Assembly: GCF_002608075.1 (NCBI RefSeq)
Contig: NZ_LAHA01000001.1
Coordinates: 321,014-385,013 of the forward strand
DNA length: 64,000 bases
Direction of reading: 5' to 3'
DNA from: Nostoc linckia z4
GTDB lineage: Bacteria; Cyanobacteriota; Cyanobacteriia; Cyanobacteriales; Nostocaceae
Both the position numbers and the translations under genes were made by a program. The notes beneath the pieces are model-generated. The model ran no database searches. It was not told the origin of the DNA and saw only the letters and a list, made by a program, of their open reading frames with translations. Below, piece by piece: positions 1 through 64,000 of the stretch. The number at the start of each line of letters is the position of its first letter. Position 1 is the stretch's first letter.

Positions 1-657
1 AAGGGGAACCTTACCGTTTAGCCCTTCCCCTTTACCCAGCCCTCACGCAGCATTTTTGGGTTGGTAGACCACTAGATGCAAAGAGCTTTTCATAAGATGG
101 GATATTCAACGATCGCATTTGACAGCATTTAAGAGCGATCGCTAGACTTCTTTGGGAACTCCAAAAAATAAACAATAACTTCAAGTTGTAAACCATAGGC
201 TGTTGACTGCGAACCCTCAAGAGGAAGGGTCTGGGGAAAATCAATTCTCCGTACACCCACTCAACCACTTCCTACACAGTGTTTTTGGGTGGAGTGTACC
301 AAAAACAGGATTATTTTTTGACTGTACACCCTGTTCTTGCTCAAGAGTCTACAGTAGCAATGGAATATTTTTTGTACTTGCAAGTCCCTTTTTTTGAGAA
401 CGATCGCGCCGGCTTTCCAAGAAATTCTCTGTGTATATCAGGCGGGTGTAGCCTTTGAGTTTGGTTATTGGCAAGAAGTTGTTAACATTGGCGGTTATCC
501 GTTACCAACTTCACAATTATAACTATAAATAAACGTAAATAAATAAACTATAAGTTTTAAAAATATATTTAACCAGCAGAGAAAATCAAGCTAAATTTTG
601 AATGCAGCTCGGTTATTTTGATTAAAATAATCGGGCTGCATTCCTTTGGATATGAAA
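1..657. other. Gene-poor region at window start
   Basis: No convincing intact gene is visible. It holds HIP1 sites, a block around 168-185 (AACTCCAAAAAATAAAC) that recurs at about 2199-2215 and, inverted and partial, near 32170-32180, and a GTTGACTG-type repeat. The short open stretches lack ribosome binding sites and family resemblance. A possible coding remnant at 400-522 is listed separately. Confidence 0.5.
400..522 (+). pseudogene. Possible 3' remnant of a coding sequence
   Basis: A 40-codon open frame begins in the HIP1-like ACGATCGCG and ends in TAA. Its translation has a protein-like composition (the segment EFGYWQEVVNIGGYPLP is typical) but no start codon or ribosome binding site. 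It reads like the C-terminal tail of a lost gene. I do not recognise the family. It may be chance. Confidence 0.2.
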
Positions 658-993
658 CTATCCAGCCAGACTTTCGACACTCAGAGGAACCATATCGCCA
701 TTCCTTGTCAGTCCTAGCAACATTGGCTGTTGGGGTTGTATGAGTTGACCTGTGAGTACACAGCGTTCTTCTTGCTGCGCTGTGGCAGCTATGCTAGCTC
801 GAATATCGGCTTTGGAAAATCGCGGCTTCCATTCACCTGATTTTTGCTGGACATAATTCCAAAGAATATCTCGGATCAAAGCTTGATATCCCTGATTTCC
901 TGCGATTTCTTTGAGTTTATCTTTGAGTTCGCGTTCTAGGCGGATGCTGGTAACTTCCATATCGGTGGTTGGGGTGCGAGCGATTGTATGCAT
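658..993 (-). CDS. Ribbon-helix-helix (CopG/Arc-like) small DNA-binding protein
   Basis: A 111-residue protein. Residues about 12-50 (MEVTSIRLERELKDKLKEIA, then a second helix ending near WNYVQQ) fit a ribbon-helix-helix fold: a short beta strand followed by two amphipathic helices. The C-terminal 40 residues are proline-rich with a GLTRNGDMVPL segment and no domain I recognise. The start is supported by an AAGGAG sequence about 8 bases upstream. It stands alone, with no toxin partner next to it, so a solitary regulator is more likely than an antitoxin. Function and targets are inferred from the fold only. Confidence 0.7.
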   Translation of the reverse strand: MHTIARTPTTDMEVTSIRLERELKDKLKEIAGNQGYQALIRDILWNYVQQKSGEWKPRFSKADIRASIAATAQQEERCVLTGQLIQPQQPMLLGLTRNGDMVPLSVESLAG

Positions 994-1340
994 GACTTTT
1001 TCTCCTTAAAGGTATAGACAGGATAGTAATACAAGTGTAGTATGTTTAAAGGAATGTTCAATAGGTGAAATTTTCTGTGAAATCCATTTACCCCATCTCT
1101 ACTTCCTTATGCGCTACCAATTGCCGAGCCGATTGGGAATCAGCTGCTGTGGGAGTGGAGTATTTATTTATGGGCGGTATTAGCCGAAATCATGGGCAAA
1201 TCACAGAGGGTAAAGATGAGTTTAGATATTTAGGCATTAGTTGGCAGATAGCAAAACCACAACTAGATAAAGAAAGCGGGGGGTACAGGCGAAGGAATAC
1301 TGTACCGATATAAGACCAGAAAAATTTTCGGTCAATTTCC

Positions 1341-1378
1341 AACCCCCGCTTCAGGTAAAGAAGAAGCGGGGGTTTTTT
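1341..1378 (+). terminator. Rho-independent terminator-like hairpin
   Basis: AACCCCCGCTTC (1341-1352) pairs perfectly with GAAGCGGGGGTT (1363-1374) across a 10-base loop, followed by a T run to 1378. No intact gene precedes it on the plus strand, so it either ends an unrecognised transcript (possibly a small RNA including the 1282-1306 hairpin) or is left over from a lost gene. Confidence 0.65.
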
Positions 1379-1393
1379 ATAAGGAGTGAAGCT

Positions 1394-1694
1394 GTGACGA
1401 CTGCAAGGCAACTGTTAGAGCAATCCGTGGTGATGTTTTATCAGAATTATTTACCACTATGTGGGAGCAATATCAAGCGGGCGATTGTTTTATGAGTAAC
1501 AAAAAAGACTCTATTGCTGAGTTTTACCACGGAAAGTGAATGGCAAATTCACTGACTCAAATTGGGAGCAGATGTGGAAACTTTCAGTAATTAATTGGCG
1601 AAAAGTCTTACCACCAGGGGATTGTATTTACCAAGATTGCGGTAGCAGCAAACATTTAACGCCAGATTATCTGATACCGCAATGTACAGACTGA
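1394..1694 (+). pseudogene. Decayed small gene(s), frameshifted or stop-interrupted
   Basis: A GTG at 1394 with AAGGAG 7 bases upstream opens a protein-like frame (VTTARQLLEQSVVMFYQNYL) that stops after 33 codons. The same frame resumes (TLLLSFTTESEWQIH) and stops again. A different frame across the same DNA reads SELFTTMWEQYQAGDCFMSN to a TGA near 1540, and one frame further on continues as TDSNWEQMWKLSVINWRKVL to the TGA at 1692-1694, including CIYQDCGSS. Either reading needs a frameshift or stop readthrough, so this looks like a decayed gene or two overlapping decayed genes. I do not recognise the family. Confidence 0.4.
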
Positions 1695-1747
1695 AGAGTT
1701 TTGGATAAATGTGCAAGCAAACCTGGAATAACAGGAGAGCATAAGGA

Positions 1748-2137
1748 ATGCTGAAATTAACTTACACTGAAAGCAGCTTTTATTTAGAATTTCTCACTCA
1801 GTCGCTAGAGGAATGGGTGGCGCAACGAGTGATTTTGGCTCTGCGAGTCGGGCAAACTCTGGCCGTTGAACCCAGTACAGCTTCCTTTTTGCTTCCTGTT
1901 GATTTACGGGGAGTAGAAGCACTGAAGGCTGAGGTAAAAAGAGATGACAGAGAAATTATTGCTTTGTCTGTGTGCGATTCCGAATATGTGGAAGTCACCT
2001 TGCGGGGTTCTTGGCTATCAGATGGTTCTGAGGATGCTGTGGGTGTATTTGTCACCACAATGAGCGATCGCGCCGAGTTCTTTTTACACAAACTGTGGCA
2101 GGAAGCTCAAGCTTGTACTTCTGTGATAAGTGAATAA
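1748..2137 (+). CDS. Conserved hypothetical protein, cyanobacterial type
   Basis: A 129-residue acidic soluble protein with no signal peptide or membrane segment. The start ATG follows AGGAG at about 9 bases. The sequence has regular alternation of short strands and helices (SLEEWVAQRVILALRVGQTL near residues 20-40; EVTLRGSWL near 80) and a C-terminal amphipathic helix. I think it belongs to a family widespread in filamentous cyanobacteria but cannot name it, and no catalytic motif is evident. A terminator follows at 2145-2182, so it is probably monocistronic. Function unknown. Confidence 0.7.
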   Translation: MLKLTYTESSFYLEFLTQSLEEWVAQRVILALRVGQTLAVEPSTASFLLPVDLRGVEALKAEVKRDDREIIALSVCDSEYVEVTLRGSWLSDGSEDAVGVFVTTMSDRAEFFLHKLWQEAQACTSVISE

Positions 2138-2144
2138 ACGAGAT

Positions 2145-2182
2145 CAAAGGGTGAGTTTAATTTCTCGCCCTTTGTTGTTTTA
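2145..2182 (+). terminator. Rho-independent terminator
   Basis: CAAAGGGTGAG (2145-2155) pairs with CTCGCCCTTTG (2164-2174), one G-T wobble, 8-base loop, then a T-rich tail. It lies 8 bases after the stop of the 1748-2137 gene. Confidence 0.8.
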
Positions 2183-2397
2183 TAGAAGGTAAAGAAACTC
2201 CAAAAAATAAACAACAGTACATGGTAGTTGACTGTTGACTGTTCATTGTGAACAGTAGTAAATTTTTAAAAATTTATATTTCCTACTCCCAATTTTCTCA
2301 AAAGCCAAATAAAAATTAAAAAAAAAGTATTGATACGTGGTTTTAGTGCAATTTCTTGTATGTTGATTGTGTTTAATAATTCACAAACAAAAAAATT

Positions 2398-3252
2398 ATG
2401 GATTTCAGACAGATTAGTCAGGTTGCTAGTCAACTTTTAACTCAGTTTGGGCTGAAAATTTTAGGTGCGATCGCTTTGTGGCTGATTGCTCAACGCTTGA
2501 TTGATTTTGGATTAAAGCTACTGCGGCGTGCCTTCCGCAGCCAACAAGTCGAACCGACACTAATTAACTATCTTCTGAATATTATTGGTGTCACGCTGAG
2601 AATTGTTCTAATTGTGGCAATTCTTGGTTTTTTTGGCATTGAAACAACTTCTTTTGCTGCATTGCTAGCCGCCGCCGGTGTGGCCATTGGTGCAGCATGG
2701 GGGGGATTACTGGCGAACTTTGCAGCAGGGGCATTTTTAATTATTTTTCGACCATTTAAAGTTGGTGATTTCATCACAGCTGCCGGTGTCACGGGTACTG
2801 TTACAGAAATTGGACTGTTCACAAGCAATATCAATACACCTGATAACGTGTTGACGATTGTGGCAAATAACAAAATATTTGCTGATAATATTCAGAATTT
2901 TTCTGCAAATCCTTACCGTCGGGTCGATTTGCTGGCTCAACTGCATCATGATGTGGAACATAATCAAGCCATAACTCTTTTGAAAGCGAAAATTAGTCAA
3001 ATTCCTAATGTTCTACAAAATCCAGCACCGGATGTGGAAATTCTCGATTTCAACTTGGCAGGGCCAGTTCTAGCAGTACGTCCTTATTGCCATAATGACC
3101 ACTACTGGCAAGTTTACTTCGATACAAACAAAACTATACGAGAAACCTTTGGCGAAGCTGGGTATCCAGTTCCTGAATATCGTTATACAATTAGCACTTC
3201 AACTGGTAATGGGATTACTACTGTTATTCCACCATTATCGGAAATAACTTGA
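2398..3252 (+). CDS. MscS-family small mechanosensitive channel
   Basis: A 284-residue protein, almost the length of E. coli MscS (286). Three hydrophobic segments lie at about residues 12-33, 57-80 and 86-113. The third is the Gly/Ala-rich pore helix (LLAAAGVAIGAAWGGLLANF) followed by the hallmark FRPFKVGDFI entry to the beta domain. Residues about 115-180 form the beta domain and the remainder the alpha/beta cage. The family forms heptameric inner-membrane channels that open under hypo-osmotic tension. The upstream region is AT-rich; downstream lies a degenerate tandem-repeat block, so it is probably transcribed alone. Ion selectivity cannot be judged. Confidence 0.92.
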   Translation: MDFRQISQVASQLLTQFGLKILGAIALWLIAQRLIDFGLKLLRRAFRSQQVEPTLINYLLNIIGVTLRIVLIVAILGFFGIETTSFAALLAAAGVAIGAAWGGLLANFAAGAFLIIFRPFKVGDFITAAGVTGTVTEIGLFTSNINTPDNVLTIVANNKIFADNIQNFSANPYRRVDLLAQLHHDVEHNQAITLLKAKISQIPNVLQNPAPDVEILDFNLAGPVLAVRPYCHNDHYWQVYFDTNKTIRETFGEAGYPVPEYRYTISTSTGNGITTVIPPLSEIT

Positions 3253-3253
3253 G

Positions 3254-3378
3254 AATTCAAAGAGTCAGAATTCAGGAGTCAGGAGTCAGGAGTCAGAATT
3301 CAGAATTCAGGAGTCAGAATTCAGAATTCAGAATTCAGGAGTCAGAATCCAGGAGTTAGAAGTCAGGAGTCAGAATTT
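3254..3378. repeat. GAATTCAG / GGAGTCAG short tandem repeat array
   Basis: About 125 bases of interleaved degenerate units (AGAATTCAG and CAGGAGT) in direct repetition. The same units recur at 6423-6463, 29699-29755, 29880-29925 and around 41345-41380. Such arrays are common in Nostoc-like intergenic DNA. No coding potential. Confidence 0.85.
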
Positions 3379-3594
3379 AAAGAATTTTTATAGCTGGCTA
3401 GTAGACTTGGCTTGTGTAGTTTATTTTCTGGAAATCTGTTGTCAGAATTAAAAAGTAGTTAGGGTAGATGCCTTAGCTACTTTCTTTATGTTGTAAATTT
3501 TTTGAAAATTAGTTTCAATTTCCGAAACCAGCCTGACAAATGGTGGAGAAAAAGGTTAGCTTAACTGTTAATCACAAGCCGCACCCCAGCAGCG

Positions 3595-4545
3595 ATGGTA
3601 AAAGAATTAGCAATTTACACCCGTGGACTCACTAAGCAATTTGACCGACATGTTGCTGTCAATGATGTTGATTTAGAAATCCAGGTGGGTGAAGTATATG
3701 GACTAATTGGGCCGAATGGCGCAGGTAAAACGACTCTCATCCGGATGTTGGCCACTGCTGAGGAACCTACTACGGGTGAGATTTATATTAATGGCGATCG
3801 CCTTTTACGCGATCGAGGTAATCCCAAACTCAAGCGTCGTCTTGGCTACTTACCAGATGACTATCCACTGTATGAAGATTTAACAGTCTGGGACTACTTA
3901 GATTATTTTGCGCGTTTGTATCGCCTGCGGGAACCACGGCGCACTCAACGACTACATGAAGTTTTAGAATTAATCCAACTTGGTAACAAACGCCACAGCA
4001 TGATTTCTACCCTCTCGCGGGGGATGAAACAGCGTTTGAGTTTAGCGCGAACCATTATCCACGAACCGATTTTACTATTACTAGATGAACCTGTTTCAGG
4101 ACTTGACCCCATTGCGAGAATGCATTTCCGGGAAATCATCAAGGCTTTACGAGAAGCTGGAATGACTATATTAATTTCTTCCCACGTTCTCAGCGATTTA
4201 GCGGAATTGTGTACTTCCGTGGGAATCATGGAACTTGGCTTTTTGGTAGAAAGTACTTCCCTACAGCAACTTTATCAACGTCTTTCACATCAGCAAATTG
4301 TGTTATCTACTTTGGGAAAAATAGAGGCACTTTTGAGTGAATTGAAGCATTATCCTTTAGTAGAACAGTGGGAGGTAATACCAGGAAAAAACAGCGTGCG
4401 GGTAAACTTTTCAGGGACTCAGGAAGATTGCGCCGAATTGTTGCGATCGCTCATTCAAGCAGGCATTCCTTTGAGTGATTTCCACTGCACTCAAGAAGAC
4501 TTAGAAACTATTTTCTTAAAACTAGGTCACAAACAAGCATCTTGA
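3595..4545 (+). CDS. ABC transporter ATP-binding protein (ABC-2 exporter type)
   Basis: A 316-residue nucleotide-binding subunit. Walker A GPNGAGKTT is at residues 39-47, the signature LSRGMKQ at about 140-146, Walker B LLLLDEP at 160-166, the D-loop at 169-171 and the switch His at about 197. A roughly 100-residue C-terminal extension is usual for CcmA/YbhF-like export ATPases. The next gene, 111 bases downstream on the same strand, is a polytopic permease, so the pair probably forms an exporter. Substrate unknown; no neighbour identifies it. Confidence 0.9.
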   Translation: MVKELAIYTRGLTKQFDRHVAVNDVDLEIQVGEVYGLIGPNGAGKTTLIRMLATAEEPTTGEIYINGDRLLRDRGNPKLKRRLGYLPDDYPLYEDLTVWDYLDYFARLYRLREPRRTQRLHEVLELIQLGNKRHSMISTLSRGMKQRLSLARTIIHEPILLLLDEPVSGLDPIARMHFREIIKALREAGMTILISSHVLSDLAELCTSVGIMELGFLVESTSLQQLYQRLSHQQIVLSTLGKIEALLSELKHYPLVEQWEVIPGKNSVRVNFSGTQEDCAELLRSLIQAGIPLSDFHCTQEDLETIFLKLGHKQAS

Positions 4546-4656
4546 TTCGTCAAGGAATTTTAGATTTTAAATTTTGGATTTTGGATTCACTAAACGAATA
4601 AATCCAAAGGTTCGTACCATAGCTATAACTCGCCATTTTTGGAGAATTTTTTCCTT

Positions 4657-6414
4657 ATGATGCTCAAGTTAATGGACAAAATCGGCGATGCGAATCCCCA
4701 ATTATTGCGGGAATTAAAAGGACGCCTGAAATTTTTTCATGTGGGGCTTGCGGTGGTAATTTCCCTACTACTGCAACTGGTAGTTTATTTATATCAGCTT
4801 CGGGAATTTCCTAATAAATATCCGCTTACTGGTACATACTGCCGTTTAAGTCCAATATATGAGGAACGACAAAGAAGGCTTTATCAGCAAGCAGATCAAT
4901 ATAAAATTAGCGAATTTCATAATTTCCTATCCAAGAATTTATGCCCGCACAACGAAATTAATTTCCAGTTATGGTGGCGAGACCATTGGGAATATATATT
5001 CCTGTCTTTGAGTGTAATTTTTATATTTACACTATTAGTTGCAGGAACTTATTTACTGATTAATGATTTAGTCAAAGAAGAACGTCGCGGTACGTTGAAT
5101 TTTATTCGCCTGAGTCCCCAATCAGAAACAAGTATCTTGACTGGCAAATTGCTAGGAGTTCCGAGTTTTATTTATCTGATAGTCTTAGTAGCAATTCCTT
5201 TACATTTGTGGGCTGGACATTCCGCCAACATAGCCTTGAGTTACATTTTTAGTTACTACGCTATTGTTATTGCTAGCTGTATTTTCTTCTACAGTGGTGC
5301 ATTACTTTTTGGGTTAGTTAGTCGCTGGCTTAGTGGTTTTCAGCCGTGGTTGGGTAGTGGTGCTGTCTTCTTTTTGTTGTTTATGACGATGATAATAGCA
5401 TCGTCCTATGGCAACAGTTTAAATAATTCCGGTGCTTGGTTGAGACTTTTTAATCCTTGGGATGTAACTAATTATTTGTTCCCGAATTTGTTCCGTATCA
5501 GCAATGGTTCTCCGCTACAAAACCTGGAGTTTTTCTATATACCTCTGGGAACAAATGTTGTGAGTGTTGTCGGCTTGCACTTATTCAATTATGGAGTTTG
5601 TAGTTACGGAATTTTCAAAGCACTAAAACGCTGTTTCCGTAATCCTCAAGCTTCAGTAATCAACAAGGGACAAAGTTATATAATAGTTGCTTTTTGCCAG
5701 TTGATGATGTGGGGATTTACCTTGCAATATTGGAACCAAGTTTTCGATTTAGATCGACAAGTTAGGGAAAATTTCAGTTTGATAGCGTTATATAACGTGG
5801 GGTTGCTTTTCAGTTTGATTGCAATTCTTACGCCTCACCGTCAAACTGTACAAGATTGGGCGAGATATAGACATCAAGCAAGCAACAAGAGTATTTGGTG
5901 GGATTTAACAACAAGTGAAAAAAGTCCTGCATTAGTGGCGATCGCCATTAATCTTATAATCGTTAGTATCCCTTGGCTAGTTTGGATTTCACTGACATCT
6001 GCTTTCGATATAGACCAGAGTCCAAATTGGGCAGGTGACAATATTAATAGGTTGAAATTACTTTTAGCCCTGGCTTTATTTATCAGCATGATGTTGATTT
6101 ATGCCACCATCGCTCAATTGATACTTTTGCTCAAAACTCCCAAACGTTCTTTCTGGGCTATTGGAACTGTTAGTGCAGTTATGTTCCTCCCCCCAGCGAT
6201 TTTGGAATTTATCGGTATGTCTTCATGGAAAAATCCCAGTATATGGCTGTTTTCAACTTTTCCTTGGTCAGGGATATCATATTCTGAGGCGACAACAATT
6301 TTTATGGCATTTTTAGCCCAGGTGAGTGTTTTAGCATTGTTAAACTTCCAGTTAACAAAACAGGTGAGATTAGCAGGTGAGTCTGCGACAAAAGCATTGT
6401 TGGCAGGACGTTAG
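4657..6414 (+). CDS. ABC transporter permease (ABC-2 type)
   Basis: About 585 residues with some ten to twelve hydrophobic segments, including ones near residues 35-55, 115-137 and 165-190, and a cluster in the C-terminal half. An EERRGTLNFIRLSPQSETSI segment follows the second membrane helix; this elbow-like motif is typical of ABC-2 permeases. An in-frame TTG lies upstream at 4639, but the ATG at 4657 (or the adjacent one at 4660) after GGAG is preferred. It is the membrane partner of the ATPase encoded just upstream. A terminator at 6514-6546 closes the unit. The substrate is unknown. Confidence 0.85.
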   Translation: MMLKLMDKIGDANPQLLRELKGRLKFFHVGLAVVISLLLQLVVYLYQLREFPNKYPLTGTYCRLSPIYEERQRRLYQQADQYKISEFHNFLSKNLCPHNEINFQLWWRDHWEYIFLSLSVIFIFTLLVAGTYLLINDLVKEERRGTLNFIRLSPQSETSILTGKLLGVPSFIYLIVLVAIPLHLWAGHSANIALSYIFSYYAIVIASCIFFYSGALLFGLVSRWLSGFQPWLGSGAVFFLLFMTMIIASSYGNSLNNSGAWLRLFNPWDVTNYLFPNLFRISNGSPLQNLEFFYIPLGTNVVSVVGLHLFNYGVCSYGIFKALKRCFRNPQASVINKGQSYIIVAFCQLMMWGFTLQYWNQVFDLDRQVRENFSLIALYNVGLLFSLIAILTPHRQTVQDWARYRHQASNKSIWWDLTTSEKSPALVAIAINLIIVSIPWLVWISLTSAFDIDQSPNWAGDNINRLKLLLALALFISMMLIYATIAQLILLLKTPKRSFWAIGTVSAVMFLPPAILEFIGMSSWKNPSIWLFSTFPWSGISYSEATTIFMAFLAQVSVLALLNFQLTKQVRLAGESATKALLAGR

Positions 6415-6422
6415 TTTGATGA

Positions 6423-6463
6423 AGCAGAATTCAGAATTCAGAATTTAGAATTCTGAATTCTGA
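6423..6463. repeat. GAATTCAG palindromic repeat
   Basis: CAGAATTCAGAATTCAG is followed by the inverted AGAATTCTGAATTCTG, giving an almost perfect hairpin of the same repeat family as 3254-3378. Confidence 0.75.
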
Positions 6464-6513
6464 AGTAAAACAGGGTTTATAGCTGGGTTCTACTTAATTT
6501 ACACGCGTTATAT

Positions 6514-6546
6514 CCCCGATTTATTTGATAAGTCGGGGTTCTTCTT
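6514..6546 (+). terminator. Rho-independent terminator of the ABC exporter genes
   Basis: CCCCGATTTAT pairs with ATAAGTCGGGG (one G-U pair) around a three-base loop, followed by TTCTTCTTTTT. It lies about 100 bases after the permease stop codon. Confidence 0.8.
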
Positions 6547-6714
6547 TTTGTTATATTATCTATTAATTAGCTACATAGTAAAGTTATAGAATTTTGAAAA
6601 AAATTAGCAAGAAACAAATTGCTTATAAAAATTTATTCATCTATCTGTAGGATGAATTTAATTAAATAATTTTAATTTTTTAATCAGTATAACTAATACA
6701 AAAATCTAAACATC

Positions 6715-7194
6715 ATGCTAGATCCTTCTACTGAAGACCTTCGCTGTATAGCCATTGAATTTTTAGAACAAAGCCCTACACAACGTCTGGAAATTCTCAG
6801 ACAATTGGGGATAGCTCGTTATGAGTTTTTAACCAAGATGCGCCTCAATGAAGCAAATATAATTTGTCTGATGCGGTTTTTAAAATATCCAAGTCGCCTA
6901 AAATTTCCAAATCTTCAAGAAGCAGATTTATCTGGTTTAACTTTAGATGGTATCAACTTTATTAGGGCAAATTTATCAGCAGCAAATTTACAAGGTAGCA
7001 GTTTAGTTAATGCCGACCTTTTATTTGCAAATTTCACAAAAGCTGATTTGAGGAATGCAGATTTGCGGGGTGCAACTTTGAATGAAACTATTTGGTTAGA
7101 TACTTTAGTAGATAAATGTCAGTTTGGTGTAGGTACTGGTTTAACTTATCTGCAACGCCAAGATTTACAATTGCGTGGAGCTAAGTTTAATTAA
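6715..7194 (+). CDS. Pentapeptide-repeat protein
   Basis: A 159-residue protein. Residues about 80-130 carry pentapeptide repeats of the A(D/N)LxX type ([47 protein letters not shown]), predicted to form a right-handed quadrilateral beta helix. The N-terminal 75 residues are helical and unlike the repeat. No signal peptide, so probably cytoplasmic. Cyanobacteria have many such proteins, mostly of unknown role. The upstream 300 bases contain the preceding terminator and AT-rich DNA, so it has its own promoter. Confidence 0.85.
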
Positions 7195-7293
7195 CTTAAA
7201 AAAGGCAGTGGGGAATATAAAAAAATTTGTTCATAGATGTATCTTGAAAAAAAGTTATAAAATTATGAAATTGAGATTAGTTTGGATGATTTA

Positions 7294-8457
7294 ATGAGTA
7301 TTAAACTGCCCCAAAAATTGATGTTGCTTGGTTCTGGAGAACTAGGGAAAGAATTTACCATCGCGGCTCAGCGTCTTGGTAATTATGTAATTGCTGTTGA
7401 CCGTTACCCCAATGCTCCAGCAATGCAGGTGGCTGACTGTTTTGAAGTAATTTCTATGCTCAGTGGGGATGATTTAGAAGCTATAGTTGCTAAGCATCAG
7501 CCAGATTTGATCATACCAGAAATTGAAGCAATCAGAACAGAAAAACTCATGGAATTTGAGCAGCGGGGAATTACAGTTATTCCGACTGCGGCGGCTACTA
7601 ATTATACAATGAACCGTGACAGAATTAGGGAACTGGCACACGAGGAATTAGGCATTAGAACAGCTAAATATGGTTATGCAGTCAGTTTAGAAGAATTGAT
7701 TGCTGTTTCCGATGAAATTGGATTTCCAAATGTTGTCAAACCAGTGATGTCATCATCTGGAAAAGGTCAATCTGTGGTACAGAATAAGAGTGAAGTAGAA
7801 AAAGCTTGGAATTATGCGATCGCTAATTCTAGAGGTGATAGTCAAAAGGTAATTGTAGAAGAATTTATTAATTTTGAAATCGAGATAACTTTACTTACAA
7901 TTAAACAGTGGAATGCCCCGACAATTTTCTGTTCTCCTATTGGTCATCGCCAAGAAAGAGGCGATTATCAAGAATCGTGGCAACCGGCAGAAATTTCTCA
8001 AGCTCAGATATTAAAAGCCCAAGAAATAGCCATCAAAGTCACTGACGCTTTAGGAGGGGCGGGAATTTTTGGTGTTGAGTTTTTCATTACCAAAGATGAA
8101 GTGATTTTTTCCGAACTTTCTCCCAGACCTCATGATACAGGTATGGTGACATTAATTTCCCAAAATCTCAACGAATTTGAATTACATCTCAGAGCTATTT
8201 TAAACTTGCCGATTCCTCATATAGAACAATTAGGAGCATCAGCGAGTGCGGTAATTTTAGCTTCTGAAAAATCTGATTCCATTACTTTTGTTGGTGTCGC
8301 TGATGCTTTGTCAGAAAAAGACGTAGATATTCGATTATTTGGCAAACCTAGCGCCCATCCATATCGGCGAATGGGAGTAGCTTTAGCAAAAGGTGTGAAT
8401 GTCAAAGAAGCTAGGGAAAAAGCTACTAAAGCTGCAAATAAAATTCAAATTATTTAA
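7294..8457 (+). CDS. purT: Formate-dependent phosphoribosylglycinamide formyltransferase PurT
   Basis: An ATP-grasp enzyme of purine synthesis. It makes formylglycinamide ribonucleotide from GAR, formate and ATP without folate. The N-terminal LLGSGELGKEFTIAAQRLG, then AVDRYPNAPAMQVAD, IPEIEAIRTE and VKPVMSSSGKGQS match PurT closely; the ATP-grasp metal site lies near FFITKDEVIFSELSPRPHDT. Full length is about 387 residues. An in-frame TTG at 7282 exists, but the ATG at 7294 matches the family N-terminus. Convergent with the Calx-beta gene; no purine gene is next to it. Confidence 0.95.
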   Translation: MSIKLPQKLMLLGSGELGKEFTIAAQRLGNYVIAVDRYPNAPAMQVADCFEVISMLSGDDLEAIVAKHQPDLIIPEIEAIRTEKLMEFEQRGITVIPTAAATNYTMNRDRIRELAHEELGIRTAKYGYAVSLEELIAVSDEIGFPNVVKPVMSSSGKGQSVVQNKSEVEKAWNYAIANSRGDSQKVIVEEFINFEIEITLLTIKQWNAPTIFCSPIGHRQERGDYQESWQPAEISQAQILKAQEIAIKVTDALGGAGIFGVEFFITKDEVIFSELSPRPHDTGMVTLISQNLNEFELHLRAILNLPIPHIEQLGASASAVILASEKSDSITFVGVADALSEKDVDIRLFGKPSAHPYRRMGVALAKGVNVKEAREKATKAANKIQII

Positions 8458-8464
8458 TGCAATA

Positions 8465-8983
8465 TTAACAACTAACATCATCAAGAATCTTCACCACTGC
8501 CTGAGAATTTTCTCCTAACATATATCGATGGTTATGGAGGAAATTTTCTAATTTTAACAAGATTGTTCTTGTACCCTGAAAGTCGCTTTTTTGCGGTTGG
8601 ATTATAATTATTGCCTGATTTACTCCAGCCGGAAAAATGGCAAAATTAGCAATTGGTTGGTAATCTACTCCATATTTAGCTGTTCCTTCGATGCTGTACT
8701 TCACGATTAAATCTTGAATCGGATCGCCATTACGAGTAATTACAAATTCACCAATGTCTCCAAATTGAGACGCGTAGTTTTTTGTGGCTGTAATGTTCAC
8801 AATGGTGGGGTAGTTGATATTTTTGGTTTCATTGCTGGATATGAAGTTAAATTGAGCTAATAGTTGCTTATGGCTAGAAAAATTGCTGAAATGGATAATA
8901 TTAGTAAATTGTGAATTATGAGCCAGGTAATTGAAGTCTGACAGGTGATTTTTCACTTGCGTATTCTTCATGATTTTCTTCAT
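8465..8983 (-). CDS. Small Calx-beta domain protein overlapping the wzc-like gene
   Basis: The last 110 residues form one clear Calx-beta domain: VNITATKNYASQFGDIGEF, then VKYSIEGTAKYGVDYQPI, IFPAGVNQAIIIIQP and a terminal VVKILDD. Calx-beta domains bind calcium and usually occur in long secreted or surface proteins. Here a single domain follows about 55 residues of unremarkable sequence with no signal peptide. Candidate ATGs at 8983 and 8971 both lie inside the end of the Wzc-like gene (stop at 8916). It may be translated by coupling, or be the remnant of a longer adhesin gene. It is last in exopolysaccharide operon A and converges on purT. Confidence 0.6.
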   Translation of the reverse strand: MKKIMKNTQVKNHLSDFNYLAHNSQFTNIIHFSNFSSHKQLLAQFNFISSNETKNINYPTIVNITATKNYASQFGDIGEFVITRNGDPIQDLIVKYSIEGTAKYGVDYQPIANFAIFPAGVNQAIIIIQPQKSDFQGTRTILLKLENFLHNHRYMLGENSQAVVKILDDVSC

Positions 8984-11114
8984 TGGAGTAGTAATAACTG
9001 TAGCGTTCGTGTTGGGGGAAAACTCCGTTGATAACCTGTCCCAAGACATTCTGACCAGATTTTTCTAAAAGCTCTTTTGCAATGGTGGCACTAACACAAT
9101 CAACTACTCCTGGACGGACAATAAATAATACGCCATCAGCCATTTGTCCTAGAGTAGCAGCATCAGCAGCAACATTTAATGATGGAGCATCAATAATTAC
9201 GAAATCGTAGTAAACAGAAAAAGTTTGAATTAATGCAGCCATTTTTTTAGAGTCAAGGAGAGAACCAGGATTCGGAGGTATAACTCCACAAGTGAGGACA
9301 TACAAATTATCCATTACTTGTTTGATAGCTGTATTAATTTCAGCTTGTCCAACGATTAAATTGCTAAGACCTTCATTATTAATTAGTTCCCAAATTTTAT
9401 GCTGAACAGGACGGCGCATATCCGCATCCACTAATAAGATTTTGCGTTCCATTTGAGCCATTGTAATGGCTAAATTGGCTGCTACTGTGGATTTGCCTTC
9501 CTTGGGTACGGAACTAGTGATAACTATAACTTTTAGTTCCTTATCAGCACTCATAAATTTGAGATTTGCCCGCAGCATCCGGTATGCTTCATTAATAGAC
9601 GATCGCGGTGCATCTCGAACCATGAGTCTTTTACTATATAGCTCCATTTCTTCATTGCCGCGGAGATAATTTTTCGGCTTATTAAAAGCAGGAATTACCC
9701 CTAATAAAGTAAAGTTTAATAATTCCTTTGCTTGCTCAGTTGTCTTAATTGATTTATCGATTTTTTCCAAAACATATACAACCGCCAATGCAGCTAAACT
9801 AGACAATAAACCTGTACTTAAATACAAAAACATCGGAGAAGAAATGGACTCTTCTGGAACTTCTGCCTGCGATATAACGCTAGCATTACCTAAACTTTGA
9901 TTTTCTGCTATGCGGCTTTCTTGCAATTTTTGTAATAAAAGCGAATAGGTAGATTGCGCTGCTTGTACCTTACGTTCTAATTGTCGCTGTTGCTGTTCTA
10001 ATCTTGGGAGATTGTTTAAGCGTTCTTTGTAACTAGTTTCTAAATTAGATAAAGTGGTGATTTGACTTGCTAAACCCAAACGAGTTGATTCTAAATCAAC
10101 CAGTCTTGCAGAAAGTTGTTGCTCTAACTGTCCTAGTTGCAAATTATTATCTGGCTGTGGTGAATTGCTACCAACAACGTTTTTGACTCGTTGTTGTAGT
10201 AATTGATTTAAAGACTGTAATTTATATACCAAATTAATAATTTCTGGATGATTATCTTGTAAAACACTCCGCCTAGCCGCCAGCTGTGATTCTAACTGCT
10301 GGATTTCCCTCAGAATATCTTGTACCCCTGAAGTTTGACTCAAAGAAGTCATAATTATGGCTTGCTGAGAGTTCATTCGTAACTGTTTTTTGATTTGTTG
10401 ACTTTGTGCTTCAACATCAGCAAATCTAGATTGAGCTTCACTAATTTGCTGTTGTAATCCAGTGATGAGTTCTAGTGATTTATTTGCTTCTTCTTGTAGG
10501 GATACAATTTTATTTCTTTCTTTAAAAACTGCTAGTTCTGCTTCTGCTTGTCGAACCACTAATTCTGCATTTGGCAGTTGTTTTTCGATAAACTTGCGAG
10601 CAGTTGCAGCTTGAGTTTTATGACCAGCTATATTGTATTCTAAATACACTGCTATGAGAGTATTAACAACTTGTGCAGCTGTTTCTGGGTTTGTATCTTT
10701 GTAGGCAATACTAAGAATATCCGCTCCCTTTGTTTCCTTCACCGTCAACCGTTGGAGAAATTCTTTGGTTGTTAAAATTAGATTTTCATTGTTTCTGAGA
10801 TTGAGTTGATTAATAGTAGCTTTAACAATTGGAATAGAACGAATCACTTCTGTTTCTGTATTCAAAGGATTGCTTTTATCACTTACCAATGGCTCTAATT
10901 TACCTATTTCTGTTCCTACTCCTGTTAAAGAAGAAGTAGTGTTAGTTCTTTGGAATTTTAGTTTTCCTTCTGCCAAGTAGTAAGGTTTTTTAAAAAATGT
11001 AGCTATTTGTAAAATTATGAATACACAAACAAAAACACTGAAGGCAGCAGGCCAACGACGCTTGATGGCTTGCCAATAGCGATCGAAATTTCCAGGAGAC
11101 TCTTGTGTTTTCAT
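8916..11114 (-). CDS. Wzc-type polysaccharide co-polymerase and BY-kinase
   Basis: A 732-residue fused chain-length regulator and bacterial tyrosine kinase. Membrane segments lie at about residues 20-42 and 428-452 and enclose a Wzz domain and a long periplasmic coiled coil (about 170-400). The cytoplasmic kinase has Walker A SVPKEGKSTVAANL, Walker A' ILLVDADMRRP and Walker B FVIIDAPS. The C-terminus carries the autophosphorylation cluster ERYSYYYSNEENHEEY. The family sets export and length of capsule or exopolysaccharide through cycles of tyrosine phosphorylation. A Wzb-like phosphatase is not seen beside it. Second-last gene of operon A. Confidence 0.93.
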   Translation of the reverse strand: MKTQESPGNFDRYWQAIKRRWPAAFSVFVCVFIILQIATFFKKPYYLAEGKLKFQRTNTTSSLTGVGTEIGKLEPLVSDKSNPLNTETEVIRSIPIVKATINQLNLRNNENLILTTKEFLQRLTVKETKGADILSIAYKDTNPETAAQVVNTLIAVYLEYNIAGHKTQAATARKFIEKQLPNAELVVRQAEAELAVFKERNKIVSLQEEANKSLELITGLQQQISEAQSRFADVEAQSQQIKKQLRMNSQQAIIMTSLSQTSGVQDILREIQQLESQLAARRSVLQDNHPEIINLVYKLQSLNQLLQQRVKNVVGSNSPQPDNNLQLGQLEQQLSARLVDLESTRLGLASQITTLSNLETSYKERLNNLPRLEQQQRQLERKVQAAQSTYSLLLQKLQESRIAENQSLGNASVISQAEVPEESISSPMFLYLSTGLLSSLAALAVVYVLEKIDKSIKTTEQAKELLNFTLLGVIPAFNKPKNYLRGNEEMELYSKRLMVRDAPRSSINEAYRMLRANLKFMSADKELKVIVITSSVPKEGKSTVAANLAITMAQMERKILLVDADMRRPVQHKIWELINNEGLSNLIVGQAEINTAIKQVMDNLYVLTCGVIPPNPGSLLDSKKMAALIQTFSVYYDFVIIDAPSLNVAADAATLGQMADGVLFIVRPGVVDCVSATIAKELLEKSGQNVLGQVINGVFPQHERYSYYYSNEENHEEYASEKSPVRLQLPGS

Positions 11115-11287
11115 AAAATACGATTTGGGATTTGAGATTTTGAATTGTAGATAAAATGTCAGAATTTCAAAGCCAATATTGATAAATCACAAATTAAATT
11201 ATCCTAGAACGCTTTTAAATTCTGTATTCTCACTCTTGAGTGCTGAATTGTGAACTGACGATAAATTGATAAAATTACTATTTGTTT

Positions 11288-12478
11288 TTAATTATTGCTA
11301 TAACTGATTGCCAGGTAAGAATTGGGAATTTTGGAATGATTTTTTAGGCTTTCATCGTGGAATATGTGAATTAGGCTAATCACTGTTTTTAAATCTTCAT
11401 TTGTGAGATTAGACCCAGAAGGTAAGCAAAGACCGCGTGCAAATAAATCTTCTGCAACTGCACCACCAAAACATGGACATTCAGCAAAAATAGGTTGGAT
11501 ATGTAAAGGTTTCCAAACCGGACGAGATTCAATTTGCTGTTCAAGAAGTGCTAGACGGAGTTGTTCTCGGTTACCACCAAAAGCTTGAGGATCTATTGTG
11601 ATACAGGTCAGCCAACGAGTAGCATATCCATAATTAGCTTCTGGCATAAATTCTATTCCTGGTAAGTTTTTCAATTCCTGGAAATAAATTTCAAAATTAC
11701 GCCTTCTAGCTGCTACTCGTTGATTTAAAACACGCAATTGACCGCGACCAATACCAGCTAAAACATTACTGAGACGATAGTTATAACCTATTTGTGAATG
11801 TTGGTAATGAGGAGCGCGATCGCGTGCTTGGGTGGCAAGAAAACGTGCTTTTTCTACTAATTCTAAATCCTCGGATACTAACATTCCCCCGCCAGAAGTA
11901 GTAATAATTTTATTACCATTAAATGAGTAAATTCCAATGCGTCCAAAAGTTCCTAAAGAACGTTTTTTATAGGTAGCTCCTAAAGCTTCAGCAGCATCTT
12001 CAATTAAGGGAACATCATATTGATTACAAGCCTGCAAAATTGGGTCGATATCTGCACTTTGACCATATAAATGTACAAGGACAACAGCTTTAGGTAATTT
12101 ACCTGTTTTGGCACGGCTATCTAATGCTTCTGCTAACAATTCGGGATTCATGTTCCACGAAGTGCGATCGCTATCAATAAAGACTGGTTTTGCGCCTAAA
12201 TAAATGATTGGATTAGCACTAGCAATAAACGTTAAGGTAGAACAAAAAACTTCATCTCCAGCCTCAACACCAACTAATTTTAAAGCTAAATGTAAAGCTG
12301 CTGTACCGGAACTTAAAGCCACAGCATAAGTAGCGTTAGTGACTTGACAAAATTCTGCCTCGAAAGCATCAACGTGAGGGCCAACAGGAGCAATCCAGTT
12401 TGTTTCAAAAGCTTCTTTTACAAATTCGAGTTCCTCATCGCCCATGTGGGGTGTTGAAAGCAGAATTGGTTTATTCAT
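11288..12478 (-). CDS. DegT/DnrJ/EryC1/StrS-family sugar aminotransferase
   Basis: A PLP-dependent aminotransferase of about 396 residues. It has the substrate loop ALSSGTAALHLAL, Asp in EDAAEALGA that contacts the PLP ring nitrogen, and the Schiff-base Lys in SFNGNKIITTSGGG (about residue 190). This family adds an amino group to a keto nucleotide sugar, which fits the 4,6-dehydratase in operon B supplying a 4-keto sugar. ATGs exist at 12484 and 12478; the latter has AGG at 8 bases and is preferred. The acyltransferase genes upstream in the operon could acylate the amino sugar. Exact substrate unknown. Confidence 0.9.
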   Translation of the reverse strand: MNKPILLSTPHMGDEELEFVKEAFETNWIAPVGPHVDAFEAEFCQVTNATYAVALSSGTAALHLALKLVGVEAGDEVFCSTLTFIASANPIIYLGAKPVFIDSDRTSWNMNPELLAEALDSRAKTGKLPKAVVLVHLYGQSADIDPILQACNQYDVPLIEDAAEALGATYKKRSLGTFGRIGIYSFNGNKIITTSGGGMLVSEDLELVEKARFLATQARDRAPHYQHSQIGYNYRLSNVLAGIGRGQLRVLNQRVAARRRNFEIYFQELKNLPGIEFMPEANYGYATRWLTCITIDPQAFGGNREQLRLALLEQQIESRPVWKPLHIQPIFAECPCFGGAVAEDLFARGLCLPSGSNLTNEDLKTVISLIHIFHDESLKNHSKIPNSYLAISYSNN

Positions 12479-12534
12479 GCACATTACCTGAATCGGTTTG
12501 CTATTGATTAACTGACTGATTTGCTAGTTTGCAC

Positions 12535-13608
12535 TCAATTCAAAGAACGATAAGCAGGGAAAAAATTTGAATCAACTAAATTTTTGGCTGCGGTTTTTAA
12601 AGTTTTTGCTCGTAATTCCACTAAAGAATCATATTTTTCTGGGTCTGTAATTAAGCGTAGTGTTAAAAATAGATGTCTTTGTTTAGAAAACCCTGCTTTG
12701 AAATTGTAGAGACTATCTTTAGCTGAACCAACACCACCACCTAAATGCAAAAATTTATTGCCCCGTTCTTTAGCCCAAAATCGAACGTAATCAAACATTA
12801 ATTTACTAGGAGCTTGTTTCAAAAATTCGTTTTTTGTTCCTCCTAGATGATATTGCACTATTTCACAACATTCGGTAAATATTCCTGCACAAGCAATTTG
12901 ATCGTTAAATTCGATGAGACATAAATGAATATTTTTATCTAATCTAGCTAAAGTTTGAAAATAATTTTCATCAAAATAAAAATAATTTTTGGCTTCTACA
13001 CGATTCATTGTTTCATGATATATAGCCATAAATTTATCTATATATTCTTCTAACCTAACCATTTTGGCACTAAAACCATGACGTTTACATCGATTGATAT
13101 GATTGCGATGTTCTGGTCTAGTTTGATGCCAAATTTCTGCTGTGGATAAGCTTAAATCTACCGACACAGTTTCTCCACTGATTTTACATAAACCAAAAGA
13201 TAAAACTTCATTTAATCCTTGATTGAGTATTGGATGTAGCCTTAAAAATGCCGAACAAATTTGGCGATCGCCTAATGCTAAAATTAACTGATTTACTGCC
13301 AATTGCAAAAACTCCGGCGTATCAGCTGCGGCTTGATTGTATAAAATTCCAGGATAACCATAAGGAGATACAATATCCCAAATCAATGGAATATCAGTCT
13401 TCATCTCAAATAAATTATCGACACAACGTAATAAATAAGGTAAAAATAATATCTTTTCATTTTCAAATATCAATATAGCTTCCGGAATAGCATTAATTCT
13501 TTTAGCTTCTAAATCTACATATTCCGGCAGATGATAAATATCATACTTTAATTGATTTAAAATTTGCCGCCATAATGGATCTGACAAATTAATTATTTTA
13601 TAATCCAT
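12535..13608 (-). CDS. FemAB-like / GNAT acyltransferase of the polysaccharide operon
   Basis: A 357-residue soluble protein. The C-terminal half (about 150-320) resembles the FemAB/BioF2-like double-GNAT fold: RPEHRNHINRCKRHGFS, an FNDQIACAGIFTE strand, and HLGGTKNEFLKQAPSKLMFD followed by WAKERGNKFLHLGGGVG. Such proteins in exopolysaccharide clusters are thought to transfer acyl or aminoacyl groups to amino sugars. The start has AGGAG 7 bases upstream. It sits just upstream of the aminotransferase gene in the transcript. Donor and acceptor cannot be deduced. Confidence 0.75.
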   Translation of the reverse strand: MDYKIINLSDPLWRQILNQLKYDIYHLPEYVDLEAKRINAIPEAILIFENEKILFLPYLLRCVDNLFEMKTDIPLIWDIVSPYGYPGILYNQAAADTPEFLQLAVNQLILALGDRQICSAFLRLHPILNQGLNEVLSFGLCKISGETVSVDLSLSTAEIWHQTRPEHRNHINRCKRHGFSAKMVRLEEYIDKFMAIYHETMNRVEAKNYFYFDENYFQTLARLDKNIHLCLIEFNDQIACAGIFTECCEIVQYHLGGTKNEFLKQAPSKLMFDYVRFWAKERGNKFLHLGGGVGSAKDSLYNFKAGFSKQRHLFLTLRLITDPEKYDSLVELRAKTLKTAAKNLVDSNFFPAYRSLN

Positions 13609-13674
13609 TGATTTCTCCTATATTCAATATTTAGTTCAATGGATATCTTTTAAATGAGCAGTATTCTTTTAATC

Positions 13675-14535
13675 TCAATCGTGCCCAGTTAAACGATAGT
13701 ATTGATGTGGATACTTCCAACGGATAAATTGCTCAATGAGCGGATTTATCTCCACTTTGGCAGGTATATGTGTGATGGGAAAGCCCATTCTTTCTTTGAA
13801 TTCCACAACTCCCGGTTTTTCTCGCCAGTGTTGACCGATGGCAAACTCATAAATTCCACCAGAACGACGGCAAACTTGCACAAATTCAAAAAGCAATATT
13901 CTGTTGAGATTGTATTCTGATGCCTCAGTGCTGATGTAGAGATCTTCTCCGTATGCAGTGCCGTTGATGGCGTAACCAGTGATATAACCGCAAAGTTTCG
14001 TATCATTAAGTCCTGCAAGAATCAGCCGACGTTTGGGCACAACATAATCTACAAGTTTCACTATATATTTCTCTCTAGAAAGCGATGATTTCCATCGCGT
14101 TCGTGTAGTTGCTGAGAGAAAAACATCATATCCCTGTTCTTGTAGTAACCGCGTATCAGTTAACTCCACAATGTCAAACAAATGGCGATTTTTGCGGATG
14201 TTTTGTCTGCTGTTTTTGTTGATGCTATATAAATCGTAGTCTTGGACATTAGACAATAAATGAATAGGAATTGATGCGTTAGCACTGACAGCATCATCCT
14301 CACACAACGATGCTAAAAATCCCCAGCAAAATTGTATCGGACGAGTTACCTGTTGAATTTGCAAGCGGGTTAACAAATGGATTGGCTGATAGAAACCAAA
14401 ACGCCGTTGTTCCCAATAACACCCACCATGAAAGACAACATTTGCACCTTCCTTGCAGCGCCACCTGGCAAATTCTTCTTCAGTCATTGAGGTTAGCTGT
14501 GCTTCGGATAAATCTCGAATTTGTTGAAAATTCAT
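13675..14535 (-). CDS. GNAT-like acyltransferase, paralogue 2 of a tandem pair
   Basis: A 286-residue protein clearly paralogous to the product of the gene just upstream. Shared features are TSMTEEE near the N-terminus, GFYQP.H.L.RL, WGF, ANAS(M/I)PIH, RLILAG and GYITGYA, and a C-terminal VEINPLIEQFIRWKYPHQYY. The core from about residue 100 looks like a GNAT fold. Its ATG overlaps the upstream stop codon (ATGA at 14532-14535), so translation is probably coupled. Role inferred as modification of the polysaccharide or its precursors. Confidence 0.7.
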   Translation of the reverse strand: MNFQQIRDLSEAQLTSMTEEEFARWRCKEGANVVFHGGCYWEQRRFGFYQPIHLLTRLQIQQVTRPIQFCWGFLASLCEDDAVSANASIPIHLLSNVQDYDLYSINKNSRQNIRKNRHLFDIVELTDTRLLQEQGYDVFLSATTRTRWKSSLSREKYIVKLVDYVVPKRRLILAGLNDTKLCGYITGYAINGTAYGEDLYISTEASEYNLNRILLFEFVQVCRRSGGIYEFAIGQHWREKPGVVEFKERMGFPITHIPAKVEINPLIEQFIRWKYPHQYYRLTGHD

Positions 14536-15455
14536 ACTCCTTTAATTTTCGTATTTTGAGTATTACTGAAAAACGTCTTCTCGTGCGAACGCACCTGACA
14601 ACCACCCACCAAGCGATAATACTTGTGTGGATATCGCCACTGAATAAATTGCTCAACAATGGGGTTAATTTGTACCTTTGCAGGAATATGCTTGACTTGA
14701 AAACCCATTCCTTCCTTGAAGACACAAAGGTTTTCATCTTCTCGTGAATGCAAACCGTTAACCAGTTCGCGAATTAACCCAGACCGACGACAGACTTGTG
14801 CAAATTCAAATAGCAATCCCGTACCAATGTAAGTAGATAATGCTTCAGTTGCAATTATTACTTCATCAATATAAGCAATGCTGTTAACCGCATATCCTGT
14901 GATATAGCCAAGAAGTTCCTCACCCTTAATACCCGCAAGAATCAATCGTTTTTCAGGGGTGGGATAATCAGCAAGTTCTTTTAAATAGTCTTTTTTAGAA
15001 GGTATCTGACGATAAGCTGTTCGCTTCAATGCTGACATCAAAACTTCGTATCCTTGCTGTTGCAAAAGCGTCGATTTATCTAGAGGCACAATGTTGATTC
15101 GCTTGTAACACTTTCGCAGATGATTTCGCCGATTTGATGTCAGACTGTGGAAATCATAGTTTTCTAGATTGGGTAACCAATGAATTGGCATGGAAGCGTT
15201 AGCTGTACTTGCGTCAACATCAGATAATGTTGTTTGGAATCCCCAAGATAAGGGCGTCGGGGAATTTGCTTCTTTGGCACTCAAACGCGCTAACCAATGC
15301 AACGGCTGATAAAAACCCCGTACTGTTTCCTTCCAATAGCGATGGCGATGGCGAATCACATGTGTTCCGCGTTGGCGATACCAATCAGCGCATTCTTCTT
15401 CAGTCATTGAAGTTAACATCGCTGCGTCAACATTTGGTATTTGTTGCAGATTCAT
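14532..15455 (-). CDS. GNAT-like acyltransferase, paralogue 1 of a tandem pair
   Basis: A 307-residue paralogue of the downstream protein with the same block order (TSMTEEECADW, GFYQPLHWLARL, SWGFQTTL, ANASMPIHWLPN, RLILAGIKGEELLGYITGYA). It has about 20 extra C-terminal residues after the shared QYYRL-type ending, produced by the sequence that also forms the overlap with the next gene. A good AGGAAG ribosome site precedes the ATG. The duplication suggests two related acceptor sugars or gene divergence after duplication. No experimental function is known to me. Confidence 0.7.
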   Translation of the reverse strand: MNLQQIPNVDAAMLTSMTEEECADWYRQRGTHVIRHRHRYWKETVRGFYQPLHWLARLSAKEANSPTPLSWGFQTTLSDVDASTANASMPIHWLPNLENYDFHSLTSNRRNHLRKCYKRINIVPLDKSTLLQQQGYEVLMSALKRTAYRQIPSKKDYLKELADYPTPEKRLILAGIKGEELLGYITGYAVNSIAYIDEVIIATEALSTYIGTGLLFEFAQVCRRSGLIRELVNGLHSREDENLCVFKEGMGFQVKHIPAKVQINPIVEQFIQWRYPHKYYRLVGGCQVRSHEKTFFSNTQNTKIKGV

Positions 15456-15498
15456 ACTTTTTCACTTCCTGTAATTCTATAGCCGACGAAAACCCTAT

Positions 15499-16155
15499 TT
15501 ATTGTTCTTTAAGTTGGCCTGTGAATTCCTCTGAAGTAACATGTCCTTCCTGGCTAATACTTTTTCGCTGGATTACTTGCCATACAGTCATCAATAAAAT
15601 TTTTAAATCAAGCCACAAACTCCAGCGGTCTATATACCAAACATCCAATTCAAATTTTTTATCCCAAAACCGATCTAATGTGCGCCGACCATTAACTTGT
15701 GCCCAGCCAGTGATACCTGGTTTCACTTCATGACGACGTGCTTGTTGGGGTGTGTAAAGGTCAAGATACTTTACTAACAATGGACGAGGCCCAACAAAAC
15801 TCATATCTCCCTTCAACACATTCCAAAGTTGAGGTAATTCATCAAGACTCGTTTGACGTAAAAATTTACCCAAGGCTGTGAGGCGTTTTTCATCAGCAAG
15901 AAGATTGCCTTGGGCATCACATTCATTCGTCATCGTCCGGAATTTATAAAAGTTAAAAATCCGAGCATTTTTTCCAGGACGAGGTTGAATAAAAACAACT
16001 GGACTACCCATCCGCAAATAAATAGCAATAGCTACACCCAACAATAAAGGAGCAACAAAAATTAAAGCGATCGCCCCTACAACTCTATCCAATATAGATT
16101 TAATTACTCTGCTATATCTCTTAAACTTAGCATCCTTAAAATTACGATCGTTCAT
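15499..16155 (-). CDS. Initiating polyprenyl-phosphate sugar-phosphate transferase (WcaJ/EpsL type)
   Basis: A 218-residue monotopic phosphoglycosyl transferase that loads the first sugar-1-phosphate onto undecaprenyl phosphate. One membrane segment occurs near residues 22-48 (VVGAIALIFVAPLLLGVAIA). Catalytic-core motifs follow: FYKFRTM, LRQTSLDELPQLWNVLKGDM, SFVGPRP and KPGITGWAQVNGR. An upstream in-frame TTG (16176) is rejected because the ATG at 16155 has GGGAGGGGG at 6 bases. It lacks the large N-terminal membrane domain of full WbaP/WcaJ. It is the only initiating enzyme inside operon A. Confidence 0.93.
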   Translation of the reverse strand: MNDRNFKDAKFKRYSRVIKSILDRVVGAIALIFVAPLLLGVAIAIYLRMGSPVVFIQPRPGKNARIFNFYKFRTMTNECDAQGNLLADEKRLTALGKFLRQTSLDELPQLWNVLKGDMSFVGPRPLLVKYLDLYTPQQARRHEVKPGITGWAQVNGRRTLDRFWDKKFELDVWYIDRWSLWLDLKILLMTVWQVIQRKSISQEGHVTSEEFTGQLKEQ

Positions 16156-16294
16156 CAATACCCCCTCCCATCTCAAAACCTTCTCATTCTTTCTCTGTGC
16201 GTACCTTTGCGCTTCGCTTAACTTTGCGTCCCTACCCTGCGGTATGCGTTTAAAAAATTTCTCCCTATCTCACTTAACCACCAATCCCTACTAA

Positions 16295-17452
16295 TCAATA
16301 AATGCCTAATTCTTGATAGTACTTATTCAGTCGTTTAAAAACTAATTCTTCATCATAATCAGCTTCAACACGTTGGCGACCAGCTTGACCATAACTTTGT
16401 CGCAATTGAGAGTTAGACAATAGAATTCCCAAAGCTTCAGCTAACTTTTCAGTATTTTTAGGTGCGACAATTAAACCTGTTCGTCCATGAATTACCGCTT
16501 CTCGACAACCGCGAATATCTGTAGCCACCACTGGTAAATTCATTGACATTGCCTCAAGGATAGAACGCGGTAATCCTTCATGGGTGAATGTGGGCAAAGT
16601 GAAGATATCTAATAATCCTAAAAGTTCTGGAATATCTCGTCTTTCTCCTGTTAAAATAACATGTTTTTCCAGTCCCAAATCATGAATCTTTTGAATTAAT
16701 TGTTTTTGAAAAGGTTCTGGGTCACTACTAAGTTGAGAGCCAATGACTAAAATTTGCAAATTGGGAAAATAGGGCAGTAATTTCGCTGCGGCTTCAATTA
16801 AATATCCACTACCTTTTTTCTGAGTGAGGCGTCCAATTGTGCCAATAATTAAGTCAGTATAATCGGGGATACCTAAAGATTTTCGTAATTCAATTTGATG
16901 AGCATAATTGAGGCGATCGCGTTGGAAGCGATGAATATCTACACCGTTACCCAAATAACGTAATTTTGTTGGCGGACAAAGATTTAATTTCTTAGCTGTG
17001 CCAATATCTTCATAATTTTGAGTGAGAATCAAATCAGTTATCAAAGCAGTCAATTTCTCAACAGCAAAATAAAAACGATATTCACGAGGTGAGGAGCGAT
17101 CGTGAAACGGAAAGCCGTGAGCAGTATAGACAATTCTTTTGACACCAGCTAATTTAGCAGCAATCCGACCCAAAACAGCAGCAATGGGAGTGTGTACGTG
17201 AACGAGGTCATACTGCTTTTGTCTGATTAATTGTGTTAATTGATAAATACTGCTCAAATTCCTCAAAGGAGAAATCCGACGGTCAATTTCAATTGGGTGA
17301 ATGATATAACCCTGTTGTTGGAGTTTTTCAACTTCTACACTTGGAGAACAAGCTATTTCAACTGATAAATTTTGAGACAAAAAATAATCAATTTGAGGTC
17401 GTAAAAGTGTCTCAACAGTACCTCCAATTGCACAAACATGCAGTATTTTCAT
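16295..17452 (-). CDS. GT4-family glycosyltransferase
   Basis: A 385-residue GT-B fold enzyme. It has an N-terminal [11 protein letters not shown] Rossmann strand, a [13 protein letters not shown] substrate region, TAHGFPFH, the [11 protein letters not shown] donor-domain start, and the retaining GT4 EX7E motif in [20 protein letters not shown]. The N-terminal half resembles EpsD/CapJ-type extracellular polysaccharide glycosyltransferases. Its ATG overlaps the stop of the upstream epimerase gene by 4 bases, so they are co-translated. Acts at the cytoplasmic face of the membrane. Sugar specificity unknown. Confidence 0.9.
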
Positions 17453-18513
17453 TGTTCCCTACTCCCTACCCTCACCCCAAAATTTTGGGTTGTTCTATGG
17501 CTAGATTTTTGATAATAAGCACAATACCAAGCTACAAAACGTTGAATTCCTATTTCAATAGGTGTGCTGGGTTTAAAGCCTACATCTTTAACTAAATCAT
17601 CAACATCTGCATAAGTGATGGGTACATCACCTGGTTGCAGAGGTAGTAAATTTTTTTGTGCTTTGACTCCCAAACAATCTTCCAATACTTCTATAAAGCG
17701 CATTAATTCAACTGGTTGATTGTTACCTATGTTGTAAATTTTATAAGGAGCTTTACTGCTTCCTGGGTCTGGAGATGCTCCTGACCAAGCGAGATTTGGC
17801 TGAGGAATTTTATCCATCACTCGCACAACACCTTCTACAATGTCGTCAATATAAGTAAAATCTCGGCGCATTTTTCCGTAATTAAACACATCTATTGGTT
17901 GTTTTGCCAAAATTGCTTTGGTAAACAAAAATAGCGCCATATCTGGACGACCCCACGGCCCATAAACAGTAAAGAAGCGGAGTCCAGTTGTTGGTAAATT
18001 ATACAAATGGCTATAACTGTGAGCCATTAATTCATTAGCTTTTTTAGTAGCAGCGTATAAACTAACTGGATGGTCTACATTGTCGTGAACAGAAAAAGGC
18101 ATTTTAGTATTAGCGCCATAAACAGAACTAGAAGAAGCAAATACTAAATGTTGAACATCTGAATGACGACAACCTTCCAGGATGTTAATAAACCCCACTA
18201 AGTTACTGTTTACATATGCATGGGGGTTCTTGATGGAGTATCGAACGCCAGCCTGTGCTGCTAAGTTAACCACCACATCAAAGTGTTGTTCGGCAAAGAG
18301 TTGGGCTATGGCTACCGAGTCTGCTAAGTCGAGTTGATAAAAACTAAAACCTAGTTTTTCCTGTAATTGAGCTAGACGGTCTTTTTTCAAGAAGACATCG
18401 TAGTAATCATTGAGGTTATCAAGACCAACAACTTCGTCACCTCTGGTCAATAGACGTTGGCTGAGATGAAATCCAATAAAACCAGCAGCACCAGTCACTA
18501 AAACCTTGACCAT
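17449..18513 (-). CDS. UDP-glucuronate 4-epimerase-like NAD-dependent epimerase
   Basis: A 354-residue extended short-chain dehydrogenase/reductase. The NAD-binding [15 protein letters not shown] is at residues 8-22, and [34 protein letters not shown] and the catalytic YAATKKANE follow. DNLNDYYD and RYSI.NP..Y are characteristic of the CapI / UDP-GlcA 4-epimerase group, which makes UDP-galacturonate. The upstream dehydrogenase gene (10 bases away) would provide the uronic acid, giving an acidic polysaccharide. Specificity is inferred. Confidence 0.88.
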
Positions 18514-18523
18514 GATGTTTCTC

Positions 18524-19804
18524 CTATAGACTCCAGTAATGAATATGGGATGGTATTGAAGTTTGACTGAAAATAGATTTGATATCCATCAATACTCCAC
18601 CTGGACGCAAACACTTGAGAAGTTGTTCGCAAGGTATATCTAAATAAGCTTGATGACCGACTGCAAGTATTAACCCATCTAAATCAGATATGTTATGCCA
18701 ATCAACTAAATCAATTCCATATTCTTGCTGTGCTTCATCAGGATCTACCAGAGGATCGTGTAAGAGTGGTTCAATACCAAATTGCTGCAACTCTTTCACC
18801 ACATCTGGTATGCGACTATTGCGAATATCGGGTACGTTTTCTTTAAAGGTGAGACCGAGAATTCCTACCCGTGCTTGTTTAATCGATAGGTTAGCTTCAA
18901 CTAGGAGTTTGACAAAACGCTGACCAAGATAAGTACCCATACTGTCGTTAATTCGACGACCAGCTAGGATGACTTCGGGATGATATCCCAATTCTTCTGC
19001 TTTGGTAGTTAGATAGTAAGGGTCAACCCCAATGCAGTGACCGCCAACAAGTCCTGGAGTAAATCGCAAAAAGTTCCATTTAGTGCCAGCAGCTGCCAAT
19101 ACATCATGGGTGCGGATACCAAGGCGATCGCATATTAAGGCTAGTTCGTTCATCAAAGCAATATTTAAGTCTCGCTGAGTATTTTCAATGACTTTAGCTG
19201 CCTCAGCTACTTTAATCGAGGAGGTACGATAAACACCAGCATCAATAATTGCTGTGTATACACTTGCAACTCGTTCGAGAGTTTCTGCATCTTCCCCAGC
19301 TACGACTTTGACAATCTTTTCTAGTGTATGAGCTTTGTCACCCGGATTTATCCGTTCTGGAGAATAGCCCAATTTAAAATCAATACCAGGTTGCAAGCCT
19401 GATACTTTAGCCAAAGTTGCTTTGCAAATATCCTCCGTTACTCCTGGATAAACCGTAGATTCATACACCACGATCGCTCCTGGTTGTAAGACCTTACCCA
19501 CCAGTTCAGAAGCTTTAACTAGTAAACTCAAATCAGGATTATGGTTGCGGTCAACTGGTGTTGGTACAGCAACGATAAAAAAGTTGGCATCTACTAAATC
19601 GTAGAGTTCTGAAGTAACGATCAGACTAGAATTTCTTAACTCTTCGCTGGAAACTTGATTGGTGCGATCGATACCTTGCTTTAAACTTTTAATCTTTTCT
19701 AAATTGATATCAAAACCGATTGTATAAGGAAATTTTTTCGCAAATGCCAAGGCAACAGGTAGACCAACGTAGCCAAGACCAATAACTGCAATGCGGTTGC
19801 TCAT
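18524..19804 (-). CDS. UDP-sugar 6-dehydrogenase (TviB/WbpO-like)
   Basis: A 426-residue NAD-dependent nucleotide-sugar dehydrogenase. The N-terminal [17 protein letters not shown] binds [17 protein letters not shown] and the catalytic Cys in [12 protein letters not shown] (about residue 263) follow. It oxidises the C6 hydroxyl of a UDP-hexose to the uronic acid. Overall sequence resembles the TviB/WbpO subgroup (UDP-N-acetylhexosamine dehydrogenases) more than plain UDP-glucose dehydrogenase, but substrate choice is uncertain. First gene of operon A; a conserved leader element lies about 390 bases upstream of its ATG. Confidence 0.9.
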
Positions 19805-20536
19805 ATCTCAAAAAAATAAATTTACAATATGTCATGAGTCATTTTTTATGACTTTTCTGAAATTTTTGAGAACAATTCAGCAATGATTCAGAACAATGAA
19901 AAAATCAAGTATAAATATATAGCAATCGCACTACACTGCTATATTTATGAATCCTAATTGCTGAATTGTTATAATTTTTGGTTAATGGTAAACAATCGAA
20001 GACAGCCAAATTGAGTAATTGTAAGTTAAACCACATTTGAAAAAGCATTTTATATTGACTGTTGACGGTTGACGGTTGAATGTTAATGGTTAGCTTTCAA
20101 TCAAGTCACAGGCAATTATGCTATTTAGAGGTGTTGTAACTGACAGTTAATATGTGTATTAGCTATTGTTGTTTTTTGATTTCTATTTCATTTTTGTAGC
20201 ACTGTTTTGTTGTCTGAGTTATGCCAAATTGGCGGAGCTTATACAAATAAAAAGACATAACCACACTTACGGAAGCGTCTACAAGTAGTTATTCTGATAT
20301 GGAACTTCTATTTGATTTTTGAAAAAATTCTGTATAAATAAATAAATACAAAAGATTGATTTCCTACTTCCTACTCGCCATTACCTACCGAGAGGAAATA
20401 ATTTCATCAACGTGTGGGAGATGAGGCAGGTGGGGCAGGGGGCAGGGGAGATGAGGGGAGGGGACAAGGAGAATAACTCTTAATCCCTCAGTCAACAGTC
20501 ACCAGTCAACAGTCAACAGTCAACACTCCCCACACC
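19805..20536. other. Long leader / intergenic region upstream of operon A
   Basis: About 730 bases with no gene. From the operon A side it holds AT-rich DNA, a degenerate GTTGACG array (around 20057-20085), the conserved 69-bp element at 20193-20261, purine-rich GGGGCAGGG-type low complexity at 20405-20465 and a CAGTCAACAGT array at 20490-20525 adjoining the phosphatase gene. The promoter of operon A must lie here. Confidence 0.6.
20193..20261 (-). promoter_or_regulatory. Three-block conserved leader element, copy A
   Basis: Plus-strand blocks are TTTGTAGCA (20193-20201), the palindrome GCCAAATTGGC (20223-20233) and ATAAAAAGACATAAC (20247-20261). The same blocks with identical spacing occur at 48391-48459 upstream of operon B. 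Both are oriented the same way relative to a downstream minus-strand exopolysaccharide operon, 389 bases above the ATG here. The palindrome could be a dimeric regulator site; the ATAAAAAGACATAAC block could hold a promoter element or an RNA signal. Confidence 0.65.
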
Positions 20537-20962
20537 CTACTCAAGATTTTCTAAAAACTGTTTGAGATGAACTTGTTCTGGATTGATGTCAAGTTCTTTT
20601 GCTTTTGCTAAAACTTGTTGGCGGTTGAGTTGATGTTGGGTTGCAAAGGCTATGAGGGCAAGGGCGCTGGCTCGTCCACCTGCACCACAATGAAAATATA
20701 CCGGAGTAGGCAATTGCTGTAGTTCTGAGAGAACTTTGGCTGTGGAGTTATCGTTTGTTTGGCTTGGTTTGAGTGGAACGTTGACATATTCAAGCCCTAC
20801 GGCTTGAGCCTGTTGCTGTTCGTCTGCTAATGTTCCAACTTCATCAAGCGAACGCAAATTAACCACGGACTTATACCCCTCGTCCGCAAGCTGTTTTAGT
20901 GTCTCTGGGGTTGGCTGTCCACCTGCGGAATACTCATCACTGACTTTTTTAATATCACTCAT
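20537..20962 (-). CDS. DUF442-type (beta-lactamase hydrolase-like) phosphatase
   Basis: A 141-residue protein of the dual-specificity-phosphatase-like DUF442 family. SAGGQPTPETLKQLADEGYKSVVNLR is the family N-terminus and YFHCGAGGRASALAL is the Cys/Arg phosphate loop (CX4R, as in that family). Related domains are found fused to sulfur-metabolism hydrolases and rhodanese-like modules. GGAG lies 5 bases before the ATG. It is divergent from chrA, sharing a promoter region with repeated ATATCGA half-sites. Substrate unknown; a role in sulfur or oxyanion stress is inference from the neighbour. Confidence 0.85.
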   Translation of the reverse strand: MSDIKKVSDEYSAGGQPTPETLKQLADEGYKSVVNLRSLDEVGTLADEQQQAQAVGLEYVNVPLKPSQTNDNSTAKVLSELQQLPTPVYFHCGAGGRASALALIAFATQHQLNRQQVLAKAKELDINPEQVHLKQFLENLE

Positions 20963-20973
20963 GTATACTCCAT

Positions 20974-21067
20974 AATATCGATTGGTTTACCGTATTTACT
21001 AGTCAAGGGCATGGTAGCATGAATTCACTTTCGATATATAGATTTACGATATCGAATTCCGATATAT
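20974..21067. promoter_or_regulatory. Divergent promoter region with ATATCGA operator half-sites
   Basis: Between the phosphatase gene and chrA there are inverted half-sites. ATATCG (21049-21054) and CGATAT (21060-21065) are separated by AATTC; TCGATAT at 21031-21037 faces ATATCGA at 21049-21055; another ATATCGAT lies at about 20975-20982. Clustered AT-rich palindromes of this form are typical of ArsR-family repressor operators. No ArsR gene lies in the window, so the regulator is unknown. Confidence 0.5.
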
Positions 21068-21103
21068 TAATGCTATCAACATCATTAAATCAGGAAAATC
21101 ACA

Positions 21104-22291
21104 GTGACTCAGGAAGCTGAGGATATCCAGAAATCCGATAATACCCTGACTCCCAGACAGCAGAAGCAGCGATTAACGGAACTGGCAATGGTATTTTTGC
21201 GATTGGGGACGATCGCCTTTGGTGGCCCTGCTGCCCATATTGCCATGATGGACAATGAGGTGGTGAATCGCCGTCAGTGGATGAGCCGGGAGAAATTGCT
21301 AGATTTACTGGGGATTACGAATTTGATTCCAGGCCCCAACTCAACGGAATTAGCAATTCACATTGGCTACGAACGAGCCGGATGGCGTGGTTTACTGGTT
21401 GCGGGCACTTGTTTTATTTTCCCTGCAATGCTCATCGTATGGATATTAGCTGTCATCTATGCTCGCTATCAAACTATTCCCCAAGTGGAATGGTTGCTCT
21501 ATGGAATCAAACCTGTAATTATTGCCGTGGTGCTTCAGGCTGTATGGAATCTGGGTAAAAAGGCAGCCAAAGATTTACCGACAATTATTGCAGGGTTAGC
21601 GGCGATTACCGCCTATTTTGCTCAATTAAATGAAATTTTGGTGCTGATTTTGCTAGGTGCGGCAGTGATGCTACTGAAGAATTGGCAAAATAGAGGAAAT
21701 ATAAAAGCAGCATTCCTATTGCCATTTTCAGGTATTTTTGCTCAGGTTGGTAGTACAACAGCAGTCACATCAGTTAGTTGGATGAATGTGTTTGTCTTCT
21801 TTCTGAAAATTGGCTGCGTTCTTTACGGCAGTGGTTACGTATTGCTGGCATTTCTGCAACGGGAATTAGTTGAGCGTAACCAGTGGCTTACGTCCCAACA
21901 GCTTTTAGATGCCGTGGCCATCGGGCAATTTACACCGGGCCCCGTTTTTACTACCGCCACATTTATTGGCTATTTATTAGCGGGAAATGCGGGGGCGATC
22001 GCTGGTACCATTGGTATTTTTTTACCAGCTTTTATCCTTGTGTGGATAATTAATCCTTGGGTTTCTAAGTTACGTCAATCTCCTTGGGCAAGTGGATTTT
22101 TAGATGGCGTGAATGCGGCTTCTTTGGGTTTAATGGCAGGAGTTACCTACACATTAGGACGAGCCGCACTCATTGATTGGTTAACAATTACTCTGGCAAT
22201 TGTGAGTGCGATCGCTGTGTTTCGATTCAAAATCAACTCTGCTTGGTTAGTGTTAGCAGGGGGAGCGATCGGGTTTGTTTCGCGCTTATAG
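21104..22291 (+). CDS. chrA: Chromate efflux transporter ChrA (two CHR domains)
   Basis: A 395-residue long-chain CHR transporter. Two homologous halves each carry the CHR pattern: FLRLGTIAFGGPAAHIAMM with LIPGPNSTELAIHIGY in the first, and FLKIGCVLYGSGYVLLAFLQ with FTPGPVFTTATFIGY in the second. About ten membrane segments. The family exports chromate from the cytoplasm; sulfate-linked members also exist. The start is GTG at 21104, with CAGGAA about 8 bases upstream. The 3' end runs straight into a tandem-repeat block. Likely controlled by the operators shared with the divergent phosphatase gene. Confidence 0.92.
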   Translation: MTQEAEDIQKSDNTLTPRQQKQRLTELAMVFLRLGTIAFGGPAAHIAMMDNEVVNRRQWMSREKLLDLLGITNLIPGPNSTELAIHIGYERAGWRGLLVAGTCFIFPAMLIVWILAVIYARYQTIPQVEWLLYGIKPVIIAVVLQAVWNLGKKAAKDLPTIIAGLAAITAYFAQLNEILVLILLGAAVMLLKNWQNRGNIKAAFLLPFSGIFAQVGSTTAVTSVSWMNVFVFFLKIGCVLYGSGYVLLAFLQRELVERNQWLTSQQLLDAVAIGQFTPGPVFTTATFIGYLLAGNAGAIAGTIGIFLPAFILVWIINPWVSKLRQSPWASGFLDGVNAASLGLMAGVTYTLGRAALIDWLTITLAIVSAIAVFRFKINSAWLVLAGGAIGFVSRL

Positions 22292-22520
22292 TGTTGGGCA
22301 TTGGGCATGGGGCATTGGGCATTGGGCATTGGGCATTGGGCATTGGGCATGGGGCATGGGGCATTGGGGATGGGAAGAGGACAAGGTAGACAAGGTAGAC
22401 AAGGTAGCAATCTTTCTCTCCGAAGTTCTGATGGTCGGAAACCTCCGCTCAGACTTCTCTCCTTGTCTCCCCCCTCTCCCCATCTCCCCCCTCTCCCCAT
22501 CTCCTTCATCTCCCCATCGC
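22292..22520. repeat. Composite repeat: GGGCATT array, ACAAGGTAG array, core hairpin, CTCCCCAT array (copy 1)
   Basis: GGGCATT/GGGGCAT heptamers (22295-22372) are followed by ACAAGGTAG units (about 22380-22410) and a core of about 55 bases in which GAAGTTCTGA can pair with TCAGACTTC. Then come CTTGTCTCC and CCCCATCT units that are roughly complementary to the left half. The whole element therefore forms a large imperfect inverted repeat. The core and flanks are repeated almost identically at 54826-55035. It separates chrA from the convergent histidine kinase gene, whose last codons lie inside it. Confidence 0.85.
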
Positions 22521-23627
22521 CCTCCTTCGCAAGCGGAACCAAAATCTAGAACCACCTCCGGGGCGGGGTAAATAACCAATACTGCCTCCCCAGCGTTCTA
22601 GTGTGATTCTACAAAAATAAAGACCTAAGCCGGCTCTGCCTGATTTATCTTTGCCTTGGGAGAATTTTTGAAATAAATGTTTTACCATTTCTGGTGGTAC
22701 GCCAGAGCCGCGATCGTCTATGTTAACTAAAACATATTCTCCATCTAACTGGAGACTAATAGTTACTATAGAATCTTGAATGCTATAACGATAAGCATTC
22801 TCTAATAAATTAGAAATTACTCTATCTAAACGAGATTTTTCTCCTAGCACTCTCCAGTCTATTGTTGTGTCAATTTCGTTATCAAGCTCTAATTGGATAT
22901 TTTTCTGAGAAAAAGTTGGCTTGAGAAACTCAATTACTTCTTCTAGAGAATTTAAAAGATTAGGTAATTCTTCAATATAAAAATTAGAGTTTTCTAATGA
23001 AATTATTTCAGTAGAAAAAATATCTAAAATATCTTGAATTAGACTTTGTTGTTTCAAACATTGCTGTCTACCTACTTCTAAATATTCTTTTCCTTTAAGT
23101 GTTAAATTTTCATATTCTAGTAATGATAAACAACCATTTATCGCACTTAATTGTCCTGCAATATCATGCATGATACAATGAAGTAATATATCTTTTTTTT
23201 GATTATCTTTGAGTAATTGATAATAAATTAATTCATATTCTCTACCTTTTTGGATAAGATATTGCTTATCTTGATAAGTCTCTTCTAAAAGCTCTATTAA
23301 TAAAATTCTTTTATGATTGACAAAAAGTGCATAGGCTTCAAATTGATATTCTTGTCCATTTGTATCTACTTCAGTCCATAAACCCGAACTGATTTTTTTA
23401 CTGCTATCGTTCAGCCAAAATTCTTCAGCATCAATTAAAAAGTTTTTTAAAAAACAAAATTTTTCTTCTGGTACTGATATATTCATCCCTGAGGTTAATT
23501 TCTGATGATAAAATTGATTTAACCAATCAGGTATATTACCAATAATTTTAAATAAACCTGGATTAATATACTCTAGAGTTAGAATCTTTAAAGCAGCCAG
23601 GACACCATTTGTAATAGATGTATTCAT
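22506..23627 (-). CDS. Sensor histidine kinase (PAS-like sensor, HATPase)
   Basis: A 373-residue soluble kinase. The N-terminal 150 residues look like a degenerate PAS-type sensor; a helix (TYQDKQYLIQKGREYELIYY) leads to the H-box CIMHDIAGQLSAINGCLSLL with His near residue 165. The ATP-binding domain has an N-box LDRVISNLLENAYRYS, G1 IDDRGSGVP, F-box and G2 GRAGLGLYFC. No membrane segment. Its stop codon lies within a repeat block, so the last few residues (RRRAMGR) may be recent. Last gene of a five-gene operon with a Ras-like GTPase. No response regulator is adjacent. Confidence 0.88.
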   Translation of the reverse strand: MNTSITNGVLAALKILTLEYINPGLFKIIGNIPDWLNQFYHQKLTSGMNISVPEEKFCFLKNFLIDAEEFWLNDSSKKISSGLWTEVDTNGQEYQFEAYALFVNHKRILLIELLEETYQDKQYLIQKGREYELIYYQLLKDNQKKDILLHCIMHDIAGQLSAINGCLSLLEYENLTLKGKEYLEVGRQQCLKQQSLIQDILDIFSTEIISLENSNFYIEELPNLLNSLEEVIEFLKPTFSQKNIQLELDNEIDTTIDWRVLGEKSRLDRVISNLLENAYRYSIQDSIVTISLQLDGEYVLVNIDDRGSGVPPEMVKHLFQKFSQGKDKSGRAGLGLYFCRITLERWGGSIGYLPRPGGGSRFWFRLRRRAMGR

Positions 23628-23654
23628 GGTTTAAATTTTGAATGATTAATATAA

Positions 23655-24044
23655 TTATTTATTTAATTTTTCTTGCAAAAGATTATACTCATTGCCTTTT
23701 TGTTGAGTAGCGAAAAGTTGATTTTCATCACAGCTACTATCTAACAATAATATCCAATCGCCTTCTTGTGTAGAAAACATATGAACATCTGCACAACTCC
23801 CATACTCTGTTTTGAGAAACGGTAAAAATAAAGAAGTTTCATTCAGTGGTAGTAAACCCTCTAGAAAATAAACTTGCTCTGTGATATTTTCTCCTTTAGT
23901 GAGGTTAATAATGCCATATTTTGCTAACTTGCCTCCCCAATCCAATAGGCTACCATCTTTGTTCACCAACAGATACGCCAGGGAACGCTCTGCTGTGAAA
24001 AAATTGAGAAGATAGGTAATTACAGGATTAGGGACATCTAGCAT
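23655..24044 (-). CDS. Small PAS-like protein paired with the histidine kinase
   Basis: A 129-residue soluble protein. The segment ERSLAYLLVNKDGSLLDWGG, a middle LEGLLPL turn, and the pair VHMFSTQEGDWILLLDSS resemble a PAS fold, ending in a helix (ENQLFATQQKGNEYNLLQEKL). That ending echoes the linker after the sensor region of the following kinase, so the two proteins may share a sensor module. The ATG directly abuts the stop codon of the GTPase gene. I do not recognise a named family; a signal-input or adaptor role is inference. Confidence 0.6.
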   Translation of the reverse strand: MLDVPNPVITYLLNFFTAERSLAYLLVNKDGSLLDWGGKLAKYGIINLTKGENITEQVYFLEGLLPLNETSLFLPFLKTEYGSCADVHMFSTQEGDWILLLDSSCDENQLFATQQKGNEYNLLQEKLNK

Positions 24045-24545
24045 TTAGCAATCCAAGATTTTTCTAGCAAGAGTTTGAAAAACTTCTTCTACACCTAGTC
24101 CATTTTTAGCACTGGTTTTAATCACAGTCCAACCCTTTTCTATCACTCGATCTAGTTCAATAGGTTCAATTTCCCATTCATCTGTAATATCGTACTTGTT
24201 CATCACCAAAATAAATGGAACTTTACCAATGGCATCTTCCACTCTTGTTTGGAGATGGAAAGCTATTTCTAGAGTATTACGCCTCGTCCCATCAACCACT
24301 AATAAATAACCAGCACAACCGCGTAAGTAGGACATTCGTACTTTTTGAAATTCATCTTCTCCGTAGAGATCCCAAAGAATCAGATTGATCTTATTTTCTT
24401 CAATATTTATGGTTTTTTTGTCAATTTTTACACCTACAGTAGTATGGTATTTATCAGAAAAAATACTGTGAACGAACTGAGATACTAAACTAGTTTTACC
24501 TGTAGCAAATGCACCTATCATACAAATTTTTTTCTGAATAACCAT
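24045..24545 (-). CDS. Bacterial Rab/Ras-like small GTPase
   Basis: A 166-residue single-domain GTPase with all five G motifs. G1 is GAFATGKTS (residues about 11-19), the switch I Thr lies in YHTTVGVKI, G3 is WDLYGEDEF, G4 is MNKYD and G5 is TSAKN. It is closer in style to Rab GTPases and the bacterial Rup/MglA group than to translation GTPases. The G3 motif carries Glu in place of the catalytic Gln of DTAGQ, suggesting weak intrinsic hydrolysis and the need for a partner. No lipidation Cys motif beyond a single terminal Cys. Encoded between the OmpA-domain and PAS-like proteins. Confidence 0.9.
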   Translation of the reverse strand: MVIQKKICMIGAFATGKTSLVSQFVHSIFSDKYHTTVGVKIDKKTINIEENKINLILWDLYGEDEFQKVRMSYLRGCAGYLLVVDGTRRNTLEIAFHLQTRVEDAIGKVPFILVMNKYDITDEWEIEPIELDRVIEKGWTVIKTSAKNGLGVEEVFQTLARKILDC

Positions 24546-24563
24546 AAATAAATTTATATACTT

Positions 24564-26351
24564 TTAATTCGATTGTTTAGCTAGAAATACTTTAAAAGAT
24601 ACTCGACGGCTATTAACATTTTGAGATTCTGGTTTGATTTTTAGCTCCAAAGGTTGCTGAGAAGCAACACCTATGGCTTGAAGTTGTTTTGTATTGATTC
24701 CTTGGGATTTCAAATAAGATAAAATTTTCTCAGCACGAGCTTGACTGAGGAGCATATTGGTTTGTTCTGTTCCTGTATTATTTGTATGTCCAATAATCTG
24801 AATTTGCACGTTTTTATCTAAATATTGAGCAATATTCAAAAAATTACGTATTGAGAGAGTTAAATTTAGTAACTTAGTAGTTTCACCAGAGCTAAGTTCA
24901 GCTGAACCTTCTACAAAAAAGAATATTTTTTCTTCTATTTGTTTTTTAAATTCCTCCAATTGGCTAAGTTCTATTGCTACTAAATTTTTCTCTTGAAATT
25001 GAGTGATGCCAGGAATAAAATGCCATAATTGACGCGCTTGTAAAATCCATTGCCGGGATGCATAACCTGTGGCGTTGATAATACCGCTTTTATCCACTTG
25101 TAGTGATACAGTTGGGGGTGGATTTAACAATTTTTGAACTCTTTTGGTAGTAAATTCTGCTTCCAAAGACAAGTAAGGTTGCCACTGACTAATTACTTTT
25201 TTGGGGTTGAGATTTGTTTGTTGTATGAGTGTATTGGGATCTACTGCTAGAGGGTCGTGCATTCCCCTGATAAAGTATTTGCCAAAACTTTGGTGGGAGC
25301 TAATTACAACAATTCCTGGCTGAGAGTTGAGTTTTTGCAGATAGGCTCGCCAACGGAGTTGTTCTCTAATAGTAAAAAAGCCCCAAGTTCCAAAAGCGAT
25401 CGCCATTACACCTAAAAGAATCCAAGCATAGGTATAATTTTTTTTAGTAGCAGATTTATACTTAACTACTAAGCAATCTTCTAAATCGAGCTTACTAACA
25501 TCGAATATTTCTGTATCTCCCGCAAAATCTTTAATTTCTTGACTAAACTTTAGGTGAATTTTTTCAATTGCTTCTTGTAAAACTAACCTAAATTCTTGGG
25601 GAGGATTTCCCCGAATTATAGCTGCTATTAATGCTTGCGGCCCCTCTTCAATCCAAATTATGACTTCTCCAAAACGTAAACTTTTTATTCCATCTCCTTT
25701 TTGGACATTGAAGGAATCTTTGATAAAATCCTGGATAGCTGTCAACATGGCAGCTACTAAATCTGGATCTTGAATCGGAACGTGCTTTGTTACTAAATGT
25801 TGCAGTAATAATCCAGATTCTTTATGAATCAGAAATATTTGTTCTACTCGGTAAACTAACGTCCGTAGCAGCACAATTTCTGCAAATGATTTCCCTGTGC
25901 GTTGTGCTTCCCATCTCCACTGAAAACTTTGTGGAGATAAGCTATGTTCTAAGGTTTGATTCAAAGATTGAATCATTTCTTCCAAAGCTGTAGAAATCGC
26001 CTTTCGAGTGGCTGGGCCAATGATTGGAAATAATGCATCTGCAAGCACATTATGGTCTTGTTTTACAGAAACTTCAATGGCTTCTTCAACAGTAGATACC
26101 ATTACTTCCCCTAGTTGTTTATCTTGCTTTGCGCGTAGAATCACAGCTTCTGGAAGCATTTTGCTAATATCTTCTGGTTGAATTTCAGGGTTTTCTAGTC
26201 GCTGATAAAGTCTTTCAAGTTTCGTCGGCTCGATATCTAGCAGCAAACTACGAAGTGTAGTTAATTCATCCTTAATTTCAGAGGCTTGGCTTTTACTTGT
26301 CAAACCACCAGGAGATACTTTTGGTATTTGATTTATCGAAGAGTCACTCAT
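24564..26351 (-). CDS. Membrane protein: cytoplasmic roadblock-like region, one TM, BON-like and OmpA domains
   Basis: About 595 residues. The cytoplasmic part (about 1-310) ends with a region (GLLLQHLV, then LVAAMLTAIQDFIKDSF, then LRFGEVIIWIEEGPQALIAAII) resembling a roadblock/longin module, the kind that partners Ras-like GTPases. One membrane helix follows at about 320-340 (WILLGVMAIAFGTWGFF). The periplasmic side has a BON-like stretch and a C-terminal OmpA domain: GHTNNTGTEQTNMLLSQARA and NSRRVSF, which binds peptidoglycan. The ATG at 26351 with GGGGGA 8 bases upstream is preferred over the in-frame 26426. It could couple the cytoplasmic GTPase to the cell wall. Confidence 0.75.
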   Translation of the reverse strand: MSDSSINQIPKVSPGGLTSKSQASEIKDELTTLRSLLLDIEPTKLERLYQRLENPEIQPEDISKMLPEAVILRAKQDKQLGEVMVSTVEEAIEVSVKQDHNVLADALFPIIGPATRKAISTALEEMIQSLNQTLEHSLSPQSFQWRWEAQRTGKSFAEIVLLRTLVYRVEQIFLIHKESGLLLQHLVTKHVPIQDPDLVAAMLTAIQDFIKDSFNVQKGDGIKSLRFGEVIIWIEEGPQALIAAIIRGNPPQEFRLVLQEAIEKIHLKFSQEIKDFAGDTEIFDVSKLDLEDCLVVKYKSATKKNYTYAWILLGVMAIAFGTWGFFTIREQLRWRAYLQKLNSQPGIVVISSHQSFGKYFIRGMHDPLAVDPNTLIQQTNLNPKKVISQWQPYLSLEAEFTTKRVQKLLNPPPTVSLQVDKSGIINATGYASRQWILQARQLWHFIPGITQFQEKNLVAIELSQLEEFKKQIEEKIFFFVEGSAELSSGETTKLLNLTLSIRNFLNIAQYLDKNVQIQIIGHTNNTGTEQTNMLLSQARAEKILSYLKSQGINTKQLQAIGVASQQPLELKIKPESQNVNSRRVSFKVFLAKQSN

Positions 26352-26458
26352 TACCAAAATCCCCCAATCCCCAATTATTATGACGTAACATTTTGTTGTT
26401 AATAGGAGAACTGTGCTGATAGTCAAACAATCAACTTTGCGCTTTCTATTTTTGGAAT

Positions 26459-27064
26459 TTAAGATTTGTTGTCTGCTTTCAAATGGACAACTAATTCTGT
26501 AAACATAGCGGCTAGATGCGAACGGTCTGTTTTGTCTCTACGAAGATGTTGTACTTCCCGTTCTAATAAAGCTAAAATTTCCTGAGATTTTTTTTGAATA
26601 TCATCTTGTAAACTTTTAGATTGGTTGAAAATATGCTCGTGTAACTCTCGTTGATTCTTAGTACTTTGTTCGTCAAATTGAGTCAACTTATGTTCTAAAG
26701 CTATATTTATATTTTTATTTTCTTCAGCAACGCTTTTCAATTGAATATCGCGTTCTTTTTGTTCGTTGTGGAGACGCTGTGTTAAAGAATCAACTTCTTG
26801 TTTGACATAATTTTCTAAAGCATCTAAACGTTTTTTATTTTCATCCCGCACATTATTGAATTCTTGTAGTAGGCGTTCTTCTAGACGGGTAAATCTTTTT
26901 TCAATATCTCGAATTTGATTGCCAATCAGAATTTCTCTAACTTTATCCAAACTCCTAGTTTCGCTAATACCATTGCTAAATTGCAACTCGTTATTTGCTG
27001 GATTAACTTCTTCTTGTTCTACTTTAAATGAATTATGATTGATGTATTCTTCTGGTGGATTCAT
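26459..27064 (-). CDS. Coiled-coil protein, first gene of the GTPase operon
   Basis: A 201-residue highly charged protein. From about residue 40 to 185 it is predicted almost wholly coiled coil (IRDIEKRFTRLEERLLQEFN, EQKERDIQLKSVAEENKNIN, KSQEILALLEREVQHLRR), with a short tail (HLAAMFTELVVHL). No membrane segment or signal. As first gene of the operon it may be a scaffold or filament-like partner of the GTPase or of the membrane OmpA protein. The family is not recognised. Confidence 0.7.
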   Translation of the reverse strand: MNPPEEYINHNSFKVEQEEVNPANNELQFSNGISETRSLDKVREILIGNQIRDIEKRFTRLEERLLQEFNNVRDENKKRLDALENYVKQEVDSLTQRLHNEQKERDIQLKSVAEENKNINIALEHKLTQFDEQSTKNQRELHEHIFNQSKSLQDDIQKKSQEILALLEREVQHLRRDKTDRSHLAAMFTELVVHLKADNKS

Positions 27065-27239
27065 ATTTTTAATTCCTGTTGAAAAAAATACGGCTGTGGT
27101 TGTTAATTGTCATACTATATTTATAGTGTAGACAATAACTAAGTATAAAGGATATTTATACATGAAAAAAATATATCCACTTGGATATATTAAAAAATAT
27201 CTAAATTTTAGTCAAAGTAATTATGAATTTCTCAAGATC

Positions 27240-28883
27240 TTATTGAGAAGAAAGTCTATGTATTTCCTCGCCCAACTGTCGCCGGACTGATTCCAGCTTA
27301 GTTGTATCCCGTGTCCAGTGCTTCCAGTCAAGTCCTACAGTCCGAACTAATGAAAGCGCCCACTGTTGGCGATCGCGATTTTTAAGTATTTCCAGATACT
27401 CGTAATCTTCTACGCCTTCTCTAAGCCACTTCAGCCTCATGGAAGGAACAACTCCTTTGATACCTACTTGTTTCCCTGGATAAAACAACATTCCTTCACC
27501 AGGAAAATAGTGTTTGTATTTCTTCTGGAAGTATGTTTGAACGTCTTTCCAAGGATCTTTTGTCCATAGGTCAACTCGCCAGTATAAAATCCCTGTTAAT
27601 CCAAGGCTTTGGCTAATAAAACCCGGATGAATTCGGTAGTTTATTGGTTCAAAATCTATCTGCCATTTGGGAGAGTATCCGTCTTGTACTAAAGCATTGT
27701 AAGACCAAACTTTATCTCCTTTTTGTAAAACTTCAGTAATTCGCTCAGCAGCTTCATCATAGACTTCTGGCAATACTATCCATATATCTACAGCTGTACG
27801 TCCAGTTCCAGAACCATCATCATAAAGTGCAGGTGTGGGAGTCATTGCTAAAGCAGTTGCAACTCCAGCTTGATGAAAATTTCGCGCCCATTCCTTTACT
27901 GGTTCAATTAAATTTGAGCAGTTATCAATTTCATCAGCATATCTAGCATAGAGAAATAAACCTGATTGATGTTTAGCAGCAGTGGTTTTAATCTTTTGAA
28001 GAGGAGGTGCTGGAGCCATTTTGCAAGTACTGACATTAGCCCCACTCCAAAAAGGAAGACTCCGGGAACGCAGTCCCCATTGCTTGATTAACTCTGGTTC
28101 GTATGCTGGATTAAAATGAGCATCTGGCATTAATTTATGTTTGAGAAGTTCGATCATTTCGCTTTTATCTTCATGTTCATAAAATGTGAACTCAGAATTC
28201 AGCGATGGTTTGATGGGTAGCTCAAAATTCCAAACTTTCAAGTGAATTTTACCTGCCATCTTTCCTTGGTCGCTACTAACAGTAAAAGTACCTTCATAGT
28301 TTCCAGCTTGAGTGTTGCGCGGGACAAAAATGTCTACCCAAATCGGTTGGTTATATCCAGCTTTTAAGTTGAATGGAACAGCGTCTAATTCTGCACCTGT
28401 AATATCTTTTTTGTTTTCGGGATTAATAAATGGAATTAATCCATCAGCATACCATCCAGTACCTAAAGATGGATTGGTACTGCCTTTTTTGTTAGGACTG
28501 GCATGAGTAACGCGGACGTAATGTTCGCGGTAGAGTGTAATATTTGAGTTGGAAATTACTCGATTATTAACAGCAGACAAATCCGAAACCACGACATTTA
28601 CATTTGTCAAACCATTATTGGGTGCGCGAATTCCTATTTGAAAAGGTTCGTATTCTCCCCGCGCCGCATACAAATCAATTTCGGTTTTAGCTCCTGCTGG
28701 GTCTTTTTGCTTGATTCTTTGCAGATTCGGAACTACCCAGACAACAAAGCGATCGCCTAAGGATGAGTTATTAGCTAATAACCCAATATTTAAACAAGCA
28801 AATAAAGTAAATACTGCCCCCAATATCCCGAAGATAAGTTTGAGTTTGTTGGCAAATCTGAGCTTTTTTTTAAAAAAAGACAC
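27240..28883 (-). CDS. Membrane-anchored DUF4091-domain protein (glycoside-hydrolase-like)
   Basis: A 547-residue protein with an N-terminal signal anchor (LIFGILGAVFTLFACLNIGLL). Residues about 50-230 form beta-sandwich domains (YAARGEYEPFQIGIRAP, NTQAGNYEGTFTVS); the C-terminal part holds the DUF4091 signature (GILYWRVDLWTKDPWKDV, FYPGKQVGIKGVVPSMRLKW, REGVEDYEYLEIL). DUF4091 is related to GH123-like glycosidases, often N-acetylhexosaminidases. Placed between polysaccharide and RTX genes, a role in cell-surface glycan turnover is plausible but not shown. Catalytic residues not assigned. Confidence 0.8.
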   Translation of the reverse strand: MSFFKKKLRFANKLKLIFGILGAVFTLFACLNIGLLANNSSLGDRFVVWVVPNLQRIKQKDPAGAKTEIDLYAARGEYEPFQIGIRAPNNGLTNVNVVVSDLSAVNNRVISNSNITLYREHYVRVTHASPNKKGSTNPSLGTGWYADGLIPFINPENKKDITGAELDAVPFNLKAGYNQPIWVDIFVPRNTQAGNYEGTFTVSSDQGKMAGKIHLKVWNFELPIKPSLNSEFTFYEHEDKSEMIELLKHKLMPDAHFNPAYEPELIKQWGLRSRSLPFWSGANVSTCKMAPAPPLQKIKTTAAKHQSGLFLYARYADEIDNCSNLIEPVKEWARNFHQAGVATALAMTPTPALYDDGSGTGRTAVDIWIVLPEVYDEAAERITEVLQKGDKVWSYNALVQDGYSPKWQIDFEPINYRIHPGFISQSLGLTGILYWRVDLWTKDPWKDVQTYFQKKYKHYFPGEGMLFYPGKQVGIKGVVPSMRLKWLREGVEDYEYLEILKNRDRQQWALSLVRTVGLDWKHWTRDTTKLESVRRQLGEEIHRLSSQ

Positions 28884-30237
28884 TTCAAATTCTCCTGATG
28901 CAAATATTCTTGAAGAGAGAGATAAATTTTATACTTGGAGATTAGTAAATGCCTGAAATATTAATTTACCATTTCATAGTGTTTTCTCTAAGACTTGTGC
29001 AACCAAATAAAATCAAAAGTTTTAATTTCTTCAAAGCAGATGACAGAAAATTTAAAAATAAAATAAAAAGAATAGGACTTACGCAAAAACTTATGATTAG
29101 CTATAATTTTTGTATAAATACGCTTGTATTCGCTGTAAAACATCTAGACGTTTTCCAAGATGAGCGATCGCCAATTTTCCAATTTGACATCACTATAAAG
29201 TTTATGTAAAGCTGCGAGGTTTCTTAACGCCAAAAATTTATAGATAATATATCAATTTAAGTTATGTATTTTTTGAATTTTTGCCTTTATTAAAAAAATA
29301 TTTTATTTACATAAATAAAAATAATTTTTAACAAAATAAACAACAATTGAAATATAAATTAATAATCAAACTCTATTACGCTAAAAAAGCTGTTAAGGTT
29401 CACCAAAAAAATCAGTAGAGGCTGAAAAATATTTAATTTAAGTTAATTCACTATATTGCAATGTATTATTAATGATATTTTTCAACATTTTAAAGATTTG
29501 ATAAAGAAGTTTAGTTAACCTATCGAACGTGATAAGTAAATACTTACAGCTTAACTCAAAAAAATTGACAAAAGAATCAAAATTATCGATCTAATTACCA
29601 TTTGAATAATAAATGCTAAAGGTAACAGGGAGATTCCCACATTTATAATGTGGGATTTCAAAAATGGTGCTGTTTTTTACCCTTTGCGTTTGTTGAAGAA
29701 GAATTCAGAAGTCAGAATGGGCTAAACGCCCCGCTACCGCTAACAGGAGTCAGAATCAATTAGTGGCGGGTCTAAATCCCCCACTAATTGTTCGCGTAGC
29801 GTCTCTCCTTGGGAGAAGACCACTAAATCTTTGATTTAGTGGGGGTCTTAAAGCCGTTTATTCATCTACTAGTCGCACTCCAATTCAATTCTGAATTCTG
29901 GCGACTGACTCCTGAATTCTGTTTTGATAAAAACATCTTTTTTAAACTGCGGCTCTAGTTTTTTGTTCCCTGATGCCTACCTTGAAGGAATAATTTTTAG
30001 AGACATAAATTATCTAATTTTGTAGATTAGGCATGTTATTTGCCACTAATCAAAGGCAGGCTTTTCTGGCTTGCCAACAATAATTAGTTGGATATTTTTT
30101 GTTTAGAACTTTCTAAACAAACAATTTAATGTTTTCTAATTTAACACTTATACAAATGGTAAGCGATCGACATTGAACTGATGAATAGTTCTTTGATTGA
30201 GGCTGAACTTACATATCATAAATTCAGGAGAAATAAC
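28884..30237. other. 1.35-kb leader / intergenic region upstream of the first RTX gene
   Basis: No gene is supported; the 86-codon frame at 28949-29209 has no ribosome site. It contains AT-rich DNA, a CCCACATTTATAATGTGGG hairpin at about 29635-29653 and a repeat cluster at 29697-29925. Scattered blocks are related to the region upstream of the second RTX gene: ATCAATTTAAGTTAT near 29250, ACATTTTAAAGATTTG near 29485, GTTGGATATTTTTTG near 30090, and AGTTCTTTGATTGAGGCTGA just before the gene. Confidence 0.55.
29697..29925. repeat. Cluster of short dispersed repeats
   Basis: GAATTCAG/GGAGTCAG units flank two hairpin repeats: ATTAGTGG ... CCACTAAT (29759-29788, loop contains CGGGTCTAAATCCC) and CCACTAAATC/GATTTAGTGG (29820-29842). 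Between them GTAGCGTCTCTCCTTGGGAGAAGAC matches a motif common in Nostoc-like genomes. The cluster has no counterpart upstream of the second RTX gene, so it was inserted into the first leader or lost from the second. Confidence 0.75.
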
Positions 30238-32025
30238 ATGGCATCTATTTTCGGTACCACAAATCCTGACAGTCTGACTGGAACTTCGGGAAATGACACT
30301 ATAGTTGGTTGGGCACTTGGTGGTAATGCCAATAGTACCTCTGGTAACGATACTTTAAATGGTGCAGCTGGTAACGATTCCCTTGCAGGTGGGACAGGGA
30401 ACGACAGCTTAATTGGTGGAGATGGCAACGACACACTAGATGGCGGTACAGGAAACGATACCTTCAGAGGCGGCCAGGGTAGCGATAGCATTAATGGCGG
30501 AGATGGCCTCGATACCGCAGACTACAGTCAACTCAATCAAACCATTACCTTGTCAGGTGTCGGAACCATTCAAAAAGGGGCATTAGGGCAAGACCAACTT
30601 TTTAAAGTAGAAAAAGTTATTGCAAATGCTAGCGTTGCTAACAACACCATAGATGCATCTGCATCTTTGTCAGGAGTATTTATTAGCGTTAACCTGCAAG
30701 CCCAAACTATCTCTGCTAATAACGTTCCTGGTTTGGGAACAATATCATTTTCTGTAATCAACTTTGATAACATCATCGGCACAAATGCAAATGACATCAT
30801 TATTGGTGACAACCAAAACAACCAATTATCAGGTAATGGTGGCAACGATAGTCTAAACGGTGGAAATGGCGATGACACACTTAATGGTGGTTTAGGTACT
30901 GACACATTGAATGGCGCAGCAGGCAATGACACCTATATCATTGACGGTGCTGTTGACACTATTGTTGAGGCTGCTAATTCCGGTACAGATGTCGTTCGGT
31001 CTTCTATTACCTACACACTCGCTGCTAATGTGGAAAATCTCAGGCAAACGGGAACTAGCGCCATCAACGGCACAGGTAACACTCTTAACAACTTCCTGTT
31101 TGGTAATAGTGCAAACAACACTCTTAATGGTAGAGCAGGTAATGACACCCTAGACGGTAATTTGGGCAATGACATCCTCAATGGTGAGGATGGCAATGAT
31201 AGCCTACAAGGCGGGCCTGGTAATGACAGTATCAATGGAGGATCTGGAGACGACATCCTCATCGGTACTTTTCCTGGTAGCTTGCTTCCACCGGGATTAG
31301 GAGAACTTGATACCCTGACTGGTGGACTTGGGGTAGATAGATTTATCCTGGGAGACTCTTTAAATGTTTTCTACGACGATAACAACACTATCAATCCTGG
31401 TTTTAGTGACTTGGCTGTTATCACTGACTTCGACTCGAACCTAGATAGAATTGAACTCAAAGGAGCTGTACAGGACTACCTGCTGCAAGGTGTTGCAGGC
31501 AATACACGGATATTCTTAAACAAACCGGGAACAGAACCAGATGAGATTATAGGTATTGTGCAAGGAAGAACCAATCTCAGACTTGATAGTGACGACTTTC
31601 TTTTCTATGAGCAGGAAGATGCTGGGCAAGGTACAAACAATACACTAGCCACTGCTGAAGGATTAGGTTCCCTATCATCAGGATCGAATGTGAATATTTC
31701 AGCTCGCTTAGCAACAATTCAAGGGAGTAATCTTGATTTTGACTTTTTTAGATTTTCTTTAGCAAATGCAGGAACTGTCACTATTGAGACCCTGACATCA
31801 GGAGATACAGTTCTCGGACTGTTTAACAACGCTGGTAATGTACTGCAAGTCAATGATGATTCTGGCGCAAACTTACAATCGTTTATCAGTAGTTCTCTAA
31901 GTGCAGGTACGTACTCTATTGCAGTGAGTAAATTTAATTTCTTTCCTCAAGATGGTGGAACTTTCTTAGGAGGTGGCATATCTAATCCTGATTTTTCTTA
32001 TACGCTCAAAGTTACTTTTGCTTAA
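30238..32025 (+). CDS. RTX (hemolysin-type calcium-binding repeat) protein, copy 1
   Basis: 595 residues with no cleavable signal peptide. GGxGxDxLx nonapeptide repeats occur in three blocks: residues about 30-95, 200-250 and 300-355 (for example [20 protein letters not shown] and [20 protein letters not shown]). They form a Ca-binding parallel beta roll. A C-terminal domain (about 475-595) resembles the PPC/DVUA0089 type ([20 protein letters not shown] ... VLQVNDDSG). The ATG at 30238 with AGGAG 8 bases upstream is chosen over the in-frame 30181 because the paralogue has the same site. Probably exported by a type I system encoded elsewhere; cell-surface or matrix protein. Confidence 0.9.
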
Positions 32026-32209
32026 AAACTTTTTTAACTTGGGAAACTACTAAGAATAAAAAATCAGTTTAGGGGACTTCTAAGTAAAAAAATATTCCAT
32101 TACTATTGTTGACTGTTGACTGTTAACTGTGAATCTTCGATAGTGTACCCTATAACCGGAATAATTGATTTTTTGGAGTTCCCTAGAGTTACATCCGCCA
32201 GAAACTAAA

Positions 32210-32246
32210 CTTCACTAAATCAATCAATGATTTGGTGAAGTTTTAT
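32210..32246 (+). terminator. Rho-independent terminator after RTX copy 1
   Basis: CTTCACTAAATCA (32210-32222) pairs with TGATTTGGTGAAG (32228-32240), one G-T wobble, followed by TTTT. Confidence 0.75.
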
Positions 32247-32391
32247 TAGACTTCTAAGAGAAGTCGGGAAAAGGGGAAAGGGGAAAGGGAAAGGGGAAAG
32301 AAAAAACCTTTACCCTTTAACCTTTTCCCAAAACCAAATTCCGAGTTGAAAATGCACAAAGCGAGCAGTATTGAGATGTATCCCTTTTTCC

Positions 32392-32424
32392 ACAAGAGTG
32401 CAAAAGTGCTTTTTGCACTCTTGT
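32392..32424 (+). terminator. Strong hairpin, terminator-like
   Basis: ACAAGAGTGCAAAA pairs perfectly over 14 bases with TTTTGCACTCTTGT around a 5-base loop. The tail is only moderately T-rich (CTATTCTTTATTC). It may be a second terminator or an RNA structure. Confidence 0.5.
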
Positions 32425-33162
32425 CTATTCTTTATTCACCAGCCAGTAATACTGCAATAGGTAACTGAATTGTCGATTAATAAAATTTCTGTAAAGTTTA
32501 GCTGCTATTATGTACAAAACTTTTATGAATCGATGTATCAATTTAACTTATCAATTTCTCAAAAAATTGCTTTAATGTAAAAGTATTTTTTGTGGTGGAA
32601 AATAATATTTTTTTTACAAAAAATCTGATATTGATACGTAACTTAACCAATACGATACTTTTATTGAAAAGCTATTAAAACTTTTACTAAAAAAATTAGT
32701 TTATTGAAAATAAATCTTAATGAAGATTTACATTTTTTGTGAATCTATTATAAATAATATCAATTGACATTTTGAAGATTTGTTAAAGCATTGTATGTAT
32801 ACTTTAACTCATGATAATTAATAATTACGGCATAAAAAAATTAGCAAACTAATCAATATAAATGATTTTTGGGACTAATTACTTACCATTTACGTAATCG
32901 GTTTAGGGAGTTATAAGAAATAAAATTATCTAGTCTGTTTGTATGGCGATCGCCCCGTTCACCTCTAAGGTTTTTAACCTAGTTACAATCAGCACTTGGA
33001 TATTTTTGATTTGCTTTTTCCAAAACAGAAGATTACGCAAATAGCAAGTAATTTATATCTAACTGATAAAAAGTTCTTTGACTAATGCTGAACTTAAACA
33101 GTATTCAAAACCATTTTGCAAACAACCTCTTGGGCATTAGTTAAAACTTCAGGAGAAATAAC

Positions 33163-34512
33163 ATGGCAGTTATTTTTGGTACGACGGGTTCCGATCTTAG
33201 AAACGGAACTTCAGGAAATGACACGATATATGGTTGGGCTAATGGCGGTAATGCCAATAGTACATCCGCTAACGATACCTTAAATGGTGCGGCTGGTAAC
33301 GATAATTTGTTTGGTGGGACGGGAAACGACAGTCTTATCGGTGGAGATGGTAATGATACCCTTGATGGCGGTAGCAGTACTGACACTTTAAACGGTGGAT
33401 TAGGTAACGATACTTACATAATTACCGATGTTACTGATATTATTACTGAAGCTGCTAATTCCGGCACAGATAGCGTTAGGTCTTCTATTAGCTACACATT
33501 AATAGCGAATTTGGAGAATCTGACCCTGACGGGAACTAGTGGTATTAATGGTACAGGTAACACCCTGAGCAACTTCCTGTTTGGTAATAGTGCAAACAAC
33601 ACTCTTAATAGTAGGGCAGGCAATGATACCCTGGATGGTAATTTGGGCAATGACATCCTCAATGGTGAGGACGGTAATGATAGTCTACAGGGCGGGCCTG
33701 GTAATGACAGTATCAACGGAGGTTCTGGAAACGATGTGTTGATTGGTGTTTTTCCTGGAAGTCAGCTTCCACCAGGATCGGGGGAGATTGATATTCTCAC
33801 TGGTGGAATTGGGGTAGATAGATTTGTTCTTGGGAATGCGACAAATGTTTTCTACGACGATAACAACACTAGCAACGCAGGTTTTGGAGATTTAGCCACC
33901 ATTACTGATTTCAACTCTAGCGAAGATCGAATTGAACTCAAAGGATCTGTACAGAACTATCGCCTGCAAGTTGTTGGAACTAACACACAAATATTTTTAG
34001 ACAAACCAGGAACAGAACCAGATGAGATTATAGGTATTGTCCAAGGAAGAACCAATCTTAGACTTGATAGTGATGACTTCCTTTTCTATGAACGAGAAAA
34101 TCCTGGACAAGCTACAAACAATACACTAACCACTGCTGAAGGATTAGGTTCCCTATCATCAGGCTCAGATGTGAATATTTCAGGTGAATTAGTATCAGTT
34201 CAACCAGGAGATAATCCTGATTTTGACTTTTTTAGATTTTCCATCGCTAATTCATCAACTGTAACTATCAGAACAGTGACACTTGATGATACGATTCTCG
34301 GTCTATTTAATAATGCTGGAACTTTGCTGCAATTTAATGATGATAGTGGCAATGAATCAGACTTTGGATCGTTAATCACCGCTTCACTAGGTGCAGGGAC
34401 ATATTCTATTTCAGTAAGTAAATATGCTTTCTTTCCTCAAAATGGTGGAACTTTCTCTGGCGAAAGTGATACTTTTTCTGTTCCTTATACCTTAGAAGTT
34501 ACTTTGGCATAG
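33163..34512 (+). CDS. RTX (hemolysin-type calcium-binding repeat) protein, copy 2
   Basis: A 449-residue paralogue of the upstream RTX protein. The N-terminus (MAVIFGTTGSDLRNGTSGND), RTX blocks and C-terminal PPC-like domain match copy 1, but about 145 residues of the first copy (its non-repeat insert and one repeat block) are missing. Near-identical stretches such as [19 protein letters not shown] and [20 protein letters not shown] suggest recent duplication or gene conversion. The same AGGAGAAATAAC ribosome-site context precedes the ATG. Presumed secreted, calcium-binding. Confidence 0.9.
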   Translation: MAVIFGTTGSDLRNGTSGNDTIYGWANGGNANSTSANDTLNGAAGNDNLFGGTGNDSLIGGDGNDTLDGGSSTDTLNGGLGNDTYIITDVTDIITEAANSGTDSVRSSISYTLIANLENLTLTGTSGINGTGNTLSNFLFGNSANNTLNSRAGNDTLDGNLGNDILNGEDGNDSLQGGPGNDSINGGSGNDVLIGVFPGSQLPPGSGEIDILTGGIGVDRFVLGNATNVFYDDNNTSNAGFGDLATITDFNSSEDRIELKGSVQNYRLQVVGTNTQIFLDKPGTEPDEIIGIVQGRTNLRLDSDDFLFYERENPGQATNNTLTTAEGLGSLSSGSDVNISGELVSVQPGDNPDFDFFRFSIANSSTVTIRTVTLDDTILGLFNNAGTLLQFNDDSGNESDFGSLITASLGAGTYSISVSKYAFFPQNGGTFSGESDTFSVPYTLEVTLA

Positions 34513-34623
34513 GTACGTAGAATTTTATTAATGATATAAGTCCCGACATTTAATTATGGGGATTATTAATTTTGAATTCGGAATTCGGAGCAAAGCGACG
34601 TGATTTGGTTTATGGAGAAAATC

Positions 34624-36054
34624 ATGAATATAGCAAAGTGCAAATCTACTAATAAATTCACTATCAAAGGCTGGTTTTTTTGGTTTCAAACACTTTTATT
34701 GACAATATTGTTATTAAACTATGGAACTACTGTAGTTAATGCTGCACCTGAAGCTCTACGTTCTGATATTAAAATTCGCAATATTGTCAATACAAAATCG
34801 ATTTCTCCCTCTGTTCGGATTGTCAAAGATCCACGGAACAATACCCTCTATTATCTCAAACGTAATGGGGAAATTTATCGAGTTAATTTAGCGTCATCTA
34901 CTACTACACTTGTTTATAGCTTTAACGATCATAAAGTCAGTGAAACTCAAGGAATAGCCATTGGCCCTAACGGTACTATTTATTTAATTGGCAATGGAAA
35001 CGTAGCCAATGACCAGACCAAAGCAATTATTGTTAAAGGTGTAATTAATTCAAATACAGGACAGCGTATTTGGTCTGTTTTGGCTAAAAGTGCAGCCTAT
35101 CCTAAAAGTAAAACAGCCTATGACCATCGTTTCAATGGTGTAGTTGTTAGCTTAGATGGTAATTATATTTATATCAATAGCGGTTCTCGCACCGATCATG
35201 GTGAAGTTCAAACTGCTGGTGGTTTATATCCCAACACTCGTGAAGTCGGATTAACAGCCTGTATTATTCGTCTTCCTACTAATGGACAAAATTTATTTCT
35301 GGCAAATAATCGAGCAACTTTAAAAAGTGCTGGCTATATTTTTGCAGAAGGAATACGCAATACTTATGATATGGCTTTCGCACCTAATGGAGATTTATTT
35401 GGTGCAGAAAATGGGCCCGATCGCGATATGTCAGAAGAATTAAATTGGCTGCGTCAAGGTTTTCATTACGGCTTTCCCTGGCGCATTGGTGGAACAGACA
35501 ATCCACAACAATACCCAAATTATAATCCTGCCAACGACCGTTTATTAAATCCCAAATTTGGCGCAGTGACAAAAGGCTATTATTATAACGATCCTACCTT
35601 TCCCCCTAAGCCTAATATCACCTTGACAGAACCAATTCCTAATTTTGGCCCGGATGCAGATAATTATCGCGATCCTCAAAATGGCCAAATCAAAGATGCT
35701 AGCTTTTTGGGACAAAGTTTGAGTACTTTTACAACACACCGTTCTCCTTTGGGTTTAGTTTTTGATACCCAAGGAGCAATGAGTCCAGAATTCAACAGAG
35801 ATGGATTTGTATTAAGTTGGACTATAGGCGATCCCACTGGCGAAACAGTCGCAGGCCCTTTTAAAGATGCCAGTCAAGATCTGTTGCATTTAAATTTGAC
35901 GAAAGTAGGAACTACCAATTACAAACTTGAAGCCAGACGTATTGTTCAAGGTTTCAGTAATCCCATTGATGCTGAAATTATTGGCAATAAAATCTATGTT
36001 TTGGAATACGGTGGAAATCAAGGGATTTGGGAAGTTACTATACCTGCTAAGTGA
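34624..36054 (+). CDS. Secreted glucose/sorbosone dehydrogenase-like beta-propeller protein
   Basis: About 476 residues with an N-terminal signal peptide (WFFWFQTLLLTILLLNYGTT, cleavage near VNAAPEA). The propeller has GSDH/PQQ-type features: VVSLDGNYIYINSGSRTDHG, FAEGIRNTYDMAFAPNGDLF, GAENGPDRDMSEELNWLRQG and THRSPLGLVF. The family oxidises sugars with PQQ in the periplasm, though many members have no proven cofactor. The ATG at 34624 is preceded by GGAG; upstream in-frame starts at 34600 and 34612 are less likely. A separate promoter from the RTX gene is probable. Confidence 0.85.
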   Translation: MNIAKCKSTNKFTIKGWFFWFQTLLLTILLLNYGTTVVNAAPEALRSDIKIRNIVNTKSISPSVRIVKDPRNNTLYYLKRNGEIYRVNLASSTTTLVYSFNDHKVSETQGIAIGPNGTIYLIGNGNVANDQTKAIIVKGVINSNTGQRIWSVLAKSAAYPKSKTAYDHRFNGVVVSLDGNYIYINSGSRTDHGEVQTAGGLYPNTREVGLTACIIRLPTNGQNLFLANNRATLKSAGYIFAEGIRNTYDMAFAPNGDLFGAENGPDRDMSEELNWLRQGFHYGFPWRIGGTDNPQQYPNYNPANDRLLNPKFGAVTKGYYYNDPTFPPKPNITLTEPIPNFGPDADNYRDPQNGQIKDASFLGQSLSTFTTHRSPLGLVFDTQGAMSPEFNRDGFVLSWTIGDPTGETVAGPFKDASQDLLHLNLTKVGTTNYKLEARRIVQGFSNPIDAEIIGNKIYVLEYGGNQGIWEVTIPAK

Positions 36055-36138
36055 GGCAATTTTGGATTTTAGATTTTAAATTTTGGCTTAGAAATGTAAT
36101 TCTAGTGGTCTATCGCATTAGTTATGAGAGATAAATAA

Positions 36139-36195
36139 GTTTGTAGTTAGGACTTTAGTCCTTGATTTTTAAGCACTGAAGTGCTTACTACAAAC
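36139..36195. repeat. Palindromic dispersed repeat (GTTTGTAGT ... ACTACAAAC)
   Basis: The ends GTTTGTAGT and ACTACAAAC are inverted. Inside are two hairpins, AGGACTTTAGTCCT and AAGCACTGAAGTGCTT. This nested form is typical of small non-coding dispersed elements found in many cyanobacteria. It lies between convergent genes. Confidence 0.8.
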
Positions 36196-36318
36196 TCATC
36201 AAAATTAATGAAACAGACTACTAGTTACTGATAGTATTTAACTAAAATTTTGGTGATAATCTGAGGTACAGATAATTGTAGGATTGCATAGCTATGCGCC
36301 CCTACAGGTGTACTTTAT

Positions 36319-37482
36319 TTAGTTGAAATACACTGTTTGGATTGTAGTGTTTTTTTCAGCAAATACATTGTCATATAATTTCTCATATTCAGCCACAATG
36401 GAGTCTAAAGAAAAACATTTTATGACTCTGGCGCGGGCTGCTTTTCCTAAGCTTTCTCTGCCTTCTTTTCCCATATTGATTAATTTTTCCCAAGCGTTTG
36501 CTAATGCTTGTGGATTTCTTGGAGAAACGACTTTTCCGGTATCATCGACAATCCAACCTGAGTCTCCCACATCTGTGACTACACAGGGAACACCACAAGA
36601 CATAGCTTCGCCAATGACGTTGGAAAAACCTTCTCCAGATGAAGAGGAACAGGCGATATCTAAAGCAGCAGTTAAGCGGGGTACGTCATGACGTTCACCT
36701 AATAGATGTATGTGCTTGACAAGCCCTAATTCATCAATTAATTCGGATAAAATTTGATTTTCCCAATCCACTTTATTGCCAATCAAAACAAATTGGACGT
36801 TGGTATACTTTTTCAGTAGTAATGCAGCAGCCTGAAGAAAATTAAAGTGGTCTTTTATGGGGTGATAACGACCAATTAAGCCAATCAATAAAGCATCTTC
36901 TGGAGTATTGAGTTCTGAACGAACGCTGAGACGATCTGCTGTTGATGGTGTGAATTTTTCTGTTTCAAAGCCGTTGGGAATTACACATGTTTTCTCAAGA
37001 CAATAGCCAATTTTTTCATGTTGTTTAGCACTATTGTGAGAGTTATAAATAATTTTGGTCGGTAATTGAGAAAATTGGGCGCAGAGTTTAATAATAATAT
37101 TTGTGCTTGGCTTTTCTAGTTCTAAAGAATGCAGTGAATGGCGTACATTCCAGAAAACAGGCACTTGTCTAAAGATGAAAAGTCTGACAAATTGTGCAGC
37201 CAAGTTTCCATGATACATCCAACCTTGAATTAAATCTGGTTGGAGTTGGCGTATTATCCTAATCATTCGCCAAATATTAATTAGTTTAACTGTTCCTGGT
37301 TGCATACCAATGGTGTAAACAGGAATGCCTAAATTGACAATGCGATCGCCCCATGTACCCCCATCCATTAAAGAAACAACAACCGGACTAAAACGTTGTT
37401 TATCCATCTTAGAAAGAAGTTTATAAAGCATGACTTCTGCACCGCCAGTGGAAAGTCCGGTAATGATATAAATGATTTTCAT
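36319..37482 (-). CDS. GT4-family glycosyltransferase, last gene of operon B
   Basis: A 387-residue GT-B enzyme. The N-terminal IIYITGLSTGGAEVMLYKLL is the typical GGAE acceptor-domain start; IGLIGRYHPIKDHFNF opens the donor domain and SSSGEGFSNVIGEAMSCGVP holds the EX7E motif. It is paralogous to the enzyme two genes upstream (GEAM(A/S)CGVPCVVTDVGDS in both). Its start overlaps the polymerase stop by 4 bases. Sugar specificity unknown. Confidence 0.9.
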   Translation of the reverse strand: MKIIYIITGLSTGGAEVMLYKLLSKMDKQRFSPVVVSLMDGGTWGDRIVNLGIPVYTIGMQPGTVKLINIWRMIRIIRQLQPDLIQGWMYHGNLAAQFVRLFIFRQVPVFWNVRHSLHSLELEKPSTNIIIKLCAQFSQLPTKIIYNSHNSAKQHEKIGYCLEKTCVIPNGFETEKFTPSTADRLSVRSELNTPEDALLIGLIGRYHPIKDHFNFLQAAALLLKKYTNVQFVLIGNKVDWENQILSELIDELGLVKHIHLLGERHDVPRLTAALDIACSSSSGEGFSNVIGEAMSCGVPCVVTDVGDSGWIVDDTGKVVSPRNPQALANAWEKLINMGKEGRESLGKAARARVIKCFSLDSIVAEYEKLYDNVFAEKNTTIQTVYFN

Positions 37483-38699
37483 AATTGATATTCTAATTTT
37501 AATTTTTGGTCTAACTTACTTCCTTCAGTCATTCCAGCCATCAATGAAAACAAAATCAGAATATAACGTTCTTCTAAAACGTTATGGCTAAATAATCCCC
37601 AGAGAAGAATAAAAACAGCAAAAGCCAAACCTATATATTTAGTTTCTCCACGGGCGTGGCGTATCGCTCCATATACTAATACAGGTAGAATCAAAACACC
37701 GATGATTCCATGATCTGCCATATAATATAGGTAAATATTGTGCGTAGATATTTCCACATTCCACGTTAAAGTCGAGCCAATGCCATTACCGAAAAAAGGA
37801 TGTTTCATAAACATCTGCCAAGCTAATTGAGCTACTTCTAAACGCGAATCTGCGGAATCTTCTGAATCAGAAGTTGAAATATTTTGAAACCATGCAATTC
37901 TTTCCAATGAGTTGGCATTCAAATCTAAATTTTGCAATAATTCTTGCCACCATTGGGAGCCTAAACTAATAATGAAAGTTCCTATGCCCAAAATCCAATA
38001 AAGTATTTTATTGAAATGCAGCACGCCGGCGACGGTAAAAATAATCACTGTAATTAACCAGCCAAGAATAGCACCCCGCGAAAACGTCAAGAAAACTCCA
38101 ATACCCACAAGATAGACGAAAGGTAAACGATATATTGGCTGTAATATACTGACGCTAAAAATCATCCCCAGTATTAACGCACAGCCGTTACTGTTTGGGT
38201 TTAAGTAAAATCCAGTCACCCGGCCACCATTACCTAATGCATTAAAAGCAGCAGGGTTAAAAAACTCGTAAATGCTGTTAAATACAGTAATTAATACCGC
38301 TAAAAATATCGCCCATCGAGTCAAGTAATGGATTGTTGGATTTCGAGAAAAGATGAAAGCCATTGCAATGAGAAAAATCACTGCTAACAGTCGTTTTCTT
38401 AATTCTTCAAAAGCCAGTTCTCCAGAACCGGGAAATAGTACAAACCACAGTAATGAAACAAAAATAAAACCAAAACACCAAAGAATCACAGATGTGGGAA
38501 TGCACTTATCTCGTGAAAAAATTAGGGGAATAGAAGCTACAGCAAAACCTAAAATCCAAAACAAAGGAGGTTGAGAAACAATACCTGATGTATATAAATA
38601 GGAGTTAATATCTGTAAAAAAGACGAAAACAGCAGCTATAGCTAAGGCACATTGATAATAAAAAAGTAAATCAAATTTGATATTAATTGATTGATTCAT
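37479..38699 (-). CDS. Wzy/O-antigen ligase-like membrane polymerase
   Basis: A 406-residue polytopic membrane protein with about ten to twelve hydrophobic segments. A long periplasmic loop (about residues 255-315) carries the Wzy_C/ligase feature: RGAILGWLI in the preceding segment, and EISTHNIYLYYMADHGIIGV after it, the usual H-N-x-(Y/F) motif. Such proteins polymerise lipid-linked repeat units at the outer face of the inner membrane. Situated with a flippase and three glycosyltransferases, it is the probable polymerase. The upstream glycosyltransferase gene overlaps its start by 17 bases. Confidence 0.88.
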   Translation of the reverse strand: MNQSINIKFDLLFYYQCALAIAAVFVFFTDINSYLYTSGIVSQPPLFWILGFAVASIPLIFSRDKCIPTSVILWCFGFIFVSLLWFVLFPGSGELAFEELRKRLLAVIFLIAMAFIFSRNPTIHYLTRWAIFLAVLITVFNSIYEFFNPAAFNALGNGGRVTGFYLNPNSNGCALILGMIFSVSILQPIYRLPFVYLVGIGVFLTFSRGAILGWLITVIIFTVAGVLHFNKILYWILGIGTFIISLGSQWWQELLQNLDLNANSLERIAWFQNISTSDSEDSADSRLEVAQLAWQMFMKHPFFGNGIGSTLTWNVEISTHNIYLYYMADHGIIGVLILPVLVYGAIRHARGETKYIGLAFAVFILLWGLFSHNVLEERYILILFSLMAGMTEGSKLDQKLKLEYQL

Positions 38700-39828
38700 G
38701 GCACAATTTAAGTAAAGTAGCTTCTGTTTGCAAAACTAATTCAGCTACGGAAAAGTGGTTAATTATTCGCTGTCGGATTTTATGGCGATCGCCACCATCA
38801 ATATTCAGTTTTTCGATTAATTTTTTAATTGCAATTTTCAAAGCTTCGGGATTTTTTGGAGGTACGACTACATCAGGATTGTCAACAATCAAAGCTGAAT
38901 CACCCACATCTGTCACTACACAAGGAACACCGCAGGCCATTGCTTCTCCAATGACATTGGGAAATCCTTCTGTATAAGATGAAGAAACCACAATATCTAA
39001 GGCGTTGTAGATTGCAGGCATATCTGCACGCGCTTTTTCCCAAATAATTTTTTGTGCAATTCCTAGTTTTTCGGCTAATTGATGCAACTCTTGTGCATAG
39101 TTTTCGGAACCACCACCTACACAAACAAAATGCACATTTTTGCTATCTTCACACAATAATGCTGCTGCTTTGATAAATGTCGGATGATCTTTTCTAAAAT
39201 CGAGTCTTCCCACTAAACCGATTAAAATTGTATCTTGGGAAATTTCCCACTGCCATCGCATTTTTGTCCTGGCTTCTAAATTATGCTGAAAAAGTTCGAT
39301 ATCAATACCATTAGAAATTACCATCATCTTCTGAGGCGGGAATCCATGACTGACATAGTATGTTTTTCCAGCATAAGAATTGACAATTATCAAGTCCGCA
39401 AATTTAGCTAAAATACACTCTAACCAAAAGATTAAGCGCCCTAACCAATCATAAAAATTAGAATCACTATAAGAATTACGTAATCCCCAAACCATACGGG
39501 TTGATGGTAAAAATAATTTTAAAAAGATAGTTAGTAAATTTGGCGTTCCACCATATCCATGTAATACATCAGGATGTATGTGTTGAAGATGCTGCACAAG
39601 ACGCCAAAAGAAGCTAAATAAATGCCACCTTCCTTGTTTTTCTAAATAAATAATTGGGATATTGTTATCTTTTAAATCTCTATCTAAAGAGAAAGAACTA
39701 CTAGTATAAAAGCATAATACTGTGACATCGAAACATTGTTTATCTAAAGCTTTTGCTAGTGTGACTAATTGTCTTTCTGCTCCTCCATAATTCAAATCTC
39801 TAATTAAAAACGCAATTTTCTTTTTCAT
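38683..39828 (-). CDS. GT4-family glycosyltransferase
   Basis: A 381-residue GT-B enzyme: IAFLIRDLNYGGAERQLVTL at the N-terminus, VLHGYGGTPN, IGLVGRLDFRKDHPTFIKAA opening the donor domain and SSSYTEGFPNVIGEAMACGVPC with the EX7E pair. It closely resembles the 36319-37482 enzyme, probably an ancient duplication within the operon. Its ATG immediately precedes the end of the CapK-like gene (adjacent, no gap). Confidence 0.9.
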   Translation of the reverse strand: MKKKIAFLIRDLNYGGAERQLVTLAKALDKQCFDVTVLCFYTSSSFSLDRDLKDNNIPIIYLEKQGRWHLFSFFWRLVQHLQHIHPDVLHGYGGTPNLLTIFLKLFLPSTRMVWGLRNSYSDSNFYDWLGRLIFWLECILAKFADLIIVNSYAGKTYYVSHGFPPQKMMVISNGIDIELFQHNLEARTKMRWQWEISQDTILIGLVGRLDFRKDHPTFIKAAALLCEDSKNVHFVCVGGGSENYAQELHQLAEKLGIAQKIIWEKARADMPAIYNALDIVVSSSYTEGFPNVIGEAMACGVPCVVTDVGDSALIVDNPDVVVPPKNPEALKIAIKKLIEKLNIDGGDRHKIRQRIINHFSVAELVLQTEATLLKLCHESIN

Positions 39829-41157
39829 TTAAATAACCTCAGAAATTGTGTAGCGGTATTTGCCAGAGTTACTGACGGGGATATGGTTGACAAATTCAAA
39901 ATTAACTACACAATCTTTACCCATCATCAATTTGCACTTGCTGGCAATATCATCAAGTTCCTCTGTGAAATAATTAGAATTAGATTTAATGATTTTGATG
40001 GTGATTTCTAAGTAGCTTTTTTGAATGATTTGAAATTTTTGTACCCAATTTTTGAAGTAGAGAAGATGGGTAAAATACTCTCCATCAATTAAAGTTCCGT
40101 TTTCTGCTTTAAAAGTATCAACATTTCTACCGGAAACTTGTTGTAATATTTGTCCAGATTTATATTCAGGAGATAAAGTACCGCGATCGCCAATTTTATA
40201 ACGAATCAATGGCATAGCAAAATTTGTCAGAGAAGTAATCAAAATATTACCTTCAACTCCCGGCGGCACAGGGTTATAATCATCATCTACAATCTCAATA
40301 TAATTACCCCAAGGAGCTACCCATAATCCTTGCATTCCTGGTTTTTCACAAGCAACATCACTGACTTCTCTAGAACCATAACGATTAAATACTTTACACT
40401 GAAATACGGTTTCAATTTTTTGCCGCATCCAAGCATAAAGTGTCCCAGCAGAAGTTATAATTGCCTTTTGAGGAACAAGTTTAATGTTTTCATCTTCAGC
40501 AAATTTCGCTAATTCATAAATGGCTTGAGCGTAGGCAACAATTAATTTTGGTGGTTTGGTATTTAGCAATTTCAAAAAATCCCTCATTCTTTGAGGAGTC
40601 ATCTGAAAGGCATTCATATATGTGGTATTTTTCCAGAAATTAAAAAAGGTCGCCTTCCATCCCATCGTGCCATCAAAAACGTCTTTTTCTGAACCCCAGA
40701 GACGTACTTCTGGTTCTCCTAATTCCCTACCTACTAAATAAGAAAAAAGTAAGCTAATGGCTGTAGATTTGTCATTATATTCAGCATCTTGAATTAAAAT
40801 AATTGGTTCTCCTGTTGAACCACCTGATGTATTAAAATACCACTGACGTTGTGCTAAATCTGTAGATTTGAGTTCTTCAAAATTGGCGCGAATAATATCT
40901 TTGGAGAGGATTGGTAATTGCTTAAGATATAGTTCTGGCTTTTGGTAAATAATTTCCTCACTGGAAAGATTATTCATTAATTTTGCATAATATGGCACAG
41001 ATTTTTGGCAGTGAAGTAAGAGTTTAGTGAGTAACTCTCTAGTGGTATCAATGGAAATATTCGATGAACTTTCTTTGACAAATTTATTATAGAATTGGGG
41101 AAAATTGTATTGCCGACAATAAGCATAACTGAAGTAAAGATATTTTCGGATATTCAT
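39829..41157 (-). CDS. CapK-like adenylate-forming enzyme (phenylacetate-CoA ligase family)
   Basis: About 442 residues of the PaaK/CapK adenylate-forming superfamily. The nucleotide-binding P-loop is FNTSGGSTGEP and VFNRYGSREVSDVACE is the adenine-binding region; the C-terminal part includes YKIGDRGTLSPE. CapK-like proteins in capsule clusters probably activate an acid for transfer to the polysaccharide. This fits the FemAB-like acyltransferases in both operons. The open frame extends to a TTG at 41238, but the ATG at 41157 (MNIRKYLYF) gives the family length. Substrate acid unknown. Confidence 0.85.
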   Translation of the reverse strand: MNIRKYLYFSYAYCRQYNFPQFYNKFVKESSSNISIDTTRELLTKLLLHCQKSVPYYAKLMNNLSSEEIIYQKPELYLKQLPILSKDIIRANFEELKSTDLAQRQWYFNTSGGSTGEPIILIQDAEYNDKSTAISLLFSYLVGRELGEPEVRLWGSEKDVFDGTMGWKATFFNFWKNTTYMNAFQMTPQRMRDFLKLLNTKPPKLIVAYAQAIYELAKFAEDENIKLVPQKAIITSAGTLYAWMRQKIETVFQCKVFNRYGSREVSDVACEKPGMQGLWVAPWGNYIEIVDDDYNPVPPGVEGNILITSLTNFAMPLIRYKIGDRGTLSPEYKSGQILQQVSGRNVDTFKAENGTLIDGEYFTHLLYFKNWVQKFQIIQKSYLEITIKIIKSNSNYFTEELDDIASKCKLMMGKDCVVNFEFVNHIPVSNSGKYRYTISEVI

Positions 41158-41337
41158 TGTTAAATATTTGCTTATGAAGAAAGTAACCGCCAAGTATGCC
41201 ACAAGCAAGAAATGTATTTTATTGTTGTATTTAATCAACCTCTTGTATCAATATTTTTTTGTCTCACGCATACCGCTAAAGGCACAACCAGAAGGTTAGA
41301 CGCAAAGAATAAGGAGTTTTATAAGAGGTTTATTCAT

Positions 41338-42483
41338 CTAAATTTTGTGTTGTTTGATTGTGAATTCTGAATTCTGATTTGTGAATTTTTTTTCAATAAC
41401 TTGAATTAACGTTTCTTCCCACATTCCCATGATTTTTTTGATGCTAAATCGTTCGGTTACTTCTAGTGCGCGAACAGCTAAAGCATTGCGTTCTTGTTCG
41501 TGAAATATCAGCTTTTCTATTGCTGCGGCTAATGCTGAAATATCTTCATTGGGAACTAAAATCCCATCTATTCCATCACGAATAATTTCTCGCGGCCCGC
41601 TAGGACAATCTGTAGATATCACCGGTAAACCACATGCCATTGCTTCGCAAATAGCATTGGGAAAACCTTCAAATCGGGAAGACATAATAAAAATGTCTGC
41701 TTGCTGTAAAAAAGCATAAATATCATTTACCATCCCTGGAAAATAAACGCGATCGCTTAATCCCAATTGGTTACGCAATGATTCCAATTCTGGGCGTAGC
41801 TTTCCGTCTCCTAATATTGTCAATGTCCATTCTGGGTAATTATCTTTTAGTTTAGCAAAAGCTTTTAGTAATAAATCAAAGCCTTTTTCTGGTACAAAAC
41901 GTCCCATAGCAATGAGCGATCGCTTGGTTGAAAATTTTTCGTCAGACTGCTTTTTTATTGGTGGTAATATCACCATATTAGGAATTATACAACTCTGATT
42001 TTGCAGTTTTACTGGAAAATAATCTCTTGCTCGCTGAGTTTGAAAAATAATTTTATCTGCAAATGCATAAGTCCATTGGCGTAATTGTTGCCAATTCCAA
42101 CTTAAATAGCTTTTTTCTGGGTTGCTACGTTCAGAAATTATGACTGGAATCTTCAACCATCGCGTAGCTAGTAAAGTAATGATATTAATTCTAGACATGA
42201 AACTAATTACAACATCTGGATTGCTATTAATAATCGCATTTCGCAGGATGGAGATACGTTTTAAATTATTCACAATGCCAATGATTACATTGGGAGATTT
42301 CGCCGCTATATCTAAGGGAATATAAGTTATATCGGAATTTAAAGGAAAGTCCGGTATTTGATTGTTATCAAATGTTAGTAGAGTGATTTTCCATCCTTTA
42401 GCTGACCAATAATTTGCCATGATTGAGATAATACGTTCAGCACCGCCATAGGTCAGGGAATGAATAATTAATGTTATTTTCAT
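41338..42483 (-). CDS. GT4-family glycosyltransferase
   Basis: About 381 residues: MKITLIIHSLTYGGAERIIS start, VVISFMSRINIITLLATRW, IAMGRFVPEKGFDLLLKAF donor domain and RFEGFPNAICEAMACGLPVI with the EX7E motif, then TDCPSGPREII. This subgroup resembles enzymes transferring N-acetylgalactosamine or similar in bacterial glycan synthesis, but specificity cannot be fixed. The ATG at 42483 fits the family N-terminus better than the longer frame to 42519. About 180 bases separate it from the CapK-like gene, an unusual gap within this operon. Confidence 0.88.
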   Translation of the reverse strand: MKITLIIHSLTYGGAERIISIMANYWSAKGWKITLLTFDNNQIPDFPLNSDITYIPLDIAAKSPNVIIGIVNNLKRISILRNAIINSNPDVVISFMSRINIITLLATRWLKIPVIISERSNPEKSYLSWNWQQLRQWTYAFADKIIFQTQRARDYFPVKLQNQSCIIPNMVILPPIKKQSDEKFSTKRSLIAMGRFVPEKGFDLLLKAFAKLKDNYPEWTLTILGDGKLRPELESLRNQLGLSDRVYFPGMVNDIYAFLQQADIFIMSSRFEGFPNAICEAMACGLPVISTDCPSGPREIIRDGIDGILVPNEDISALAAAIEKLIFHEQERNALAVRALEVTERFSIKKIMGMWEETLIQVIEKKFTNQNSEFTIKQHKI

Positions 42484-42537
42484 GGTGTGGCAATATTGAA
42501 AATCATACAGGAGGCGCACAGAATAAGAATCCGCAAA

Positions 42538-43899
42538 TTAAGTTGTTAGACTAGGACAGTTTTTCTTGAGATTTTTATCAGCAAAGTATGATAAAAACAA
42601 GAATGCTAATGCAGAAACCAAAGCTGTTGATAAAGCGATACCTGCAACACCAAAATAATGAAGGAATAAATAGTTGAAAACAATATTGTTGATGAGATTG
42701 TAGGCAGAAGCCCACATTAATATATGATTGGCTTGCATTGCAGAAATTAAGCGCACAACCAAAATTCCTGCTACGTGAAAAGGAATTTGCAATGCAAAGC
42801 AATTTTGAATTTGAGCAACTAAACGAGTATCATCAGCAGTAAATGAACCTCTTTGAAAGAGTATTCTGACTATAGTTTCAGAAAATACAAATAAGAATGC
42901 TGACAATAGAATAGTTGTGAGAAAAATGATTTGGATATATCGCCGAAGTGTGCGACGGGTTCCTATCCAATTGTTAGCAGCTATCATTTTAGAAAAGTAG
43001 GGAATCACAGCAGTACTCAATGCTGTAGTGGCTAGAGACATGGGAAATGCTATGACTTTGTTACCGTAGTTGAGTGCTGCTACACTACCAGGTAACAACA
43101 TTGCTGCCATAGATTGATCGACTAAATTTGTACTACACATTAAAAGTCCGCCTGCAATCATGGGGAAATACTGGCTAACAACTTGACGCAGATTAGTATC
43201 AAATCCATACCATTTAGGAATCCATGAAATGCCTTGTCGGTGCAATGCTATTCCTAACAGAATTATTTCTAATATTGCACCGCAGACTAAGCCAGCAGCT
43301 AAAGCGAAAATCCCCCAGGATTTCAACGTTAAAAGTAATACGACGGTAACAGTTGGAGTAATAATTGGTGAGAATGCTGCTAAAGCAAAACGCTCTCCTG
43401 CATTTAACACAGCACCCCAGATAACAATTATGCCACTTAAGAAAATAAAAGGTGCGATCGCACAAAGCAAATGAAAAGTTAGCTCTAACTTTTGAGAACT
43501 AAATCCGGCTGCAATTCGTGGTAAATAAAAAGGTGCTAGGACTATCATCAATATCGTTGTTATTCCTAACAATCCCAAGCCACTGGTTGTAGCTCCACAT
43601 AAAAGTTTTTGAGCAGCTTTTTTACCTTCCTGTTCTTGTACCTGCATATAAGTAGGTATGAGAGCAGTATTAAAAGAACCGGCGATGACATTAATAATAA
43701 AAGCAGGAATTAGCAAAGCAATAAAAAAAGCATCTATGTCATCGCCAGTACCAAACCTTTGAGCAACCACTAATTCTTTAGCAACAGCCGCCACTTTCAC
43801 TAATGCTGTCAATAAACCAACTATCATCGCTGCACCAAAAATTTGGCGATTGATAGAGCCACTTGTGAGCTTTTTCCAGCGATTAACTAAGCTTTGCAT
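42538..43899 (-). CDS. MurJ/MviN-like flippase (probable polysaccharide Wzx)
   Basis: A 453-residue MOP-superfamily membrane protein with about 12-14 hydrophobic segments. Family marks are VAKELVVAQRFGTGDDIDAF near the start, FNTALIPTYMQVQEQEG, NYGNKVIAFPMSLATTALST and LFQRGSFTADDTRLVA. In general it resembles MurJ, but its place among exopolysaccharide genes points to a role as the flippase of lipid-linked repeat units. Lies 3 bases before the FemAB-like gene's stop, so co-translated. Confidence 0.88.
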   Translation of the reverse strand: MQSLVNRWKKLTSGSINRQIFGAAMIVGLLTALVKVAAVAKELVVAQRFGTGDDIDAFFIALLIPAFIINVIAGSFNTALIPTYMQVQEQEGKKAAQKLLCGATTSGLGLLGITTILMIVLAPFYLPRIAAGFSSQKLELTFHLLCAIAPFIFLSGIIVIWGAVLNAGERFALAAFSPIITPTVTVVLLLTLKSWGIFALAAGLVCGAILEIILLGIALHRQGISWIPKWYGFDTNLRQVVSQYFPMIAGGLLMCSTNLVDQSMAAMLLPGSVAALNYGNKVIAFPMSLATTALSTAVIPYFSKMIAANNWIGTRRTLRRYIQIIFLTTILLSAFLFVFSETIVRILFQRGSFTADDTRLVAQIQNCFALQIPFHVAGILVVRLISAMQANHILMWASAYNLINNIVFNYLFLHYFGVAGIALSTALVSALAFLFLSYFADKNLKKNCPSLTT

Positions 43900-43902
43900 T
43901 TC

Positions 43903-44778
43903 TTACTCTCTCTGTGCTTCTGGTATGGAAAACTCCAATTCGCTGCAAGCTTCGACTTGCGACTGCTTCGGTGTATGAGATAAAAAATAAGGTCTACGCA
44001 GTAAAGATAATTGAGGTAACCTCGTATATATATTCAGCAAATGTAAATATAATTTGCCCTTCAAAGTAATTCCATAAACACAGTTAAAATTCTTGACAAC
44101 TTCTCCACCAAACTTTTCTTTAAATTGATTAATTCCTAATTTTTCTCGATCTGTATTTCCGGTATACCAACCACCAAAATCATAAGTTACAATCCCTAAA
44201 TTCTTGAATCTCACAATGTCTTGCCAGTGATGGTAACGATTTGCTCGTCCTAAAATCGATTGATAAGTAGTATTATTGTTATTTTTTAAAGATGCGGAAT
44301 GTAAAAGACGGACTCGATTTTGAGTCCGATAATAAACATGCCAGACTAAAGATTCGCCATCTTTTAATTTCACACGTGAAATATCAATTACACCAGCATC
44401 AGCACGATTTTGTAGTTGAATTCTATTAATTTTAGTCAGACCTTTTTGGTCAGCAAATGAATCATAGAAATCCGAAAATTCATTGAGAATATCAGAATCA
44501 ATTTTCTCCCAATATTCGTAAATAACTTGGTCTTTTTGTTCTGCGCGTCTAATTTTATATCTATCATTACTACTGATAGTTTCCCAAAGTTCATCTTGAT
44601 TTTTAGTTAAATCAATCAATCTTGTGTAAAATTCATCACACTGACCGCCTTTAATGGGGTGTAATAATTGCCTGTAATGCACCACATCGACATTGTTTAA
44701 TACCTGTGGATTTTCATCAAACCAGACTTCTCCCACTGAAAAGATATACTTCTTTGTGACAATTAACATTTCTTTCAT
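43903..44778 (-). CDS. FemAB-like / GNAT acyltransferase of operon B
   Basis: A 291-residue soluble protein. NDRYKIRRAEQKDQVIYEYW (about residues 70-90) matches the FemAB-like RYxIRRA start of the first GNAT lobe, and later VWHVYYRTQNRVRLLHSAS and ILGRANRYHHWQDIVRFKNL, then YDFGGWYTGN, match the second lobe. Comparable proteins are found in polysaccharide clusters with aminotransferases. The ATG at 44769 has better ribosome-site spacing than 44778, so the protein may be three residues shorter. Acyl donor unknown. Confidence 0.72.
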   Translation of the reverse strand: MKEMLIVTKKYIFSVGEVWFDENPQVLNNVDVVHYRQLLHPIKGGQCDEFYTRLIDLTKNQDELWETISSNDRYKIRRAEQKDQVIYEYWEKIDSDILNEFSDFYDSFADQKGLTKINRIQLQNRADAGVIDISRVKLKDGESLVWHVYYRTQNRVRLLHSASLKNNNNTTYQSILGRANRYHHWQDIVRFKNLGIVTYDFGGWYTGNTDREKLGINQFKEKFGGEVVKNFNCVYGITLKGKLYLHLLNIYTRLPQLSLLRRPYFLSHTPKQSQVEACSELEFSIPEAQRE

Positions 44779-44894
44779 TCCTTGCTATTTTTTGCTAAAT
44801 AAATTCATTGGTTTGGAAAAGTTCACAGCGCCAGAAGTCAGCGCTTTGACTTTTCGCTGTCTCTGTGGAGTTTGCAAACAATTTTTCAAATCCT

Positions 44895-45881
44895 TCAGCT
44901 ATGAAATCTTGGATCAAAAACTAATCGATAACGCTTTCCATCCACACATGCAACCCATTTCTTTTTATCGATTTGGTGAGCATCAATATGATGCATACCT
45001 ATTTGATTCCAACCCATTCCACTGGCTTGAATAATTGGATTATGTTTAACTTCCTGTTCTAGATAATTTGTTGTTGTCAATTCAGTTATTTCAAATGCTC
45101 GAACTTGATAACCATAGATTTGCTCGCAATCCTGGGTATATCTGATAATTTTATTGTCGAATTCTATAACTCTACCTGCTGGTCTTGCTATACGTTTATT
45201 TTCCTGAATTACAGGACTTTTCGGATGTTCAATCCAAGTATCCATTAAATGTTGAGAATAATAAAGACGCAATGTATTTCTTGCTTCTGATGTTGCAGTT
45301 AGCAACCACCAAAGATCGTTGTATTTAAAAACACTAGAATCGACAAAATCACCTTGAGCGAGTAAATCTTTGACGTAAGACCATTGTGTGGGAAAATTAA
45401 TCGCTTTATATAAACGAATAGAACTTGCTTCTGCGGTTTCTGGAATCAGATAATAGTCATTTTCAACTTTGAAGACATACGGATAAGATAAATGAAACGG
45501 CTCATCAAGAATAATTTGTTGGTAATTCCATTTGTATGCATCAGTGCTAGTTGCTAGTCCTATGACTCCTTTATTTTGTATACCGTTCAACACCTCAAAG
45601 AACATATACCAAATGTCGTTTTCACGAACCATAAAAGGGTCGGCAACAAAGTATGCTGGAATATCTGTTACATCCTGAGCAGTCAATACCGGATTAATAA
45701 TTGTGTCTGGCGAAACTAAATCAAAAGGAGATTCGCCTATATAAATTCCAATTGACCACTCACTTCTTCTTGTCACAAAAATCTTGGCGATGTTTTTAAT
45801 TCCAGCCAAATATCTGTGATTAACCCTAGAGACTCTATCAAATACTTGGGAAATACTGTTGATAGTAGAGGTTTTGTACAT
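44895..45881 (-). CDS. GH43-like five-blade propeller protein of operon B
   Basis: A 328-residue protein without a signal peptide. Repeated blades with DPF and (E/Q)NDIWYMFFEV, HLSYPYVFKVENDYYLIPE, DSSVFKYNDLWWLLTATSE and RPAGRVIEFDNKIIRYTQDC resemble GH43-like propellers and the N-terminal part of glucosamine inositolphosphoryl-ceramide transferase-like proteins. Members in capsule clusters are often annotated as glycosyl-hydrolase-like without proof. It is the second gene of operon B. Cytoplasmic location suggests a synthetic or regulatory, not degradative, role. Confidence 0.7.
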   Translation of the reverse strand: MYKTSTINSISQVFDRVSRVNHRYLAGIKNIAKIFVTRRSEWSIGIYIGESPFDLVSPDTIINPVLTAQDVTDIPAYFVADPFMVRENDIWYMFFEVLNGIQNKGVIGLATSTDAYKWNYQQIILDEPFHLSYPYVFKVENDYYLIPETAEASSIRLYKAINFPTQWSYVKDLLAQGDFVDSSVFKYNDLWWLLTATSEARNTLRLYYSQHLMDTWIEHPKSPVIQENKRIARPAGRVIEFDNKIIRYTQDCEQIYGYQVRAFEITELTTTNYLEQEVKHNPIIQASGMGWNQIGMHHIDAHQIDKKKWVACVDGKRYRLVFDPRFHS

Positions 45882-46005
45882 ATTGATTTTTGAAATTAAG
45901 GTAGATGCTCAATTACTCAAATTTGATTAGCTGTTCGGATTAGACTGTTGACTGTTAACATCTGTACGAGTAATGATGGAATTTAGACGTAGATTGGCTG
46001 CTTTT

Positions 46006-48054
46006 TTAAGATTTTGCTTGTGCCAAAATATTCATATTTGGCTTAACTCTGAGTGAAGTATTAGAAGTATGACTGCAAATATTCGCTGCCAGATAATTAT
46101 CTAAATGTTTTGGTTTATATCCTGGCACTAATTGTTCGAGTAAAAACAGAATCAAATTGATATCATTTTTCACTGCTGCTTGACACAAAGTTGCTACAGT
46201 AATATCCAAATTGTCTGGAATAATTTTACTAGCATTTTTAACTACTAACAGTTTTTTATGTTCGGTTGGTTCATATTCTTCCCCAGGAATAAACAATTCT
46301 TCAAATAATTTTTCTCCTGGACGCAAACCAGTAAATACAATCTCAATATCTCGGTTAACTTCGTATCCGGAAAGGCGAATCAATTCCTTTGCTAAGTCTA
46401 CGATTTTTACAGGTTTACCCATATTCAACATCAAAACTTCGCCACCGCGACCAAGTACCGCAGCTTGCAAAACTAGTTGCACTGCTTCCGGAATAGTCAT
46501 GAAATAACGACAAATATCTGGATGAGTAACGGTTACCGGCCCCCCTGCTGCAATTTGTTTTTTAAAAGTGGGAACTACACTACCTCGACTACCTAAAACG
46601 TTGCCAAAACGTACTGTGACATAAGGATTGCCACTTTCTTTTGCAGCTTGCAACACTAACATTTCTGCGACTCTTTTACTAGCACCCATAACATTAGTGG
46701 GGTTAACTGCTTTATCTGTAGAAATCATCACGAAATGTTTGACATCATATTGCAAAGCTAGTTCTAATAAATTTTTGGTTCCCATTACATTGTTCGTGAT
46801 TGCTTCTACTGGATTTAATTCCATTAATGGGACGTGTTTATGAGCCGCAGCGTGAAAAATTACATCTGGCTGAAAAGTTTCAAATGCATATTCTAGTCGA
46901 GATTTGAAGCGAATATCAGCAATAAAGCTAGAAATTTCAGTGGTATTAATTGCTGATTGATGCTCGTTTTTTAGGACTTGAACGAGTTGTTCTAATTCTT
47001 GTTGGATGTTGAACACAGAGTTTTCTCCATGTCCGATAAGTATCATTTTGGCAGGATTGCATTTAAAAATTTGACGGCAAAGTTCGCTACCAATGGAACC
47101 ACCAGAACCTGTAATCAATACTGTTTTATCTTGAAGAAATTGGGAAACTTTTTCAAAATCTATTTGTACGGGTTCCCGTCTGAGTAAATCTTCAATTCTT
47201 ACATCTCTAATACTATCAACTCGCACCCGACCATTGAGGATTTCATGTATACCCGGTAAAGTGCTAGTTTGAGTACCAGTTGCTTTGCAAATATCTACAA
47301 TTTCTCGAATAACTGCACCTGCAACCGTCGGCATGGCGATGATAACTTTATGGATTTGTAGAGATTTTAAAACATCAGGAATTTGATAGCGATCGCCAAT
47401 TACAGGAATCCCACGTATATATGCTCCAAATTTGCGGCGATCGTCATCTATAAAAGCAACTGGATGAAATCCCAATTGCGGGTTTCTTTGCATTTGTTGT
47501 ACCAAAGAAATTCCAGCACTTCCAGCACCAACTATTAACACTCTTTCTTGGGTATTAAATACTGGACGTTGCTGACTAATTCTTTCTACAATCCGGATAC
47601 TAAAACGCAATCCGCCAATGAAAATACACGAAAGTAAACCATCGATTAAAGGTAGCGATCGCGGCAGTATATCCAATCCAGAATATCCTAAAAGCTCCAT
47701 AGCATCGAAGAATACTGCTTGGATTAATACTGCAATTCCCATTAGTATAGTTATATATAAAAGTTCTTCAATACTGGCATAGCGCCAGTAAAGTCGATAA
47801 AAACCAAAATTCCACAATACAGTTAGTTTAGCTACTAAAAAAACTATTGTGACAATTGCCAGTTGTGATTTATATTCTTCAATGAAAAATTCACCATCTA
47901 AACATAAATTTAATGCTAAAAAAGTTGTTATGCAAAAAACAATAATATCAAAAACAAACAAATGTCTGTTTCTGATATTCAGCAAAGTATTTAATAATTT
48001 GCTAATTAATTTTTGAGGCAGCCAATTAGAAACGAATAGCAATAATAAATTCAT
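46006..48054 (-). CDS. Membrane nucleotide-sugar 4,6-dehydratase (CapD/WbpM/PglF type)
   Basis: About 682 residues. An N-terminal domain with four hydrophobic segments is followed by a CoA-binding-like Rossmann region (VLIVGAGSAGISLVQQM, about 170-190) and a catalytic short-chain dehydrogenase domain (VLITGSGGSIGSELCRQIF, then MISTDKAVNPTNVMGASKR). The T-D-K with Met in place of the usual Tyr is characteristic of FlaA1/WbpM-type dehydratases. They make UDP-4-keto-6-deoxy-GlcNAc, which DegT aminotransferases such as the one in operon A convert to amino sugars. The ATG at 48054 is preferred to the upstream TTG. First gene of operon B. Confidence 0.92.
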   Translation of the reverse strand: MNLLLLFVSNWLPQKLISKLLNTLLNIRNRHLFVFDIIVFCITTFLALNLCLDGEFFIEEYKSQLAIVTIVFLVAKLTVLWNFGFYRLYWRYASIEELLYITILMGIAVLIQAVFFDAMELLGYSGLDILPRSLPLIDGLLSCIFIGGLRFSIRIVERISQQRPVFNTQERVLIVGAGSAGISLVQQMQRNPQLGFHPVAFIDDDRRKFGAYIRGIPVIGDRYQIPDVLKSLQIHKVIIAMPTVAGAVIREIVDICKATGTQTSTLPGIHEILNGRVRVDSIRDVRIEDLLRREPVQIDFEKVSQFLQDKTVLITGSGGSIGSELCRQIFKCNPAKMILIGHGENSVFNIQQELEQLVQVLKNEHQSAINTTEISSFIADIRFKSRLEYAFETFQPDVIFHAAAHKHVPLMELNPVEAITNNVMGTKNLLELALQYDVKHFVMISTDKAVNPTNVMGASKRVAEMLVLQAAKESGNPYVTVRFGNVLGSRGSVVPTFKKQIAAGGPVTVTHPDICRYFMTIPEAVQLVLQAAVLGRGGEVLMLNMGKPVKIVDLAKELIRLSGYEVNRDIEIVFTGLRPGEKLFEELFIPGEEYEPTEHKKLLVVKNASKIIPDNLDITVATLCQAAVKNDINLILFLLEQLVPGYKPKHLDNYLAANICSHTSNTSLRVKPNMNILAQAKS

Positions 48055-48390
48055 GCCTGTCAAAACCTCTAGAATAATCTAAATAATCATCGGTTCGATT
48101 AGACAATTAAATTTAGCCTATAGCCGTTTATCCTCAAAAAAGGATTTTTATCGTGTAGAATTACCCTGTAATATCAGCTTCACCTAAGTTCAGGTTGTTA
48201 ACTGTTGAGAGTCAACAATCAAGAGTCAACAGTTAACAATTACCTGCAAGGACAGCCCAAAATTTATCTCGAACAAATATTTTTGTTCAAAATCAACACA
48301 GCTATTTTTTAACCCAAGACTAAAACTCAAGTAATAGTCATATTTGAAGACTATTAAAACTTGCTTTTAAACTTTTATCTTTCTAACAAA

Positions 48391-48459
48391 TTTGTAGCAG
48401 TTGCTTAACTGTTGCGTCATGCCAACTTGGCGATACTTGTCCATATAAAAAGACATAAC
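48391..48459 (-). promoter_or_regulatory. Three-block conserved leader element, copy B
   Basis: Blocks are TTTGTAGCA (48391-48399), GCCAACTTGGC (48421-48431) and ATAAAAAGACATAAC (48445-48459). Offsets between blocks (30 and 24 bases start to start) are identical to copy A at 20193-20261. It lies 337 bases above the operon B start codon. The intervening bases also share CTT.T.CA before the third block. Confidence 0.65.
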
Positions 48460-48600
48460 AGTCTATGCTTATTCGTATTTTAGTAATAACAGTCACTAAA
48501 TAAAGTTGTACCAAATTGGCATCGGCAGTATTATTGCAAATGCTTTTAATCCAAAATCTCAAATCCAAAAAAACAATGTTTGCAACACATCAATAAACTA

Positions 48601-48630
48601 TAGGGTAGTACAGCTAGCTGTACTACCCTA
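48601..48630. repeat. Perfect 30-base palindrome
   Basis: TAGGGTAGTACAGCT (48601-48615) is followed directly by its exact reverse complement to 48630, with no loop. It lies 105 bases after the ilvN stop. It could be a cruciform, a dimer binding site or part of a terminator, but no T run follows on either strand. Confidence 0.7.
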
Positions 48631-48735
48631 GTAAGGTATGAGGCTTTTAAATGACACTTGTTCGTTGACGGTTAACACACAACAGTCAACACAAAAACAT
48701 ACAACAGCAGCTTGGTTCTAACTTGTTGTGAACTC

Positions 48736-49254
48736 CTAAACCTTTGCTTCCAAAGATTTGAGTAATTCAGTGTTCACACCCGATTCACGAGTGAGGGCGA
48801 TTTTACCGGTGCGGGCGATTTCTCTCAGACCAAATTTTTGTAACACCTGCACGATCGCCACCATTTTACCAGGATCTCCCACCACCTCTAAAGTCAGAGA
48901 ATCTTCCGCCACATCCACAACTCGCGCCCGGAAAATCTGAGACAGTTCGATAACTTCAGAACGATTGCTGCTGGTAGCATTCACCTTTAACAGCATCAAT
49001 TCTCGTTCCACACAAGGAGTTTCAGTAATATCCTGCACCTTGAGGACATTAACTAACTTGTATAATTGCTTGGTGAGTTGTTCGATGACGCGATCGTCAC
49101 CAGGTACAACCATCGTAATTCGTGAAACACCTCCCTGTTCAGCCGGGCCAACAGCAAGGCTTTCAATATTAAAACCACGACGGGCAAATAAACCAGAAAT
49201 GCGGGACAGAACACCCGCCTCATCTTCTACCAGAACAGAAAGAGTATGTTTCAT
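48736..49254 (-). CDS. ilvN: Acetolactate synthase small (regulatory) subunit
   Basis: About 172 residues. The ACT domain [45 protein letters not shown] and the C-terminal subunit domain ([33 protein letters not shown]) are diagnostic. It confers valine feedback control on the catalytic subunit in branched-chain amino-acid synthesis. The longer frame begins with TTG at 49263; the ATG at 49254 is more likely. The catalytic subunit gene is not in the window. No other ilv gene lies next to it. Confidence 0.94.
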
Positions 49255-49498
49255 CTTCGCCAACAGGGGCTAGAGCAGGATTGTGCTAGACGTACTGCTC
49301 CACTAAAAAATAATAAGTGAGAACTTTTATTTTAAACTTAATAGCTACACTCATTTCAATTGATAGAGACAATTTATCTAGAAATTATTTCGCTGGCAAG
49401 ATTCTCTTTGATTGCATATCTTTTCATCGGCAGATGTTACCTGTTGGTAAAAGTTGTATATTCAAACTTGATTGAACCTTTAATCGGAGATAATTTTT

Positions 49499-49855
49499 AT
49501 GGGTTGGTTACAAAGACTATTTGGAATGGAAAAACCTCAAAATGCTGAAGTAAATCCTACTCCACAGGCAATACCCCAAACTGCTGCGCCTACCGCCACA
49601 CAAACAATACCGCCAGAACGTCTGGGATTAAATGGAGAATATGACCAAAGTGGTTTAGCCAAACGAGTAGCTTTAGCATTTGACCAAGACCCCCAACTTG
49701 ATGATGTTAATACCCTTTGGGTTGCTCAAACAGGCAGCACTGTAGTCTTAAAAGGTAAAGTCCCCAACCAACAAATCCTCGACAGAATGATTTCTGTCGC
49801 CCGCACTGTGAACGGCGCTACAAACGTTGACAGCAGCCAAACCACCGTTGGTTAG
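49499..49855 (+). CDS. BON-domain protein
   Basis: A 118-residue protein. A Pro/Thr/Ala-rich N-terminal linker (residues 15-40) is followed by a BON domain (about 45-115: SGLAKRVALAFDQDPQLDDV, TVVLKGKVPNQQILDRMISV). BON domains bind membranes or other proteins; stand-alone ones in cyanobacteria are of unknown role. GGAG lies 9 bases before the ATG. No signal peptide or lipobox. A GC/AT-biased repeat block follows immediately. Confidence 0.85.
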   Translation: MGWLQRLFGMEKPQNAEVNPTPQAIPQTAAPTATQTIPPERLGLNGEYDQSGLAKRVALAFDQDPQLDDVNTLWVAQTGSTVVLKGKVPNQQILDRMISVARTVNGATNVDSSQTTVG

Positions 49856-49990
49856 GTGATGAGGAGATGGGGGAAAGGGCAAGGGGAAAAGGTTAAAGGG
49901 AAAAGGGAAAAGGAATAAATTTAATCTTTCCCCTTTCCCCTTTACCCCTTGCCCTTTGCCCATCCCCAATGCCCAATGCCCCATCCAAAT
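49856..49990. repeat. Low-complexity inverted repeat (GGGGAAA / TTTCCCC arrays)
   Basis: AAGGGCAAGGGGAAAAGG and related G/A units are followed by complementary CCTTTCCCC and CCCCTTGCCCTTT units, so the transcript could fold into a long hairpin between the convergent BON and hydrolase genes. CCCAATGCCC heptamers close the block. Confidence 0.75.
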
Positions 49991-49993
49991 AAT

Positions 49994-50905
49994 CTAAAAT
50001 CCCATCACTTTGTCAATCCAATTTAAAATCGCTTGGTTGACTTGTTCCGGACATTCATCGTGGGGACAATGACCCACGTCTTGTAAATTCAGGACTTCCA
50101 ATTTCTCGTTATATTGGGCAAATTGACTAGCTAAGGCTGGGGGAACAAACCGATCTTTTTGTCCCCAAATTAATAACATGGGAATTGTTAAGGTTGGTAA
50201 TAATACCTTGACATTGGGACTAAAATTAATTCCAATTGTGGCTTTAAACAAAGCACTAAACGCCCTCGCTGAACCCCGGTCTTGGGGAGGGCCTGCTAAA
50301 ATTTCTATTAGTTCGTCGGTTATGGCTTCTGGGTTAGCGTAGGCGAGACTAGCCCAGCGACGCAGTACGCCGGGACGACGGACAAAGTTAAATACAGGTT
50401 TGAGAATAAACGGTGAAGCCACAATATTTTTAATTCCCCTTACCACTGGCCGCAGTACGGGAGGAATTGCTTCTTGTTCCAGGGAGGGGTCGGGTAAACT
50501 CATCATCACCACACCCCGCACCATGTCAGGATGAGCAGCGGCGGCGGCTAAAGAAATCAGCGAACCGTTGGAATTGCCAATTAATATTGCTGGTTCGCCA
50601 ATAAATGTTTGCCAAAAATCGTAAACTTGTTCTACCCAAAGTTCGATGCTGTAATTAGCTGCGGCTTTTTCGGAAGCGCCAAAACCCAGCATATCTAGTG
50701 CGTAAACTGTGTGATGTTCCGCTAGCACCTCTAAATTATGTCGCCAATGACCGATGGAAGCGCCAAAGCCGTGTAATAAAATTAAAGGCTGTGTTTTTTC
50801 ATCATTTTTGGCAGAGCGAATATAAGTATAGCGAGTTTGCCAGCCCCGCCAAACCCAATCTCTTTGATTACCAACTCGCTCTTGCCAGTGTAGTGTAGTA
50901 GTCAC
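49994..50905 (-). CDS. Alpha/beta-fold hydrolase (pheophytinase-like group)
   Basis: About 303 residues. The oxyanion-hole region LILLHGFGASIGHWRHNL, nucleophile elbow GNSNGS (Ser), acid WGQKDRFVP (Asp) and catalytic His in DVGHCPHDECPEQV are all present. The GHCPHDE(C/V)PE ending is shared with plant pheophytinase-like hydrolases, so an ester on a chlorophyll derivative or another lipid is possible but unproven. The start is probably the GTG at 50905. Its upstream region CGGAGCGAAGGGAC belongs to a dispersed repeat (compare 34575-34600), which may have supplied the ribosome site. Confidence 0.85.
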   Translation of the reverse strand: MTTTLHWQERVGNQRDWVWRGWQTRYTYIRSAKNDEKTQPLILLHGFGASIGHWRHNLEVLAEHHTVYALDMLGFGASEKAAANYSIELWVEQVYDFWQTFIGEPAILIGNSNGSLISLAAAAAHPDMVRGVVMMSLPDPSLEQEAIPPVLRPVVRGIKNIVASPFILKPVFNFVRRPGVLRRWASLAYANPEAITDELIEILAGPPQDRGSARAFSALFKATIGINFSPNVKVLLPTLTIPMLLIWGQKDRFVPPALASQFAQYNEKLEVLNLQDVGHCPHDECPEQVNQAILNWIDKVMGF

Positions 50906-50976
50906 GTCCCTTCGCTCCGAATTCAAAATTCAAATTTCGTTGAACTCCTCACGTTATACCTAACTTATGATGGTGG

Positions 50977-51864
50977 TCATTTGCCACAGATACTCATGAC
51001 AACTTGCAGAAATTTCCTTAGTACAGGCGTTATATCTTCTTCCCGCCAAACTATAGCCGTTTCTACTAATGGTGTTTTCTCCTCAAAACTACGATAAACT
51101 ACACCATTTCTTTGAAGATTTTGCAACGAAGACGGTACGATGGCAATTCCCATTCCGGCTGAAACTAACCCGATAATTGTCTGCATTTGAATCGCTTCTT
51201 GAGTTACTTTCGGACTAAAATTTACTTGCTGACAAAGACTTACAATTTGGTCGTAAAGTCCAGAGCCTAAATGTCGAGGAAACATGATAAAGTTTTCATT
51301 CACTAGGGATGATACTGAAATGTTTTCTCGTTCAGCTAAGGGATGAGTTTCTGCTAAAGCCACAATTAAAGCTTCTTGCTGAATGCACTTTTGATTGAGT
51401 GTATTATCTTCCAATGGTGGATGAGCAAAGCCTATATGGATGCGGCTCTCTTGTAGCGATCGCTCTTGTTCAGTTGTAGTTAATTCCTGTAAAATCAACT
51501 CGACTTCGGAAAACTGTTCTCGAAATTGTCGCAAAATTAGGGGAAGCAAATTATAAGTTACCAAACTGGTAAAGCCAATTCGTAATTGTCCCTTTTCACC
51601 TCTGCCAATTTTTTGAGTTAGCTCAATTGCTTTTTGGAGTTGAGCTAAAAGTTGATAAGCTTCTTGCAAAAATACTTGTCCGGCTTCTGTTAGCTGCACC
51701 TGTCGCTTGGTTTTACGGTGAAAAAGTTCTACTCCCAATTGCGCCTCTAGTTGCTGAATTTGCTGGCTTAGGGGCGGTTGAGCAATGTGCAGTCGTTCGG
51801 CGGCTTTACTGAAGTGCAGTTCCTCGGCCACAGCGATAAAGTAGCGCAGATGTCGCAATTCCAT
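50977..51864 (-). CDS. LysR-family transcriptional regulator
   Basis: About 295 residues. The N-terminal winged helix-turn-helix MELRHLRYFIAVAEELHFSK and AAERLHIAQPPLSQQIQQLE is typical of the BenM/CatM-like LysR group; a periplasmic-binding-like effector domain follows (GFTSLVTYNLLPLILRQF, VSAGMGIAIVP). The longer open frame to 52005 overlaps the ATPase gene; the ATG at 51864 gives the family N-terminus and lies 4 bases after the bgtA stop. A LysR gene on the same strand at the end of a transport operon is unusual; it may regulate that operon. Confidence 0.9.
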   Translation of the reverse strand: MELRHLRYFIAVAEELHFSKAAERLHIAQPPLSQQIQQLEAQLGVELFHRKTKRQVQLTEAGQVFLQEAYQLLAQLQKAIELTQKIGRGEKGQLRIGFTSLVTYNLLPLILRQFREQFSEVELILQELTTTEQERSLQESRIHIGFAHPPLEDNTLNQKCIQQEALIVALAETHPLAERENISVSSLVNENFIMFPRHLGSGLYDQIVSLCQQVNFSPKVTQEAIQMQTIIGLVSAGMGIAIVPSSLQNLQRNGVVYRSFEEKTPLVETAIVWREEDITPVLRKFLQVVMSICGK

Positions 51865-51868
51865 TTTT

Positions 51869-52612
51869 TTAGAGAATTTGCGATAAAAATTTACGGGTTC
51901 TTTCTTCTTTGGGATTAGTGAAAAATATTTCTGGGGTAGCTGACTCGATGAGTGTACCGCTATCCATGAGAATAACTCGGTCGGCGACTTCGCGGGCAAA
52001 TCCAACTTCGTGAGTTACGACTACCATTGTCATTCCATCGCGGGCCAGACTCCGCATCACATCCAATACTTCCCTTACCATTTCTGGATCTAAGGCTGAA
52101 GTGGGTTCATCAAACAACATAATTTTAGGTTGCATAGCTAAAGCACGAGCGATGGCCACTCGCTGCTGTTGTCCACCAGATAATTGTCCTGGATATTTGT
52201 GCGCTTGTTCTAAAATGCCTACTCTTTCTAGTAGTTGCATGGCTAATTCTTCAGCTTTGACTTTTGGCGATCGCTTCACCCAAATCGGTGCCAAAGTTAT
52301 ATTTTGCAGCACTGTTAAATGGGGAAATAAATTAAACTGTTGAAAAACCATTCCCACATCTTTGCGGATGGCTTCAATATTTCGCAAGTCATGGCTTAAA
52401 GTAATTCCATCAATTTCAATTCTCCCTTCTTGGTATGCTTCTAAAGCATTGAAAGTACGAATAAAAGTAGACTTTCCAGAACCAGAAGGCCCCATTAAAA
52501 CTACAACTTCTTTCCGATTTACTGTCAAACTTACACCTTGAAGAACGTGGAATTTGCCATACCACTTGTGAACATTTTCAGCAATAATTATCGGTTTTTG
52601 TTCTGTTGTCAC
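51869..52612 (-). CDS. bgtA: Polar amino-acid ABC transporter ATPase BgtA
   Basis: About 247 residues of the GlnQ/HisP family. Walker [11 protein letters not shown]-loop [17 protein letters not shown], signature [13 protein letters not shown], Walker [15 protein letters not shown] and switch VVVTHE are present. The GTG start at 52612 follows GGAGGT by 8 bases; the frame extends to 52669 but lacks a ribosome site. It follows natF-natG-natH in the order known for the N-II (NatFGH-BgtA) acidic and neutral polar amino-acid system of Anabaena; the name rests on that synteny as I remember it. Confidence 0.88.
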
Positions 52613-52717
52613 AGATATCCACCTCCGAGTTTTTTTACTAAGCTGATTACCTAGTTTTACACAAATCAAATATGATTTTTATAGTTATTATTCAGTAATT
52701 TACTTTTCATCTCCTAA

Positions 52718-53869
52718 CTACTGATTTAACTGTTTTTCTAAACGCCGAGAAGCTAGCGACATGGAGTAACAAAATACCCAGTAAATCAATCCAATAAATA
52801 AATACACTTCTGCATAGCGATCGAGAAATTCTGGCTGTGCCAAAATCGAACGAGCCATACCCGTGAGTTCTAGTAATCCCACTAAAGATAAAAGTGAAGT
52901 ATCTTTAAATAAACTGATAAATTGACCGACGATGGCAGGAATTACCGCACGTAAAGCTTGGGGCAAAATAATTAATAAAACCACTAAAATTGTATTTAAT
53001 CCTAATGCTTTTGCAGCTTCAATTTGTCCCCGTGGAATTGATTGCAATCCACCGCGTACATTTTCTGCCATGTAAGCAGCACTAAATAATACCAGTCCGG
53101 CAATTCCTCTTAATACCCTATCTAAACGCACATCAGTTGGCAAAAATAAAGGCAACATTACTTGAGCTAGAAACAAAATCCCAACTAATGGAACTCCCCT
53201 GACGATTTCGATGTAGAGGATAGAAAACCAACGCACAACGGGTAAATCACTTGTGCGTCCTAAAGCCAGTAAAACTCCAATGGGAAAGGAAAGCACAATA
53301 CTCACTGCTGCCATTAACAGAGTAAGTAGTAAACCATTCCATAAATTGGTTGGTACAGATTGCAATCCAAATCCACCACCAATTAGCCAGAAAATAACAG
53401 GGAAAGATAATAACCATAATAAAGAAAGCCAAGGAGTTAAAACTTCTGCAAAGTTTCTGCCAACCCCAAAACCTGCAAATATTAAAACTCCAATTAATAA
53501 TAACTGTAAGCGGGATATTAAATCCACTGGTAAAATAAATAACAAGACACCAACTATAAATATATAAATAATAATTCCACGTTTTGTTAACTGTTGCTTG
53601 TGAAAGAATACACCCCCAGTAATGGCGCTGACAATTGCAGCGATCGCCAGCACAGTCCAAACCCGCCAATACAGTGTTTGGGGAAACCTCCCCACTAAAA
53701 ATAAACGTAAATTAACTTCTATTACCGACCATTGTGCTTGAGTCGTTACCCAAGTGATTATTCCTCGTGCAACCCAAAACAACAACAGCAAACAAGCAAC
53801 AGTTAACAAACTGTTGTACCAAGTACTGAATAAATTTTTTCGCAACCAAATCAATTTTTCATTTATCAT
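52718..53869 (-). CDS. natH: Polar amino-acid ABC transporter permease NatH
   Basis: A 383-residue HisM/GlnP-type permease. The first half contains extra membrane segments (WYNSLLTVACLLLLFWVARG and several to about residue 160). The conserved permease core follows, with LWNGLLLTLLMAAVSIVLSF, the ABC loop EAAKALGLNTILVVLLIILP and PAIVGQFISLFKDTSLLSLVG. Members of the PAAT family import polar amino acids with a heteromeric permease. Lies 31 bases downstream of natG. Confidence 0.88.
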   Translation of the reverse strand: MINEKLIWLRKNLFSTWYNSLLTVACLLLLFWVARGIITWVTTQAQWSVIEVNLRLFLVGRFPQTLYWRVWTVLAIAAIVSAITGGVFFHKQQLTKRGIIIYIFIVGVLLFILPVDLISRLQLLLIGVLIFAGFGVGRNFAEVLTPWLSLLWLLSFPVIFWLIGGGFGLQSVPTNLWNGLLLTLLMAAVSIVLSFPIGVLLALGRTSDLPVVRWFSILYIEIVRGVPLVGILFLAQVMLPLFLPTDVRLDRVLRGIAGLVLFSAAYMAENVRGGLQSIPRGQIEAAKALGLNTILVVLLIILPQALRAVIPAIVGQFISLFKDTSLLSLVGLLELTGMARSILAQPEFLDRYAEVYLFIGLIYWVFCYSMSLASRRLEKQLNQ

Positions 53870-53900
53870 TGGCTATTTTTCCCCATCTCCTCACTGGCCA

Positions 53901-54806
53901 TCATCTTTCTTGAATTTGCACGCTGCGATTAAATAAATTCATCACTAGAGAAATACTCAAACTCAAGATGAGATAGGTGAGCATAATTAGTAATATTACT
54001 TCTACGGCTCTGCCTGTTTGGTTAAAAGTGCTAGAAGCCACAAAATAAATATCAGGGTAGCCAATGGCAATGGCCAAACTAGAATTTTTCGTTAAATTCA
54101 GATATTGACTGGTCAACGGAGGAATAATTACCCGCAAAGCCTGGGGAAAAATCACCAGCCGCATCACCAACCCTGGTTTTAATCCTAGCGATCGCGCTGC
54201 TTCCCATTGTCCCTGAGGTACTGATTTAATCCCACCTCTAACAATTTCCGCAATAAACGCAGCCGTGTAAAAAGTTAATCCCAACAACAAAGCTGAAAAT
54301 TCCGGTGATAAAGTAAACCAAGGTAGTTCTAAACCACTTTGACTGAGGCTAATAAAACCCCAAACAGATATTTTATTTTCTATTTGGGGAAAGCTCAGGA
54401 AAACAGCAAAGTACCAAAATAACAATTGCAACAGTAAAGGCGTATTACGGAAAATTTCCACATAAACCATACTGATATTCCGCACCAGCCAGTTGTCAGA
54501 AAGTCTGGCAATTCCAGCAGTGATACCCACAATTGTGGTGAGAAAAATTCCAGCGATCGCCACCCGCAAGGAATTAATTAACCCCACCCACAATGCGCGG
54601 CTGTAGGTATCAGTTGGTTTGTAGCTAATCGGTCTTTCACCAATCTCAAAAGAAGCTTGTTGGTTGAGAAAATCAAATCCAAATTGAATCCCCAATTGCT
54701 GCAAATTCCGGTTGAGATTTTCCCACAAGATTACAACTACAATCGCCGTTAAAAATACTGCCAAAAATTGCCCAAGAATTCTCCAAAAACGGTAGTCATT
54801 TATCAT
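53901..54806 (-). CDS. natG: Polar amino-acid ABC transporter permease NatG
   Basis: A 301-residue permease: an N-terminal membrane segment (FWRILGQFLAVFLTAIVVVI), LWVGLINSLRVAIAGIFLTT, FRNTPLLLQLLFWYFAVFL, the ABC-interaction loop EAARSLGLKPGLVMRLVIFP and PPLTSQYLNLTKNSSLAIAIG. It pairs with NatH. The start codon region lies at the edge of a repeat block (TGACTAATGATAAATGAC), so the natural ribosome site has been replaced by repeat sequence and the exact start is less certain. Confidence 0.87.
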   Translation of the reverse strand: MINDYRFWRILGQFLAVFLTAIVVVILWENLNRNLQQLGIQFGFDFLNQQASFEIGERPISYKPTDTYSRALWVGLINSLRVAIAGIFLTTIVGITAGIARLSDNWLVRNISMVYVEIFRNTPLLLQLLFWYFAVFLSFPQIENKISVWGFISLSQSGLELPWFTLSPEFSALLLGLTFYTAAFIAEIVRGGIKSVPQGQWEAARSLGLKPGLVMRLVIFPQALRVIIPPLTSQYLNLTKNSSLAIAIGYPDIYFVASSTFNQTGRAVEVILLIMLTYLILSLSISLVMNLFNRSVQIQER

Positions 54807-54825
54807 TAGTCATTGGTCATTAGTT

Positions 54826-55035
54826 ATTGGGCATGGGGCATGGGGCATTGGGCATTGGGCATGGGAAGAAGACAAGGTAGACAAGGTAGACAAGGTAGCA
54901 ATCTTTCTCTCCGAAGTTCTGATGGTCGGAAACCTCCGCTCAGACTTCTCTTCTTGTCTCCCTTGTCTCCCTTGTCTCCCCCCTCTCCCCATCTCCCCAT
55001 CTCCCCATCTCCCCATCTCCCCATCTCCCCATCTC
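54826..55035. repeat. Composite repeat between natF and natG (copy 2)
   Basis: Same architecture as 22292-22520: GGGCATT units, ACAAGGTAG units, the core with GAAGTTCTGA and TCAGACTTC, then three CTTGTCTCC and six or more CCCCATCT units. About 95 bases including the core are almost identical between copies. GACAAG units on the left can pair with CTTGTC units on the right. It sits inside the nat operon, between the binding protein and the first permease gene. Confidence 0.85.
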
Positions 55036-55040
55036 CAGTC

Positions 55041-56132
55041 TTAACGAAACGGCGGAGAATAAAGTAGTCCGCCTTTACTCCAGAGTTGATTTTGACCGCG
55101 AGCTAAATTAAATTTTGTTTTGGGGCCGAGGTTGCGATCGTAAATCTCGCTATAGTTGCCCACGTGCTTAATTACTCGTGCTGCAAAATCGTTTGTTAAG
55201 CCTAGTCCTTCACCAAGGTTGCCTTCTGTTCCTAAAAAGCGTTTAATATCAGGGTCGTTACTGCTGGCTAACTGACCTACATTGCGGGAATTAATTCCTA
55301 ATTCTTCAGCTTTTACCAAAGAATAAACTACCCACTTGAGGATATCACTTAGTCTAGTGTCTCCTTTTGCTACTGCTGGTGCTAGGGGTTCAGAAGATAT
55401 TACTTCTTCTAGAATCACATTGTCTTCTGGTTTGGGTAGGGTTGTACGCCGAGAAATCAATGCGGAGCGATCGGCAGTGACGCCATCGCAACGTCCTTGA
55501 GCATAAGTGGCAAAGGTAACATTAACGTCTTCAAACACAATAGGTTTATAAGTAATGCCTCTTTTTCGCATTTGGTCTGCTAAGTTCTGTTCGGTAGTAG
55601 TGCCAGTTTGAACGCAAATAGCTTTATCTTTCAAATCTGCCAGGGATTTAATATTGCTATTTTTGCGAACCATGATGCTTTGCCCATCGTAAAAGACTAC
55701 GGGTGCAAATTCCAGACCAACTGAAGTATCGCGACTCAAAGTCCAGGTGGTGTTACGGCTGAGAACGTCTACTTCCCCAGTTTGCAAGGCTGTAAACCGT
55801 TCTTTGGTGTTGAGATTACGAAATTCTACTGCATCTGGATTGTCGAACAAAGCAGCGGCCACTGCCCTGCAAATATCAACATCGATGCCGCTATATTTGC
55901 CGTCAGTCCCCACAAAGCTGAAGCCTGGAATTTCACCACTAACACCGCAAATTACCTGACTGCGGCTTTTAATGGCATCCAAACGATTTCGACCTGCTGC
56001 TGGTACTGGTGGATTACCACCTGGGCTGCTGGGTGTATTTGTTGTTTGTCCTGACCCTCCAGTACAAGCACTAATACCAAAGATTAGGGGGGCGATCGCT
56101 ACAATCAAACTTAATTTATACATCAACTTCAT
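55041..56132 (-). CDS. natF: Amino-acid-binding lipoprotein NatF
   Basis: A 363-residue extracytoplasmic solute-binding protein of the PAAT family. A lipoprotein signal (LSLIVAIAPLIFGISACTGG, Cys near residue 23) is followed by a Gly/Pro-rich linker and two lobes with GVSGEIPGFSFVGTDGKYSG, DVDICRAVAAALFDN, VDVLSRNTTWTLSRD and GRCDGVTADRSAL. It captures polar amino acids for NatG/NatH/BgtA. The first gene of the operon; a GTA-N8-TAC sequence lies 21 bases upstream of its ATG. Confidence 0.9.
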   Translation of the reverse strand: MKLMYKLSLIVAIAPLIFGISACTGGSGQTTNTPSSPGGNPPVPAAGRNRLDAIKSRSQVICGVSGEIPGFSFVGTDGKYSGIDVDICRAVAAALFDNPDAVEFRNLNTKERFTALQTGEVDVLSRNTTWTLSRDTSVGLEFAPVVFYDGQSIMVRKNSNIKSLADLKDKAICVQTGTTTEQNLADQMRKRGITYKPIVFEDVNVTFATYAQGRCDGVTADRSALISRRTTLPKPEDNVILEEVISSEPLAPAVAKGDTRLSDILKWVVYSLVKAEELGINSRNVGQLASSNDPDIKRFLGTEGNLGEGLGLTNDFAARVIKHVGNYSEIYDRNLGPKTKFNLARGQNQLWSKGGLLYSPPFR

Positions 56133-56709
56133 AGTTACTAGACAATAAAAATGTATTATTCACTACAATTATTTTAGTAAAAACAATTCATTGCTTGTTA
56201 TATAAAACTCTACCAGCCTCTGCACTATATTTATTCACTGTTAAAAGTCGTAGTGAAGTTTTCATTTATTTATAAAAGCTTCATATATTTTGTGAAAACT
56301 GCTCAGCTTAGCTTTAAATTTCCACTTTTATTTAAAATTCTCTCAGAATACTTAATAGCAATTTGCTTATCTAATATGGAAGATAATATTAAAATTTTAC
56401 TGTTCCCAATTATATATTTTTTATTGCCTAAAAGTTAGCAATAAACAATTATCCCATCTTCAAATAATCAATAAAAGCTCTTCAGAAAATAATGTTCATA
56501 CACCAGCATTAAAATCTATTTTTCTCATCTCCAACACCCCATGCCCAATGACGCCACTTGCTCCACTTGGGGAGACCCCAAGACCGCAGTGGCTCCCCCA
56601 TGCTCCATACCTTATTTACCATAAGTAGCTACCCTAACTCAAACCACTACCACTCGCAGGTTAAACTAGGTCTGGTAACAGCTGCTCCAGCATTCCTGAT
56701 GAGGCTTTT
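56133..56709. other. Intergenic region between natF and the YbjN-domain gene
   Basis: About 580 bases, no gene. Contains the natF promoter with a GTA-N8-TAC (56153-56166), AT-rich DNA, and at 56535-56605 a dispersed repeat (GCTCCACTTGGGGAGACCCC, GACCGCAGTGGCTCCCCC) common in Nostoc-like genomes. The short open frames here lack ribosome sites. Confidence 0.55.
56153..56166 (-). promoter_or_regulatory. Possible NtcA-like GTA-N8-TAC site upstream of natF
   Basis: The sequence is GTA, eight bases, TAC. NtcA sites have this core, but it is expected about 16 times by chance in a window this size. Its position only 21 bases from the ATG is closer than usual for activation. Confidence 0.2.
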
Positions 56710-57267
56710 ATGGGAGCTAACCTCAAACAAATTGCCAAGTACTTAGATAACCTTGGTTGGGACTACCGTTTTGATGACGAAGAAGACCGGATTATAACAG
56801 GTGTAGAAGCTGATAACTTAGAAGATTTTCTAATAGTTGTTCAGTTGGATGAAGAGGGAAAATTTTTCCGAGTGTTTGCCCCTCAAGTTCTGGCAGGAAT
56901 TCAAGACCATCCTCACAAAGGAGCTATTCTACAGACAATGCTTGCCATTTCCTGGGAAACCAAAATGCTGCAATGGGAATATGACCCATCCGATGGTGAA
57001 ATCCGTGCCATTATTGAGTTTCCTTTGGAAGATTCAATTCTCACAGAAAAACAATTTCACCGTTGTTTGAGTGGATTAATTCAGATTGTAGATGGTATCG
57101 CAATTCCTCGCCTCAAAGAAGTCATGGCAACAGGCCTCGATCCGGGAAATATAGAACTTGGAGAAAGACTATTACTCAGTATCCAAGAAGAAGCTCCAGG
57201 ATTGCTAGATTTATTGGAGAAGGCAATGGAAGCACGAAAAAAACGAGGAAGTTTTCCTAACGAGTGA
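56710..57267 (+). CDS. YbjN-domain protein
   Basis: A 185-residue acidic soluble protein. YLDNLGWDYRFDDEEDRIIT, the LDEEGKFFRVFAPQVL strand pair, and the ISWETKMLQWEYDPSDGEIR to IIEFPLEDSILTEKQFHRCL helix-strand set match the YbjN fold, which resembles type III secretion chaperones. In cyanobacteria such proteins are thought to act as chaperones or regulators; the role here is unknown. The start has GAGG 6 bases before the ATG. About 80 bases before the next gene, so possibly co-transcribed with it. Confidence 0.85.
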   Translation: MGANLKQIAKYLDNLGWDYRFDDEEDRIITGVEADNLEDFLIVVQLDEEGKFFRVFAPQVLAGIQDHPHKGAILQTMLAISWETKMLQWEYDPSDGEIRAIIEFPLEDSILTEKQFHRCLSGLIQIVDGIAIPRLKEVMATGLDPGNIELGERLLLSIQEEAPGLLDLLEKAMEARKKRGSFPNE

Positions 57268-57348
57268 GACGGATCGTAACTGAAATAGCTATACTCCAAA
57301 GTGATACCCTCACTATATACTTACTGAAATTTTCTGGGGCTGGATATT

Positions 57349-57993
57349 ATGACATCCTATGCAACCTCCTCTGCTAAAGCGGAAATGAGTGAACTCCGGC
57401 GGTTGAAAGGCTTACTACCGCCAGAATTGCAGAGCTGGGTCACGGTAGAAGGCACCACTGAGGTCAATCCACCCCTGATCCGCTGCGAAGAAATTGGTAA
57501 AGACCAAGTAGAAATTCAAATTGACTTGGTGAAATGGGATGCCCTCGCAATGGATCAGCGTAATCTGCTGTTCTGGCATGAAGTTGCTCGCGTTCAAAAC
57601 GACACAATTCCCAAAGATGGTTGGGAAATGGCAGCACTAGCCATCGGTTTAGGCGGCGCTGTCGGCGAATTGTGGGTACAAGATGGATTGCTTTTGGTGT
57701 TAGCTTTAGCGCTGTGTGGCGTGTCAGGCTGGCGATTGTATCAAAAGAACAATGGGGAAAAGCAACTAAAAGAACTGCTCAATGCTGATGAAAAAGCGAT
57801 CGCCTTGGCAACTCGTTTTGGTTATACCCTCCCCAACGCCTACAAAAGTCTTGGTAGCGCCTTGAAAACCCTGATTGATAACACTCCTAGCAAGCGTCAA
57901 CGCTCTAAATACGAAGCAAGGCTCTCTGCCCTCAAACGCAGTGCTAATAAAGCAAAAGCTAAGTCCAGAACGATGGACGAAAGCGCACTGTAG
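57349..57993 (+). CDS. DUF3318-domain protein
   Basis: A 214-residue cyanobacterial protein: ELRRLKGLLPPELQSWV, ALAMDQRNLLFWHEVARVQN and two hydrophobic segments (MAALAIGLGGAVGELWV and LLLVLALALCGVSGWRLY, about residues 104-138), then a helical C-terminal part with a basic tail (KRSANKAKAKSR). The HEVARVQ resembles a degenerate zinc-metalloprotease helix (HExxR rather than HExxH). DUF3318 has no known function. Ends 86 bases before a strong bidirectional terminator. Confidence 0.85.
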   Translation: MTSYATSSAKAEMSELRRLKGLLPPELQSWVTVEGTTEVNPPLIRCEEIGKDQVEIQIDLVKWDALAMDQRNLLFWHEVARVQNDTIPKDGWEMAALAIGLGGAVGELWVQDGLLLVLALALCGVSGWRLYQKNNGEKQLKELLNADEKAIALATRFGYTLPNAYKSLGSALKTLIDNTPSKRQRSKYEARLSALKRSANKAKAKSRTMDESAL

Positions 57994-58078
57994 CAACCAG
58001 AAAGTAGGTTGGGTGGGCGATACCCACCCCAAAAAATCAATAGTTAATTTAAAATCTAAATCCAAAATCTTTTAGCTT

Positions 58079-58115
58079 CAATAAAGCTGCTTTTTGATAG
58101 CTAGCAGCTTTATTG
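58079..58115. terminator. Bidirectional terminator between DUF3318 and queE genes
   Basis: CAATAAAGCTGCT (58079-58091) pairs perfectly with AGCAGCTTTATTG (58103-58115). A second weaker hairpin at about 58009-58032 (TTGGGTGGG and CCCACCCCAA) lies just after the DUF3318 stop. Confidence 0.75.
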
Positions 58116-58227
58116 CTCGATAATAGCTTAATAAAAATTAATATATTTTTTTAGCTAATAAAATTTCATATAAATTTATTTTAACTTTCACGAAATCTTT
58201 AGTAATACGTAGATTTAGCAGCAACTT

Positions 58228-59025
58228 TTACAGTTGATTGAGCATTTTATGTGTCTGGGGTATTACCCGCACTTGTTTGAGAGACTGTTTCATCAGAGCT
58301 TGCCACATCAAAACTCGATCTGGTGTAGGGGCAAGTACAGGTATTGGAGAAAATTGTTCAGACTCTGGTAAAGGCGTAACAGGTTGTAAAAATACTGGTA
58401 TATCTGGACTGATATCTGCCACCAATAAAGCTGAACGCTCCAATTCATCTGGATCTGTGTTTTGAGACACAATTATCTTGACAAAAACATTTAAATATGA
58501 ATCGTGACATAATTGGAGAGATTTTGCGTGTTCTTGCCAATGACTTTCGCCGCTAACACTGGGCAATTTGAAATCCATTCCTACAGAGTCTAAGTAGGGG
58601 AGAATCATTGCCAATTGTTCTGGGCGGTGTCCGCCTGTTTCTAAATATATAGGTAGGCCAGTTATGTCTCGCACTTTGGGTAGAAACTGAGTTAAAAATG
58701 GAGCATGAAGAAGTGGTTCGCCCCCAGTTAAGCTAATGCTATCGTGTAAGGAAGGTAGATTTTGCCTTTCCACCCATTCGATTAATATGGGTAATGGGAC
58801 AGGATTAGAGTAAATTTCAAAGTCGCGCAATCCAGGCGATCGCTCTATCCGGCAACTAACAGGTGCATTCCAAGTGTGGGCACTATCACAAAAGTGACAG
58901 CGCAAATCACACAAAGCAAAGCGAACAAAAATCTGACGAGTCCCTACATTCAGTCCTTCCCCTTGAATGGCAGAGAAGACCTCAACCAGGCGTGCGGTAG
59001 GTGTAACCGTAGTTTTAGCAATCAT
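58228..59025 (-). CDS. queE: 7-carboxy-7-deazaguanine synthase QueE
   Basis: About 265 residues of the radical SAM superfamily. The N-terminal SAIQGEGLNVGTRQIFVRF leads to the cluster motif CDLRCHFCDSAHTW (CX3CX2C), followed by SLTGGEPLLHA and LETGGHRPEQ. QueE converts carboxy-tetrahydropterin to the 7-deazaguanine core for queuosine tRNA modification. The ATG at 59025 (MIAKTTVTP) is preferred to 59049. Other que genes are not adjacent. Convergent with the DUF3318 gene. Confidence 0.92.
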   Translation of the reverse strand: MIAKTTVTPTARLVEVFSAIQGEGLNVGTRQIFVRFALCDLRCHFCDSAHTWNAPVSCRIERSPGLRDFEIYSNPVPLPILIEWVERQNLPSLHDSISLTGGEPLLHAPFLTQFLPKVRDITGLPIYLETGGHRPEQLAMILPYLDSVGMDFKLPSVSGESHWQEHAKSLQLCHDSYLNVFVKIIVSQNTDPDELERSALLVADISPDIPVFLQPVTPLPESEQFSPIPVLAPTPDRVLMWQALMKQSLKQVRVIPQTHKMLNQL

Positions 59026-59184
59026 TTGATCCAAGCAACGCGATCGCATTGCGTCAGCACAACAGCAAGAATATTTTTTAGCTTCTTGTTCTATTGTGAA
59101 TCGTCACTGGCGATTGACAATCTGAGAAAGAGCAAATAGTAATTAGTCCTGATTACGGTTAAGTAATTTTCAAAGGACAAAATA

Positions 59185-59235
59185 ATGTTTGGCAGATTAC
59201 ATTATACATGGCAACGAAAGTGCAGAGCTTCATGA
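59185..59235 (+). CDS. Possible 16-codon leader ORF overlapping the STAS-sugar transferase gene
   Basis: ATG at 59185 follows AAAGGACAAA, a good ribosome site, and opens MFGRLHYTWQRKCRAS, ending in TGA at 59233-59235. That TGA overlaps the ATG at 59232, in frame with the downstream gene. It may be a translationally coupled leader peptide. Evidence is only positional. Confidence 0.3.
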   Translation: MFGRLHYTWQRKCRAS

Positions 59236-60257
59236 CTAGCCAACCGACAGAGGTCGATTTTCCAGTTCATTCCCTAAACGACACGGTTATAGTGCAGGTT
59301 CCCACACGGTTGAGCGTGTTGGAGGCTTTAAGCTTTAAGCAAACCTGCCAAGGCTTAATCCAACCTAATTCATATCTCAAGCAAATTATCATTGACTTTC
59401 ACCAAACTACTTTTATGGATAGTAGTGGTTTAGGTGCTTTGGTCAGTAATTTTAAATATGCCCAGGCTAAAGGTATTGCATTAAGATTGCGGAATGTAAC
59501 ACCTCAAGTGATGGCAGTTTTAAAACTCACAGGGTTGGATCAAGTTTTTCCCTTAGAACCTGTAGACAATGGGTCGCTAATAGAACGACAAGAGCCAATA
59601 GATAATCGCAAGACAACTTCTCGTCAAGTCGAGCAGTTACCTAAGACTCATCCTTCTGTTGCATCTTGGATGAAACGGTTCTTAGATATTATAGGGTCAA
59701 TCGTTGGCTTATTAATTACAGGAGTTTTGTCTATTCCCATTGCGATCGCTATTCAAATTAACGATCCCGGCCCCATTTTCTTTAGTCAAACCCGCTGCGG
59801 TTGGATGGGAAAACAATTTAAAATTTGGAAATTCCGCTCTATGTGTGTGGATGCGGAAGCAAAAAAATCCGAAGTCAAAAACCAAGTGCAAGGTGCATTT
59901 TTCAAGAACGAAAATGACCCCAGAATTACCAAAGTGGGACGTTTTTTACGGCGAACTAGTCTTGACGAACTACCTCAGTTTTGGAACGTCTTGAAAGGAG
60001 AAATGAGTTTAGTCGGTACCAGACCACCCACGCCTGACGAAGTGGAACGCTACGAAGTACCAGAGTGGCAACGTTTAGATGTCAAACCCGGCATGACTGG
60101 CGAATGGCAAGTAAATGGACGGTCTACAGTCCGTAGTTTTGAAGATGTAATTCGCCTAGATTTGCAGTATCAAAAAAATTGGAGTTTGGTGTACGATTTA
60201 AAGCTAATTTTCAAAACTATAGCGATTCTGTTTAATAGAAACAGTGGTGCTGTTTAG
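59208..60257 (+). CDS. STAS domain fused to a polyprenyl-phosphate sugar-phosphate transferase
   Basis: A 349-residue fusion. Residues about 20-115 form a STAS/anti-anti-sigma domain with the phosphorylatable serine loop FMDSSGLGALV. A linker leads to an initiating phosphoglycosyl transferase: membrane segment FLDIIGSIVGLLITGVLSIP (about 163-182), WKFRSMCVDAEAK, LRRTSLDELPQFWNVLKGEM and SLVGTRPPTP. Phosphorylation of the STAS domain could regulate chain initiation. The start may be 59208 or, given the coupled leader, 59232. Two clearly distinct initiating enzymes are therefore encoded in the window. Related proteins act in heterocyst-envelope polysaccharide, but this link is only recollection. 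Confidence 0.85.
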   Translation: MATKVQSFMTSQPTEVDFPVHSLNDTVIVQVPTRLSVLEALSFKQTCQGLIQPNSYLKQIIIDFHQTTFMDSSGLGALVSNFKYAQAKGIALRLRNVTPQVMAVLKLTGLDQVFPLEPVDNGSLIERQEPIDNRKTTSRQVEQLPKTHPSVASWMKRFLDIIGSIVGLLITGVLSIPIAIAIQINDPGPIFFSQTRCGWMGKQFKIWKFRSMCVDAEAKKSEVKNQVQGAFFKNENDPRITKVGRFLRRTSLDELPQFWNVLKGEMSLVGTRPPTPDEVERYEVPEWQRLDVKPGMTGEWQVNGRSTVRSFEDVIRLDLQYQKNWSLVYDLKLIFKTIAILFNRNSGAV

Positions 60258-60319
60258 CTAACTACCCTTATTTACAATTTTTTGCTAACTCGCAACTCTC
60301 ACGATAATTTTTAAAATAC

Positions 60320-60355
60320 ACCCAAGCTCATTTTGTTGAGCTTGGGTAAATTTTT
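60320..60355 (+). terminator. Rho-independent terminator
   Basis: ACCCAAGCTCA pairs with TGAGCTTGGGT around TTTTGT, followed by AAATTTTT. Ends the STAS-sugar transferase transcript. Confidence 0.8.
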
Positions 60356-60564
60356 AAGTTTACTGATGTGAGATTTTAGATTCAACACAGTTCAGTTAAG
60401 CATCTTTTCCTTCTCTTTCTCTCTTCTCTCTGTGCCCTCAGCGCCTCTGTGGTTCGTAAAAAAATTAGTGTCAGGACTCACAGATCAACCAAACCGCAAA
60501 GGACGCAGAGAAATAAGAGTTTCAGAAATCCAAAATCTCAAATTAACTCATCCTCTGCCTGAGA

Positions 60565-62022
60565 TTATCCCACCACGTTCTGAACACCAACTGTTTCAAC
60601 TTGCTGCACTTCTGGCAACAAACGCTTCACCCCTTGCTTCACAAACCCCTGCAAAAAACTAATTTGTTGATTTTGCCCAAACACTTTTTGCAAAGTTTCT
60701 CGCAATTTCTCCAAGTTCAAATTAGTACCAGAATCCACTGCTATTTCTTGCTGTTGCAAATATTCAACTAAACTCAATCCTGCAACTCTAGTAAGATAAG
60801 CTGCACTTACCCCCTGCACCAAGCCGCCAGCAACAAAGGTAACAGCATTACTTTTGAGAACAGTACCAATAGCCTTAGTAGAAAGTTCAACTAAACCGAG
60901 TTTTAGCATCAAGCTTCCCATTGTTCCAGCTACAGTTTGTGCCTGTTCTAGGGAAAATTTCTGCTGATAAATCTTACCCAAATCCATTACCATCTGAGCA
61001 TTAATGGCCGCAGTGGCCAGAATATCAAGTGCTGGTACTGGGTTAGCAAAGGCAGCAGCAGCAGCTATCCACTGATATTGTTCAATAATTGGGGTGGCGC
61101 GATCGCATCTAATTCCATTGAGGGAGTTTTTCGCCTCAGCTTTCAACAACCCGGCTTTCCTGATGGTAGTTAGCCAAACCAGTCGTTGTTTTTGCTGTGC
61201 CAAAATTTCACCGAACTGCTGGGTTAATTGCTGGATATCTGGTGCTGGTTGTTCCATCCACTCCTGCACAGAACCATCAGCCTCATGCTTTCGGACTTTC
61301 ACGGGGATGGGAGAGGCCGCAGTTGCAACTACATTTCCCTGCATCCGCTGTTTTAATGACAGTAAGATGCTAGCGCGTTCATCGGCTAAATACTGGTCTT
61401 GTTTGTTGAAAACCAGCATTGCAGGCTGATTTGCTGCTTTTAGCTGCTGTAAAGTTTGAAATTCTGTATCAGTCAAATCACCATTTGTCAAAAACAGCAC
61501 AAAATCAGATTTTGTCACTTCTGCTAAAACGGCTGCATCTGAATTTTCACCAGCTTCTCTAAACAAAGGCGCTGTCTCTTGTAGAGAAACCAGATTTTCT
61601 GTTTGGAGATTTTTTTCTAAGACTTGAATTAAAGTGCTTTTACCGACGGATTTACCACCAGTCACAGTCAGTTTAATTTCTTGCCTGTCTAATTCCCACC
61701 ACAATTGAGCAACTTGTTCTCTGAGGGTCTCTAATGCCCTATGGTTTTCTGCTTCTTGTGCCAGTTGGTTAATCACAGCTTCCGCTTTGACGATGGCACT
61801 TTCCACAGTCGTCCGGTCTACAAGCATACTATCTAGCTGTTCTAAACCATGTTTTGGGCGATTTTGTTGGAATAACCACAAACCACCACCAACAGCTAAG
61901 GCACTCAATAAACCAAACTCACCCACCTGCATTATTGAATGATGCCAACTTTGTAACATCCACAGAGAAAAGGACAGTCCCAATCCTCCCACTAAAATTG
62001 GTCGCTGCAACTTCACAACCAT
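60565..62022 (-). CDS. DUF697-type membrane-associated GTPase
   Basis: A 485-residue protein. Two hydrophobic segments near the N-terminus (about 7-25, 35-52) precede a GTPase domain with G1 GGKSVGKSTL (about 122-131), a degenerate G3 region, and G4 VFNKQD. The C-terminal half (IIEQYQWIAAAAAFANPVPALDILATAAI) is DUF697, typical of YcjF/Era-like GTPases. GGAG precedes the ATG. Cyanobacterial homologues have no defined function. The gene is convergent with the STAS-sugar transferase gene. Confidence 0.88.
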   Translation of the reverse strand: MVVKLQRPILVGGLGLSFSLWMLQSWHHSIMQVGEFGLLSALAVGGGLWLFQQNRPKHGLEQLDSMLVDRTTVESAIVKAEAVINQLAQEAENHRALETLREQVAQLWWELDRQEIKLTVTGGKSVGKSTLIQVLEKNLQTENLVSLQETAPLFREAGENSDAAVLAEVTKSDFVLFLTNGDLTDTEFQTLQQLKAANQPAMLVFNKQDQYLADERASILLSLKQRMQGNVVATAASPIPVKVRKHEADGSVQEWMEQPAPDIQQLTQQFGEILAQQKQRLVWLTTIRKAGLLKAEAKNSLNGIRCDRATPIIEQYQWIAAAAAFANPVPALDILATAAINAQMVMDLGKIYQQKFSLEQAQTVAGTMGSLMLKLGLVELSTKAIGTVLKSNAVTFVAGGLVQGVSAAYLTRVAGLSLVEYLQQQEIAVDSGTNLNLEKLRETLQKVFGQNQQISFLQGFVKQGVKRLLPEVQQVETVGVQNVVG

Positions 62023-62064
62023 GACTCTCCGCGCTTTTTGGATGGCTATTTCTTCCAGAATAAA

Positions 62065-62548
62065 TTAAAATCCTGCTTCTTTGAGTTCAACAGGCGATGG
62101 AACACAACTTTCTTTACTTACAGATGCTTGCGAGATTAATTCCCAAGCCTCGCGATATTGTATGGAACGAGGCTTACGCTGTCGTTTTTCAGCCTCAACA
62201 AGGTGTACTTCACTTCCATAACTTATGAACACATCTACAGGAAAAATATAGAATAGGTCAAGTTTTTCTATATACACCAGGGCAAAATCAAAGTCTGATA
62301 GTTGATATTGTTCTCGAACCATCAGCCGCCGATTTGTTTTGGTGCGGCGATTATCTACAACGTAATTGCCAGAAGGCCCATCTAACCAAGCGTATTTGAC
62401 TTGGATTTTTATTGAGAATTCCCTCTACATCAAATGCCAGATCGTAAGGCAATCTATCACCAAAAGGTTTTAAAACTCCCCAACCACGCTTTAGAGCATG
62501 AAGAACAGCAGCTGATTCTGCTATGTCTCCTCTAAGCTTTGTGTCCAT
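62065..62548 (-). pseudogene. Frameshifted I-Ssp6803I-like PD-(D/E)XK homing endonuclease
   Basis: Two frames together read as one protein of about 160 residues. The first (62351-62548) gives MDTKLRGDIAESAAVLHALK, RGWGVLKPFGDRLPYDLAFD and VEGIL; the second frame takes over at the shift (about 62406, ending at 62065) as IQVKYAWLDGPSGNYVVDNR and YREAWELISQA. The break lies in a run of five T at 62406-62410 (five A in the message, one more than the open frame needs), just before the catalytic QVK. The match is to the group I intron endonuclease family of I-Ssp6803I. It lies outside the intron, 90 bases past the tRNA. Confidence 0.75.
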
Positions 62549-62582
62549 TAGTCAGATGAAAACGAAGTAGCTGACAATCACC

Positions 62583-62630
62583 ATAAAACAAAACCCTGTA
62601 ATCTTTCTGGAAAACAGGGTTTTGTTTTAT
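62583..62630. terminator. Terminator after tRNA-fMet
   Basis: ATAAAACAAAACCCTGT (62583-62599) pairs perfectly with ACAGGGTTTTGTTTTAT (62614-62630), a 17-base stem with T-rich arms on the minus strand. It separates the tRNA from the endonuclease frames. Confidence 0.85.
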
Positions 62631-62638
62631 CTTCAATT

Positions 62639-62959
62639 TGGTGGCGGGAAGTGGATTTGAACCACTGACCTTCGGGTTATGCTTACCAACTACAACTTTC
62701 GTTGCCCAGATAAACTGGTTTGTGGTCTGGACTGTCCCTTCACCCTCGGCGTTATCGTTAGGGTGTCTGCCTTCCAGTCTCTACACCTTCTCCGTTTCCG
62801 GAGCTTGGTTCGGGATTACCGCGCTATTGGCTTCCCCGACTTTGACAGATAAACACACATAAGTTTCTTTATGTGCCGCCCAAAGCAAACATAACTAATA
62901 AGCGTCTAGTTAAGTTTGCCAGTTGAGCCCGACGAGCTACCAGGCTGCTCTATCCCGCG
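62639..62959 (-). tRNA. Initiator tRNA-fMet (CAU) interrupted by a group I intron
   Basis: Exon 1 (62926-62959) and exon 2 (62639-62681) join into a 77-base tRNA with encoded CCA. The joined anticodon arm is TCGGG-CTCATAA-CCCGA with CAU. The acceptor stem has a C1-C72 mismatch instead of a base pair (initiators usually have C1-A72), and the T arm is AGTGG/CCACT. The intron breaks the loop between U33 and C34. An 11-base hairpin (62963-62997) lies just upstream. Confidence 0.93.
62682..62925 (-). ncRNA. Group I self-splicing intron (244 nt, no ORF)
   Basis: Begins after exonic U33 and ends in G, as group I introns require. Core pairings are visible: P7 GACUG (in AGAGACTGGAAGG, around 62771-62783) with CAGUC (in GGGACAGTCC, around 62728-62738), and the P6-like CTCCGGAAACGGAG hairpin. 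No open reading frame is present inside. Same insertion site as known cyanobacterial fMet introns. Subgroup not assigned. Confidence 0.88.
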
Positions 62960-62962
62960 TCG

Positions 62963-62997
62963 CTCTTGACTTTTCTAGTCTAACTCAAAGTCAAGAG
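62963..62997. terminator. Hairpin between asparaginase and tRNA genes
   Basis: CTCTTGACTTT and AAAGTCAAGAG (11-base stem) sit 9 bases after the asparaginase stop. It may terminate that transcript or be a structured start region of the tRNA; TTGACT elements inside also resemble a -35 box. Confidence 0.5.
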
Positions 62998-63005
62998 TTT
63001 GGCAA

Positions 63006-63959
63006 CTACAAAAACGATAATTCTCCAATTACTTCTAAACGCTTGTATTTTCCTAAGGTGACAAACTTTTCATTCAGGCTTTCGGCGGCGCTGGGACTAA
63101 TCCAACCCATTTGTTGGAGTAAGTGAATGGCAACGGCGTGTTTTGCGCGTTTTGCCCCATCCATAACTTTAATTGCTAATCCCATGCCTTCACCGAGTCT
63201 ACCAATGCACTGCACTCCTTCAGCACCAGATTTGCTCACCAGTTCCCCTGGAGTTAAACGCATCAGTTCCGTATCGAATTCTCCATCCCCTGCTACCATA
63301 GCTGGGTGATGAGTCATAGCCCGGACAATGCGCTCCATATCCAAGTTGCTACTAGAGGCTAATAGGGCGTATAAAGAGGCCATTTGACCGAGTTGCATCA
63401 AATAAGTAGGCGCACCACAGTCATCATGGGCGCTGATAAATTCCTCTGCGGGCATTCGTAGCAATTCTGCTACTTTACCCAAAATCAACTGCTGTATTGG
63501 GTGTTTGCGTTCCAAGTAGTTATTTAGAGGCCAATGGCGTTGCTGACAAACAGCTAGCATCCCCGCATGTTTCCCAGAGCAATTGTATTCCAGAGGACTG
63601 CGTTTACCTTCTGGAATAGGACACTGGAGTACAGTGGGGTCAAGATCGGCTCGCCAAAGGATGTTAAATACCTGTCTGACTTGTTCTATTGTTCCTTTAT
63701 GGGAACTGGTGATAATCGCTAAATCGCGATCGCTAAGGTCATAGCGTTCCAGCGTACCTGTAGTGGTGACTGCGAGTGCCTGAAATGGTTTGAGTGCTGA
63801 ACGAATAAATGCAGCAGTTTCAGAATTTCCGGCCACGGTTAAAACCCGTCCGCGTTCGTCGCATACAACGGCCTGGACTATATGCTTGGATTCAATGATA
63901 CCTTCACGCAGCAACCGGACTTCCAGTGCCGTGGCTTGAGTTCGTTTTCCCATTGTCAT
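63006..63959 (-). CDS. L-asparaginase II-type protein
   Basis: A 317-residue protein of the Rhizobium-type thermolabile asparaginase II family. Marks are VLTVAGNSETAAFIRSALKP, ALAVTTTGTLERYDLSDRDL, IITSSHKG, YNCSGKHAGMLAVC, HDDCGAPTY and LVSKSGAEGVQCIG. The family hydrolyses asparagine to aspartate and ammonia and has catalytic SxxK-like residues. Starts at 63959 or 63953 are both possible; no clear ribosome site. Complete in the window. Its 3' end lies 46 bases before tRNA-fMet. Confidence 0.9.
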   Translation of the reverse strand: MTMGKRTQATALEVRLLREGIIESKHIVQAVVCDERGRVLTVAGNSETAAFIRSALKPFQALAVTTTGTLERYDLSDRDLAIITSSHKGTIEQVRQVFNILWRADLDPTVLQCPIPEGKRSPLEYNCSGKHAGMLAVCQQRHWPLNNYLERKHPIQQLILGKVAELLRMPAEEFISAHDDCGAPTYLMQLGQMASLYALLASSSNLDMERIVRAMTHHPAMVAGDGEFDTELMRLTPGELVSKSGAEGVQCIGRLGEGMGLAIKVMDGAKRAKHAVAIHLLQQMGWISPSAAESLNEKFVTLGKYKRLEVIGELSFL

Positions 63960-64000
63960 GGGTTTATTTTTATCACTTTTTTATTATTAGTCATTGGTCA

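Follow-up and report, generated by a model that had tools for sequence, protein, structure and literature searches.

The window analysed here, a 64,000-nucleotide stretch of the Nostoc linckia z4 genome, carries five co-oriented genes on its minus strand between positions 22506 and 27064, as an earlier note on this DNA had described and as the list of open reading frames (ORFs) and Pfam searches bear out (Table 1). In gene order, the intergenic gaps are 107 bp (counted from the ATG at 26351), 18, 0 and 27 bp, and the ATG of the 129-aa protein directly follows the GTPase stop codon in the same frame. A single operon of five genes is supported, and the ORF list showed no response regulator gene within it.

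Table 1. Features of the five-gene operon, in window coordinates.
Feature	Position	Strand	Basis
Coiled-coil protein, first gene, 201 aa	26459..27064	-	ORF list; relatives upstream of GTPase
OmpA-domain membrane protein, 595 aa	24564..26351	-	Conserved ATG; listed ORF opens at 26426
Predicted roadblock/longin-like region of OmpA protein, model residues 138-256	25530..25886	-	AlphaFold2 and Foldseek
Predicted transmembrane helix of OmpA protein	25368..25424	-	Hydropathy
OmpA-type domain, expected periplasmic	24612..24917	-	Pfam OmpA 7.3e-15, residues 504-605 of 620-aa ORF
Ras/Rab-like GTPase, 166 aa, probably of Group 1 Rup type	24045..24545	-	Pfam Ras 4.4e-32, motifs G1-G5
Stand-alone class A PAS protein (predicted fold), 129 aa	23655..24044	-	AlphaFold2 model, Foldseek, class A profile
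Histidine kinase, 373 aa, class B domain N-terminal	22506..23627	-	Pfam HATPase_c 7.3e-24
Class B N-terminal domain of kinase (candidate PAS-type, sequence class)	23178..23627	-	Conserved Gln126

The product of the first gene matched no Pfam family above its cut-off and was judged by eye to form a coiled coil; its best-conserved residues include R43, L46, G48, Q50, R181 and L184. The second gene is listed as a 620-aa ORF (24564-26426) opening on TTG, but translation more likely begins at the ATG at 26351 (595 aa), as 91% of 74 aligned rows share its Met, the majority residue. Hydropathy of this protein peaked at 1.83 across 19 residues, from residue 313 (598-aa numbering). In the OmpA domain, Arg542 is kept in 70/70 aligned rows, whereas the window has Asn527 at a position that is Asp in 46/70; this Asp binds diaminopimelate in other OmpA domains. 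The claim of a membrane protein with a peptidoglycan-binding domain stands as regards an inner-membrane OmpA protein, whilst binding to the wall is not assured, as Asn527 replaces the majority Asp.

Roadblock/longin domains bind or regulate small GTPases, and a roadblock-like region had been proposed for the cytoplasmic part of the OmpA protein. AlphaFold2 modelled this part as a helix, two strands, a helix, three strands and a helix, with middling quality (mean pLDDT 73.7, pTM 0.49). Foldseek returned 28 PDB matches with E ≤ 1e-3, comprising TRAPP, MglB, Mon1-Ccz1, Ragulator (with MP1/p14), CPLANE, AP complexes and an Asgard roadblock protein, although their E-values were only 1e-4 to 1e-3, their query-normalized TM-scores 0.24–0.32, and some AP-complex rows fitted poorly (rmsd 12–16). 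At the sequence level, the region had no consistent Pfam match: Robl_LC7 matched one of 72 members, at E 0.026, and none of the others at E ≤ 1, and a sequence profile searched against the PDB gave weak matches only, the best (E 0.053) to designed proteins. The modelled fold was one of two points on which the proposal could have failed, and both model and matches support a roadblock/longin-like fold for this region.

The GTPase has Rab-23 and Rab4A as its closest PDB relatives and carries the motifs G1 GAFATGKTS, G3 WDLYGED, G4 NKYD and G5 TSAK. Within G3 (DLYGE), Glu occupies the position of Ras Gln61, as had been read from the sequence, and this is usual for the group: across 81 window-type GTPases the position holds E in 66, D in 8, K in 3, Q in 2, and A and S in one each. 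In a tree of 44 rows, the window GTPase fell with the Rab and type I rows and was separated from the four MglA rows at 100/100 support. Membership of the MglA family was rejected on this split, and with it goes the closeness to MglA/MglB suggested in the earlier note. In the type I GTPases, the Gln61 position is S, H, Q or R; one of these GTPases (L039) is encoded in the same genome, adjoining REC-SpoIIE, HATPase_c_2 and STAS genes.

No Pfam family matched the 129-aa protein. Its AlphaFold2 model had a mean pLDDT of 89.1, and the 50 listed Foldseek matches, just one of which reached E ≤ 1e-3, were PAS, LOV or phytochrome entries, or kinases and other proteins containing such domains; some of them, for example YkuI, we take to contain a PAS-type domain. 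Model and matches support the predicted PAS fold that the earlier note had read into this protein. The neighboring gene is the histidine kinase it had been called, its HATPase_c domain being clear, whilst Pfam HisKA scored below its cut-off of 26.9 bits (19.8 bits, E 8.1e-4). The 129-aa protein and the kinase N-terminus represent two sequence classes, A and B, each with a conserved Gln (Gln115 of the 129-aa protein in 40/42 rows; Gln126 of the kinase in 61/65 rows). Profiles of either class found nothing in the PDB up to E 1. Compared by hhalign, class A and class B aligned weakly (probability 27%, E 7e-4) but with Gln on Gln; class A and the type I output domains also aligned Gln to Gln (probability 93%, E 2.5e-7), and 12/13 output domains of type I modules retain the residue. 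Ten ORFs join classes A and B in a single chain and the window has them in two adjacent chains, which suggests joint action.

Synteny was counted across the 80 loci that a scan ranked closest. Genes for the coiled-coil and OmpA proteins both precede the GTPase in 68/75 loci with room, a class A or B domain follows it in 72/77, and the module is complete in 62/72 loci with room on both sides. OmpA-protein relatives were found in 70/75 loci with room; at one locus (L068) the OmpA ORF is merely short. The class A/B search found neither domain downstream in five of the 77 loci (L090, L095, L110, L111 and L136). These counts supersede those of a first PAS/kinase profile (69/77, and 59/72 complete), which had also come to pick up response regulators and other kinases. 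Among 217 genomes of the window's family, 93 encode both the OmpA protein and the kinase, five the OmpA protein alone, one the kinase alone and 118 neither, and the two genes lie on the same strand within 3.5 kb in 89 of the 93. As the pair co-occurs so often and so closely linked, the arrangement is not due to chance; chance clustering was rejected on these counts together with the synteny, which could have told against a five-gene set and upheld it. Neighboring genes showed no shared theme among the related loci: MscS-like and AsmA-like genes lie nearby in the same eight Nitrospira/Nitrospiraceae loci (by BLAST, with Pfam for L082 only), and among cyanobacterial loci a permease lies nearby in six and a protein of about 1040 aa in six.

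The system might consist of the coiled-coil protein, OmpA protein and GTPase only, with the 129-aa protein and the kinase as accidental neighbors in independent roles. Amongst the 98 family genomes with an OmpA protein, the 129-aa protein is indeed missing in 17 and the kinase in five, and in three genomes (G191, G470 and G477) the kinase lies far off; there it has been relocated yet retained. However, the kinase occurs without the OmpA protein in only 1/94 genomes and the 129-aa protein in only 1/82, both in the same genome (G351), whose contig is as long as that of L068, the locus with the short OmpA ORF, and classes A and B recur downstream of the GTPase in different phyla, so that accidental neighborhood is very improbable.

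The gene set had been called one without a described counterpart, and this does not hold. Group 1 Rup GTPase neighborhoods were predicted from genomes by Wuichet and Sogaard-Andersen (2014; PMC4316618), and the passages of that paper used here describe a coiled-coil protein, a protein with an unknown domain, a transmembrane segment and an OmpA domain, a GTPase whose G3 lacks Gln, and an output that is a kinase or a GGDEF/EAL protein. We therefore rejected the reading as an undescribed system; measured against these passages, the sole addition to the gene set is the extra 129-aa PAS gene. The same passages state that no Rup member was characterized as of 2014, and our search of open-licence papers found no experimental study of the Group 1 Rup gene set. 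Parts of PMC4915359, PMC8256260, PMC6495340, PMC10581220, PMC8365994 and PMC12288463 served as further background.

What follows the GTPase varies. A Pfam scan of the first ORF downstream in 71 of 76 cases, one of which (L131) was a wrong overlapping ORF, found HATPase_c in 16, sigma-54 activator domains in 15, HD in five, SpoIIE in four, Guanylate_cyc in four and GGDEF in two, so that outputs across loci include kinases, sigma-54 activators, HD proteins, PP2C phosphatases, cyclases and GGDEF proteins. Where the window has the bare 129-aa protein, three loci (L072, L073 and L074) have an output with class A and Guanylate_cyc. Since the first output at two Acaryochloris loci (L078 and L106) has class A with no cyclase match, we infer rather than observe a cyclase as the ancestral cyanobacterial partner.

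The constant core and variable outputs argue for signal flow from the GTPase to the output. The opposite direction, in which the kinase would be the sensor of a signal and the GTPase, under its control, the output, is posited for actinobacterial conservons in PMC4316618, and the passages used here draw that analogy for Group 1 Rup. Gene content is similar (kinase, roadblock-type protein, GTPase) and the operon has no response regulator, but at the kinase's place relatives have sigma-54 activators, cyclases, GGDEF, HD and SpoIIE domains, which are output-like rather than sensor-like, and we consider this direction unlikely.

The earlier note had also proposed a role in polarity, motility or the organization of filaments. 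Such a role would fit an MglA/MglB-like module whose GTPase would mark a pole or septum and whose OmpA protein would pin it to the wall. The modelled cytoplasmic domain does count MglB chains among its best fold matches, and the type I copy of the same genome adjoins a gene set of the same kind as HmpU/V/W, which, in the source passages used, control hormogonium development in Nostoc punctiforme; that locus, however, belongs to the other GTPase copy. Against this role stand the split from MglA in the tree, the lack of a separate mglB gene in the operon (ORF list and Pfam) and outputs that are signalling enzymes. The module is moreover spread over many phyla, being found in Nitrospira, Acidobacteria, Meiothermus, Bacteroidales, Verrucomicrobia and others, and nothing at the locus points to such a role, which we hold to be quite improbable.

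For the conserved Gln, Wuichet and Sogaard-Andersen (2014; PMC4316618) proposed, in the part drawn on here, that the output domain aids GTP hydrolysis in trans, which it may. Among loci with an output domain, the window included and L064 dropped for a gap, this residue is altered in 3/5 loci with a non-acidic residue at the Gln61 position versus 2/69 with an acidic one (Fisher's exact test p = 0.0015; p = 0.013 with two Desulfovibrio loci merged into one). We give this no weight, because the events are few and the type I modules contradict it: the GTPase residue there is S, H, Q or R, yet nearly all their outputs keep the Gln, so the two positions do not covary in general.

We consider it probable, though well short of certain, that the operon is a five-gene cyanobacterial version of the Group 1 Rup module, in which a GTPase switch tethered to the envelope gates PAS-fused enzymes. 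All contacts, the signalling direction, the signal and the response in this scheme are what we infer. The OmpA protein would cross the inner membrane, its outer side sensing or touching the envelope, whilst its predicted roadblock/longin-like domain would dock the GTPase in the cytoplasm and set its nucleotide state, with the coiled-coil protein serving as scaffold. The GTPase, in one of its nucleotide states, would bind the N-terminal PAS-type domains of outputs and so switch the attached enzyme, and the Gln of these domains may assist hydrolysis. The output here would be the histidine kinase, with its response regulator encoded elsewhere. The 129-aa protein would be a class A PAS domain minus its enzyme, which in three other cyanobacterial loci is a nucleotidyl cyclase; in its present form it could bind the GTPase either as a partner of the kinase's class B domain or in competition with it.

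A hidden roadblock/longin-like domain in the conserved partner, if real, would connect bacterial and eukaryotic GTPase control, and it makes the module testable as to which part is regulator and which effector, and as to the source of the missing Gln. On a wider reading, possible but doubtful, Group 1 Rup would be a bacterial counterpart of Ragulator/TRAPP-type control, in which an envelope-contacting transmembrane roadblock/longin protein sets the state of a Rab-like GTPase, the GTPase gates plug-in PAS-fused enzymes that fill in its active site with a Gln supplied in trans, and heterocyst-formers trimmed a cyclase output to a free PAS regulator.

Set against the Group 1 Rup description in the passages used, the window shares the Ras-like GTPase with G1-G5 and no G3 Gln, the coiled-coil protein, the protein with a domain, transmembrane segment and OmpA domain, and a near-invariant Gln in the N-terminal region of outputs. 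It differs in that the domain called unknown there receives a roadblock/longin-like model here, in the second, enzyme-less PAS protein between GTPase and kinase, and in that relatives' outputs range more widely than the two typical kinds given. The MglA/MglB systems of Myxococcus and Thermus likewise pair a small GTPase with a roadblock-fold partner, but the window GTPase is of another family, its candidate roadblock-like domain lies inside a transmembrane OmpA protein and its output is a kinase. In the actinobacterial conservons (CvnA-D), there is no OmpA protein, and CvnC, a DUF742 protein, has no counterpart seen in the window. Conservons do combine a kinase, a roadblock protein and a GTPase in one gene set, but their CvnD is an MglA homolog and their CvnB an MglB homolog (PMC4316618, in the part used), whereas the window has neither an MglA-type CvnD nor a separate MglB-type CvnB. 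Ragulator, TRAPP and Mon1-Ccz1, among the best matches of the predicted fold, also hold or regulate small GTPases through roadblock/longin domains at membranes; they are eukaryotic multi-subunit complexes that lack a wall-binding domain, and the likeness is one of modelled fold only.

All five ORFs of the module were found where the earlier note had placed them, so its account of the operon's anatomy holds: in order, genes for a coiled-coil protein, an OmpA protein, a Ras/Rab-like GTPase, a 129-aa PAS protein and a histidine kinase. A Pfam scan of the operon proteins detected Ras (4.4e-32), OmpA (7.3e-15) and HATPase_c (7.3e-24), whilst the 129-aa protein matched no Pfam family. For the OmpA protein an ATG is a likelier start than the upstream TTG, as 91% of 74 aligned rows have Met at this place. 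The start codon of the 129-aa protein, an ATG, directly follows the GTPase stop and is in-frame with the GTPase; the remaining intergenic gaps are 107, 18 and 27 bp. The coordinates are collected below, with those of nearby features and of individual loci (L-numbers; G000 is the window's own genome).

Coordinates of the operon, its surroundings and selected related loci
Sequence	Position	Feature
Window	22506-27064	Five-gene operon, minus strand
Window	26351	ATG, most likely start of the OmpA protein
Window	22294-22526	Tandem repeat of the seven bases TTGGGCA, 10.7 copies, with C-rich repeats; lies behind the kinase gene and reaches into its 3' end
Window	27240-28883	GH123-like gene, upstream of the operon and co-oriented; L059 has an ORF of equal length (547 aa) at its place
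Window	30181-32025	Protein rich in GGxGND-type repeats, presumably calcium-binding and RTX-like
L039 (G000:C25:188000-203000)	1130-10475	Type I module, second module in the window's genome
L064 (Fischerella muscicola PCC 7414)	8732-9856	Kinase as two ORFs, 119 and 251 aa
L082	2384-5386	MscS-type mechanosensitive channel and AsmA genes just upstream of the module; such genes near the module in 7 similar Nitrospira/Nitrospiraceae loci

Ahead of its membrane helix the OmpA protein gave no consistent Pfam match (commonest family in 6 of 72 members; Robl_LC7 in 1 of 72, E 0.026). A model of this cytoplasmic part (307 residues, 72 sequences; mean pLDDT 73.7, pTM 0.49) places a helix, two strands, a helix, three strands and a helix at residues 138-256. 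Foldseek returned 1106 matches at E ≤ 10 and 28 at E ≤ 1e-3, the latter from TRAPP, MglB, Mon1-Ccz1, Ragulator (and MP1/p14), CPLANE, AP complexes and an Asgard roadblock protein; we take the matched chains to be the roadblock/longin-type ones. Target TM was 0.51–0.68, except for three long targets (0.23–0.24), and three AP rows had an rmsd of 12–16. The predicted model and its matches support the roadblock-like fold proposed earlier. For a model of the 129-aa protein (pLDDT 89.1, pTM 0.76) the search instead retrieved entries of PAS type, at weaker E-values (E ≤ 1e-3 for 1 of 1126); this is one control that Foldseek separates the similar PAS-type and roadblock/longin-type topologies.

By sequence, the closest PDB relatives of the GTPase were Rab-23 and Rab4A. 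A 44-row tree combined 25 of 81 window-type GTPases with 13 of type I, 2 Rab and 4 MglA sequences, the MglA ones drawn from loci that hold Robl_LC7 genes. The MglA rows split off at 100/100, against the MglA kinship suggested previously, and the accompanying polarity claim found no support. Both Rab rows joined type I (91/96); window-type rows grouped together with one exception, L136, the window's GTPase falling with those of other heterocystous cyanobacteria (98/95). It shares 37% identity with the type I GTPase of its own genome and 51–65% with those window-type GTPases in the best 80 loci that come from other phyla. The type I module of L039 adjoins REC-SpoIIE, HATPase_c_2 and STAS proteins (Pfam), a partner-switching set like HmpU/W/V in layout; L052 resembles this arrangement by eye.

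Synteny was assessed in the best 80 loci of a genome scan, the closest relatives rather than the whole set of them. With upstream room, the OmpA protein was present in 70/75, the coiled coil in 68/75 and both in 68/75; both were missing from the GTPase strand in L081, L088, L094, L099 and L104 (in L104 they lie nearby on the opposite strand), and the coiled coil alone in L068 and L086. A class A or class B domain (the types of the 129-aa protein and of the kinase N-terminus) followed on the same strand, at most 1.5 kb away, in 72 of 77 loci with downstream room, and none was detected there in L090, L095, L110, L111 and L136. All parts occurred in 62 of the 72 loci with room on both sides. Among the 13 nearest loci (L059-L071), 10 show the window's complete five-gene form; the 129-aa gene is absent from L064 and L071, and L068 has a short OmpA ORF besides lacking the coiled coil.

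Profile searches of the same 80 loci found 41 ORFs with a class A domain and 66 with a class B domain, 10 of them combining the two in one chain; 74 loci have at least one of these domains. Excluding two class B fragments below 70 residues and including the window, Gln115 of class A, in the C-terminal helix of the predicted model, was kept in 40/42 rows; for Gln126 of class B the figure was 61/65. In L131, L137 and L138 (Desulfovibrionaceae/Desulfovibrio) Arg replaces the class B Gln, and in L137 and L138 the GTPase G3 acidic residue is also lost (S, K). Pfam families of the first downstream ORF were HATPase_c (16), sigma-54 activator (15), HD (5), SpoIIE (4), Guanylate_cyc (4) and GGDEF (2), among 71 of 76 scanned (L095, L102, L111, L121 and L128 excluded). 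In L072, L073 and L074 the first output joins class A to a nucleotidyl cyclase domain, and since a bare 129-137-aa protein occupies its place in heterocystous genomes, we infer that an enzyme was lost there. Such a history is uncertain, as in the Acaryochloris loci L078 and L106 the first output carries class A with no recognised enzyme.

Scoring the best few candidates in each of 217 mutually related Nostocaceae genomes, we found the OmpA protein in 98, the kinase in 94, the 129-aa protein in 82 and all three in 80 at the cut-offs used. Given how closely these genomes share ancestry, the Fisher value for the co-occurrence should not be read as a fair probability. Linkage to the OmpA gene held for the 129-aa gene in 81/81 and for the kinase in 89/93; among the exceptions, genome G327 looks like a contig break, G191 and G477 have the kinase far off on the same contig, and G470 has it deep within a different one. 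In a wider sample, 6 of 292 cyanobacterial genomes, the window's own included, encoded a window-type OmpA protein (≥47% identity).

That the outputs vary while the core stays constant suggests control of the outputs by the GTPase. Within the membrane protein, the roadblock/longin-like domain would be the natural candidate regulator of this GTPase; MglB is both GAP and GEF for MglA (PMC11016934). Wall binding by the OmpA domain is plausible but not assured from its residues, as Asn527 replaces an Asp found in 46/70 aligned rows, though Arg542 is kept in 70/70; four relatives (L090, L095, L110, L123) lack the OmpA end.

The operon is a real and conserved module, putatively for signalling, and one predicted earlier. 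Prokaryotic small GTPases were split into MglA and Rup, and Group 1 Rup genes, cyanobacterial ones included, were described with three kinds of neighbour: one encodes a coiled-coil protein, another an unknown domain that a TM helix and OmpA often follow, and the third an output protein, most typically a GGDEF/EAL protein or a kinase, with an invariant Gln in its N-terminal region (Wuichet and Sogaard-Andersen, 2014; PMC4316618). Gln is missing from G3 in these GTPases, and the same authors suggested that it is supplied in trans (PMC4316618). The earlier note was thus wrong in taking the system to be undescribed: the window's set matches this description of Group 1 Rup except for its added 129-aa gene.
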